The notes under the pieces were generated by a model. That model worked only from the letters and a program-made list of their open reading frames with translations. It was not told the DNA's origin and did no database searches. The translations under genes and the position numbers were made by a program. From an uncultured Eubacteriales bacterium (GTDB lineage Bacteria > Bacillota > Clostridia > Christensenellales > CAG-917), in assembly GCA_900322215.1 (NCBI GenBank), contig ONYW01000023.1:1-41570 (forward strand): DNA of 41,570 bases. Reading direction: 5' to 3'. Shown here piece after piece: positions 1 through 41,570 of this stretch. Numbering within the stretch: the first letter of the stretch is position 1; each line of letters starts with the position of its first letter.

Positions 1-2698
1 CACCCTCATTGAAGAGTGTAGGAGCGGAGACGCCGTCTTTCCACTCACCGCCGTTAAGGTTGTATGTGATATTGTGTGTGATGCGATCCCACTTTGCCCA
101 GAATTCTTTGTTTCCTGAAGCGTCAGTGTCAATTGCCGTCACAGGTTCGCCTGTGAATCCTGAATTGTCATACCAACCCGCAAATGTATAGTGTGCTTTT
201 GTTATGTTGGTTGGGAGTGTCAAACCGATGGTCTCTGTATATGTGTCTACAGGTTCGACTTCCCACTCACCGCCGTCTGCGTTGAAGGTGACGTTGCTTA
301 TTACAGGTTCCCACTTTGCATAGAACACTTTGTTGCCTGTGTCTGTTGAGGCAATTTCCGTCACTGCTTCGCCTGTGAGTTCTTCACTCTCATACCAACC
401 CACAAAATTGTATTGCTTTCTTGTCACGTTGGTTGGGAGGATTAGACCACTGTTGTCGAAGTAGTAATCAATATATTCGCCGTCAAAGGAGCCACCGTTC
501 AGTTCATACTTCACGCCGTTAACAGGTATCAATTCCACAGATACGTGTTCTATCTGAACAACATTAGGACTTGATATAGTCATTTTTTTGGTGTAAAAGT
601 CGGAAAAACTCACATATGTATCATGATCGTCATTTCCCTCCATAGTAATAGTTGGACAGACATCCGAAGTAAGTCCCCCTGCGTTACGAAAATAATAACC
701 GATTGTGAGCTTTACCCCTGTGATTACTGCGTCCCCTGTTACGGAAATGATCATTGGCCTGTTATCAAGACTCGTCACTCTGACTTTTACGCCATCTTTA
801 TCGCCCACGTCATAGACGGTAATCGTGACGCATCCTTTTGAAAAGGACGTTTTATTGATCGTGTCGATTTCAATCGTTTCTCCCGCAATCCATTTTGCAT
901 AGAGTTCAACGACGTCAGTCCCGACTGCGCCGATTGCAGTCACAGGATTGCCTTGAAGTGCTTCATTGTCATACCAACCGGCAAAAGTATAACCTGCTCT
1001 TGTCGCGGATGGCATTGCATCGTCTTCATAAATGTACTCAGGCAATTCACCCACAAGAACACCGCCATTCAAGTGCAAAGCAAGTTGGAACTTTTGCAAT
1101 TCCACCCACTTTGCAAAGAACTCTTTGTCGCCTATCGCGTCTGTGCCGATTGCTGTCACAGCATTGCCTGCGAATTCGGAATCTTCATACCAACCCGCAA
1201 AACTGTAGTGTGTTCTTGTCACGTTGGTTGGAAGAGTACAGCCGATAGCCTCGACGTATTCTTGTTTATAAGTGCCGTTTATTTTTCCGCCGTTTTCATT
1301 ATATGTGATGGTGCGGACTTCCCCCCACTTTGCAAAGAACTCTTTGTTGCCTGTATCGCTATCGGAAATTGCCGTCACAGGAGTGCCTTGAAGTTCTTCG
1401 TTGTCATACCAACCCACAAAGCCGTAGCCGTCTTTTGTCACGTTGGTTGGGAGAGTCAAACCTATTCCCTCACCATATGTGGTTGCGTAATCGCCGTTCC
1501 ACGTGCCACCGTTTTCATTGTATTTGATATTGTGTGTGATGCGATCCCACTTTGCATAGAACATCTTGTCGGTCGTTGCATCAGCGCCGATTTCCGTCAC
1601 TGCTTCGCCAGTGAGACCTGAATTGTCATACCATCCTGCAAAGGTGAAATGTTCTTTTGTCACATTGGTCGGAAGAGTTGCTCCTTCTGTTTCGTTATAA
1701 CTTGTGGCATAACTAGCGTCGTTTATTGTGCCACCGTTTGTGTTGTATGTGATAGAGTGAGGAATAAGTTCCCACATTGCAAAGTATTCTTGGTCTCCGG
1801 TTACGCCCTCGCCGATAACGGTCACTGCCGCGCCCTCAAATTCCGCATCTTCGTACCAACCGAGGAAGTAGGAGTGTTCTTTCGTCACGTTTGTCGGGAG
1901 TTCTACTCCTACAGTCTCAACGTAAGTCTTTGGATATTCTCCGTCAAACGCACCGCCGTCAAGGTTGTACGTTATGTTAGAGACTGTAAGCCATTTTGCA
2001 AAGAACTCTTTGTCACCGGTTTCACTTGTGCCGATAGCGGTCACAGCGTCTCCCGTGAGGTCTGCACTCGTATACCAACCGCCAAACGCAAAACCTGTTT
2101 TCTTCACGTTTGTCGGAAGAGTCAAACCTTTGTTGTCCAAGTAGTAATCAGCGTACTCGCCGTCAAAGGAGCCGCCGTCCAGATTGTACGTCACGCCGTA
2201 AGCAGGTGCTACTTCCACGGATACATGGTCAATCTGAACTAAAGACTCCGTCATCATTAGAGTCACTTTTTTGGCGTTAATGTTGGAAAACGTTACAAAC
2301 GTACTTATGTTTTGATACTTACCTTCGTCGTCTTTTTCTCCGGATATATCAATTTTGTCACAGACGTCCGCTGAAATATTCTCTACATATTCAGCATAAA
2401 ACCCGATTCTGACCACCACATTTTTGATGACGGCGTCCCCTGTTACGGAAATGACCCATGGTTTGCCCGACATGAGAGTCGCACCATCGCCATCTCCCTT
2501 GTCATTGACGGTAATCGTGACACAACCACTAGTGTAGGTAAATATGCTTTGGTTAGTGTCGATTTCAATTGTCTCGTCCGCATACGCCGTGCCTTCAGCC
2601 TGCGTGCTAAATGTCAATTGCCCGATTGCAAATGCAAACGTCATGACAAACGCGAGCACAAAGAGTGCGACTATGCCTTTTGTCAATATATTCTTCAT
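1..2698 (-). CDS. Secreted InlB-repeat (Listeria-Bacteroides repeat) surface protein, 3' end outside window
   Basis: About 899 codons are visible; the C-terminus lies beyond base 1. The start ATG at 2698 follows a GGAGGG Shine-Dalgarno (SD) site and opens a signal peptide (KNILTKGIVALFVLAF..., processing near residue 38). Eight complete repeats of about 65-70 residues follow, each with a YNLNGG-like strand, LPTNVTK, F-x-GWY, a G-x-PVTAI-like stretch and a closing FFAKW; a ninth is cut off by the window edge. A different module of about 110 residues (ETIEIDT...GCVTITV...ISVTGDAVI...VQIEHVSVE) occurs twice, once after the signal peptide and once after repeat six. Repeats of this family (Flg_new/InlB B-repeat) are small beta folds used as stalks or ligand-binding arrays on surface proteins. 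A surface adhesin or stalk is inferred; no catalytic domain is visible. Confidence 0.85.
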   Translation of the reverse strand, partial: MKNILTKGIVALFVLAFVMTFAFAIGQLTFSTQAEGTAYADETIEIDTNQSIFTYTSGCVTITVNDKGDGDGATLMSGKPWVISVTGDAVIKNVVVRIGFYAEYVENISADVCDKIDISGEKDDEGKYQNISTFVTFSNINAKKVTLMMTESLVQIDHVSVEVAPAYGVTYNLDGGSFDGEYADYYLDNKGLTLPTNVKKTGFAFGGWYTSADLTGDAVTAIGTSETGDKEFFAKWLTVSNITYNLDGGAFDGEYPKTYVETVGVELPTNVTKEHSYFLGWYEDAEFEGAAVTVIGEGVTGDQEYFAMWELIPHSITYNTNGGTINDASYATSYNETEGATLPTNVTKEHFTFAGWYDNSGLTGEAVTEIGADATTDKMFYAKWDRITHNIKYNENGGTWNGDYATTYGEGIGLTLPTNVTKDGYGFVGWYDNEELQGTPVTAISDSDTGNKEFFAKWGEVRTITYNENGGKINGTYKQEYVEAIGCTLPTNVTRTHYSFAGWYEDSEFAGNAVTAIGTDAIGDKEFFAKWVELQKFQLALHLNGGVLVGELPEYIYEDDAMPSATRAGYTFAGWYDNEALQGNPVTAIGAVGTDVVELYAKWIAGETIEIDTINKTSFSKGCVTITVYDVGDKDGVKVRVTSLDNRPMIISVTGDAVITGVKLTIGYYFRNAGGLTSDVCPTITMEGNDDHDTYVSFSDFYTKKMTISSPNVVQIEHVSVELIPVNGVKYELNGGSFDGEYIDYYFDNSGLILPTNVTRKQYNFVGWYESEELTGEAVTEIASTDTGNKVFYAKWEPVISNVTFNADGGEWEVEPVDTYTETIGLTLPTNITKAHYTFAGWYDNSGFTGEPVTAIDTDASGNKEFWAKWDRITHNITYNLNGGEWKDGVSAPTLFNEG

Positions 2699-2760
2699 AA
2701 ACCCTCCATGTCTCAGCCCCAACGTAATGAGGCGCTTCGACGTGTCAAAAAATTTCTTTT

Positions 2761-2816
2761 CAAAAACAAAAAACAGCGTTTAGTATATGGCAAAATTGCC
2801 TGACCTCACGCTGTTT
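2761..2816 (-). terminator. Intrinsic terminator between leader ORF and InlB-repeat gene
   Basis: On the minus strand AAACAGCGT (2816-2808) pairs perfectly with ACGCTGTTT (2779-2771), with an inner GGCAA/TTGCC stem, followed by a T-rich tract. It lies about 60 bases before the start of the large surface-protein gene and overlaps the stop codon of the 33-codon leader ORF, so it could either end a short transcript or act as an attenuator. Confidence 0.75.
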
Positions 2817-2907
2817 GTTGTATGTCAGTTTGGTTGCTCCAAATAATAGAAGTGCCCCAGTATGTCGCATTGCTTGTGGTTGTATACAGTGTCACAATAT
2901 TTTCCAT
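2806..2907 (-). CDS. 33-residue leader ORF, unknown function
   Basis: The ORF starts at ATG 2907 behind GGGAGA with 8-base spacing and ends at TGA 2806-2808, inside the 5' arm of the terminator hairpin. A well-formed promoter lies just upstream. The peptide is rich in Thr, Ile and Asn (TLYTTTSNATYWGTS core) with no signal sequence or membrane segment. It could be a real small protein or a leader peptide whose translation controls the terminator; the sequence does not decide. Confidence 0.45.
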   Translation of the reverse strand: MENIVTLYTTTSNATYWGTSIIWSNQTDIQQTA

Positions 2908-2936
2908 ACGAGTCATCTCCCAAAATAATATACAAT

Positions 2937-2964
2937 AGTATATCATTTTTTTCGCGCTATGCAA
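2937..2964 (-). promoter_or_regulatory. Promoter of the leader ORF / surface-protein transcript
   Basis: Minus-strand -35 TTGCAT (2964-2959), 16-base spacer, -10 TATACT (2942-2937). Transcription would begin near 2930, just before the leader ORF's ribosome binding site. Confidence 0.65.
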
Positions 2965-3057
2965 TTATTTTGATAAAAATATATTCATATTTATTAAAAA
3001 AAACAATATTAATATACAAATTTGCGTCATGATTTTGCGCAATAAAACGAAAATCGT

Positions 3058-3085
3058 TTGACAACATAGTTTTTTTGTGTATAAT
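3058..3085 (+). promoter_or_regulatory. rpsU promoter
   Basis: A perfect -35 TTGACA (3058-3063), 16-base spacer and perfect -10 TATAAT (3080-3085) lie about 30 bases before rpsU. Confidence 0.8.
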
Positions 3086-3118
3086 GAGAGGGTACTAAAT
3101 TTTGAGGAGGTGAATCAA

Positions 3119-3298
3119 ATGTCAACAGTCAGAGTCGGCGAAAACGAAAGTTTGGACAACGCTATCCGTCGTTTCAAAAGAAAATGCGCTCGTGACGGTA
3201 TCATCGGTGACCTCCGCAAAAAAGAGGCTTACGAAAAACCGTCTGTAAAACGCAAAAAGAAAGCGGAAGCAGCACGTAAGAGAATGTACAAAGCATAA
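3119..3298 (+). CDS. rpsU: 30S ribosomal protein S21
   Basis: This 59-residue, highly basic protein starts with [20 protein letters not shown] and ends with a lysine/arginine-rich helix, matching bacterial S21 in length and sequence. S21 sits on the 30S platform and helps mRNA engagement. The ATG at 3119 is chosen because GAGGAGG lies 8 bases upstream; the frame is open further upstream to 3077, but that start would lie before the -10 to +1 region of the promoter. In Firmicutes rpsU is commonly near mtaB and hinT, as here, although it is on the opposite strand. An intrinsic terminator follows directly. Confidence 0.96.
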
Positions 3299-3309
3299 TC
3301 TTGCAACAC

Positions 3310-3340
3310 TTGCCATCCACTTTCGGATGGCAATATTTTT
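3310..3340 (+). terminator. rpsU terminator
   Basis: TTGCCATCC (3310-3318) pairs perfectly with GGATGGCAA (3325-3333) around a 6-base loop, followed by TATTTTT. Confidence 0.85.
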
Positions 3341-3417
3341 GGAGGCATGGCTCAGTTGGTTAGAGCACACGGTTCACATCCGTGAGGTCGTTGGTTCGAG
3401 TCCAACTGTCTCCACCA
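3341..3417 (+). tRNA. tRNA-Val (CAC)
   Basis: A full cloverleaf is visible: acceptor GGAGGCA/TGTCTCC with one G-U pair, anticodon stem CACGG/CCGTG with loop TTCACAT giving anticodon CAC, T arm with GGTTCGAGTCC, discriminator A and encoded CCA. It reads GUG valine codons. The last 12 bases of its mature body recur at 3587-3598. Confidence 0.95.
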
Positions 3418-3425
3418 AATCTTGC

Positions 3426-3454
3426 ACATCACCCTTTTGGGGTGATGTTTTTTT
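3426..3454 (+). terminator. tRNA-Val terminator
   Basis: ACATCACCC (3426-3434) pairs with GGGTGATGT (3440-3448), followed by a run of seven T. Confidence 0.85.
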
Positions 3455-3810
3455 GTATTATCGGTGCTACACGCTTGCGGGAATGCTCTGATAATACAAA
3501 AACATAAGCGCGTAAGCGTTGCAAGATTTGGCGAGAGTGTCCCTCGACAGAGGGCAGGACGTTGGTTGCAAAATGCAACCAACCGACCAACTGTCTCCCT
3601 ACAAAAGGAAAAAGTGTCTCAGGCATTGTTGCGCTTGCGCATATCAAGGACAAGGCAACATAAATAACCGCATACAGTGCGGTTGAACATCAAGTGGTGT
3701 GAGAGCCTCGGCGGCAGCGGAAGGACGGCGTTTGCTTTGCAAACACCAATCCAACTGCCTTCCCTTCAAGGGGAAGGTTCTACATGCGGAAGGATGCTAT
3801 TTTAATAAAA
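3455..3810. other. Non-coding spacer with short palindromes and a tRNA 3'-end duplicate
   Basis: No convincing gene is seen on either strand. The stretch holds several short hairpins, including GTTGGTTG/CAACCAAC around 3571-3584, and CCAACTGTCTCC at 3587-3598, which repeats the tRNA-Val 3' end (3402-3413). It resembles the spacer behind tRNA-Glu at 18935-19600. Confidence 0.5.
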
Positions 3811-3846
3811 AACCCTCGGTATGTGCCGAGGGGTTTTGTTTGTTTT
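3811..3846. terminator. Bidirectional terminator
   Basis: AACCCTCGG pairs with CCGAGGGGTT around tatgtg. It has T tracts on both sides, so it can end the minus-strand lipoprotein transcript as well as readthrough from the tRNA side. Confidence 0.75.
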
Positions 3847-3860
3847 TGGGACAAAGCAGT

Positions 3861-4547
3861 TTATTCTTCGTCAAGATTTGTCCAATGCTCGAGATCGAGT
3901 TCTATGCTTGCGTTTCCGTATGTGACGGTTGCATTGTAGTTTGTCGTTTCGCCGTCACTGGTGTATTGAAGCGTGAAAGTTTCAACACGACCGTCTTTTG
4001 CCGTGGCTGTGTAGACAGTTCTGTCTGCGTCGTTGGAGATTGTAAGGCTGAGTGTGCCAGTACCCTTAAAACCGTCTTTCGTTGCCGTGCCTTCTTCGTG
4101 CATGGAGCAATCATATTGTGCATTTTCGATCATTGTCTCGTACGGAGTTCTGAATTTAAGCGTTTCAACTTCGAGTGCTTCGTCAAAGCCTGCCTTGTCG
4201 ATTTCAGAATAGTTTGCGCCGGCTTCGCTGATGTTTGCAAAATAATACTTGCCTTCATATTCAAAATAGATGGTTGTAAGATTTCCAACTTGAACCGACT
4301 TCTTTGTCCCGTCGACTTTCAAAACGCAGGAATAGTCTCCGCTTGTGATTGTCATCACATAGTTGTCACTTGCAAACGTATTTTGCAAAAAATCGTCGCA
4401 AATCATTTTTGAGCCGTCATAGTCCGTTGAGGACGCTTCCGCCTTTGTATCGAGATTGTCAAGATTGATATTGCAGGCTGCAAGCGCTACCATCGACGCA
4501 ATGATTACTGCAATCGCCAATGTGGCGATAAGAATTCTTTTTTTCAT
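3861..4547 (-). CDS. Predicted lipoprotein of unknown function
   Basis: The protein has 228 residues. ATG 4547 is preceded by AAGGAGA at good spacing; the longer open frame to 4748 has no ribosome site and would bury the signal peptide. Residues 1-24 form a KKR-led hydrophobic signal ending in the lipobox LAAC (lipid-anchored Cys25), so export and attachment to the outer face of the membrane are expected. The mature part is acidic, rich in Thr/Tyr beta-strand-like segments (TGTLSLTISND, FTLQYTSDGETTNYNATVTYG), without catalytic motifs. It stands alone, convergent with the tRNA/rpsU unit. I do not recognise the family; a small beta-sandwich or LolA-like fold is only a guess. Confidence 0.8.
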   Translation of the reverse strand: MKKRILIATLAIAVIIASMVALAACNINLDNLDTKAEASSTDYDGSKMICDDFLQNTFASDNYVMTITSGDYSCVLKVDGTKKSVQVGNLTTIYFEYEGKYYFANISEAGANYSEIDKAGFDEALEVETLKFRTPYETMIENAQYDCSMHEEGTATKDGFKGTGTLSLTISNDADRTVYTATAKDGRVETFTLQYTSDGETTNYNATVTYGNASIELDLEHWTNLDEE

Positions 4548-4939
4548 AAATATCTCCTTAAAGGTGTTGATGTCACATGCAAAAATCACGTTTTTACACA
4601 AAATGATTTTTGACATCTTCACACAAATTATGCACCAAAACGGCGCAAAAGTCAAGCGGAAAGGGCACCTGTCCGCTATGCCGACATAAGCGTACATGGT
4701 TGACTTGGCAAAGTGCGATAACACAGCATGTCGCCAACCTTTATACACCTGTCGTCAATAAAACCGCTCAGGAAAGCAGTTTGCAAAATTGTACTGTGAA
4801 CAAACTAAATCAAGAGTGCGATATTTTGATGAGATGCGCGGAAACAAGCTTTGGGTAGGCAACCCAGTGTACATAGGCGTACACGGTTGACTAAACAAAG
4901 TGGGTTGACAAAGCAGGTCGCAAAATAGTGCGCTCGGAA
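4548..4939. other. Spacer without a recognisable gene
   Basis: The only structure seen is a pair of related segments (4690-4715 and 4877-4902, gcgtacaYggttgact...caaagtg) and a copy of the dispersed caggtcgc motif at 4908-4932. ORFs here are short and lack ribosome sites. Confidence 0.4.
4908..4932. repeat. Dispersed 'acaaagcaggtcgc' repeat
   Basis: The segment acaaagcaggtcgcaaaatag recurs in near-identical form at 5716-5739, and its core occurs as a perfect hairpin (GCGACCTG/CAGGTCGC) at 37160-37181. All copies lie just after the 3' ends of minus-strand genes, so the family may derive from terminators. Confidence 0.45.
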
Positions 4940-5287
4940 TTAGCACATTGTGTCGGACAACTTCTCCCCACCGAGTATATGAATATGCAGGTGGTTAACA
5001 CTTTGACATCCGTTCTCCCCTTTGTTGGAGACAAGGCGGAAGCCGTCTTGAAGACCGAACTCGTCAACGTGGTTGGAGAGGTTTTTTACGCACGCGGCAA
5101 GAGTTTTTGCTTGGTCGTCGGACATCTCGCAAATATTTGCATAATGGTCCTTCGGAATAAGCAAGAGATGCACGGGTGCTTGCGGATTAAGGTCCTTGAT
5201 GATGACGCAGTTGTCGTCCTCATAGAGTTTTGTGGACGGGATTTCTCCCTTTGCTATCTTGCAAAAAATGCAGTTTTCGTCGTACAT
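4940..5287 (-). CDS. hinT: HIT-family nucleotide-binding hydrolase (HinT-like)
   Basis: This 115-residue protein is of normal length for bacterial HinT. It has the N-terminal zinc-site cysteines of CIFCKIAKGEIPS, the nucleotide-contacting LYEDDNCVIIKDLNPQAP segment, and the histidine triad HLHIHILGG near the C-terminus. The family hydrolyses phosphoramidate and acyl bonds on AMP in the cytoplasm; its physiological substrate is unsettled. The start at 5287 has AGGAG six bases upstream. It lies on the same strand as the mtaB operon but is separated from it by about 460 bases of hairpin arrays, so it is probably transcribed separately. Confidence 0.93.
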   Translation of the reverse strand: MYDENCIFCKIAKGEIPSTKLYEDDNCVIIKDLNPQAPVHLLLIPKDHYANICEMSDDQAKTLAACVKNLSNHVDEFGLQDGFRLVSNKGENGCQSVNHLHIHILGGEKLSDTMC

Positions 5288-5421
5288 AATTGACTCCTAT
5301 AAAAGTTATTTTCGCTTACGCTCAGATAGTTTTCGCCTGTGGCTCAGCGAGTTGATGCTTCGCATCGCGAGTTTTCACGGCATACGCCGTTCAGTTGCGG
5401 ATAAATATAATTTTTCCTCTA

Positions 5422-5524
5422 TCACGCTTTGCGTGCATATCACCAACCCGCAGGGTTGTATATCATCAATGCAAAGCATTGTATATCATCACCGATAGGT
5501 GTATATCATCACAACAAAGTTGTG
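5422..5524. repeat. Array of five micro-hairpins joined by TATATCAT
   Basis: Five short perfect hairpins follow each other: CACGC-ttt-GCGTG (5423), CAACCC-gca-GGGTTG (5444), CAATGC-aaa-GCATTG (5467), CACC-gata-GGTG (5490) and CACAAC-aaa-GTTGTG (5510). They are separated by an 8-base linker, CATATCAC once and TATATCAT three times. The stems differ completely but stay paired, while the linker is conserved; the period is about 20-23 bases. No direct repeat with long unique spacers is present, so it is not a CRISPR array. Confidence 0.75.
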
Positions 5525-5562
5525 CATTATCTATTCTCCCTCAACTGAGGAGATAAAATCTC

Positions 5563-5720
5563 CGAAAATTCACTGAACACGATTGAGTGCGTGCTTGCAC
5601 AGGGACCAATCGTGCGAGAATTCACTGAACGCGACTTGGCGAGTGCTTGCACCGCGACAATTCGCGTGAGAATTCGCTGAGCCGTAGGCGAAAATTCACT
5701 TGCACGTAGTGCAATAACAC
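5563..5720. repeat. Second hairpin array with 'AATTCACTG' linkers
   Basis: Linkers of the type gaAATTCACTgaa occur near 5563, 5621, 5670 and 5690. Between them lie longer paired segments such as CACGATT...AATCGTG and CGCGA...TCGCG, ending in TGCAC-gta-GTGCA. The pattern of changing stems with conserved linkers parallels the adjacent array. Confidence 0.5.
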
Positions 5721-5746
5721 AGCAGGTCGCTAAATAGTGCATTCAA

Positions 5747-7063
5747 TCAGTCGAACATGTTGCCGAGATCCCCCAGCACCGACGCATCGCAAACGCCGTC
5801 TTTGTAGAAACAAATCGGAACTATCGTGTAGGCTTTGTTGTGCGAGCCGAGTTTTGAATAGACTTTTATGTAGGTTTGCGTATGCCCTACCCACACGCCG
5901 TTCTCCTCCGTTTCAAAGAGGACGCGTACGGGAAGCCCCAACTGCTTGTTGAGATAGTTGCCGATGAGTTCTTGCTTGACTTCGCCCATACGCTTTGCGC
6001 GGTCTTCGAGGACTTCGGGAGCGAGGGGTTTCATGCGCCCCGCAACCGTTCCCTGTCGCGAGGAATACGGGAAAACGTGTATGTCCGAAAACCCGACTTT
6101 TCTTGCGAATTTCATTGAGTTTTCAAACTCCTGCTCGGTCTCGACCGGGTAGCCGACGATGATATCCGTCGTAATCGCCGCGTTTGGATAATACTCGCGA
6201 ATGAGGCGGACGGCAGAATAATACTCGCTCGTCGTATAGCGCCTGTTCATAACGCGTAGCACGTTGTCGTCACCGCTCTGCAAAGAGAGGTGGAAGTGCG
6301 GGCAAAAGAGTTTTATGTTCTTTGTCGCTTCCAAAAATTCGCGATTTATAACTCCGACTTCAAGCGAGCCGAGGCGAATACCGATTTTTTTGTATTTGGA
6401 AAATTTGGTGAGCAGTTCCGTGAGGTTCGTGCCGGTGTCTCTGCCGTATGCCGAGAGGTTTATGCCCGTGACGACCACCTCTTTGACGACGCCCGCCACA
6501 CTGTCCATCTCGCGGAGTATGCTCTCCTCCGAGCGCGAACGGCTCCTGCCACGCACGTACGGAATAAGGCAATAACTGCAAAAGTTGTTGCAGCCGTCCT
6601 GAATCTTTATAAAGTGGCGAGTGAGCAGGTTGACAACACCGTCGTTATCCTCGAATTTGCTGCCGATAGAAAAGTCGGACGGGTTGAAAATCTTTTCAAA
6701 GACCTCTTTGTCGCCCGTGTATTCTTCGACTATTCTCCTGGCAAGACCGAGCTTGTTGTCGGTGCCCGAGATATACTTGACGTTGTCCTTTGCAAACTGC
6801 GCGAAATTGTTTTGAGAAGCGCAACCGCACACGTAGATTTGCGCGTCCTTGTTCACCTTTTTGATACGCGTGACGGACTGGCGAGACTTCTTTTCCGCCT
6901 CAGCCGTGACGGCGCAGGAGTTTATAATGTAGACGTCGGCAAACTCAAGTCCTTCGCATATCTCAAAACCCGCCTGCTTGAACACCGCAAGCATAGCGTC
7001 GCTGTCATATTTGTTGACTTTGCAACCAAGTGTAAATATGCAAATTTTCGGAAGTTTAGTCAT
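5747..7063 (-). CDS. mtaB: tRNA t6A37 methylthiotransferase MtaB (radical SAM)
   Basis: MtaB converts t6A37 of certain tRNAs to ms2t6A using two [4Fe-4S] clusters and SAM. The 438-residue protein shows the expected order: an N-terminal UPF0004/MTTase domain with FTLGCKVNKYDSD, NSCAVTAEAEKKSRQ and YVCGCAS cysteines (one cluster), then the radical-SAM motif CNNFCSYCLIPYVRGRSRSR near residue 145, then a C-terminal TRAM-like segment. I chose ATG 7063 (GGAG 11 bases upstream), which overlaps the rsmE stop by 8 bases and implies translational coupling; an ATT/ATG-type start at 7087 is less likely. It is the last gene of the heat-shock operon. Confidence 0.95.
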   Translation of the reverse strand: MTKLPKICIFTLGCKVNKYDSDAMLAVFKQAGFEICEGLEFADVYIINSCAVTAEAEKKSRQSVTRIKKVNKDAQIYVCGCASQNNFAQFAKDNVKYISGTDNKLGLARRIVEEYTGDKEVFEKIFNPSDFSIGSKFEDNDGVVNLLTRHFIKIQDGCNNFCSYCLIPYVRGRSRSRSEESILREMDSVAGVVKEVVVTGINLSAYGRDTGTNLTELLTKFSKYKKIGIRLGSLEVGVINREFLEATKNIKLFCPHFHLSLQSGDDNVLRVMNRRYTTSEYYSAVRLIREYYPNAAITTDIIVGYPVETEQEFENSMKFARKVGFSDIHVFPYSSRQGTVAGRMKPLAPEVLEDRAKRMGEVKQELIGNYLNKQLGLPVRVLFETEENGVWVGHTQTYIKVYSKLGSHNKAYTIVPICFYKDGVCDASVLGDLGNMFD

Positions 7064-7778
7064 AGTCAAGTTCTCCGAGTTTATCAAGTGTAAGCGCGCA
7101 AAGCACGATAGAGGCTGTTTCGGCTCTCAGTATTCGTCTCCCGAGAGTTATGACGTCCGCCCCGCTCTTCTTTGCCATGTCGACTTCGCCTAGCTTAAAA
7201 CCACCCTCGGGACCGACGATAAGCGCGACGTTTGAGGCGGTTAGACTGCTTGTTTTGAGGCTGTTGTGCCTTTCGCCCTCATAGGCTAACAGCACTTTGT
7301 CAAAGCCCTTTATATCCTGCAAAACTTCGTCGATAGTCTTCAAGTCGTCAACGATAGACAAGTAGGAACTTCCGCATTGTTTTGCGGCTTCCAAGGCTAT
7401 GCGCTCTCCTCTCTCTTTTGAGAATTTGCTCTCGGCGGAGTTTGCCGACACAAAAGGCACGACGCGGTCGACGCCGAGTTCTACCGCCTTTTGAATGACA
7501 AAGTCGAGTTTGTTGTTTTTGAGCAGCCCGGCATAGAGTGTGAGTCGCGCGTTCTTTTTGTCCGCAACGACGCTCTCGTCAACCGACAAAACCGCATAGT
7601 CCTTGCCGATTTCTTCAACCGTGCAATAGTTGTCGACGCCGTCGCCGAGGCACACTACAGCCTTAAAACCTACCTTGTATCGAAGCACTTTCGTCATGTG
7701 CAAAAACTCGTCGCCCCGCAGGGTGACTTTGCCGTCTTGAAGCATACTTTTGTCAACGAAAAATCTTCTTATTTCCAT
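7056..7778 (-). CDS. rsmE: 16S rRNA m3U1498 methyltransferase RsmE
   Basis: The 240-residue SPOUT-fold enzyme methylates U1498 of 16S rRNA with SAM. The N-terminal PUA-like part (RRFFVDKSMLQDGKVTLRGDEFLHMTKVLR) precedes the knot domain, whose signature loops IVGPEGGF and LGRRILRAETA bind SAM. ATG 7778 gives the family-typical MEIRRFF start; the frame extends four codons further to a TTG at 7790 without a better ribosome site. The gene is preceded by about 160 AT-rich bases after prmA, but no terminator is visible there, so cotranscription from the hrcA promoter is likely. Its 3' end overlaps mtaB by 8 bases. Confidence 0.95.
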   Translation of the reverse strand: MEIRRFFVDKSMLQDGKVTLRGDEFLHMTKVLRYKVGFKAVVCLGDGVDNYCTVEEIGKDYAVLSVDESVVADKKNARLTLYAGLLKNNKLDFVIQKAVELGVDRVVPFVSANSAESKFSKERGERIALEAAKQCGSSYLSIVDDLKTIDEVLQDIKGFDKVLLAYEGERHNSLKTSSLTASNVALIVGPEGGFKLGEVDMAKKSGADVITLGRRILRAETASIVLCALTLDKLGELDYD

Positions 7779-7938
7779 AGGCCTATGCAAGCGATTAAGC
7801 AGATAAAAAGAGAATTAGTGCGTAGCACTATATATATTGTATAATATTTTTTTTAATAATCAAGTGAAAAGCGAAATAATAATATACATTTTACTGCTAA
7901 CTGTCGTCGTTTAACCTTTAATAAAGTTTGTCGCTAAA

Positions 7939-8844
7939 TCACGCGGTTTTTATCAAGAGTGCGTTCCACTCGTCGAGATTCTCGTGATGAATGATTTTGA
8001 AACCTGCGTCTTCATAGCATTTTACTACTTCGGGGAGGCGCGGATCTATGATACCACTGAGGAGAATCTCTCCGCCGTCGTTCAAATGATTGCCGATACT
8101 TTTTGCAAGGCGCATAAGAATGTCCGCCGTGATGTTGGCAAAGATAAAGTCCGCCTTTCTATCCCCTGCTATGAGGTCGGCTTGCTCGATTTCGCACTCA
8201 ACGCCGTTTTGCTGTGCATTCTCCTTTGCGAAGCGCACCGCTTGCTCGTCGATGTCGCACATATACACGCTCTTTGCACCCGAAAGGCTTGCGGCAATGC
8301 CAAGGATTCCGCTTCCGCAACCGACGTCAATGACGGTCTTGCCCTTAACGTCCATGAGGTCGAGACACATACGCGTGGTGGCGTGCGAGCCCGTGCCGAA
8401 CGCCATGCCGGGATCGAGACGCATAACTCTCTCCCCTTCCGCCGCTTCGTACTTTATCCAAGTCGGCACGACGGTGATGTTTTTTGTCACTATCGGCTTG
8501 TAATACTTTTTCCACTCGTTTTCATAGTCCGCCGCGTCAACTTCGCCCACGATGATTTCGCCGTAGTTTATGCCGCCCGCGTTTTTCATCTCTTGAAGTC
8601 TCGACTCTAAATTTTTCACAAAGTCTTTGTCGTTTACGTCGGTTATTGTGGACACCTTGACTTCGTCCGACTGCTTCAAGACGTTTTCGTCGACGTAGTC
8701 CCAAATGACGTCGCTCTTGACGAGGTCCAAAAAGTCCTGCTTGTCAAGAATGGTGACGCCTGCAGCCCCCACGTCAAACATAGCAGAAGACACGAGTTCC
8801 GCGTCTTGGTGATTTGTTGACACTGTTATCGTTTTGTATTTCAT
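7939..8844 (-). CDS. prmA: Ribosomal protein L11 methyltransferase PrmA
   Basis: PrmA trimethylates L11 with SAM. The 301-residue protein has the N-terminal substrate-recognition domain, then DPGMAFGTGSHATTRMCL and the SAM-binding VIDVGCGSGILGIAA motif, with the catalytic-region FANITADIL near residue 235. ATG 8844 follows AAGGA at 5-6 base spacing; the open frame nine codons upstream lacks a site. It follows dnaJ with a 66-base gap and belongs to the CIRCE-controlled operon as in Bacillus subtilis. Confidence 0.96.
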   Translation of the reverse strand: MKYKTITVSTNHQDAELVSSAMFDVGAAGVTILDKQDFLDLVKSDVIWDYVDENVLKQSDEVKVSTITDVNDKDFVKNLESRLQEMKNAGGINYGEIIVGEVDAADYENEWKKYYKPIVTKNITVVPTWIKYEAAEGERVMRLDPGMAFGTGSHATTRMCLDLMDVKGKTVIDVGCGSGILGIAASLSGAKSVYMCDIDEQAVRFAKENAQQNGVECEIEQADLIAGDRKADFIFANITADILMRLAKSIGNHLNDGGEILLSGIIDPRLPEVVKCYEDAGFKIIHHENLDEWNALLIKTA

Positions 8845-8910
8845 ATTGTCCTTAAAACAGCAAAATCGCAAGTTTATCTCGCGATTTGACTGTGTAAAGT
8901 ATTTGTTGTG

Positions 8911-10071
8911 TTATTTGCTTGTCTTGACCGTCTTTGCGGCTTCTTCGTATTCTCTCTTTTTCGGGTACTGCTTCGGCTCCTCTTCACCCATAAACTTTTT
9001 GAGCAAATCCTTTTGCGTGTGGTTCATGGATTTCGGCACTTCGACAGCCACCTTGACATAGAGGTCACCCCTGCTTGCGTTTCTCAAATCCTTTATACCG
9101 CAGTTCTTGATTTTGAACTCCGTGCCCGACTGTGTTCCGTCGGGAACTTTGAGTTGCTGTACGCCGTAGAGGGTTGGGATTTGCAAAGTGCATCCGAGCG
9201 CCGCTTCCGCAAAACTGATAGGAACAGTGACATAGAGGTCTTTGCCACTTCTTGCGAACAACTTGTGCGGTTGGACGCGGATTTCTACGACGAGACTACC
9301 CTTTTCTCCGCCGTTGACGCCGCTGTGTCCCTCGCCTTGGTACGTTATGCGTTGCCCGTTGTCGATACCTGCGGGAATGTTGATCTTGACTTCTCTTGAC
9401 TTCTCGTATCTTCCTTGACCTCCACAGGTCTTGCAAGGATCCGTGATGATTCTGCCCCTGCCCTCACAGTCAGGACATACGCTTTGAGAGGAGAATTGTC
9501 CGAAAGGCGTGCGCTGTGTGACGGTCACTCTGCCCGAGCCGTTGCATTTTGTGCAGGTCTTGAACGCCGTACCGTCTTTTGCGCCCGTGCCTTTGCAGTC
9601 GGGGCAAGACTCTACTCGTCTGACGTTCACTATGCGCTGTACGCCAAACGCCGCCTCTTCAAAGGATATTGTCGCGGCAGTCAAGATGTCTTGTCCGCGC
9701 TGTGGAGCGTTGGCTCTTTGCGAGCGAGAACCGCCTCCGCCGAATCCGCTGAATATCGTGGAGAAGATGTCGTCCATATTGATGCCGAAACCGCCTGCGC
9801 CGTCAAAACCGCTGAAACCGCCTGCACCCATTTGAGGACCGTTTTCGTCACCGTAGGCGTCGTATGCCGCCTTCTTTTGCGGATCCGAAAGCACGTCGTA
9901 GGCGTGGCTTATTTCCTTAAACTTCTCTTCGGCGTTTTTCTTCTCTTGCTCGCTTGCAGTCGTATACAAATCCGGGTGATACTTCTTTGCGAGTTTCCTG
10001 TATGCGGATTTAAGTTCGTCTGCGGACGCGTTCTTGTCTACGCCCAATATTTCGTAATAATTTTTTGCCAT
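8911..10071 (-). CDS. dnaJ: Chaperone protein DnaJ (class A)
   Basis: This 386-residue co-chaperone stimulates DnaK ATPase and delivers clients. The J domain (residues 1-70) carries the invariant HPD in [11 protein letters not shown] Gly/Phe-rich linker with [13 protein letters not shown] follows, then four zinc-binding CxxCxGxG repeats ([32 protein letters not shown]) and the C-terminal client-binding and dimer domains. ATG 10071 ([10 protein letters not shown]) is the family start, with AAAGG upstream; an open extension to 10107 is rejected. It lies 172 bases after dnaK; that gap is filled by a MITE-like repeat. Confidence 0.97.
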
Positions 10072-10110
10072 AATCAAAATGCCTTTGAGGACACGGGGTG
10101 CCCTCAATAT

Positions 10111-10212
10111 TTAATGAGGAATGAGGAATGAGGAGCGATGACTTGCGGATAACTAAAACTTGCCTCCGCGCAGCGGCACCTCAATTCCTAATTCCTATTT
10201 CCTAATACCTAT
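10111..10212. repeat. MITE-like repeat, copy 1 (dnaK-dnaJ gap)
   Basis: A segment of about 100 bases has mirror-complementary ends (taatgaggaatgagg... and ...cctaattcctatttccta) and a core tgcggataact...cgcgcagcggcacctcaattcc. The same core in the same orientation is at 12187-12282, and end-like fragments occur near 19490-19510 and 36293-36325. No ORF is inside, consistent with a non-autonomous element. Confidence 0.65.
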
Positions 10213-10243
10213 TAATTTCGATTAAGCGATGCAGCTTAATCGC

Positions 10244-12079
10244 TTAGTCGACAGTTCCGTTTGCGCCGTCGCCGTTTCCGCCTTGGAAGTCGTCAGGATT
10301 GACTCCTGCCGCCTTTGCCGCTTCCGCCGCCGCTTCAGGGTTTTGTTGATAGAACTTTGTGAAGATCGGGTCGGTAACCTTTGTGAGTTTTTCGACAAGA
10401 GCCTTGACTTCTTCCTCTGTCGTTGCCTTCTCCAAGGATTCGCGCGCTTCCTTCGTTGCGTCGGCGACAGCCGTCTTGTCGGCCTCTTCCATCTTCTCGC
10501 CGTTCTCGCTCACAAACTTATCGACTGCAAAGATGAGTTGTTCAGCGCCGTTCTTTGCGTCGACGACCGCTCTACGCTTCTTGTCCTCTTCCGCATACTT
10601 CTCAGCATCCTTAACAGCCTTGTCGATATCCTCTTCCGTGAGGTTTGAAGATGCCGTGATGGTGATGGATTGAGATTTGTTCGTGCCCTTGTCCATAGCC
10701 TTGACTGAGACGATGCCGTTTGCGTCGATGTCAAACGTGACTTCGATTTGCGGGATTCCGCGAGGTGCAGGAGCGATGCCAACGAGTTCAAATCTGCCGA
10801 GCGTCTTGTTGTCGCGAGCAAATTGTCTCTCGCCTTGAAGTACGTGAATATCGACTGACGTTTGGTTGTCCGCGGCTGTTGAGAAGACTTGCGACTTGCT
10901 TGTCGGGATCGTCGTGTTTCTGTCGATGAGTTTTGTAAACACACCGCCGAGAGTTTCGATACCGAGTGAAAGCGGCGTAACATCCAAGAGGAGCATATCT
11001 TTGACTTCGCCCGCAAGGACGCCGCCTTGAATTGCCGCGCCGAGTGCGACGCATTCGTCAGGGTTGATTCCCTTGTACGGATCTTTGCCTGTGATGCGCT
11101 TTACCGAATCATAGACTGCAGGAATACGCGTCGAACCGCCGACCATGATGACCTTTGAAATGTCGCTGTATGAGAGTCCTGCGTCTTTGAGCGCTTGTTG
11201 CATTGGACCGACAGTCGCTTTGACAAGGTCCTCGGTGAGAGCGTCGAACTTTGCACGCGTGAGTTCCATATCGAGGTGCATAGGCACACCGTTGTTCATA
11301 GAGATAAACGGAAGCGAAATGGATGTCTTTGTCACGCCGGAGAGGTCGATTTTTGCCTTTTCGGAGGCTTCCTTGATTCTTTGCATAGCCATCTTATCGC
11401 CGGAGAGGTCGATACCGTGAGACTTCTTGAATTCGGAGACGATATAGTCCATTATGCGCTTATCGAAGTCGTCGCCGCCAAGGCGGTTGTTGCCTGACGT
11501 TGCAAGAACTTCAAACACGCCGTCGCCGAGTTCGAGCACTGATACGTCGAACGTACCGCCGCCGAGGTCGAAGATGAGGACCTTTTGGTTTTTATTCTCT
11601 TCCTTGTCGATGCCGTATGCGAGTGACGCAGCCGTCGGTTCGTTGATGATACGTTTGACTTCGAGTCCCGCGATCTTGCCTGCGTCCTTCGTTGCTTGAC
11701 GTTGTGCGTCCGTGAAGTATGCAGGAACCGTAATAACAGCCTCCGTCACTTTCTCGCCGAGATATTTTTCCGCGTCGTTCTTGAGTTTTGTAAGAATCAT
11801 AGCGGAGATCTCTTGAGGCGTATATTCTTTGTCTTCGATTTTAACTTTATAGTCGCTGCCCATTTCTCTCTTGATAGAGGAAACCGTATGCTCAGGGTTT
11901 GCGACCGCTTGACGTTTTGCGATTTCGCCGACGAGTCTTTCACCGTCTTTTGTGAAAGCGACGACGGACGGAGTTGTTCTCATACCTTCCGCGTTTGGGA
12001 TGACGACTGCTTCGCCGCCTTCCATAACTGCCACACATGAGTTTGTAGTACCAAGGTCAATACCGATGATTTTTCCCAT
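10244..12079 (-). CDS. dnaK: Chaperone protein DnaK (Hsp70)
   Basis: This 611-residue ATP-driven chaperone starts [22 protein letters not shown] (phosphate-1 loop) and has [15 protein letters not shown], the phosphate-2 [24 protein letters not shown] and the interdomain linker [14 protein letters not shown], then the substrate-binding beta domain ([20 protein letters not shown]) and helical lid. The C-terminus ends ...NGTVD rather than the EVDDKK-like tail. AAGGAGA is correctly spaced before ATG 12079. It is the third gene of the hrcA operon, 193 bases after grpE, a gap holding a MITE-like repeat. Confidence 0.98.
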
Positions 12080-12186
12080 AATATATTCTCCTTTTCCCTG
12101 TCGGGAAGAAAATTATTTACTAATTTATTTGTTGTTTATAGCACAACCGCTTGTTTATCTATATATTTTTGCTACATAAAGTCTTT

Positions 12187-12282
12187 ATTGAATGAGGAGT
12201 GCGGAGTGATGAATTGCGGATAACTACAACTCGCCACCGCGCAGCGGCACCTCAATTCCTAATTCTCATTTCCTATTTCAAA
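12187..12282. repeat. MITE-like repeat, copy 2 (grpE-dnaK gap)
   Basis: It has the same core and orientation as the copy at 10111-10212 (tgcggataact, cgcgcagcggcacctcaattcctaatt), with the same flanking purine-rich and pyrimidine-rich complementary ends. Its right end reaches the grpE stop region at 12273. Confidence 0.65.
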
Positions 12283-12926
12283 TACCCTACTTTCACATTC
12301 GCAGGACGCAGGAGTTTGCCTTTTAGTATATAGCCCTTTTGCAACACCGCGATGACTTTGCCGTCCATCTCCTCCGACTTTTCACGCTCCACGGCATTCA
12401 TAACCTTTGCGTCGAAGTCCTTGCCCTCGGCATCGACTTCTTCAAGTCCGAAGCCTTTGAGCGCATTTAGGATTTGCGTCTCCATCATATTGAAGCCTGT
12501 GAGTGCCGCCTCGTCGGTCAGATATTTGCGAGCGAGGTCGCAGTTGTCAAGGACTGTCAGCATTTTTTCTATGACTGCGGACTGCCCGAGTTGCTTGCTG
12601 TCTTCGTGAATTTGCGCGTTGCGCTTTCTATAGTTGTCGAAGTCAGCCTGCAAACGCTGAGCGACCGTTCTGCACTCGTTTGCCTCGTGAATAGCCTTGC
12701 CGACTCTCGTTTCAAGCGCGGCGATGTACTCTTCGTCCGACATAGACTCTCTATCTATGTCGAGGTCTTCGAGGCTTTCAGCCTTTGTTGCTTGCCGTGA
12801 GTTTTCACTCATAGCGTCGGTGTCGTCAGTTTCAACGGTGATTCTCTCGCCGTCTACCGCCGAATCCTTTTCGACGTTCGACCTAAATTCGGCATCTTGT
12901 TCAAATTGTTTCTTTTTGTCTTTCAT
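12273..12926 (-). CDS. grpE: Nucleotide exchange factor GrpE
   Basis: GrpE releases ADP from DnaK. The 217-residue protein has an acidic disordered N-terminus, a long coiled-coil helix (residues about 60-130, with RLQADFDNYRKRN), and the C-terminal beta domain ending in VIAVLQKGYILKGKLLRPANVKVGY, the family signature. I prefer ATG 12926, six bases behind AAGGA; the alternative ATG at 12932 overlaps the hrcA stop as ATGA but touches the SD directly. Either way it is tightly coupled to hrcA. Confidence 0.96.
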   Translation of the reverse strand: MKDKKKQFEQDAEFRSNVEKDSAVDGERITVETDDTDAMSENSRQATKAESLEDLDIDRESMSDEEYIAALETRVGKAIHEANECRTVAQRLQADFDNYRKRNAQIHEDSKQLGQSAVIEKMLTVLDNCDLARKYLTDEAALTGFNMMETQILNALKGFGLEEVDAEGKDFDAKVMNAVEREKSEEMDGKVIAVLQKGYILKGKLLRPANVKVGYLK

Positions 12927-12928
12927 GA

Positions 12929-13996
12929 TCATTCCTTATCTTCGTCAGCCGGATTCAATGACTTCTTGTCAGAGAGTACGGTTGAGAACATTTTCTTGAT
13001 ATAATCGAGCACGCTGATGACCTTTTTGTAGTCCATACGTTCAGGACCTATGACGCCCGCTTTGCCCTGCACCTCGTCACCGACCTTGTATGCCGCGGTG
13101 ATGATAGCGCATTTGTCAACGCCGCTGTCTTCCTTGCCTATACGGACGGTGAACTCTATCGAGTTGTCCTCGCTCAAAATGATTTCGCTGACCGCGTCCT
13201 TGTCGCTGATGACGGAGAGGAACTGCTTTGCGTCGTCGATATTTTGATATTCCGGGTAGTCGAGCATCTTGAGTGCGCCCTCGACGAAGACGTTGTCCGT
13301 GCTGTGCTTAGAGATGTACATCCTGAGTATTGTCAGCACCTCGTCGAATATGTCCTTAAAGCCCTTGATTTCCGCGTCGATTTCCGATATATCGAAGTTC
13401 TTTATATCGTCTATCGTCTTTCCGCCGAACACCTTATTGAGAAGCCTCGACGCCATCTCGATATATTCAGGCTTTACGTCTTCCTGCACGTCTATCGCCT
13501 TGTCCGCTATCATGCCCTTGTCGGTCACGATGAGGACGACCGCTTTGCCGCGCTTGAGAGGTATGAGTTTTATCTCATCGATCTCCACCCTGCCGTCTCC
13601 GCTTTGGTCTACGACGAACGAGGTGTAGTTGGTGACGTCGCTGATGATCTTCGCCGCTTCCTTTGACAAATCCTCTATGTGTCCGAGACGATTGAAGAAG
13701 TTGTCGCAGATGAACGCCGTCTCTTGGTCGGTCAGCATATTGCTTGTTCCATCCAAGCCGTCCACATAGAATTTGTAGGCGTCCTTGAGAGGTATACGAC
13801 CTGCGGACGTGTGCGGTTGCTCGATAAAACCGAGCGCCTCCAAGGCGGAGAGTTCCGCACGTATCGTCGCCGAACTGACCTCAGGCAAATATTTCGACTG
13901 TATGTCCGCGCTGGATACGGGCTGACCTGTGGAGATATAGAGGTCCACAAGCGCATGAAGTATTTTCTTTTTTCTATCGGAAAGTTCCTTGCTCAT
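12929..13996 (-). CDS. hrcA: Heat-inducible transcription repressor HrcA
   Basis: HrcA binds CIRCE operators and represses chaperone operons; GroE activity keeps it active. The 355-residue protein has the N-terminal winged helix (SDRKKKILHALVDLYISTGQPVSSADI, SSATIRAELSALEALGFIEQPHTSAGRIPL), a central GAF-like domain and the C-terminal VIGPERMDYKKVISVLDYI signature. ATG 13996 (MSKELSDRKKKIL) is taken over the upstream start at 14017. It is the first gene of the operon, about 75 bases after a CIRCE element, so it regulates itself. Confidence 0.96.
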   Translation of the reverse strand: MSKELSDRKKKILHALVDLYISTGQPVSSADIQSKYLPEVSSATIRAELSALEALGFIEQPHTSAGRIPLKDAYKFYVDGLDGTSNMLTDQETAFICDNFFNRLGHIEDLSKEAAKIISDVTNYTSFVVDQSGDGRVEIDEIKLIPLKRGKAVVLIVTDKGMIADKAIDVQEDVKPEYIEMASRLLNKVFGGKTIDDIKNFDISEIDAEIKGFKDIFDEVLTILRMYISKHSTDNVFVEGALKMLDYPEYQNIDDAKQFLSVISDKDAVSEIILSEDNSIEFTVRIGKEDSGVDKCAIITAAYKVGDEVQGKAGVIGPERMDYKKVISVLDYIKKMFSTVLSDKKSLNPADEDKE

Positions 13997-14071
13997 ATTC
14001 TCACCACTCGAGCACACCGTGTGCTCATTGTCACCGACCTGCGACTGCGAATACGTTTGCTTGTTTGAGAT

Positions 14072-14098
14072 TTAGCACTCAAACCCTTTGACTGCTAA
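14072..14098 (-). promoter_or_regulatory. CIRCE operator (HrcA site)
   Basis: On the minus strand TTAGCAGTC-N9-GAGTGCTAA matches the consensus TTAGCACTC-N9-GAGTGCTAA with one mismatch in the left arm. It lies immediately downstream of the -10 box, where HrcA binding would block initiation. Confidence 0.95.
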
Positions 14099-14099
14099 C

Positions 14100-14128
14100 A
14101 GTATATTCTTATCTTTGCCAAAAGTCAA
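14100..14128 (-). promoter_or_regulatory. Promoter of the hrcA-grpE-dnaK-dnaJ-prmA-rsmE-mtaB operon
   Basis: Minus-strand -35 TTGACT (14128-14123), 17-base spacer, -10 TATACT (14105-14100), a sigma-A-type promoter abutting CIRCE. Confidence 0.9.
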
Positions 14129-14270
14129 TGCTTTTAGACAAAAAATTTTGAATTTTTTTAAGGATTTTATTATGGAATATAATATACAAATTAAATAGAC
14201 TAAAAAAAATATAATCCCTATAATGCAATTATCTATTCACGACCTTCAAAATCGCGAGCCTTGCGCACAG

Positions 14271-14413
14271 CCAAGCGAGAGATTGCGCGGAATACTGGTT
14301 TGAGTCTTTATGTTCTTGTGCGGTTCAGCGGCAATCTATCGCGCGGAGAACGAAAAAATCGCGCATATCATGCTGAGCGTGCCACACCGGCAGGCGCACA
14401 AATATACGCGATT
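14271..14413. repeat. Direct repeat B, copy 1
   Basis: About 143 bases, from ccaagcgagagattgcgcgg to caaatatacgcgatt, recur at 14549-14691 with only a handful of substitutions. The first 90 bases or so occur a third time at 15618-15705. Short ORFs here are conserved only because the DNA is duplicated; no ribosome sites are seen. Confidence 0.8.
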
Positions 14414-14636
14414 CAGTTTTGTGGGGGCCCCTATAATAATCAGCAGGTCTAGACGGTCACAGTCCGCTCATTCTTTTTGCATTGTTCAGCCTGTTGTGCA
14501 AGTCCAAAGTCTGACTATACAAAAAACAACACGCGTGCTTGCACGCGCCCAAGCGAGAGATTGCGCGGAATACTGGTTTGAGTCATTATGTTCTCGTGCG
14601 GTTCAGCGGCAATCTATCGCGCGGAGAACGAAAAAA
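14411..14636. repeat. Direct repeat A+B, left copy flanking the kinase gene
   Basis: The block begins attcagttttgtgggggccc, continues through gcaggtctagacgg and ends in repeat B. An almost identical block, with one inserted T and few substitutions, is at 15479-15705. The two blocks are in the same orientation and bracket the minus-strand kinase gene. Confidence 0.8.
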
Positions 14637-14691
14637 TCGCGCATATCATGCTGAGCGTGCCACACTGGCAGGCGCACAAATATACGCGATT
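14549..14691. repeat. Direct repeat B, copy 2
   Basis: Second full copy of the 143-base unit at 14271-14413, offset exactly 278 bases. It is followed by unrelated sequence leading to the kinase stop codon. Confidence 0.8.
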
Positions 14692-14816
14692 TTTGAGTGG
14701 CACTGTACGCAACATCGAATACAATTTGCGTACCCCCTCTTTACTCCTATGACATCGTACCCTTGGAATCTTTTGCGTACCCCTATTTCCGAACGATAAA
14801 TAGGAATTTATCAGTA

Positions 14817-15311
14817 TTACAACCTCTTTATCTCATTGGCAATCACAGCCACAGCTTTTCCTTTGGTATCAATTTTAATAGTACCCAATGCTTGATACAT
14901 AGGTATTCTTGCTATGCTTCTCTCAATTACATCTTCAGAACGAATACTTTTTTCTACATCCGCGGACAATCTTTCACTCAGAGTATTTTCATCGGCTATC
15001 AGAGAGACGCATTTCACCTCACAGTTCTGTGTATCCAGCTTCTCAAGTATGGAATCGATAATTCTCTGCTCGTGCATCACCCAACAAAAAATAATATTCT
15101 CGTATGCAGAACATTTCAGAAAATTATTGAGTAAGTAACAAATATTATTCGTCACCATTGCTTTTGTTTCATCGGTTACTTGGAACGGATTTGCATCCCA
15201 ACACCAATCTCCGTCAAGAAATACACTATTCGGTAAATCCTGTTTGAGCTGTTGGCACACAGTTGTTTTTCCAACTCCCATAGTGCCACCAATCATATAT
15301 AAAGTTTTCAT
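14817..15311 (-). CDS. Small P-loop nucleotide/metabolite kinase-like protein
   Basis: The 164-residue protein begins with beta strand LYMIGG and the Walker A loop GGTMGVGKTT, followed by VFLDGDWCWDANPF (a DGD-type catalytic/lid-adjacent motif) and a late helix IRSEDVIERSIARIPMYQ. This arrangement fits AAA_33/adenylylate-kinase-like small-molecule kinases (shikimate, gluconate or antibiotic kinase relatives); the substrate cannot be told. ATG 15311 or the adjacent ATG 15314 both follow AGGTG. It is flanked by long direct repeats and is AT-rich relative to the heat-shock operon, suggesting a mobile or recently inserted cassette. No promoter is clear. Confidence 0.8.
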   Translation of the reverse strand: MKTLYMIGGTMGVGKTTVCQQLKQDLPNSVFLDGDWCWDANPFQVTDETKAMVTNNICYLLNNFLKCSAYENIIFCWVMHEQRIIDSILEKLDTQNCEVKCVSLIADENTLSERLSADVEKSIRSEDVIERSIARIPMYQALGTIKIDTKGKAVAVIANEIKRL

Positions 15312-15478
15312 CATTCGCACCTACAAATTCTTATTTATCAGTCAATTTTAACCATATAAATTATATCAAAAAATAATTAAAATGTCCATTAATACGAGAC
15401 AACAGAAAAGGCTCCACTTTCGTTGGGTAGGAGTCTCACCTCATTAACTGCCATAATCTGCGTACAGCTCCACAAAAT

Positions 15479-15705
15479 ATTCAGTTTTGTGGGGGCCCCT
15501 ATAATAATCAGCAGGTCTAGACGGTTCACAGTCCGCTCATTCTTTTTGCATTGTTCAGCCTGTTGTGCAAGTCCAAAGTCTGACTATACAAAAAACAACA
15601 CGTGTGCTTGCACGCGCCCAAGCGAGAGATTGCGCGGAATACTGGTTTGAGTCATTATGTTCTCGTGCAGTTCAGCGGCAATCTATCGCGCGGAGGGCGA
15701 GAAAA
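15479..15705. repeat. Direct repeat A+B, right copy flanking the kinase gene
   Basis: Right-hand counterpart of 14411-14636, same orientation, 1068-1069 bases away. It ends near cggag, where the sequence changes into the terminator region of tRNA-Thr. Confidence 0.8.
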
Positions 15706-15730
15706 AGCGTACAATCATTAGTCGCGCTTT

Positions 15731-15767
15731 TACAAAAAATAAAAAGCGCACAAATTGTACGCTTTTT
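15731..15767 (-). terminator. tRNA-Thr terminator
   Basis: On the minus strand AAAAAGCG...CGCTTTTT closes a hairpin directly after the tRNA CCA end and runs into TTTTTATTTTTT. Confidence 0.75.
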
Positions 15768-15842
15768 GGAGCTAGTGGCCGGATTCGGACCGGCGACCTG
15801 CTGATTACGAATCAGCTGCTCTACCTGCTGAGCCACACTAGC
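15767..15842 (-). tRNA. tRNA-Thr (CGU)
   Basis: Acceptor GCTAGTG/CACTAGC, D arm GCTCAGCAGGTAGAGC, anticodon stem GCTGA/TCAGC with loop TTCGTAA giving anticodon CGT, T arm GCCGG TCCGAAT CCGGC, discriminator T and encoded CCA. It reads ACG threonine codons. Confidence 0.93.
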
Positions 15843-15924
15843 AATTTTTGACTGCTTGATGATTATATCAAAGGTTTTTAGAAAAATCAATGATTTTTTG
15901 ATATCTTTTTTATTGAATATTCAA

Positions 15925-15955
15925 AATTAAAGGCACCCAAACAAATAGGTGCCTC
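15925..15955 (-). terminator. Terminator of the PAP2 gene
   Basis: Minus strand AGGCACC (15954-15948) pairs with GGTGCCT (15937-15931), followed by TTAATTTT. It lies 27 bases after the stop codon. Confidence 0.7.
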
Positions 15956-15981
15956 AATTTCATACAAAATGCTTATGACGA

Positions 15982-17217
15982 TTAGAAATTCTCGATGTTG
16001 TTCGCAACTTCTTTTTGCGCCACGTTCATGTCGCTGGCTTGTTCGGCTTCGACGAGTTCCGTTTCGGTGACGGGAGTTTCATTCTCCTCCGCGCTCTCGG
16101 GAGCGTCAACGCTCTCGCTGCCTTCGGAAGCTGATTTTGCATTCTTCTTTGCAAGGCGTGGGAAGAGCGCAAAGAAGTGAGAACCGCGGCAAACGAAAAT
16201 TTCCATCGAAATAATCATGCAAAGGAATCCTATAGTTCCGCCAAAGGTGACGTCGCTCATATAGTGCGCGCCTGCTACGATACGAGCGATAGCGACGAGC
16301 ATCGTGATGACGATAGGACAAGCATAGCAAAGGACTTTTGCGAGTTTTTCGCGCTTAAACTTGATTGCGTACGGGAGCATAATGAGCGCATAGGACGTTG
16401 CCGCCGCACAGGTATGCCCCGACGGGAAGGACTGGAATGCGTCCTTTGCACCCGGCCATTTTGCCGTGAAGAGAGCGATGATCTCTTTTGACGGTTGACC
16501 GTTTGCCTTGAACCACGGCGTATAGCCGGACACCAAGCCGTCTTCTATAAGTTGACTGCCGACAGTAGAATTGATCGCTCTGAATCTCATTCTGCCGATC
16601 GGCTTTTTGATGATCATGATGAGGAGGTTTGCGACAGCCGCCGCAACGATAGCCGCAAGCACGAACCAGCCGAGTTTTTTGAGGTTTTCAGCTGAAATCC
16701 CCTTGAACGCAAACACGGTGAGCGCGCCGATGACGAGGGCTGTAAGCACCTCGACAAGTCTCACGCCGAACGCATGACGGAATTCATATATTGCCGCGAC
16801 GGTGGCTTCGGCGTCGGCAGGATTTGAGATCTTGCTGCTCGCCTGATTTGCCGCATGCTCAAAAAGATACCCTACTATGTCCTTTGCAAAGAACCACCAG
16901 GCAACGACAATAAGCACTGCGGACACGACCGCACCGACGATTCCGAGCGCCTTCTTCGGTACGACTTTCAAGCAGAACCAAAAGAGGATGCCCATAAGGA
17001 GCGCGGCAACGATGTAGATAGGCGACGTGCCAAAGACTTCACCCACAACTGCAAAGAAGCCGTGCGAGATATATTCGCCCTCGTCAAGAGAGCCTTTCGT
17101 CAAAATCTTGCTGATTTGGAAATCGCAAAAGGACGCGACGAGGATGAGAGCGACAAACACAAGGACAAACAGGCATACGCCGATGATAGTCGCTTGTTTG
17201 GTGTTCAAAGATTTCAT
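15982..17217 (-). CDS. PAP2-family membrane phosphatase
   Basis: This 411-residue integral membrane protein has several hydrophobic helices (first at residues 9-30, ATIIGVCLFVLVFVALILV). The type-2 phosphatidate phosphatase signature is present in order: KKPIGRMR near 204, PSGHT near 266 and ARIVAGAHYMSD near 315, with the catalytic His and Asp intact. Members remove phosphate from lipid phosphates such as undecaprenyl-PP, PA or PGP on the outer face; the substrate here is open. The C-terminal tail of about 60 residues is acidic and probably disordered (ASEGSESVDAPESAEENE). ATG 17217 has GGGAGA well placed; the longer frame to 17340 is rejected. It is monocistronic. Confidence 0.9.
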   Translation of the reverse strand: MKSLNTKQATIIGVCLFVLVFVALILVASFCDFQISKILTKGSLDEGEYISHGFFAVVGEVFGTSPIYIVAALLMGILFWFCLKVVPKKALGIVGAVVSAVLIVVAWWFFAKDIVGYLFEHAANQASSKISNPADAEATVAAIYEFRHAFGVRLVEVLTALVIGALTVFAFKGISAENLKKLGWFVLAAIVAAAVANLLIMIIKKPIGRMRFRAINSTVGSQLIEDGLVSGYTPWFKANGQPSKEIIALFTAKWPGAKDAFQSFPSGHTCAAATSYALIMLPYAIKFKREKLAKVLCYACPIVITMLVAIARIVAGAHYMSDVTFGGTIGFLCMIISMEIFVCRGSHFFALFPRLAKKNAKSASEGSESVDAPESAEENETPVTETELVEAEQASDMNVAQKEVANNIENF

Positions 17218-17528
17218 AACAGTCTCCCAAAAGGCACGCGCGACGCGTGCCAAAATAGATTTGATATATATTATTTTACCACAAAATAACATTTTTTCAA
17301 TACCAAACGCAAAAATTGACAAGTTTTTGACGATTTTCAAAACAGGTATTCTAACACTATGTTTTTCACCGCCTGAAAATCAGCATAAAAAGTGACAAAT
17401 CTTTGCGTCGGACAAAGAATCTTCACAAAATTTTGTTGTAAGCGGTTGAGTTTTCCTTGATATTGTCAAATATAAATGCCGTTAGATAGCCTGTTTTGCG
17501 ATATTTCAATATTTTTTAAAATTGGGTA
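17218..17528. other. AT-rich spacer upstream of the PAP2 gene and 6S RNA
   Basis: I see no gene or strong hairpin. It presumably holds the minus-strand PAP2 promoter, but no clear -35/-10 pair stands out. Confidence 0.4.
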
Positions 17529-17557
17529 TTGCATTATCTCTTTCGCTCTGCTATAAT
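17529..17557 (+). promoter_or_regulatory. Promoter of the 6S-like RNA
   Basis: -35 TTGCAT (17529-17534), 17-base spacer, perfect -10 TATAAT (17552-17557), with no ORF or ribosome site downstream. Confidence 0.8.
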
Positions 17558-17563
17558 AAGCGT

Positions 17564-17793
17564 AGAAGAAACAAAGTTTCCTGCTACGTTCGTGATAGTG
17601 GTCTATTCGAGCCACAACAATCATACGGGATTGCGGGTCCGATTTCACGGCAATGTCAGGCCTCATCATATCAGTGGAAGACAGATACCGTGCGGCAGCA
17701 TTTTACCCACCTGCTATACACAGCGGGTTCCCAAAAGGTCACTACACGGCGATGTGGGAATTGAAAAAGCACTCGGCATCGAGTGCTTTTTAC
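17564..17793 (+). ncRNA. ssrS: Probable 6S RNA
   Basis: A strong promoter and an intrinsic terminator bound about 230 bases without a credible ORF. Bases 17578-17600 (TTCCTGCTACGTTCGTGATAG...) pair, with interruptions, with 17740-17760 (CACTACACGGCGATGTGGGAA). This gives a long closing stem around an open central region and a further stem-loop, the overall shape of 6S RNA, which mimics an open promoter and sequesters sigma-A RNA polymerase. The call rests on size, boundaries and shape, not on a covariance search; another structured RNA remains possible. Confidence 0.6.
17765..17792 (+). terminator. Terminator of the 6S-like RNA
   Basis: AAAAGCACTCG (17765-17775) pairs perfectly with CGAGTGCTTTT (17780-17790) around gcat, ending in T. 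Confidence 0.85.
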
Positions 17794-17896
17794 ATTTTGT
17801 TTGCTTGATATAATATATAATTTGCAAAAACGTACGGCAATAAAAGCAAATTCTCAATGCTCACGTCGTTCAGCCTCGGAATAACAAAACTGTTTT

Positions 17897-18610
17897 TTAC
17901 TTAATCTTTTTCTTTCTTCCGCTTGCCATTCCCTTTGACGCTATCGCATAGTTTCGCGACACGTCTATGAGCGACATGACAAAGTCGTCGTCTACACTGT
18001 CGTCAAGCACTATGCTTGCCCAACTGTCCCTGTGCATGTGGTAGGCGGGATATATGCCAGTGATTTGCATGAGTTCGGAGTGCCTCGACTCGTCGATTTT
18101 GAGATTGAGGACGTCTATCTCTCGCTTATCGTCGTTTTTGAAAAGTTTCCCCGCGGGGATAGCCATGACAAGTCCATACCACTTTCTATTGACGGGATAG
18201 CGGAACACCCCTGCCGTCTCGAGTTTTTCAAATGGAAAATCCGGATCTTCGCCGTACTTTGCTTTGATGAGCGCAGTCAGCCTGTTTGCCTGATTCGATT
18301 TGAAAGTGACCTTAAAGAAGCACTTGTCCGCAATCTCTTGAAGTTTCTCCCTGTATGCCTCTTTCACGTCGGCGACAAATGCGCCCTCGTAGCCCTCGAC
18401 GTTGATGGCAAAATACTCCTCGTCAAGTGCCTTTTCTATCACCTTTGAGTCCACGCAACCGTCTTCGTGCACAGTCACCATGCCCTCAAATTCGCCACTT
18501 AAAAAATCAAATGTATACGTATAAACATCGTTTTCGTGCAAAAATCCAAACTTCAACAACTTTTCAAAGTTAGGTCTTTTCCTTGCAAAAACATCGTCTA
18601 CTATCTTCAT
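17897..18610 (-). CDS. YjbR/MmcQ-family protein
   Basis: The C-terminal half (about residues 130-220) of this 237-residue protein carries the YjbR signature: a basic edge in VNRKWYGLVMAIPAGKL, then VLNLKIDES and GIYPAYHMHRDSWASIVLDD. The N-terminal 120 residues form an extra alpha/beta domain (FEKLLKFGFLHENDVYTYTFDFLSGEF...) seen in some Clostridia homologues. The fold resembles a double-wing DNA-binding domain, but function is unproven. I take ATG 18610; an in-frame ATG at 18622 and a longer frame to 18667 are alternatives with no better ribosome site. It ends in a GRKKKIK basic tail. Confidence 0.82.
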   Translation of the reverse strand: MKIVDDVFARKRPNFEKLLKFGFLHENDVYTYTFDFLSGEFEGMVTVHEDGCVDSKVIEKALDEEYFAINVEGYEGAFVADVKEAYREKLQEIADKCFFKVTFKSNQANRLTALIKAKYGEDPDFPFEKLETAGVFRYPVNRKWYGLVMAIPAGKLFKNDDKREIDVLNLKIDESRHSELMQITGIYPAYHMHRDSWASIVLDDSVDDDFVMSLIDVSRNYAIASKGMASGRKKKIK

Positions 18611-18816
18611 TTCTCGCCCCATATATAATGCTGAATATATTGTATCACATATTATTTCGTTTGTCACCGCATGACATAGATGTCAAAATTTTTCTTGCAA
18701 TGAACAAGGAATTAGCCTGTTTTATAATAAAATTTTTGTCTTGCAACAAAAAATCACTTGCAAATGACAAAATTTTATGATATTATTCAAAAGCTAACGC
18801 AAATGGTATTCTATAT

Positions 18817-18891
18817 GCCCTCATGGTCAAGCGGTCAAGACGTCGCCCTCTCACGGCGGAATCTAGGGTTCGATTCCCTATGGGGGTACCA
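18817..18891 (+). tRNA. tRNA-Glu (CUC)
   Basis: Acceptor GCCCTCA/TGGGGGT (two wobble pairs), D arm with GGTCAAGCGGTCAAGAC, anticodon stem TCGCC/GGCGG with loop CTCTCAC giving anticodon CTC, T arm AGGGTTCGATTCCCT, discriminator A and encoded CCA. It reads GAG glutamate codons. Confidence 0.93.
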
Positions 18892-18900
18892 TTCATAGAC

Positions 18901-18934
18901 AACACCACTCTTTTTGAGTGGTGTTGTTTTGTTT
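18901..18934 (+). terminator. tRNA-Glu terminator
   Basis: AACACCACTC pairs perfectly with GAGTGGTGTT around TTTTT, followed by GTTTTGTTT. Confidence 0.85.
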
Positions 18935-19600
18935 CGTGGCGGGTGATAAGTGTTTGCAAGAAATCAGCCGACACGAAACAAATGACATAGCGCGCCAAAG
19001 GCGTGGGATGGCTGTGAATGGTACTCTTGCCCACCGCAGGGTACGGGAAGCGCCTCAACGGCGCATAGGGGTACACAAGCGCACCGCAGGGTACGGGGAG
19101 CACTTGCTTGCAAGTGCATTCCATATCTCAAAAGTGCCTTTATTATTGTTTTGGTTGCTCTCACTGACTTAGTTGTTTAACCCTAAATAAAGTTCTCCCA
19201 TCTCCTTCGTATGGTTCTTCCCACCGCGCCTATCTGTATACCCGCTCCGGGAAGCACCGTCGGTGCCCTCAATGGTATCGTTCCCTCATTGTGTCACGCC
19301 TCTTTGGGCGAAAAAGAACGGAGCTTCGCCGTCGAGGCGTACTGCATATCAGTCGGGACACGCTCACAGGGACTCCGCCTTGCGGAGTCAGCCGGCAAGA
19401 GCTACGCTGTGCCGTCTCACATTCCGTCTTCGAATGAGTGAGTTGTTTGACCTGCCGCGCTTTGAACAGGCTAACAAAAAAACTATTCTTCCTCAATTCC
19501 TCATTCCTAATTCCTCTTTCCACAAAAGAATACAAATTTTTTGTTTTGTGTATTGAATTTGGTTTTCTAATAAGTTATAATACAGGTGTAAATTATCGTG
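18935..19600. other. Non-coding spacer rich in short direct and inverted repeats
   Basis: The motif caccgcagggtacggg recurs within 19027-19100. Hairpins such as GACTCCGC/GCGGAGTC (near 19373-19391) are frequent. Pyrimidine-rich 'cctcaattcctcattcctaattcc' type sequence near 19490 matches the end of the MITE-like repeats in the dnaK operon. ORFs lack ribosome sites, and I support none of them. Confidence 0.45.
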
Positions 19601-19631
19601 CGCGGTATATACGCGCGCAGGGGGAAAAGTT

Positions 19632-22600
19632 ATGACAAATATAAGATCCAAACGATTTGTCGCAGTTTTTGCAACTATTCTTTGCGTCGTGCTTGTCGCG
19701 ACCTTTGCTCTTACTCTCACGGACGGCGTATCCGTTGCGGAGAGCGAAAGCCTTGTAGCGGACAGTTCGCTCGTCATAGGGCACGTGAGCGATATTCACT
19801 ACTTCCCGCTTGAATACTGCTATAGAAACGTAGACGCTCCCGACTATGAGGAGAGCGACTTTTTCTATTCTCTCACAGGCGATACGAAACTCGTTTTGGA
19901 GAGCGGAATGGCACTCAACAAGGCGATACACGAGATTATTGAGGACGCAAGAGCCGGCAAGGCACCGCACTACCTTATAGCCTCGGGCGACCTCTCCAAA
20001 AACGGCGAGAGAGTGTCTCTTATAGACCTTGCAAACGCACTCCGCTACCTGCAAAACAGGGTGCGTGCGGTGTCGGGATATGAGGATTTCCAAGTGTTCG
20101 CCACGACAGGCAACCACGACCTGTACAACCCGGACGGCGCGATATACTCGCAGGAAGACGGAAAATCGATGCTCACCGACGTCGTCTCCGCGATGCAATT
20201 CGCTTTGATATTTGCAGGCCTCGGATATCCGGACGCAAACCTTACCGGCGCGGATGGAGCCATCAAATTGACGGATTATGTAAAAGACGAAACCTATTGG
20301 TATTCCTCGTTCACGAGCGGTTATCAAGCGTCGACCAACAGCACGTCGGTTGAAATTCACTATTATTCAGACAAACTCGAAGAAATCGCACACACGGCGG
20401 ACGCAAGCGAGCGTCTTGCCAAATACTACACGCTCGGCGACGAAATCAACGTCCTTTCATTCTCTGCGGAAGTTTTGACGGAAGCAAACAAGGGTTACTC
20501 CTTCCTCGTCATCGATTCAAGCGACAGAACCGTTGAAGAAGTTGGAACGATTGTCGCGCTCGGCGAAAAAGAATACACGTCCGAAAGCTTCTCGGCAAGC
20601 AATTACGTCTATCTTGAAAATGCGGACGGTTCAATCAACACTTCAAGAAAACTCACCAAAGCCTCCGACAACGAAGAAATCAGCAATGCATTCGACACAA
20701 ACAAACACGTTTACAGAGCGACCTACTACGAACATATCACAGGCGGACGCGTGACAACTGACTGTCTCGACTGGATGCAGGCATACTCGGAGACGCAAAA
20801 GGGCGACAAGACCACGCTTGGCGAGGAGACTATCGTCACCGTATTCCATCAAAACGCCCTACCGCACTGGGAGCAAGAGGACGAAATCCTCAAAGACTTC
20901 ACCGTCTACAACTGGGAGTACACGGCAAAGCGTTTGCTCTCTATGGGTTCGAGATACGTTCTCACAGGTCACATGCACGCCTCCGACGTCATGAGTTATA
21001 CGGACGCGGAAGGCAGGACGCTCTATGACTATGAAACGGGCTCGATGATAAGTTATGCCTCCCCGCGCAGATATATAAACCTCGAGCGCAAGAGCGCGAA
21101 CGGCAAACTTGCCGAGATCGCGACGTCGAGAGTCTATACGCTCGACAACCTCAAGGAGATCGCGTCCAAGCACATAGCAAGCGACCCGCATTGGAATCAA
21201 GAGGCATACGATTCCGCCACGACGCTTGACGAAAAACTCGCGTCCAACCCCGACTTCGAGATGTACGTGAGAAGATACGATATGCTCTCAGTCGAGTCAT
21301 ACGACGATTATACGACGATAGACATCTACTCTCGCCTGCTCGACCGTGCGCTGAATCACTTTATCAGCGAGCGCATGATAGACAACCTCAAAGGAACTCT
21401 CAAAAATATGCTTGTCGGCGACGACTCGATCTTAGCGGACATAATAAAGGGTATCAACCTCAAACCGTTCGGACCTATCATCTACAACATTGCGGACTAC
21501 CTGCTTGACGAGATCATATACGGGCTCTACGACGGCGGTTATCCGTTTGACGGAAACACTTATGCAAACGCTATCGACTATGTCGGCGCGATCGTGCAAA
21601 AGTTTGTCTCCACAGGGTTCGGCGACGAGACGCTTGCCTCGGCAATAAACCCTGCCAACAAAGGAAAGATGACGATAAAAGACATCGTCACCTGCATATC
21701 CACGGCGCACGCGCAAGGCACGGAAGTAAAACTCTGCCTGACCGACGAAGAATTGCAAGCCGAATACGCCTATATCGACGCGCACTTTGAAGATACCGAC
21801 TGCACGGGCATGACGGACGCTGACAAATTGCAAGCGTTCAAACAGCCTGTCGACAGGACTTACAGAAAGCGTATGACGGCGGCGATCAAGGACTTGCACG
21901 AGTTCACAAAGAGCGGAAAACTCGTAGAACTTTTGTTGGACAGTTTGCTGAAACCGCTATATTATGATGACAATTCGTTACTTAAAACCCTGATTTTGCA
22001 CAAATTCGACTTTTCAAAGGCGGTGGATCTGCCAAAGCGCAGCAACCCGTCCGAAGTGTATTTGACGGAGAGCGAATATGAAAAATTCGAGGCGCTTTGC
22101 ACTCTCCTCAACACGCTCGCGCCGTCCATCATCAACCAAATGTTCGGCACTGCGATACCGACAGGTCAAGATTTCATTCAAGCGGACAACATCGTGCTTG
22201 ACACTCTCATCACGACTCTTATGCCCGCACTAAAGCAAATAGCGGCAAGCCTCATCGGATTCAACATCACGGGCGACACCTTCACCGAGGCGGTAGATAC
22301 CGCGCTTGACGGCTATTTGACCGAAAGTTTCTACGTCGGTCTCGGCGGTATTGCGGACGCTATCATCGTGGCGTACGCAACTGACGTCTACCCTGACGTC
22401 ACGGATATGACGGACATCTCCCTGCCGTTTGTCGCACAGCCTTTCAAAGACTTCAAATATGCGGGCGAGCAAGTGACCTACGTGTCATCAAAAGTCTCCG
22501 ACCTCTATTCGAGCGTACAGTCTTCCGTCAACCCTGCGACGCAGGCAAACGGCAGAGTTCCGTCGCACGTCACGAGCGCGTTTGACACAAACGAACCGAC

Positions 22601-24128
22601 TTCTTCCTACACTGTCAAATTCTACACAGCGGAAGATGTGTTTGCCACCTTCAAACTTCAAACGCCGGACGGCACGTGGCACAGCGTGGAAACGGAGCAA
22701 GAGTATATGCTCGGCGACGAGTGCGTGACGCATGCGGAATTCGGCGGCATCGAAGTCGAGATGACAACGCGCACGAAACCGCAATATATTCCTCTCATCG
22801 ACCTCGGACTCGCCTGCCTCACGCACGGCGAAGTGGACTATGAGGACGAGGACGGAAACGACGTGCCGTATATCTTCCCCGAGCGCGACGCCGCACCGAA
22901 GGCGAGCATAATCTATTGGAACGAAACGACGGTCAAAATCAAGGGGCTTTCGGCGGACACGACCTACCTCTACGACCTCGTAGGCAACTACAAAACAGCC
23001 GCAGGCACGACCCTCGACTTCTCCCTCAAAGAGTATTCAAAAGCCAACGAGGGCTTTACTCTCCGCACCGCAAAGGGCAAGGAACAAACTTCGTTCGAGT
23101 TTCTCGCTATCGCGGACATTCAAGGCATGATAAGCGGAATGTACACGGACAGTTTCAAGGCGGTTGAAGCACTCATGCGCGACGAGCGTACGAAGAATTT
23201 CGACTTTGTCATCAACGCGGGCGATATGGTGGACAACGGCAAAAACTTTGCTCAATGGGGCTATGCGCTCGACACCTACCAGCCGCTCTTTGCCAACTAC
23301 TCGCAGATCTTCTGCGCGGGCAACCACGAGGGCAACACATACGGCATGACAAACTTCTTCAACTACGCCACGCCGACCGACGAGGGCGGCAATTCGCTAA
23401 TCCACGACGTGCTCGGCGGTGTGTACTTCTCGTTCGACTATGCAAACGCGCACTTCGTCGTGCTCAACACGAACGACGCGGACACAAAAGGTCTTGGCGA
23501 AACGCAACTCGAATGGCTGAAAAATGACCTATCCTCCACCACACAAAAGTGGAAGTTCGTCCTCATGCACAAGAGCATTTTCAGCGGCGGTTCGCACTCG
23601 TATGACGGCGAAGTCGTGGCAATGCGCGAGCAACTCGTTCCGCTCTTTGCGGAGAACGGCGTAAACATCGTCTTTGGCGGTCACGACCACACCTACACGT
23701 CCACCCTCCTCATCGACAAGGACGGACATACGACGGACAAATCCGACCTCAAAGGCTTGCAATATACGGGAGACGGTGTGCTGTATATCACCCTCGGCAC
23801 GATGGGAACAAAATATTATGAATACGGCACGAACGACGCAGTCACCCCTCGCCTCGACGAGGACAAGAGCATTCTCCACACTCTCGACAGTCAAACGTTT
23901 GGCAAAGTCAAGGTGGACGGCGACAAGATAGAGTTTGCGTCCTACTACTACGACCGCACGACGGACAGCATAAAAGTCGTCGGCGAGTCCGCGCTTGTGG
24001 ACCACCCTGTTCTTGACCGCACGATAGCCATCACCCTCATCGTCGTCATCCCGACAGTCGTCGTTGTCGCAGGCGTTGCGATAGCGCTTGTGATTCTCAA
24101 AACGCGCGGCATCCTCGGCAAAAAATAA
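19632..24128 (+). CDS. Giant surface-anchored protein with two metallophosphoesterase domains
   Basis: The protein has 1498 residues. A signal peptide (residues 1-37) follows ATG 19632, itself behind AGGGGGA. Phosphoesterase domain 1 (about 50-480) has all metal motifs: DIH, SGDLSKNGE, GNHD near 158, FHQN and GHMH near 444. A long, mainly helical segment (about 490-960) resembles nothing I know. A purple-acid-phosphatase-like fibronectin fold (about 975-1150) precedes domain 2 (about 1155-1400) with IADIQ, NAGDMVDNG, CAGNHEG, MHKS and GGHDH. A C-terminal membrane helix (about 1465-1490) with a basic tail anchors it. Both sites look active, so phosphomonoester or phosphodiester hydrolysis outside the cell is expected; the substrate (nucleotides, teichoic or lipid phosphates) is unknown. 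Confidence 0.9.
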   Translation: MTNIRSKRFVAVFATILCVVLVATFALTLTDGVSVAESESLVADSSLVIGHVSDIHYFPLEYCYRNVDAPDYEESDFFYSLTGDTKLVLESGMALNKAIHEIIEDARAGKAPHYLIASGDLSKNGERVSLIDLANALRYLQNRVRAVSGYEDFQVFATTGNHDLYNPDGAIYSQEDGKSMLTDVVSAMQFALIFAGLGYPDANLTGADGAIKLTDYVKDETYWYSSFTSGYQASTNSTSVEIHYYSDKLEEIAHTADASERLAKYYTLGDEINVLSFSAEVLTEANKGYSFLVIDSSDRTVEEVGTIVALGEKEYTSESFSASNYVYLENADGSINTSRKLTKASDNEEISNAFDTNKHVYRATYYEHITGGRVTTDCLDWMQAYSETQKGDKTTLGEETIVTVFHQNALPHWEQEDEILKDFTVYNWEYTAKRLLSMGSRYVLTGHMHASDVMSYTDAEGRTLYDYETGSMISYASPRRYINLERKSANGKLAEIATSRVYTLDNLKEIASKHIASDPHWNQEAYDSATTLDEKLASNPDFEMYVRRYDMLSVESYDDYTTIDIYSRLLDRALNHFISERMIDNLKGTLKNMLVGDDSILADIIKGINLKPFGPIIYNIADYLLDEIIYGLYDGGYPFDGNTYANAIDYVGAIVQKFVSTGFGDETLASAINPANKGKMTIKDIVTCISTAHAQGTEVKLCLTDEELQAEYAYIDAHFEDTDCTGMTDADKLQAFKQPVDRTYRKRMTAAIKDLHEFTKSGKLVELLLDSLLKPLYYDDNSLLKTLILHKFDFSKAVDLPKRSNPSEVYLTESEYEKFEALCTLLNTLAPSIINQMFGTAIPTGQDFIQADNIVLDTLITTLMPALKQIAASLIGFNITGDTFTEAVDTALDGYLTESFYVGLGGIADAIIVAYATDVYPDVTDMTDISLPFVAQPFKDFKYAGEQVTYVSSKVSDLYSSVQSSVNPATQANGRVPSHVTSAFDTNEPTSSYTVKFYTAEDVFATFKLQTPDGTWHSVETEQEYMLGDECVTHAEFGGIEVEMTTRTKPQYIPLIDLGLACLTHGEVDYEDEDGNDVPYIFPERDAAPKASIIYWNETTVKIKGLSADTTYLYDLVGNYKTAAGTTLDFSLKEYSKANEGFTLRTAKGKEQTSFEFLAIADIQGMISGMYTDSFKAVEALMRDERTKNFDFVINAGDMVDNGKNFAQWGYALDTYQPLFANYSQIFCAGNHEGNTYGMTNFFNYATPTDEGGNSLIHDVLGGVYFSFDYANAHFVVLNTNDADTKGLGETQLEWLKNDLSSTTQKWKFVLMHKSIFSGGSHSYDGEVVAMREQLVPLFAENGVNIVFGGHDHTYTSTLLIDKDGHTTDKSDLKGLQYTGDGVLYITLGTMGTKYYEYGTNDAVTPRLDEDKSILHTLDSQTFGKVKVDGDKIEFASYYYDRTTDSIKVVGESALVDHPVLDRTIAITLIVVIPTVVVVAGVAIALVILKTRGILGKK

Positions 24129-24132
24129 GAAC

Positions 24133-24143
24133 ATTGCGATTTG
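24133..24143 (+). repeat. Candidate left attachment repeat of the island
   Basis: ATTGCGATTTG occurs here, five bases after the phosphoesterase stop codon, and again in direct orientation at 34780-34790 beyond the recombinase gene. It is the best flanking direct repeat I could find; 11 bases is suggestive only. Confidence 0.3.
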
Positions 24144-24163
24144 ACTCAAAGCACCCCGCTTGA

Positions 24164-24216
24164 GGTGTATTTCGTAGGGAATTAAAGAACAACAATTTTT
24201 TGATACGAAATACACC
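24164..24216. repeat. 13-base inverted repeat at island edge
   Basis: GGTGTATTTCGTA (24164-24176) and TACGAAATACACC (24204-24216) are perfect complements with a 27-base loop. It may be a terminator stem without a T tract or a protein-binding site at the island end. Confidence 0.5.
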
Positions 24217-24229
24217 AACGGGACGTCGT

Positions 24230-24260
24230 AAAAAAGACTTGATGTTTTCAAGTCTTTTTT
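24230..24260. terminator. Bidirectional terminator
   Basis: AAAAAAGACTTGA (24230-24242) pairs perfectly with TCAAGTCTTTTTT (24248-24260) around TGTTT. It has T runs on both strands and separates the phosphoesterase gene from the convergent defence operon. Confidence 0.85.
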
Positions 24261-24276
24261 AATACTCTCTTTTCAT

Positions 24277-25188
24277 CTATTTATTTTGTTTTAATTGATT
24301 TAATTCCTTAGACAATTTATCCAGCATTTCATTGGCATCTAGTATTGTTTTGATGACAATCATATTGGAAAGTGCGCAAAACAATTGAAGGCAATCTTTT
24401 TGACTAATTTCTCTTGTAAAAAGTCCGTGCATAATTCTATTTCTATTGATAATCTCGGGTTCGTTTGTTCTATCAAGAGAAACGCTGAAATAGTGATTTT
24501 TCGCTAAATCATTAAACTGTCTTACTATGTTAATGTAATATTCAATTCTAATGCTATACACTTGGTTTACATTCTTGATTTTTTCTTTTACAACATCAAG
24601 GTTATCTTTAATCCTATAAAAACTGTCTTCATTGAAGTTTGTAATGTATTGATGGTAGGACTCAATTATAGGAAAAAGAGAAACAACACAAGAATAATAG
24701 CATTGGTTCTTATAGTTTATAATCGCTTGCTTGAAGTATCTATCAATCCTTGAATTAGGTTCACCGATTGAAAAGTTAAACAGATCATCAAACATACGAT
24801 CGAAGTTCCTAATATACAATTCCTCGGTTGTAACATTCACGTTGCCGGAAGTCGTAATTCGACTATTAATAAACGCTTGCGGAAACATCCAACCTTGCCT
24901 TCTCATTTCTTCCTTTTGATAATCAGGAAAACTTGGCATTTCTGATACTAAAGCATCGTCAAAGTATTTCTTCAGTACAAGCCAATAATAAAAATGCACG
25001 TTACTCAAATAGTTTCTCTTGGCTGTTATGTATTCACATCGGAATTCATCTTGACTTTGATTATAGTCTCGTTCTATTTGGGCTAACACCTCTTTGTCCG
25101 CCGTAAGCTTTTTTTCTAGAGCTATTATATTTTCTACTTCACCTGCCACATATACAGGTTTCATTTTGTAAATAGTGATTTCTCTCAT
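24277..25188 (-). CDS. HEPN-motif protein, putative RNase partner of the defence operon
   Basis: This 303-residue, mostly helical protein starts with a charged coiled region (residues 15-60, VENIIALEKKLTADKEVLAQIERDY). Near residue 246 it has R-N-R-I-M-H-G, a perfect R-[N]-x3-H motif of the HEPN ribonuclease superfamily in the NRNxIxHG setting common at the C-terminus of abortive-infection proteins. No other domain is recognised. It is the last gene of a four-gene unit, 15 bases after the ATPase stop, with no clear SD site, so it may depend on translation of the gene before it. An RNase or toxin role is inferred from motif and position; it could also be a sensor domain without catalysis. Confidence 0.7.
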   Translation of the reverse strand: MREITIYKMKPVYVAGEVENIIALEKKLTADKEVLAQIERDYNQSQDEFRCEYITAKRNYLSNVHFYYWLVLKKYFDDALVSEMPSFPDYQKEEMRRQGWMFPQAFINSRITTSGNVNVTTEELYIRNFDRMFDDLFNFSIGEPNSRIDRYFKQAIINYKNQCYYSCVVSLFPIIESYHQYITNFNEDSFYRIKDNLDVVKEKIKNVNQVYSIRIEYYINIVRQFNDLAKNHYFSVSLDRTNEPEIINRNRIMHGLFTREISQKDCLQLFCALSNMIVIKTILDANEMLDKLSKELNQLKQNK

Positions 25189-25203
25189 GTTAATACTAAA
25201 AAA

Positions 25204-27363
25204 TTATATAATTCCCATCATCATATTGTAGTGCTCAATTTGATGTGTTTTTTCAAAAATCTTTTTAAAGATATCTTTATAATTCTCAACCATATCCTTG
25301 TCAATGCTTAAATGAAAATCATCATTAATCGTATGCGAGCCTGTATTAATATAAGGCAATAGCGTTTTACAAATAAGTTTGTCTTGCCCTTCAAATTCAT
25401 CTATTAGTTTAGAGTAATCCTTGTGGCCAATAATGTTAAAATAGTGTTCTAATATCCTTCTCATTGTATTGCATATTAGAGAACTATCTGTTGTTGGATC
25501 TTTGTATTCTTGCCAAAGTAATTCATACGAAGATTTAATTTGGTTTTCATCATATCCAGTTATGGTGGTTATTTCGTTACTTTTTCTTAATACCCAAAAA
25601 TGTTCTTTAGTCTTGCAAATATTATTGCGTCTGTCTTTAAAGCAGACTTCTTGATGAAAATATATGTTATGCGTTAGAATAAAAATCTGTTCGATATTAG
25701 AACCATTCAAACATTTTGCAATCAGATCTCTAACAAGGTAACTAACAATGAATAAAATATTGCTGTCTAAACTTGAAATAGGATCGTCTATAATAAGAAT
25801 CTTATTCTTTACAGATGAATCTTTATCTAACGAACCTTTTACAAGTTGGTAAAAGTATAAAAAAGTAATGAATCTATGTTCTCCTTCGCTTAACGTTTCC
25901 TTAACTTCACTTCCATCTGCACGAATTAGTCTGTATGAAACATCGTCCTTTTTTTCTATTTTAAAACCGTTGAAGCCGAATCCTTTTAACAAATTATTGA
26001 TTTCATCTATAGCATTATCAATGCTAACGATATTTGCTCTTTTATCAACAATTTCTGAAATGCAGGCATTTTTTTCATCCTCTTTGAGTTTTTTATATCC
26101 AAGCAAATTAAGCATACCTTTATTTTTACCATCTAAAGACTTTTTGTAATCTTTTATGACCGTTGCAAGCTGATTGTTTGCGATATAATCCCAAAGTGTA
26201 GTAGAAAAATCTTTTCGTGCCTTGGTTATGTTCTTTGCCAATGTATTATTATCATTAATTTGTTTGTTAAAAGCATTGATTTCCGTACTAATGATGTTGA
26301 TAATAAGTGTTGTATCCTCTAAAACACATGGTGTTGCAGGGTTTTGTAACTTATTTGTTATTGACGAAAGATTCTTGTTAATGGTTTCCAATAAATCATT
26401 TTTATGACTGAAAAGATTAATTCCATTAATAAAGGGGATATCATTTAACACATTTTGCAAATTATCAAAGAACTCAATCGTATCGTTTTTCCTCTGCTCA
26501 TAATTGCTATTTAATTGTTTTAACAATTCAATTGATTGAGTATATGTTTCATTAAAAATGTTATTCAATTCCTCAATGGTTGGCGCAGGAATCTTTTGTT
26601 GACAAAATGGACAAACTTTGTCATCCGATAAATAATTAATCCCTTGACTAACCCAATTGATGTTCCCAAGTTTCTCAATAAATTTGGAGAAAATGGAATC
26701 AGAACTATTCACGATTCTTTCTGATAGAATAGGATCTGTTTCTAATTCTTTAAAATTAATACAAAAATTCGCTATTTCTGCGTACTCTATAACTTCTTTT
26801 TGAAATAATTGGTTATATGTAGTTTTCAGCTCATCAAGCGTGGTATTGCATTGATTTCCATTATAGGAATCCTTACATTTCTGCGCAAATACCTTCATGG
26901 AACCCCTATAACCTTTTAGTGCTTCGGGGAATACAGATCCAACCTGTTTTTCAACATTCCAACAATTTTGTTCATATTCAAACAATAAGTTATTTATCTC
27001 TATTTGAAGGGCGTCAATTGAATTTTGGTATTTTAGAATATCATTTTCCATCTCATGTTTTTCTTTTTCTTTTTCTTCAATAAAAGTTAGGGCTTCAACA
27101 GCAGATTCGCCTATTGTAAATATCCCTTGGATTGCATTTTTATCCCGAAAATTCGATTCAACAAAAGATTTATTATAAACTAATACTTCGCTATCGGAAT
27201 CGTTAACTAAACATCCATTGGTAAGATTATTTTTGTCGTCTAGAAAACTGGAAATAGTTGTTTTCCCGGAACCGTTGCCGCCAAAGATATAGTTAATTTG
27301 GTATGGTTCAAACTCCATACTTTTGATGGTGGCCTTATTGGCTATTTTTATTGTTTTTATCAT
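25204..27363 (-). CDS. RloC/PrrC-like AAA_13 ATPase with zinc hook, putative anticodon nuclease
   Basis: The protein has 719 residues. Walker A GGNGSGKTT (about 28-36) is followed by VYNKSFVESNFRDKNAIQGIFTIGE, typical of the AAA_13 family. Long coiled coils flank a zinc-hook-like CPFCQQ near residue 252, as in RloC and Rad50-type proteins. The ABC-type signature precedes Walker B ILIIDDPISSLDSN (about 521) and the H-loop ILTHN (about 561). The C-terminal part has R-x3-E in RRILE (about 636) and, 38 residues after the Glu, GSH, resembling the R-x3-E...H triad of PrrC/RloC anticodon nucleases. Known relatives cut tRNA anticodons when a linked R-M system is attacked. The start overlaps the endonuclease stop as ATGA. 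Confidence 0.8.
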   Translation of the reverse strand: MIKTIKIANKATIKSMEFEPYQINYIFGGNGSGKTTISSFLDDKNNLTNGCLVNDSDSEVLVYNKSFVESNFRDKNAIQGIFTIGESAVEALTFIEEKEKEKHEMENDILKYQNSIDALQIEINNLLFEYEQNCWNVEKQVGSVFPEALKGYRGSMKVFAQKCKDSYNGNQCNTTLDELKTTYNQLFQKEVIEYAEIANFCINFKELETDPILSERIVNSSDSIFSKFIEKLGNINWVSQGINYLSDDKVCPFCQQKIPAPTIEELNNIFNETYTQSIELLKQLNSNYEQRKNDTIEFFDNLQNVLNDIPFINGINLFSHKNDLLETINKNLSSITNKLQNPATPCVLEDTTLIINIISTEINAFNKQINDNNTLAKNITKARKDFSTTLWDYIANNQLATVIKDYKKSLDGKNKGMLNLLGYKKLKEDEKNACISEIVDKRANIVSIDNAIDEINNLLKGFGFNGFKIEKKDDVSYRLIRADGSEVKETLSEGEHRFITFLYFYQLVKGSLDKDSSVKNKILIIDDPISSLDSNILFIVSYLVRDLIAKCLNGSNIEQIFILTHNIYFHQEVCFKDRRNNICKTKEHFWVLRKSNEITTITGYDENQIKSSYELLWQEYKDPTTDSSLICNTMRRILEHYFNIIGHKDYSKLIDEFEGQDKLICKTLLPYINTGSHTINDDFHLSIDKDMVENYKDIFKKIFEKTHQIEHYNMMMGII

Positions 27364-29345
27364 TGGTCAATCCTTTTCAGTTGTTGTTTTAGTTCTTGGT
27401 CATACCACAAATTGGGTGCAACAATGGATTTAAATGCAGTTTCAAATATGCCATACAAATGCGAATATGTCAGGCGTTTTTCAATAATATTTTTAATTTC
27501 TTCAGTATTGCAAGGTATTATTTTCATTCCTTCGATACATCTTTCGCCATCATTTGAATAATAGGGGCTATTCTTGCGGCTACGGAAATCAGCGACGACA
27601 TTAACATGAAGGAAGGTGGTAGCAAATAAACAATAGGCTTCTTCGTTGTGCGACAATAGATAGTCACCCAAATGACGAGATACAGGTTCCATTTCCATAC
27701 GGCGTTGATTGGTGCTATTTGCTAAGGTCGCCTCTATTAGCAAAGTGTGCGCAGGGTAGAACTCTGTTGCTTCGTAGTGATATGTAATGTCTTCATGCCC
27801 GCCGGCGGCGTGCGTTATTGGAAGAAGATCAGCATCCAATGACAAATTCATATATTCCAATACTTTCCCTTGCCGCCTGGATACTTTATACCAAATAATA
27901 GCAAGGATGTACTCAAAAATGGTCGGGATATCTGCATTGTTGGTAACATCTGAACGAATCTCGTCATCGGCACGCTTTTCAAACTTGGTCAGTAGACTAA
28001 TTAGTACATCATCCGAGAAACGTTCATCAATCATCTTATTAAAACGTTGATAACGTTCTTGATCTACATAATTTTGAATGTCAAATAAATTACGGACTTG
28101 TACACCATACAATTCTTCTGCTTTACTGAATATCTGTGCTTGAGTAACATCAAAGACTTTGTTTATTTCGGAAAGTGAACAATTTTGGTGTAATTTGTTT
28201 GAAGACGCAAATGCGATTTCAAGCAAATCGTTTTTAATAATACTAAAATAGCAACTCGGAATAATATCGAGCTTGACTTTATTATCTTGGAATAGAACAG
28301 TATCAGTGGTCTTGAAATATCGCCGATTTAAATCAAAATAATCGTCGAGCAGGCTTTTGGCTTTGAACAAATGAAGAAGATTGAAGAATTCTTCTTTAAA
28401 TGCGACGTCATCATTTATCTCGAATATTTTGCGGTTGGTATGAACTGTTCTCACGCCGTTTTTTTGAATGCGACTCTTTGAAACGGTGTTGAACAAATAA
28501 AATTTCCAAGATAATCTTGGCTTACCCGACAGTTTATTGGCCGCATCAAATAGTTTTAATGCCGATGGGGTGTCTTGATGGGCTTTGAAAAGCAATAATG
28601 CATTATACAAGTTCAGATAGGCAATATCGTACTCTCTGCTTTTTCGATTCATGCCTATTTCCATCATTAAATATTCATCAACCGTTGGCGCACTAAGAAA
28701 CATCGCCTTAGCCTCTTGATAGTTCGGCATATCCAAGATAACGGATAGGATTGCATCATTTATTGATTCTTTCCCGGCGCGGATGTCCCGTATGTTTGCT
28801 ATTATCTGTTTCATTTTTGCCTTGTCTGTCGCGAGAGGAAGCAAATATGCAAATTCGTCTTTACTAAGCTCGCCAAACTCTGACAGCAAATAAGCAAGTA
28901 TGAGGTATGGACGAATAACAGAATCTTCAAACGGAATAGATGTTTTTAATAACTGTTTGAAGTATACAAAACTATCGGCAGGGATCTGCAAAATGTTGTT
29001 TTTGTCAAACTTCCCACATTCAGCAATAGACAATAAGGCTTGTCCGGCAGGAGTGAGACGTCTTTCATCGGTAATAAGCCCTATATCGACCAATCCGGAA
29101 GTTTTTTCACGCGCGTCCTTATCTTTTCTCGGAGCATCTTTATCCTCAATGAAACCTTTTCCCTTAATAAAATTATAGTATTGAGTTTGCAATGTGCTGT
29201 TGGAGGTCCAATTGGCGGAACCGTTTGCAGGCAACGCCCAAAACTCATTAAGGAGTTTTAATTGCTCCTCAATTTTCCTATTGAATTCTACCATTCGGAA
29301 ACTTGTCGTACCAAGTGACCAACAATAACTTTTGTACGCTGGCAT
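27360..29345 (-). CDS. AlwI-family type IIS restriction endonuclease
   Basis: The 661-residue protein opens with YCWSLGTTSFR, the W-x-LG-TT-x-R start of AlwI-like enzymes, followed by the winged-helix-like region REKTSGLVDIGLITDERRLTPAGQALL. The catalytic region near residues 520-560 reads GGHEDITYHYEATE...LLIEATLANSTNQRRMEMEPVSRHL, matching the family's P/E-D...EVTL...Q...E..PV.RH pattern, a PD-(D/E)xK variant. Relatives cut a few bases outside asymmetric sites of the GGATC/GAGTC type; the site here cannot be read. AAGGAG precedes ATG 29345, ten bases after the methyltransferase stop. The four-base ATGA overlap with the ATPase gene implies tight coupling. Confidence 0.82.
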   Translation of the reverse strand: MPAYKSYCWSLGTTSFRMVEFNRKIEEQLKLLNEFWALPANGSANWTSNSTLQTQYYNFIKGKGFIEDKDAPRKDKDAREKTSGLVDIGLITDERRLTPAGQALLSIAECGKFDKNNILQIPADSFVYFKQLLKTSIPFEDSVIRPYLILAYLLSEFGELSKDEFAYLLPLATDKAKMKQIIANIRDIRAGKESINDAILSVILDMPNYQEAKAMFLSAPTVDEYLMMEIGMNRKSREYDIAYLNLYNALLLFKAHQDTPSALKLFDAANKLSGKPRLSWKFYLFNTVSKSRIQKNGVRTVHTNRKIFEINDDVAFKEEFFNLLHLFKAKSLLDDYFDLNRRYFKTTDTVLFQDNKVKLDIIPSCYFSIIKNDLLEIAFASSNKLHQNCSLSEINKVFDVTQAQIFSKAEELYGVQVRNLFDIQNYVDQERYQRFNKMIDERFSDDVLISLLTKFEKRADDEIRSDVTNNADIPTIFEYILAIIWYKVSRRQGKVLEYMNLSLDADLLPITHAAGGHEDITYHYEATEFYPAHTLLIEATLANSTNQRRMEMEPVSRHLGDYLLSHNEEAYCLFATTFLHVNVVADFRSRKNSPYYSNDGERCIEGMKIIPCNTEEIKNIIEKRLTYSHLYGIFETAFKSIVAPNLWYDQELKQQLKRIDQ

Positions 29346-29355
29346 ATTTTTCTCC

Positions 29356-31494
29356 TTAATAATTTACAATCAACACCTCTTCTGCTTTAGAGGTTTTATC
29401 TTTGGTTTGGTAATTGGAATTTGAGTAGTTGTAATCTAAATAAATCACTCTATATTTATCTATATTACTGTTTATCCAATCAAGCAAGATCCTATTTTCT
29501 TTGCCTTTTGAATGTAAGACATTGGATAATGCAAAACGAATTCCTCTTTCATGAAGGGAGTCAAGGTATTTCAGTAACTCTTTTTCGAGATTTTCGTTCC
29601 ATCCGTCTTGCTCATTATAGGTCGCGCAAGTAATCAGATACGGAGGGTCTGCATATACAAAGGTTTTATCGTTCCAATCACAATTGGAAAGTTCTCGAAA
29701 ATCATAACTTTCAAAGGTATAATCACCGCTTTTTAATCTATCAATGAATGAAGAAAGCTTTTCCCTCATCTTTTTATTAAAATCGCGCTTTCCGGCGGGC
29801 AAATTGAATTCGCCTTTGGAATTAAAACGGATTTGATTATTAAAGGAATAAATCACCAAAACATAAAGCATTACATAATAATAGTAATCTTGGTTTGTAT
29901 GATGATTGAAATCATCGCGCAATCGTTTGAATCCTTCGGTATTGTATTTAGACAAACCGTCGGCACTGTTGCATCCATAATATTCATATCCAAAAGTATC
30001 CGAATCGGACAAATTATATTTTTTTATAATCGAATCAATCAATTCAAACGTAGATTTTTTATCGAGATTCTTAAAGGTGCCAAACATATACCTCAACAAA
30101 GAATTGTTATCATTAAAAACTACTTTGTTGCATGGAACATTAATGCCAACATTGCCGCCGCCACAGAATAAATCAATGAATAAATCGATATCCTGAGGGA
30201 AATGTGGTAGTATTTGAGGCAATAATTTGAATTTGCCTCCAGTATAGTTCAGAGGAGACTGAATCAATTCTTTTTGTTTGTAATCATAACACTCGCAGAG
30301 GAAAAGCCGCTCTTCATTCCCTGTAATATTTGACTTGCCTGCACTAAAAGCTCTATACTCTTCTGAAAAAACTTTAACACGACCTTTCCGAGAAAGGATG
30401 CGCATTATATCTTCATCTGAAATTTTGGCATTAGAGCGCCCATTGCCTTTTTCTGCCATGTTGTTGTAAGACAGTAAAATGTACTTTGCTTTTATGTGTG
30501 CAACTAAATCTTCAAATGCTTTTGCCGCACTTGATGTACAGTAATCACTTTTTAGAGAAGAACGATCCATTTTGAGGGCAACGCCCTTAACTTTCGGCTT
30601 TTCCCACTTTGCAACATTTTCAAGTAGGTGATAAGCATCGCAATACTGCCTTGAATTATAGGGTGGATCAATATAGACCAAGTCGGCTTCTATTCTGTTA
30701 ACGAGGATGTTTGCGTCTTCATTATAGCATTGATTATTCTCATTGTTGTCATTACTTGCTGTGGGGACGGCGAGTTCAAGGTGCTTTTCAAACGTGGCAC
30801 CTCTAATATATGCGTCGTAATGACCGCAAGTATTAGCAATTTTATCCATCGCATAGAGCAAGGAGGTAATAAGGATAGCGCGCTCTCTTGCATTAATGCT
30901 TTTGTCGTTGTACTTCTGCTCAATATCTTCTCGTATAAAGCCAATCTTAAGGCAATCGTCGTGAGAGAAGAATGTGTCGGAGAAGTTAAGCGACATATAG
31001 TTTTCTGTAGTGGGTTGTATTGCGTTATAATAACAAATGAGGTTTTTAATCTTTTCCTCATCATAATGTTCTGCGCCAAACCAAGCGATATGACAGATGT
31101 AGTTAAAATACAGAATGTCGTTCGTAATCAGTTTTTTGTTTGCGAAAGCGGAAGCAACCGATCCGGTACCCGCAAAAATGTCGGCGACAGTATTTACACC
31201 AACACATTCACGTTTAACTGTTGAGGTGATGAATTCAAGTAGTTTGTATTTGTTGCCTAAATATCTCCGATTGTTAATCTTTGTAGTCTTGTATTTGGGC
31301 TCATCAACTTTTTCCGGTTCAACTCTTAATTGTAAGGTCTTACGAAGATCCTCTATCGTTTCTTCGCTCCAGATATATCTACCGCTATCCGTTGTAGAAA
31401 TGCTTATTAAGTTGTTTTTAAGCAGATAATAAAAGGTCGAGCGACTAATGCTCAACTCTTTTAGTATTTCATTTGATGTTAATGCAACTGGCAT
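29356..31494 (-). CDS. Fused double-domain adenine-N6 DNA methyltransferase with N-terminal HTH
   Basis: The protein has 712 residues. Residues 1-60 form a MerR/excisionase-like helix-turn-helix (TSNEILKELSISRSTFYYLLKNNLI...RYIWSEETIEDLRK). Domain 1 has NRRYLGNKYKLLEFI (about 73), the SAM loop DIFAGTGSVASAFA and the catalytic YIDPPYNSRQY (about 275). Domain 2 has LNYTGGKFKLLPQI (about 418), FIDLFCGGGNVG and VYADPPYLIT (about 615), the D12/Dam class. Two fused adenine methylases, as in M.FokI, suit an asymmetric type IIS site, one domain per strand; they would protect against the AlwI-like enzyme next door. GGAGA precedes ATG 31494. The HTH could let the enzyme repress its own promoter. Confidence 0.88.
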   Translation of the reverse strand: MPVALTSNEILKELSISRSTFYYLLKNNLISISTTDSGRYIWSEETIEDLRKTLQLRVEPEKVDEPKYKTTKINNRRYLGNKYKLLEFITSTVKRECVGVNTVADIFAGTGSVASAFANKKLITNDILYFNYICHIAWFGAEHYDEEKIKNLICYYNAIQPTTENYMSLNFSDTFFSHDDCLKIGFIREDIEQKYNDKSINARERAILITSLLYAMDKIANTCGHYDAYIRGATFEKHLELAVPTASNDNNENNQCYNEDANILVNRIEADLVYIDPPYNSRQYCDAYHLLENVAKWEKPKVKGVALKMDRSSLKSDYCTSSAAKAFEDLVAHIKAKYILLSYNNMAEKGNGRSNAKISDEDIMRILSRKGRVKVFSEEYRAFSAGKSNITGNEERLFLCECYDYKQKELIQSPLNYTGGKFKLLPQILPHFPQDIDLFIDLFCGGGNVGINVPCNKVVFNDNNSLLRYMFGTFKNLDKKSTFELIDSIIKKYNLSDSDTFGYEYYGCNSADGLSKYNTEGFKRLRDDFNHHTNQDYYYYVMLYVLVIYSFNNQIRFNSKGEFNLPAGKRDFNKKMREKLSSFIDRLKSGDYTFESYDFRELSNCDWNDKTFVYADPPYLITCATYNEQDGWNENLEKELLKYLDSLHERGIRFALSNVLHSKGKENRILLDWINSNIDKYRVIYLDYNYSNSNYQTKDKTSKAEEVLIVNY

Positions 31495-31536
31495 AACTTA
31501 TCTCCTTATGCAACTAAAAATCGCTTCTCTTTGGAC

Positions 31537-31565
31537 ATTATACCATATATTAATACAAAATACAA
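31537..31565 (-). promoter_or_regulatory. Promoter of the defence operon
   Basis: Minus-strand -35 TTGTAT (31565-31560), 17-base spacer, perfect -10 TATAAT (31542-31537). The start would be near 31530, giving a 35-base leader to the methyltransferase. It fires away from the mobilisation module. Confidence 0.75.
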
Positions 31566-31759
31566 GATATAATGAATGCAAAAACGAGTTTTTTGGATGC
31601 ACTTCAAAAAACGCATCCATTACAAACTCGGGTTTCCCGATTGTTCGGCGCGCCGACGGCGCCGCCATACGAAATAGCGAATTTTAGCTATTTTCTTATC
31701 CTGCTCTATAAAAAGGGCGAATAGCTAAAAGATAGCCAAAAAATTTTTCAAAAAAGTGC
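31566..31759. other. Divergent spacer between defence operon and mobilisation module
   Basis: It holds several short palindromes (GGATGC...GCATCC, CGGGTTTCCCG, GGCGCGCC, AATAGC...GCTATT) and an unusually GC-rich patch at 31650-31668. No credible gene is present. Confidence 0.4.
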
Positions 31760-31787
31760 TAAGGTGTTTGCTACAACGAACACCTTA
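31760..31787. repeat. 9-base inverted repeat upstream of leader RNA promoter
   Basis: TAAGGTGTT (31760-31768) and AACACCTTA (31779-31787) are perfect complements with a 10-base centre, directly before the -35 box. It may be an operator or recombinase-related site. Confidence 0.5.
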
Positions 31788-31790
31788 ACC

Positions 31791-31819
31791 TTTACAAAGA
31801 CATTTGAAAGTGATATAAT
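31791..31819 (+). promoter_or_regulatory. Promoter of the leader RNA
   Basis: -35 TTTACA (31791-31796), 17-base spacer, perfect -10 TATAAT (31814-31819). Confidence 0.75.
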
Positions 31820-31825
31820 GTAGCT

Positions 31826-32050
31826 ACAAGCTGAATATGGGCGAAGGGGTTCCGTTGAATGCCTTTGCTGACGTTCGTTAAGCGATTATACTTGGCAGAA
31901 GCCGTATTGACTTAAACCGCATTAAAACCCAAGAGCGGGCGGAGAGAACAGTACGAAACCGCGAACCATGAGACTTCGGGCGAACAGATAGACCTTATTT
32001 TTGCGTTGCAGAAACGCACGTAAGGTTTTGTCTGTTCGCCCTTTGTTTTT
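31826..32050 (+). ncRNA. Structured leader RNA of the mobile module
   Basis: About 225 bases between a good promoter and a strong terminator contain no ribosome-site-led ORF. The 3' half forms a long hairpin: 31978-31997 (GGGCGAACAGATAGACCTTA) with 32021-32041, enclosing a smaller TGCGTT/AACGCA stem, then TTTGTTTTT. The 5' half has further complementary patches (gcgggcgg, accgcgaacc). It precedes a tiny ORF and the regulator gene, like the attenuator leaders of clostridial integrative elements. I do not recognise the RNA family. Confidence 0.6.
31978..32050 (+). terminator. Terminator/attenuator of the leader RNA
   Basis: A stem of about 20 base pairs with a small bulge, a nested inner stem, and a T-rich tail at 32042-32050. 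Confidence 0.8.
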
Positions 32051-32092
32051 AACGGACATTCGGTTTGAATAGAGTCACAAGGAGGAATACGT

Positions 32093-32122
32093 ATGAAAGC
32101 AAGAGATAGGCCAAAGATCTGA
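32093..32122 (+). CDS. Nine-codon ORF with a strong ribosome site
   Basis: AAGGAGG lies seven bases before ATG 32093, but the frame closes after MKARDRPKI. So strong a site before so short a frame suggests a regulatory leader peptide or the stump of a gene lost by deletion. No homologue can be claimed. Confidence 0.35.
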   Translation: MKARDRPKI

Positions 32123-32153
32123 CAGCCACGAGCAGAACGAGTCATTGAAAGTA

Positions 32154-32198
32154 TTGGGAATCCCTTTCAAAATGGAAGCAGGTAAAGGGATTTCCCAA
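32154..32198. repeat. Inverted repeat TTGGGAA(T)CCCTTT
   Basis: TTGGGAATCCCTTT (32154-32167) faces AAAGGGATTTCCCAA (32184-32198), complementary apart from one extra base, with a 16-base centre. It lies between the nine-codon ORF and the regulator promoter; function unknown. Confidence 0.5.
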
Positions 32199-32314
32199 AA
32201 TCAATGATTTTCGTCAATCCGACTCGTGGATAAGTGGGAAACCCACCTTCCCCTTTTTCGGCAAGTAATTGCCAAAAATTACAGGCCCATATCTTACCGC
32301 CTGAAAAATAATCG

Positions 32315-32328
32315 TCGTATATATACGA
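32315..32328. promoter_or_regulatory. Operator 1 for the RHH regulator
   Basis: A perfect 14-base palindrome TCGTAT-AT-ATACGA, ending 8 bases before the -35 box of the regulator promoter. It differs only in its two central bases from operator 2. Confidence 0.6.
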
Positions 32329-32336
32329 GAAAGAGC

Positions 32337-32365
32337 TTGACATGCCCTCGTTAATGGTGTAGTAT
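32337..32365 (+). promoter_or_regulatory. Promoter of the RHH regulator / recombinase module
   Basis: Perfect -35 TTGACA (32337-32342), 17-base spacer, -10 TAGTAT (32360-32365). It lies between the two identical-arm palindromes. Confidence 0.8.
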
Positions 32366-32373
32366 ATGCTTAG

Positions 32374-32387
32374 TCGTATCAATACGA
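32374..32387. promoter_or_regulatory. Operator 2 for the RHH regulator
   Basis: Perfect arms TCGTAT-CA-ATACGA at about the transcription start. The centre-to-centre distance from operator 1 is 59 bases, so a bound pair would bracket the promoter. Confidence 0.6.
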
Positions 32388-32417
32388 TTATGATATTCAC
32401 CTAAGGAGATGAAAGAG

Positions 32418-32708
32418 ATGACGAAACCGAGAGCGGAAAAAGATAAGAGATATGAGGATAGACACAAGGAAGAACGGAAAGCCAAGTGTATGGTTTGGGG
32501 AACGAGCGTTGACAGAAAAGAAGCAGAAGAGATAAACGACTTCCTCGAAGAGTATGGTTACACGAAAGTCCAACTGATACGGGCGGGATATAAAGCGCTA
32601 TTAGACGAGGCCGCCGAGCATGATTTGGGATTAGCAAAGATAATGGACGGATACGATGATTTCTTTGAGAGTGAACTCGAAAAGTTCAGAAAGGATCAGG
32701 ACAAATAA
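32418..32708 (+). CDS. Ribbon-helix-helix-like transcription regulator
   Basis: The 96-residue protein has a very basic start (KPRAEKDKRYEDRHKEERKAK). Then comes an RHH-like unit: strand MVWGTSVD, helix RKEAEEINDFLEEYG and helix TKVQLIRAGYKALLDEA; an acidic tail follows. This is the build of small Arc/CopG-type repressors carried by mobile elements. ATG 32418 is nine bases after AAGGAG; the ATG at 32409 touches the SD and is rejected. Twin palindromic operators surround its promoter, so autoregulation is likely. It probably also controls the recombinase downstream. Confidence 0.7.
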   Translation: MTKPRAEKDKRYEDRHKEERKAKCMVWGTSVDRKEAEEINDFLEEYGYTKVQLIRAGYKALLDEAAEHDLGLAKIMDGYDDFFESELEKFRKDQDK

Positions 32709-32858
32709 CCTCTTCGGAAGCAAAGAACAGACACTTGACTTACGTAGGGAAAAGGATTACGCGAAAGAAGCATTGGCGTAATGGAATCCCTTTGATTCCT
32801 TGTGAGAGTGAGGGCAAAAAATACATCGGATACCCTCACCGTCCAAAAGGAATGAAAC

Positions 32859-33020
32859 ATAAACAATCAATATACCTATACAACCACCTTTGGCGAAACG
32901 GAGTATATCGTTATTGTTATGGAAAGCGATACCGCCAAAGAAACCATTACAAAGAAACTCAAAAGAGTTATATCAAGCGACGTGTCGAAGAGTGTTTTTT
33001 CGGAAGGAGAAGCAGTATGA
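32859..33020 (+). pseudogene. TnpW-like small ORF lacking a canonical start codon
   Basis: This frame encodes 53 residues resembling transposon proteins of the TnpW type: NNQYTYTTTFGETEYIVIV, then SDTAKETITKKLKRVISSD. Its TGA overlaps the recombinase ATG (ATGA), the usual arrangement of such pairs. A stop codon lies two codons before, and the only plausible initiation codon is ATA at 32859, seven bases after AAAAGGA, which is where ATG would be expected. A single ATG-to-ATA change, a rare AUA start, or a +1 shift from the ATG at 32852 would explain it. Confidence 0.5.
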
Positions 33021-34666
33021 AAAGACAATCAACGACTCAACATAACAATTCCTATATGGGAGGTGATACCATAACCGCCTTGTATTGCAGGTTATCTTGC
33101 GATGATGGTGACAATCAAGGCGACAGCAACAGCATTAAAAATCAAAAAGCCATACTTGGCAAATATGCGACCGAACACGGATATAGCAACATTCAGTTCT
33201 ACGTGGACGACGGCTACTCCGGCACGAACTTCAACCGACCTGACTTTCAACGGATGATAAAAGACATCGACGCTGGCAAAGTCGCAACGGTTATCGTCAA
33301 GGATATGTCCCGTCTCGGCAGAGATTATCTCAAAGTCGGCTACTATTCCGAAATGTACTTTGGAGAAGCGGGCGTTCACTTTATTGCAATCAACGACGGC
33401 GTGGACAACCTATCCGAAAACGACAGCGACTTCACACCCTTCCGCAACATCATCAACGAGTGGTATGCAAAGGATACGAGCAAGAAAGTAAGAGCTGTGT
33501 TCAAAGCCAAAGGCAATTCGGGTAAGCATCTTTGCACTTGTCCCCCGTATGGCTACATGAAAGACAAAGAAGATAAACAAAAATGGCTTGTGGACGAGGA
33601 AGCCGCAAAGGTCGTAAAAGAGATATTCTCTCTATGTATGAAAGGATACGGTCCGACGCAAATTGCACGGATACTTACGGAACGAGGGATAGATACGCCC
33701 GTGGTGCATAATCGCAAACGCGGATTGCCGACGACAACTTATCAATCGGAGTTCCCTAATATTTGGTGTACCGAGAGCGTCATCCATATCCTTGAGAACA
33801 TGAACTATTGCGGGCATACCGTCAACTTTACGACCAAAAAGAAATCGTACAAGAGCAAGAAGAAACTCCGCTTGCCACGTGAAGATTGGCTCATATTCCG
33901 AGATACGCACGAAGCGTTGATTGATGAAGAAACATACGAAACGGTTCAGCGGATACGGCAAAGCAGACGAAAGCAAAGCGATATGGGCGAGATGAGCGTA
34001 TTTTCGGGACTTGTTTACTGTGCGGACTGTGGCAAGAAAATGTATCTCTGTCGTTGTTCGACGATGAAACAAAAAGAGTACTTTAACTGTTCCACTTACC
34101 GCAAGAAAAGTAAAAGTCTATGTACTTCTCATCAAATAACGGCGGAAGCCGTGGGGCATATCGTGCTGACCGACCTGCAAAGAGTATTGGGGCAATACCA
34201 ATCGGACGAAAAACGGTTTGTTGAGCTGTTACAAAATCAAGTGCAGAAGGAAACCCGAAAGGAACTCATGTTAAAAACGAAAGAATATGAGGACGCCGAA
34301 AAACGTATTACCGCTCTTGACCGTATCATTCAAAGTTTGTACGAAGACAAGATATGCGGCAATATCACCGCAGAACGTTTTGCAAAGATGGCGCAGTCTT
34401 ACGAAGAAGAGCAGTCCACGTTAACAGAGCAAGTCAAGGTGTTACGGGAAGAACTTGCAAAAGCAAAAGAAAACTCCGATAACATAGTCATATTAGTTCG
34501 TCTCGTAAAGAAATACACCGAGATCACCGCACTGACTCCGGAAATAGTCAGAGAGTTCATCGAAAAGATTATCGTTCATCAAGCAGAACGAGTGGACGGT
34601 AAGAAGACGCAAGCCGTCGAAATCATTTACAACGGAATAGGAGCGATTCCTACTCTTATACCGTAA
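33017..34666 (+). CDS. Large serine recombinase (TnpX-like)
   Basis: The protein has 549 residues. The N-terminal resolvase domain has ALYCRLSCDDG with the nucleophile Ser27, VDDGYSGTNFNRPDFQRMI and VIVKDMSRLGRDYL. The recombinase domain follows (PPYGYMKDKEDKQKWLVDEEAA..., GRNxxGxxxILxN-like CTESVIHILENMNYCG). A zinc ribbon (CADC...C...C, about 334-372) and a coiled coil (about 410-500) complete the large-serine-integrase plan. It excises and inserts a circular element at short cores. ATG 33017 is placed by AAGGAG 7 bases upstream; the frame is open back to 32735, but that part overlaps the TnpW-like frame. It is the probable mobiliser of the 24.1-34.8 kb island. Confidence 0.92.
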   Translation: MKRQSTTQHNNSYMGGDTITALYCRLSCDDGDNQGDSNSIKNQKAILGKYATEHGYSNIQFYVDDGYSGTNFNRPDFQRMIKDIDAGKVATVIVKDMSRLGRDYLKVGYYSEMYFGEAGVHFIAINDGVDNLSENDSDFTPFRNIINEWYAKDTSKKVRAVFKAKGNSGKHLCTCPPYGYMKDKEDKQKWLVDEEAAKVVKEIFSLCMKGYGPTQIARILTERGIDTPVVHNRKRGLPTTTYQSEFPNIWCTESVIHILENMNYCGHTVNFTTKKKSYKSKKKLRLPREDWLIFRDTHEALIDEETYETVQRIRQSRRKQSDMGEMSVFSGLVYCADCGKKMYLCRCSTMKQKEYFNCSTYRKKSKSLCTSHQITAEAVGHIVLTDLQRVLGQYQSDEKRFVELLQNQVQKETRKELMLKTKEYEDAEKRITALDRIIQSLYEDKICGNITAERFAKMAQSYEEEQSTLTEQVKVLREELAKAKENSDNIVILVRLVKKYTEITALTPEIVREFIEKIIVHQAERVDGKKTQAVEIIYNGIGAIPTLIP

Positions 34667-34681
34667 TCACCTAAAAAGGAA

Positions 34682-34713
34682 AGAGTGGCATAGCGATTAT
34701 GCTATACCACTCT
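34682..34713. repeat. Inverted repeat after the recombinase gene
   Basis: AGAGTGGcATAGC (34682-34694) and GCTATaCCACTCT (34701-34713) pair in 12 of 13 positions around a six-base loop with no T run. It could be a Rho-aided terminator or an end/recombinase site of the element. Confidence 0.5.
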
Positions 34714-34743
34714 ACCTTGAATGGATAAAATCCCTATGAACGA

Positions 34744-34770
34744 CACCCTTTCGGGGTGCTTTTTATTTTG
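34744..34770 (+). terminator. Intrinsic terminator downstream of the recombinase
   Basis: CACCC-tttcg-GGGTG followed by CTTTTTATTTT. Confidence 0.75.
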
Positions 34771-34779
34771 AAAAATAAA

Positions 34780-34790
34780 ATTGCGATTTG
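34780..34790 (+). repeat. Candidate right attachment repeat of the island
   Basis: Direct repeat ATTGCGATTTG matching 24133-24143. It lies between the element's last terminator and the next host gene. Confidence 0.3.
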
Positions 34791-34851
34791 TGGCACATCT
34801 GTTGCACTTTGTGTGATATAATATTTTCAAGAAAACAAAGGAGCGACAACT

Positions 34852-36189
34852 ATGCCCAACATGTCAAAAGAAACATTCAAAGACGTAAAATACGTCTCGA
34901 TGGTAGATTTTTGCAGAAGAATCGACGAGATTCAAGATATAGACGACAAGCGCGAATTCGCAACCAAGTATTTGTTGACTTACGGAATGAACGGAGCGCA
35001 ACAAGATTATTCTTTGAACGAAGCGATTCACATCGCGCGTGTCAAACTTGCCGACGCGGGTACTGCGCTCAGAAACCAAGTGTATGACAAGACAAACGGC
35101 AAATATCAAGAGGGATTGTTTATTGCCGAAGACCACCCCGAAACTATCAATGCCTACGCAAAGACGAGAGCCGACGACGTCGCCAACGAAATGTTTATGG
35201 GAAGGCCGGGCGAATATTTGCAAAATCGCGCGCGTATCTCCGCTCAAGAAATCGTCGTGCCAAACGAGAACGTTATCGGCGCGACCGATGAGCGTGATCA
35301 CTACCTGAATATGGCAAACAGGCTTGGAGAAGCAACGACGACTCAAGTCTTCGCTCTTGACGACAATTCAAACGCTTTCGACGTAAAATTCCGTATGGAA
35401 GCAAAATTCGGTAGCAGACAGGCACTTGAAAGAATCGTCAAGAACACAAAAGCAGGATTCTTCTCAAGATTGTTCAGGACGTCTTCCGCCGCAGGCAAAA
35501 ATCTTGAAAGCACCTACAAATCGTTTAACGATCCAAACGGCGACCTACACGGCAACCTCGACGCCGTTGAAAGAGCGGGAGAAGAATACCTCAAACACAA
35601 GTTCCCCGGCTGGAAACCGGGCAAGCCTTTCCCGACTGCCGAACAACTTGACAGACTAGACGCAACCTCAAAGGCAAGAGCGATGCTCAGCATAGGCTTG
35701 ATAGAGGCTGCAAAAGCGCAACGCTCCGTCGTCGAACCTTTCTGGCAAATGACGGAAGGCTCTACCATTCAAGACATCAGCTACAAGGACGTCATAGATG
35801 CCGAAGCACAGGCGGAGGCTTCCCTCAAGGCGCAAAAAGAAGCCGCTGCATTGCAGGCGCAAAAAGAAAAGGAAGAGTTTTTCAAAGGCGCAGCGGAAGC
35901 GGAGACGAAAACTTCTCTCAAAGGCGATTCAGCCTTCCTTGACGAGGTCGCGGACAAAGATGTGCATGCCACAGGCGACGAAAATCCTCTTGAAGAAGAC
36001 ATCGTGAATGCCGTGGACAAACTTGGAGAGTCCTACGACGAACAACAACACTTTCAAGAACAATTCAAGTCCGACCTTGAAATGGACGACAGCGTGCATA
36101 TCGACACGGCAAAGCAAGAGGCGGAAGCAAACGGTCTCATAACAAAGTTCAGCGAAGCCCCCAACAGGTCGCTTGAGGACACGCTCTAA
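34852..36189 (+). CDS. Uncharacterised 445-residue cytoplasmic protein
   Basis: I do not recognise this family. AAGGAG nine bases upstream supports ATG 34852, and a TATAAT box at 34816 suggests its own promoter. There is no signal peptide or membrane segment. The N-terminal 300 residues are a mixed, mainly helical globular part (FKDVKYVSMVDFCRRIDEIQDIDDKREFATKYLLTYG...). Residues about 310-345 form an alanine/glutamate/lysine-rich coiled coil (AEAQAEASLKAQKEAAALQAQKEK), and the acidic C-terminus looks disordered. Base composition is host-like and a host terminator follows, so it is probably outside the mobile island. It is monocistronic. Confidence 0.8.
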   Translation: MPNMSKETFKDVKYVSMVDFCRRIDEIQDIDDKREFATKYLLTYGMNGAQQDYSLNEAIHIARVKLADAGTALRNQVYDKTNGKYQEGLFIAEDHPETINAYAKTRADDVANEMFMGRPGEYLQNRARISAQEIVVPNENVIGATDERDHYLNMANRLGEATTTQVFALDDNSNAFDVKFRMEAKFGSRQALERIVKNTKAGFFSRLFRTSSAAGKNLESTYKSFNDPNGDLHGNLDAVERAGEEYLKHKFPGWKPGKPFPTAEQLDRLDATSKARAMLSIGLIEAAKAQRSVVEPFWQMTEGSTIQDISYKDVIDAEAQAEASLKAQKEAAALQAQKEKEEFFKGAAEAETKTSLKGDSAFLDEVADKDVHATGDENPLEEDIVNAVDKLGESYDEQQHFQEQFKSDLEMDDSVHIDTAKQEAEANGLITKFSEAPNRSLEDTL

Positions 36190-36200
36190 TCATCAACCGA

Positions 36201-36232
36201 AAAAGCACTCCCGAAAGAGAGTGTTTTTTTTA
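36201..36232 (+). terminator. Terminator of the 445-residue protein gene
   Basis: GCACTC pairs with GAGTGT/T around ccgaaaga with an A tract before and eight T after, 12 bases past the stop codon. Confidence 0.75.
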
Positions 36233-36267
36233 TTGCTATAATATCACTATGGTGAAAACTAAATAAG

Positions 36268-36291
36268 AAGGCGCGGACACTTCGTGTCTTT
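36268..36291. repeat. Dispersed 24-base hairpin repeat, copy 1
   Basis: AAGGCGCG followed by GACAC-ttc-GTGTC and TTT; an identical 24-base copy in the same orientation is at 37032-37055. This copy is followed by a degenerate MITE-end-like sequence (gttgaatgag...aatgaggaat). Confidence 0.7.
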
Positions 36292-36362
36292 GTTGAATGA
36301 GAAATTAGAAATGAGGAATTTCGAAAAATAAATATTTACTCCTTTCAATAAATACTTTACTA

Positions 36363-36578
36363 TTAAATATCCTTGTATCCAAACAATTCGTTCGGAGTTG
36401 TGTCTAACAAATCGCATAGGAAAAGTATTTGAGAATAATTGAGTTCAAAGACGCCGTTTTCAAATCTACTATACTGTTGCTGAGTCATATGCGCAAAATT
36501 TGCGACCTCTTTTTGAGTGTATCCTTTTGCTTTTCTTGCATTCTTTAAGTTTTGACCGATAATCTTCGCTGTTTCCAT
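36363..36578 (-). CDS. XRE-family (Cro/CI-type) transcription regulator
   Basis: This 71-residue protein is essentially a single HTH_3 domain: IGQNLKNARKAKGYTQKEVANFAHMTQQQYSRFENG, then the supporting helices ELNYSQILFLCDLLDTTPNELFG. It has no sensory domain. No Shine-Dalgarno sequence precedes ATG 36578, while a TAATAT box ends about seven bases before it, so the mRNA may be leaderless. It is divergent from a small zinc-ribbon protein gene, and TGATGTA palindromes lie in the shared 90-base region; it probably represses that gene and itself. Confidence 0.88.
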   Translation of the reverse strand: METAKIIGQNLKNARKAKGYTQKEVANFAHMTQQQYSRFENGVFELNYSQILFLCDLLDTTPNELFGYKDI

Positions 36579-36598
36579 ATTTTAATATTATTATTTTG

Positions 36599-36605
36599 TG
36601 ATGTA
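36599..36605. promoter_or_regulatory. Second TGATGTA half-site near the XRE promoter
   Basis: TGATGTA within TTTTG-TGATGTA-AAATA repeats one arm of the operator at 36617-36637 and lies on the regulator's own promoter side. Confidence 0.4.
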
Positions 36606-36611
36606 AAATAC

Positions 36612-36640
36612 TTGACATACATCACTTTATGATGTATATT
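36612..36640 (+). promoter_or_regulatory. Promoter of the zinc-ribbon membrane protein
   Basis: Perfect -35 TTGACA (36612-36617), 17-base spacer, -10 TATATT (36635-36640). Confidence 0.85.
36617..36637. promoter_or_regulatory. Probable operator for the XRE regulator
   Basis: A perfect inverted repeat, ATACATCA-CTTTA-TGATGTAT, fills the spacer between the -35 and -10 boxes, an ideal repressor position. Confidence 0.7.
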
Positions 36641-36668
36641 TAATTTATCAAACAAAGGAGGAACAACT

Positions 36669-36884
36669 ATGGCAAAAGCTAAGTACTGCCCGAATTGCAA
36701 AAGAATGGTTACACCGACAAAAAAATTCAACTGGGCATTATGCTTGTTCGCAGGTGGATTCTTGTGGTATTTACCTTTCTATTTCTTAAAAGGCAAAAAA
36801 TGTCCTATCTGCAAATCCAAGTGCATGAGCGAAAAGAAAGCGGTCAAAAAAGGCTTGCTTCCTGCACCGGTATCAGTTAAATAG
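36669..36884 (+). CDS. Small zinc-ribbon membrane protein
   Basis: This 71-residue protein starts with KYCPNCKRMVTPTKKFNW, has a hydrophobic stretch of about 18 residues (ALCLFAGGFLWYLPFYFL, about 23-40), then KCPICKSKC and a basic tail. The two CxxC pairs around a membrane hairpin resemble the LITAF-like/zinc-ribbon arrangement, with the cysteines meeting at the membrane surface. AAAGGAGG precedes ATG 36669. It is divergent from the XRE regulator, which probably controls it. The function is unknown; a stress or small toxin role would be guesswork. Confidence 0.75.
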   Translation: MAKAKYCPNCKRMVTPTKKFNWALCLFAGGFLWYLPFYFLKGKKCPICKSKCMSEKKAVKKGLLPAPVSVK

Positions 36885-36910
36885 TTATTACATCCATTAT
36901 TACGCTATTA

Positions 36911-36955
36911 TAGAAAGGCCTCACGAATTTGTGAGGTCTTTCTATTTGTTTTTAG
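36911..36955 (+). terminator. Terminator of the zinc-ribbon protein gene
   Basis: TAGAAAGgCCTCAC pairs with GTGAGGtCTTTCTA around gaattt, followed by TTTGTTTTT. Confidence 0.8.
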
Positions 36956-37031
36956 TGATTGGTTTATTTCATGCCATGCACTTAGTCTCGATGTTACATC
37001 ATATATTACCCATAATAAAAGCCTTCCCCTT

Positions 37032-37055
37032 AAGGCGCGGACACTTCGTGTCTTT
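37032..37055. repeat. Dispersed 24-base hairpin repeat, copy 2
   Basis: Identical to 36268-36291, including the GACAC-ttc-GTGTC hairpin. It lies in the 315-base spacer between the zinc-ribbon gene and hydA, which otherwise holds only terminators. Confidence 0.7.
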
Positions 37056-37072
37056 ATTATTATTTTTATTGC

Positions 37073-37200
37073 AAAAAACAGCGTGAAAGAGATGAGATGC
37101 AAGGAAGGGCGTTTTTTTATTGCAGGCGCGTACTCGCCGTACGTAACTGCAATAAAAAAGCGACCTGACAAAGCAGGTCGCTCTTCTCACGCTGTTTTTT
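37073..37200 (-). terminator. Nested triple inverted repeat at the hydA 3' end
   Basis: The outer arms AAAAAACAGCGTGA (37073-37086) and TCACGCTGTTTTTT (37187-37200) begin at the hydA stop codon. Inside lie GCGTTTTTTTATTGCAG (37109-37125) facing CTGCAATAAAAAAGC (37147-37161) and GCGACCTG/CAGGTCGC (37160-37181). The compact last hairpin or the outer one can terminate hydA; the nesting is unusual. Confidence 0.65.
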
Positions 37201-38963
37201 TAGAAGCGGGAGCGGTTGGAATTGTAATGCGTATGCAACAGCTCATGCGCTTTGTGGCTGTTCGGCTCGCCCAAGAAGTCCTTGTAAAGTTCGATGATTT
37301 GAGGATTCTTGTGGGAGACGCGAAGTTCTCTGGATTCGTCCTCTTGGTAGAGTGCCGCCGCGCGTTTTGCCTTGTAGGTGTCGAGGATGTTGTCGTCTTC
37401 GTTTGGCAAGAAGCAAGGCTTGACGTACGGTTGACCGCCGCCTGCGACGCAACCGCCCGGGCAGCCCATGATCTCGATGAAGTGATACGGGCTCTTGCCT
37501 TCACGGATTTGGTCAAGCAAAACTTTTGCGTTCTTCATACCGTGAGCGACAGCGACTTTCACGTCCATACCGCCGAGGTGATACGTTGCCTCTTTGATGC
37601 CCTCGAGACCGCGGACGTCTTGGAGTTCGACGTGTTCGAGTTCTTTGCCGTTGAGAACTGCAGCAGCAGTTCTGAGAGCCGCTTCCATAACGCCGCCGCT
37701 TGCGCCGAAGATGACGCCTGCGCCTGTGTAATCGCCGACGATATCGTTGTCGAATTGCTCGTCAGGAAGTTTTGTAAAGCGGATACCCGCACGTCTAATC
37801 ATCTTGCCGAGTTCACGAGTCGTGAGAACTGCGTCGACGTCTGCAAGACCGTCATGACCGAGTTCGGGACGAGTCTTTTCAAACTTCTTTGCGGTGCAAG
37901 GCATGATAGACACGACAAACATATCTTTCGGATCGATGCCGTTCTTCTCTGCATAGTATGTTTTGAGGATTGCGCCGAACATCTCGTGAGGAGATTTGCA
38001 GGATGAGAGGTGATCTAGGAGATCGCCATAGTAGTATTCCGCATAGTTGACCCAGCCCGGTGAGCAAGACGTAATCATCGGAAGCACGCCGCCGTTCTTG
38101 ACTCTGCCGAGGAGTTCGTTTGCCTCTTCCATGATGGTGAGGTCTGCGCCGAAGTTTGTGTCGAAGACTTTCTTGAAGCCGAGACGACGGAGAGCCGCGA
38201 CCATCTTGCCCGTGACGAGAGAGCCGATAGGCATATCGAACTCTTCACCGAGAGCCGCGCGGACTGCAGGAGCGGTTTGTACGACGACGTACTTGCCCGC
38301 CTTGAATGCGGCGTCGACCTTGTCGAGTTCGGAGACTTCCATGAGAGCGCCTGTCGGGCAAACCGTTGTGCATTGACCGCAAAGGATACACGGAGAATCC
38401 GCAAAACTTCTATTCTCGGCAGGAGCGACGATAGTCTTGAAACCGCGTCTTTCAAAGCCGAGCACGGAGAGACCGTGCGCGTTTTTGCAACGCTCGATAC
38501 ATCTACCGCAAAGCACGCACTTTGAAGTGTCGCGCTTGATGGACGGAGTGAGTCTGTCGATAGAGACAGGCGTTTTTTCGCCCTCGTATATGTCTTCTCT
38601 TGCGCCTGTGAGAACCGCTACGTGCAAAAGTTCGCACTTGCCGTTCTTGTCGCACTCTTGGCAGTTCCTATTGTGGTTGGAAAGAAGAAGTTCGACGGAA
38701 GATCTTCTTGCCTCGACTGCCTTCGGAGAAGAAATCGTGATTTCCATACCTTCGGCGACAGGATAGACGCAAGAAGCGACGAGACCTCTTGCACCCGTTG
38801 CCTCGACGAGGCATACGCGGCAGGAACCGCGAGAGCATTCGCCGTGGTTGAAAGCGCAAAGGGACGGGATTTCGTAGCCGCAAGCCTTTGCCGCTTCAAG
38901 AATTGTAAGACCTTGTTCTACTTGATAAGGAACGCCTTCAATTTTGATATTGATTTTAGCCAT
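37200..38963 (-). CDS. hydA: [FeFe]-hydrogenase catalytic subunit HydA (NAD(P)-linked, electron-bifurcating type)
   Basis: The 587-residue enzyme reduces protons to H2. In order: an N-terminal [2Fe-2S] domain with CAFNHGECSRGSCRVC; the His-ligated [4Fe-4S] segment HNRNCQECDKNGKC; two [4Fe-4S] motifs CVLCGRCIERC and CILCGQCTTVCP; then the H-cluster motifs TSCSPGW (L1), MPCTAKKFE (L2) and MGCPGGCVAGGGQP (L3); then the small-subunit-like C-terminus. This is the HydA/HndD form that partners with a NuoF-like HydB to oxidise NADH and ferredoxin together. GGGAGGG precedes ATG 38963, and hydB ends 17 bases upstream, so they form one operon. Confidence 0.95.
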   Translation of the reverse strand: MAKINIKIEGVPYQVEQGLTILEAAKACGYEIPSLCAFNHGECSRGSCRVCLVEATGARGLVASCVYPVAEGMEITISSPKAVEARRSSVELLLSNHNRNCQECDKNGKCELLHVAVLTGAREDIYEGEKTPVSIDRLTPSIKRDTSKCVLCGRCIERCKNAHGLSVLGFERRGFKTIVAPAENRSFADSPCILCGQCTTVCPTGALMEVSELDKVDAAFKAGKYVVVQTAPAVRAALGEEFDMPIGSLVTGKMVAALRRLGFKKVFDTNFGADLTIMEEANELLGRVKNGGVLPMITSCSPGWVNYAEYYYGDLLDHLSSCKSPHEMFGAILKTYYAEKNGIDPKDMFVVSIMPCTAKKFEKTRPELGHDGLADVDAVLTTRELGKMIRRAGIRFTKLPDEQFDNDIVGDYTGAGVIFGASGGVMEAALRTAAAVLNGKELEHVELQDVRGLEGIKEATYHLGGMDVKVAVAHGMKNAKVLLDQIREGKSPYHFIEIMGCPGGCVAGGGQPYVKPCFLPNEDDNILDTYKAKRAAALYQEDESRELRVSHKNPQIIELYKDFLGEPNSHKAHELLHTHYNSNRSRF

Positions 38964-38980
38964 AGTTTATCCCTCCCTGA

Positions 38981-40150
38981 TTATTGTTTGCTGATTGCCT
39001 TAAATTTACAACCTGCCATACACATACCGCACTTGATGCACTTGGATTGGTCTATAACTCTTGACGGGAGTTTGTGTCCCGGAGCGACGTAGTCCGTCTT
39101 GGAGATAGCGTTCACCGGGCATTGTCTCTCGCAGAGACCGCAACCGATACATTTTTCTTTGTCGATATGATATTGCATGAGGCTCTTGCAGACGTGTGCC
39201 GGACACTTCTTGTCAACGATGTGCGCCATGTATTCGTCTTTGAAGTGCGCGAGCGTTGAAAGAATCGGGTTCGGAGCAGTTTGTCCGAGAGCGCAGAGAG
39301 AGTCGTTTTTGATATTCTCGGCAAGGGCCGTGAGTTTGTCGAGGTCCTCGAGCGTCGCTTGTCCTTTTGTAATCTTGGTGAGAATTTCAAGCATACGCTT
39401 TGTACCGATACGGCACGGAGAGCACTTTCCGCAGGATTCGTCGCAAATAAATTCCATATAGAACTTTGCAACGTCAACCATACAGTTGTCTTCGTCCATG
39501 ACGATAGCACCGCCTGAGCCCATCATAGAGCCCTTTGCGATGAGGTTGTCGAAGTCGATGAGAGCGTCGAGGTCGTCGGCTGTAAGGCATCCGCCTGACG
39601 GTCCGCCCGTTTGAATGGCTTTGAACTTCTTGCCGTTCGGAATACCGCCGCCGATGTCGTAAATGAGTTCTCTGAGCGTCGTGCCCATAGGAACTTCGAC
39701 GAGACCGACGTTGTTGACCTTTCCGCCGAGTGCGAAGACCTTCGTGCCTTTGGACTTTTCGGTGCCGTGTTTCGCAAACTCAGCCGCACCCTCTCTCATG
39801 ATGTAAGGAACGCATGCGAGAGTCTCGACGTTGTTGACGATCGTGGGCTTCTGCCACAGACCCTTGACAGCCGGGAAAGGCGGACGCGGACGCGGCATGC
39901 CTCTCTTGCCCTCGATGGAGTTAAGGAGCGCTGTCTCCTCACCGCAGACGAACGCGCCGGCGCCGAGGCGGAGGTGACATCTGAAGGAGAAGTCCGTGCC
40001 GAAGATGTTGTCGCCGAGAAGGCCGGCTTCTTCGAGCTGCTTGATGGCAAGACGCAGACGGCGAACCGCGATCGGGTACTCCGCGCGGACGTAGAAATAG
40101 CCGTTCTTCGCGCCGATCGCGTAGCCGGCGATCGCCATGCCTTCGATGAC
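38981..40150 (-). CDS. hydB: HydB/NuoF-like hydrogenase subunit, 5' end lost at a sequence junction
   Basis: 389 C-terminal residues remain. They start at [14 protein letters not shown], in the FMN-binding part of the NuoF fold, and continue with [19 protein letters not shown], the NADH/FMN glycine-rich regions, the SLBB part and the cluster motif [13 protein letters not shown]. Two C-terminal [4Fe-4S] ferredoxin motifs ([23 protein letters not shown]) follow, an extension typical of HydB. The FMN loop and the thioredoxin-like N-terminus, about 200 residues, are missing: upstream of 40150 the frame runs on to 40387 but encodes no HydB sequence. Codon use changes inside the gene. HydB oxidises NADH and feeds HydA. 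Confidence 0.9.
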
Positions 40151-40288
40151 GGCAGCTACACCTTCCTCACGAACTACGACGAAGAACTTCAGACCGGGAC
40201 GCTTCTCTACTGGGACGGTTACAGTGAGCACAAGCCGGTCCTGGTCAGCAGAAATGCTGCCGGCACGAAGAAGGGAACGTACGAGTAA
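40142..40288 (+). CDS. C-terminal fragment of an unknown protein (foreign segment)
   Basis: The frame ending at TGA-free TAA 40286-40288 encodes about 48 residues ([20 protein letters not shown]..., [18 protein letters not shown]). They look like a natural protein end in codons unlike the main genome (CAG, CTG, CTT mixture). Its start is cut off where HydB begins on the other strand, so this is taken as a gene end joined by assembly. I do not recognise the family. Confidence 0.4.
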
Positions 40289-40337
40289 AGGTGTTTTCGG
40301 AACAGTGATCTGCTGCTCCTGAGGGTTTGGCTTGAGC

Positions 40338-40502
40338 GTGAATGTTTCTAAAAAAGGCAATATCGATTTCACGAAGGGCAGCATCATACGGAATCTGATC
40401 CTGTTCTTCGTCCCTATCGTGCTGGGGGAGCTGTTCCAGAATTATTTTGCGGTCCGGGGACAGATCCGGGAAAAGATCACTGCCGCAAAAGCGCCGGTAT
40501 GA
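40338..40502 (+). pseudogene. N-terminal fragment of a MATE-type transporter
   Basis: From GTG 40338 the frame reads [19 protein letters not shown] followed by [18 protein letters not shown], the characteristic start of MATE multidrug exporters (TKGSI...ILLFFxPILLGxLFQ). After about 37 residues it turns into VRGQIREKITAAKAPV and stops, whereas a MATE protein has about 450 residues. Either a truncated gene or a second join in the assembly near 40440-40455. Confidence 0.45.
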
Positions 40503-40550
40503 AAGAAAAGATCGGAAAACAAAGGATGATCAAAGAAAACAAAAAGAAAC

Positions 40551-40597
40551 AAAGGAAAAGAGCTTCCGCTGCGAGACGGAAGCTCTTTTCCTTTGTT
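40551..40597 (+). terminator. Strong terminator-like hairpin
   Basis: An 18-base perfect stem: 40551-40568 (AAAGGAAAAGAGCTTCCG) pairs with 40577-40594 around ctgcgaga, ending in TTTGTT. Confidence 0.8.
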
Positions 40598-40650
40598 ATA
40601 AAGCAAGATCAAAAAGAGGGGGGTCTTATGATCGTGGCTGGTTAGGGGGG

Positions 40651-40674
40651 CCGGACAGCCCGGAGGCTGTCCGG
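40651..40674. repeat. Perfect palindrome
   Basis: CCGGACAGCC-cgga-GGCTGTCCGG, a 10-base stem without a T run. Confidence 0.6.
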
Positions 40675-40899
40675 TATGAGTATGAAAAAGCTTTGCAGTT
40701 CAGTCTATCGGAACTCTGTCCTGCGTCCTTTCTCAAGGACAAGTACATCATACGGAAAATTTGTGTCGAAAATATGGACTCATGCTAAAAAATGAATAAA
40801 GAGGATTAAGAAAATAAAACGTAAAAGTAAAGGGAAACGGAAGCTCCGGAAACCGCGGAACTGCACAGGATTTCCTGCCCGGGACCGGGGACGCATTAC

Positions 40900-40928
40900 T
40901 TGCATAATGCAGGTGCTTCCGATATAAT
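40900..40928 (+). promoter_or_regulatory. Promoter upstream of mreB
   Basis: -35 TTGCAT (40900-40905), 17-base spacer, perfect -10 TATAAT (40923-40928). Confidence 0.7.
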
Positions 40929-40954
40929 TATGTGAGACTGTGCACTCGAGAGTG

Positions 40955-40984
40955 AACTGCTCCCGGGGCGGTTTTTTATTGTTT
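40955..40984 (+). terminator. Terminator-like hairpin in the mreB leader
   Basis: AACTGC pairs with GCGGTT (one wobble) around a CCC/GGG core, followed by TTTTTATTGTTTT. Lying between promoter and gene, it may attenuate mreB or end a very short RNA. Confidence 0.5.
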
Positions 40985-41043
40985 TGACAAGAATCAATCA
41001 AACGGAACGGCCCGCTCTGCGGGGCCGGTGCTGGAGGAAAAAT

Positions 41044-41570
41044 ATGTTCGGAATGACTTCAAACGATATCGGGATCGACCTTGGTACGGCCAGTATCCTT
41101 GTCTATATCAAAGGGAAGGGCGTGGTTCTCAAGGAGCCGAGCGTCGTCGCTATCGAGCGCGACTCCGGCCGCATCCTTGCCATCGGCGAAGAAGCGCGGC
41201 TGATGATCGGCAGAACGCCCGGCAATATCATCGCGATCCGTCCGCTGCGCCACGGCGTCATCTCTGACTATACGGTCACTGAGAAGATGCTGAAGTACTT
41301 TATCAACAAGGCAGTGGGCAAGAAGACCCTGCTCCGCCCGCGCATCGCGGTCTGCATCCCGTCCGGCGCCACCGAGGTGGAGCGCAAGGCGGTAGAGGAC
41401 GCGACCTATCAGGCAGGCGCGAAGGAGGTCTCCATCATTGAGGAACCCGTCGCGGCAGCCATCGGCGCAGGCATCGACATCTCGAAGGCCTGCGGAAACA
41501 TGATCGTCGACATCGGCGGCGGCACCACGGACATCGCCGTCATCTCCCTCGGCGGACCGGTGGTCTCCAC
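41044..41570 (+). CDS. mreB: MreB/Mbl rod-shape actin homologue, 3' end outside window
   Basis: 175 codons are visible. They include the phosphate-1 loop DIGIDLGTASILVYIKGKG, VVLKEPSVVAIE, the GVISDYTVTEKML connection, RPRIAVCIPSGATEVERKAVEDA and the phosphate-2 loop MIVDIGGGTTDIAVISLGG. MreB-type filaments guide cell-wall synthesis along the cylinder. GGAGG precedes ATG 41044. MreB and Mbl cannot be separated from this half. GC and codon use (CAG, CTG, CGC, ATC) differ strongly from the genes before 39.6 kb, so this gene probably belongs to another organism. Confidence 0.92.
   Translation, partial: MFGMTSNDIGIDLGTASILVYIKGKGVVLKEPSVVAIERDSGRILAIGEEARLMIGRTPGNIIAIRPLRHGVISDYTVTEKMLKYFINKAVGKKTLLRPRIAVCIPSGATEVERKAVEDATYQAGAKEVSIIEEPVAAAIGAGIDISKACGNMIVDIGGGTTDIAVISLGGPVVS

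Follow-up and report, generated by a model that had tools for sequence, protein, structure and literature searches.

A type IIS restriction-modification operon in an AT-rich insert, read as a cargo slot filled by RloC and a HEPN-motif protein

In a stretch of 41,570 nucleotides from an uncultured Eubacteriales bacterium (the whole stretch is called the window here), a type IIS restriction-modification (R-M) pair is followed on the same strand by RloC and by a protein with a HEPN motif, and the reading that we favour for this operon is that of a cargo slot, behind the R-M pair, which these two genes fill. Judged by the gene content of related loci, the place behind the restriction endonuclease (REase) looks like a slot that other anti-virus genes fill in relatives, and the four-gene grouping is not conserved, an assembled combination of known parts rather than a four-gene machine. 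Operon and serine recombinase lie together in an insert that is rich in AT and measures 10.6-12.3 kb.

The four genes, all intact, run in series on the minus strand: a fused type IIS adenine methyltransferase (MTase; 29356..31494, 712 aa), an AlwI-family type IIS REase (27360..29345, 661 aa), an ATPase that we identify below as RloC (25204..27363, 719 aa) and the HEPN-motif protein (24277..25188, 303 aa). The ORF coordinates bear out the gaps of 10, -4 and 15 bases reported in a first-pass annotation; the negative gap is the 4-base overlap of the REase stop with the RloC start, and together with the 15-base gap it suggests co-expression. Upstream of the MTase, again on the minus strand, lie a TATAAT -10 element (31537..31542), kept in an alignment of relatives, and farther out an inverted repeat, GATGC-N12-GCATC (31596..31617), a candidate operator that equals two SfaNI sites. 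Behind the last gene, an intrinsic terminator (24229..24261, minus strand; 14-bp stem with a U run ending the 3' arm, -16 kcal/mol, z -4.3) would close the operon. With a TATAAT element and an upstream repeat that relatives share, and a strong terminator at the far end, the four genes can fairly be read as a single transcription unit. The earlier statement that there is one promoter is likewise reasonable in view of this conserved element, and a generic promoter scan adds little, returning 36 sites against a mean of 32.8 in shuffles, hardly above background. The argument for a coupling of the four genes comes from their layout.

The R-M pair itself is as first annotated, a fused adenine MTase with an AlwI-family nuclease. 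Two MethyltransfD12 stretches lie within the one MTase (E 2e-64, Pfam; PADLOC MTase_II 2e-258), and with two domains for an asymmetric site the protein appears to be of the kind that marks AlwI-family type IIS R-M. Its N-terminus is helix-turn-helix-like; the HTH_17 match there is weak (E 0.06, Pfam), and relatives have a comparable N-terminal part. The REase matches RE_AlwI at 1e-76 (259 bits against a cut-off of 23, Pfam) and PADLOC REase_II at 6e-37, its residues 441-588 match N.BspD6I (3e-9, PDB), and the REase of one relative (locus L141) is 71% identical.

The third protein matches AAA_13 (2e-147, Pfam) and the RloC model PDC-S06 (2e-222, PADLOC), with a PADLOC PrrC model matching residues 454-712 (3e-16). 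It has the motifs of an ABC ATPase (Walker A GGNGSGKTT, signature LSEGE, Walker B DDPISSLDS), the zinc hook seen in the first pass is present as CPFC at residues 251-254, and the nuclease triad R635-x3-E639-x37-H677 is complete, with a serine (S676) before the histidine. In an alignment of 11 proteins, C251, C254, N632, R635 and E639 are invariant and H677 is kept in 10 of the 11, being absent from one phage protein; also conserved are the hook CPFCQ (Y for F in one), the core of Walker A, the signature motif and R635-x3-E639. RloC is defined in PMC2610378 by an R-x3-E-x36-52-H triad, often with Ser before His, and by lengths of 658-897 aa, and the triad spacing and the 719 aa of the window protein fit this definition. 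Because the complete RloC/PrrC nuclease triad accompanies the ABC ATPase and the CPFC hook, the protein is, by sequence, RloC itself and a full one, and tRNA anticodon cleavage is predicted for it. We also considered PrrC, which goes with type Ic R-M; the R-M linked to the window ATPase is AlwI type IIS. As the nuclease domains of PrrC and RloC are HEPN domains (PMC3710099), the operon therefore holds two HEPN candidates where the first pass saw one.

According to PMC2610378, RloC is rarely tied to R-M (8 of 72 cases, type I or III). We inspected the neighbours of ten RloC relatives from plasmids and phages: type I R-M adjoins two (L014, L015) and PaeR7I-type R-M a third (L018), for another (L017) a type ISP enzyme is 2.8 kb away, for five (L019-L023) the annotation within view names no R-M, and one (L016) is on a record without annotation. 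With L018 being of PaeR7I type, the window is not alone in having RloC near type II R-M.

The fourth protein carries R-x4-H at residues 249-254, as claimed at first. It has no credible family in Pfam (best E 0.18), PADLOC or NCBIfam, and we treat its family as unnamed. Across an 11-row alignment of this family N-R-(N/H)-x3-H-G is invariant (N248, R249, H254, G255), and R249-x4-H254 fits the R-x4-6-H motif of the HEPN superfamily. Pfam HEPN matches in the family are weak and come from one relative each, and a structure model is all helical with low confidence (mean pLDDT 66); this low-confidence fold has no Foldseek match at E<=0.001 and no clear match in a second look. From the short motif we regard the protein as a probable RNA cutter. 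Relatives are rare and distant: four besides the own genome among 391 genomes of the class, five by profile among 398 genomes of the phylum, whereas tblastn finds no relative in plasmids or phages. The one from L043 is 33% identical over the full length and shares a longer N-terminal part with the window protein. Twelve distinct contigs carry the family (L025-L027, L039-L041, L043-L046, L225, L228), a biased sample with six of the 12 from a viral collection, and a profile search finds RloC in none of them. There the gene stands amid serine recombinases (L043), between terminase-like and portal-like phage genes (L045, read by eye) and directly upstream of a cytosine-MTase-like gene (L027, motif by eye), and, going by the last case, the family may be linked with modification genes.

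We now consider whether the four-gene set recurs. The REase alignment was run against a species-genome collection, in which 106 relatives were confirmed; the best 80 of these together with four from a viral scan give 84 loci. The HEPN family is found in none of the 84 (phmmer and profile). RloC is found in one, L156, where phmmer with the window proteins finds none and two RloC profiles (built from 11 and 87 proteins) find this one, a divergent RloC split in two ORFs. These counts speak against the four genes as a recurring system. Both families are also absent from six more AlwI-type loci, the window's own aside, in the 398 phylum genomes (phmmer, HEPN profile) and from six further same-order loci from the REase alignment, some of which are fragments or remote matches; the R-M pair also stands without them in Priestia (L024) and in G568. 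The reverse search agrees: for the best 80 of 114 viral RloC loci and for 10 plasmid or phage ones, the available stretches contain no AlwI REase (phmmer) and no member of the HEPN family (phmmer, profile), and in L078 two separate D12 MTases form a pair that lies 5 kb away from the RloC. None of the loci examined has all four genes of the window.

The place behind the REase is variable in its content. Room downstream, defined as 1.5 kb or more plus another ORF, exists in 68 of the 84 loci; in 26 of these 68 the R-M block is followed on its own strand by a gene no more than 60 bases away, and upstream such a gene is present in 14 of 63. Defence-like genes stand directly downstream in 13 of 68 loci versus 2 of 63 upstream, counts in which the scans are unequally deep, kinship is uncorrected and four upstream genes are unscanned. 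The downstream cargo comprises AAA_21 (L141), a SIR2 set (L150, and L151 by collinearity, unscanned), IetS at 1e-42 with an AAA gene, i.e. IetAS (L155), RloC (L156), PDC-M37B (L157), GmrSD_N/NsnA (L158), GmrSD (L159), REase_II (L160), Mrr (L185), AriA/Old (L215), HamB of Hachiman at 4e-221 (L222) and AAA_5 with REase_II models (L223); the scan covered only a later gene in L141, L150, L157, L222 and L223, and two genes in L155 and L158. Six cargo loci were scanned without a clear defence label (L143, L166, L168, L170, L177, L206), among them a HARE-HTH gene (L168), an exonuclease domain with a PDC-S48 match (L170) and an adenylyltransferase (L177), and the count of 13 of 26 leaves out seven unscanned loci (L165, L180, L182, L194, L196, L201, L217). 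Upstream, 10 of the 14 genes were scanned, with PADLOC only and leaving out L156, L202, L221 and L224; Septu is matched in L184 and L199 (near-identical units), an R-M control protein in L155 and HTH-type models in L182, and six of the 10 have no PADLOC match.

Close pairs of loci show where homology ends. L155 and L156, with 92.5% identity along 5.85 kb, diverge 28 bases before the REase stop, after which one has IetAS and the other the divergent RloC; L142 and L143 are 94.5% identical up to the REase stop, with several kilobases upstream also in common; in both pairs it is only downstream that the near-identical R-M units differ; and L160 has a 232-aa gene that is absent in L165, with homology flanking it on both sides. 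Across 17 pairs with REase identity of at least 84%, homology stops within 100 bases of the block end in 10, with at least 300 bases available behind in both members; these 10 are not all independent, some sharing members, and several also part soon upstream, which shows R-M unit transfer rather than a swap. Homology runs on for most or all of the available sequence, or well beyond the block, in L150/L151, L184/L199, L174/L182 and three L212-L214 pairs, and L196/L197 have too little room behind the block to tell. Two of the cargo genes, the RloC of L156 and the ATPase of L141, are broken into two ORFs apiece, and these copies could be inactive or products of misassembly.

Composition and comparison with relatives bear on the extent of the insert. 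The G+C content, about 50-54% left of 24 kb, is lower, at 30-38%, from there to 32 kb. On the plus strand a large serine recombinase (32735..34666; Pfam Resolvase, Recombinase, Zn_ribbon_recom and DUF4368) is the probable vehicle, judging by its domains; these begin at residue 115 and the true start may be further in. It is preceded by a small ORF of 99 aa (32409..32708, plus strand) with no credible Pfam match. A candidate mobile insert of low GC (24133..34790) has an 11-base direct repeat, ATTGCGATTTG (repeat family D9), at both ends, with copies at 24133, behind the left host gene, and at 34780, behind the recombinase; that this repeat is the att site bounding an element of about 10.65 kb is our guess. 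In the same-genus genome G871, homology ends at 24069 and returns at 36367, leaving up to 12.3 kb (about 24070-36366) without counterpart. The genes on either flank (19632-24128 and 37200-38963) are 13.1 kb apart in the window; their matches are 0.9 kb apart in G871 and 0.2 kb in G801, both of the same genus, and 3.7 and 4.3 kb in the same-family genomes G821 and G375; in G897, G921 and G856 the best matches lie on different contigs. The short stretch between the flanks in G801 has no blastn match, and the REase alignment has none in the same-genus genomes G801, G871, G897 and G921. An ORF to the right of the ATTGCGATTTG repeat (34852-36189) has no match in the seven relatives searched, which fits the larger extent of the insert.

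How might such an operon work? We hold it to be an even call that this is a serine-recombinase element with an SfaNI/AlwI-type IIS R-M pair, extended by abortive-infection cargo (RloC and a solo HEPN protein) and acting as a relay from R-M to RloC. The fused MTase would mark an asymmetric site on both strands, and unmarked phage DNA would be cut beside that site by the REase, as established for these families; site-specific type IIS cutting has been demonstrated for a Caldicellulosiruptor system (PMC9799307). RloC, translated in overlap with the REase, would be restrained by its own ATPase and zinc hook, as in other RloCs, until DNA ends made by the REase or the phage switch it on, whereupon tRNA anticodons would be cut and translation would stop. 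The HEPN-motif protein could, going by its motif, be a further RNase, a role that is a guess. The relay draws on the intact domains and motifs, the operon layout and ends, the insert without counterpart in G871 and the exchange behind the REase. RloC is described as activated by DNA breaks or linear DNA and as cutting tRNA (PMC2610378, PMC3874168), and Hachiman, which L222 carries as cargo, is another sensor of DNA damage (PMC12278908).

The genes may instead have stacked by accident in a defence island, sharing a promoter only since cargo lands behind the REase and acting independently, an account that we take seriously while thinking it somewhat doubtful. The cargo in the slot varies, HEPN-family genes occur without RloC, several of them in viral contigs, and RloC relatives occur both with and without R-M neighbours, all as stacking would have it. 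Against it are the start-stop overlap and 15-base gap that suggest co-expression, the appearance of RloC twice behind such an REase (in the window and, split, in L156) and, within the limits of the scans given above, the excess of defence-like genes downstream.

The first-pass annotation had proposed a layered defence in which RloC guards the R-M pair, with RNA-cleaving suicide when a phage inhibits restriction. The layout as one unit holds and layering is plausible; the guard is doubtful in view of the 8 of 72 linkage in PMC2610378 and of DNA breaks as the trigger (PMC3874168, PMC12707154). In such a PrrC-style arrangement the REase/MTase complex would bind and silence RloC (and the HEPN protein) and a phage anti-restriction protein would free both. 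PrrC acts in this way with type Ic R-M and the like is proposed for R-M-linked HEPN proteins (PMC3710099); the tight operon with its 4-base overlap and the divergent RloC in the same slot in L156 would suit it. PMC12322248 states the arrangement for RloC with type I R-M, ascribing RloC triggering to type I R-M inhibition, and so stands against the relay. However, in A. baylyi DNA breaks switch RloC on in an R-M mutant background as well (PMC3874168), a review names PrrC and PARIS as the R-M guardians and DNA breaks as the RloC trigger (PMC12707154), and with 83 of 84 related R-M loci lacking a detectable RloC a conserved REase surface for it is not to be expected. We consider the guard unlikely, and less well founded than the DNA-end relay.

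The promoter repeat bears on how the R-M unit may be expressed. In the window alone it is unremarkable (a single match, with 0.07 expected; a match also turns up in 7 of 100 shuffles). Eight relatives (L142, L143, L144, L146, L148, L152, L154, L208) have the identical repeat, spacer length of 12 bases included, upstream of their MTase, and in others these pentamers are set 5-6, 28-30 or 38 bases apart, which argues for a constraint under which pentamers stay while the spacer changes. The repeat occurs in 17 of 30 loci with the N-terminal MTase extension, in none of 28 with split MTases and in 3 of 12 classed as lacking the extension, these three (L148, L152, L154) showing it by eye; dinucleotide shuffles give a mean of 0.08 of 30 loci, with shared ancestry remaining after shuffling. 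When pentamers are ranked the AT-rich ATTTT comes higher (19 of 30), and GATGC is first among pentamers with at least two G/C. The SfaNI-like system of Caldicellulosiruptor, a member of the AlwI family, has GATGC/GCATC as its site (PMC9799307), and GCATC occurs 59 times in the window against 86.7-88 expected. By inference the repeat would serve either the HTH part as its operator or the R-M system as two sites of its own; its identity with SfaNI sites suggests self-regulation and a possible SfaNI-like specificity (GCATC) of the window's R-M pair. One could generalize, improbably in our judgement, that AlwI/SfaNI-type R-M operons carry their own recognition sites in the promoter, so that the methylation state would set the expression of the unit, and that their slot takes exchangeable effectors (RloC, Hachiman, IetAS, SIR2, OLD) that preferentially sense restriction-made DNA ends or damage.

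Type II R-M pairs are already addictive by themselves, which counts against a very doubtful last reading in which loss of the R-M genes would lead to host DNA cuts that trigger RloC and the HEPN protein and kill cells without the element, for all that the insert is mobile and carries a recombinase and that RloC responds to DNA breaks.

If restriction cuts do trigger RloC, as the relay supposes, DNA cutting and translation arrest would form one relay, not guard and ward, and the physiological trigger of RloC could be put to the test with this compact operon. R-M operons, provided that the slot behind the REase truly is an exchange point, would be readable as expression platforms for second-line defences and would offer a route to new ones, for example the unlabelled genes in L142, L143 and L144.

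Comparison with known systems separates what is shared from what differs. The RloCs of Geobacillus kaustophilus and Acinetobacter baylyi (PADLOC PDC-S06) have the same ABC ATPase, CxxC hook, triad and length range; the linkage described in PMC2610378 is to type I or III R-M, whereas the window RloC is in an AlwI-type IIS operon, and elsewhere RloC near type II R-M is in a convergent PaeR7I-type arrangement (L018) or apart from its MTases (L078). PrrC with EcoPrrI is a tRNA-cutting protein within an R-M transcription unit, as predicted for the window, but its R-M is type Ic, while that of the window is type IIS and its RloC has a zinc hook. R.Cal02329, SfaNI-like and AlwI-family (PMC9799307), resembles the window in its REase, in MTase activity for both strands, which is predicted for the window, and in the GATGC/GCATC motif, which the window has in its promoter repeat; the window differs by its added cargo genes, and its specificity is a prediction from that repeat. 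The RloC-R-M-DOC neighbourhoods described by Anantharaman et al. 2013 (PMC3710099) have in common the multi-layer idea of R-M, HEPN RNase and a further toxin, with DOC as the third layer where the window has a second HEPN-motif protein, of an unnamed family, and AlwI-type R-M. PHROG 30981, phage proteins of no known function, is matched by seven of the 11 aligned HEPN-family members; the window protein, with the longer N-terminal part also seen in L043, does not match it at E 0.01. The parts, type IIS R-M and RloC, are known, and what is new is the combination.

In L141, a locus from another genome and the closest relative, a 344-aa ORF (L141:1975-3012) separates the methyltransferase from the restriction endonuclease (REase), whereas the same interval spans 10 bases in the window. 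Behind REases close to that of the window we find unlabelled genes of 380 aa (L142:12098-13240), 394 aa (L143:11935-13119) and 1213 aa (L144:12054-15695). Scans of these genes covered L143 and L144: the sole match of the 394-aa gene is a weak one, in Pfam, to a metal domain, and Pfam and PADLOC scans returned no match for the 1213-aa gene. At locus L177, the end of the REase gene shares 4 bases with a streptomycin adenylyltransferase-like gene (L177:12016-12885; Pfam Adenyl_transf). The R-M units of L155 and L156 both include a control protein and, despite their near identity, are followed by different cargo: IetAS (L155:5890-9371) and a split RloC-like gene (L156:6123-8485), respectively.

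Within the window, GCATC, the candidate recognition site of the R-M pair, is scarce, with 59 occurrences where shuffles predict 88 and a Markov estimate gives 86.7. Two near-identical copies of a 27-base repeat (window:36268-36294 and 37032-37058), spaced 764 bases start to start, lie at the right side of the insert.

At locus L032, the window ATPase has a weak match (E 4e-9) that falls within an ORF (L032:8804-10123). This ORF is surrounded by type I R-M-like genes, as labelled by eye, an arrangement that, with labels so assigned, resembles that of PrrC.
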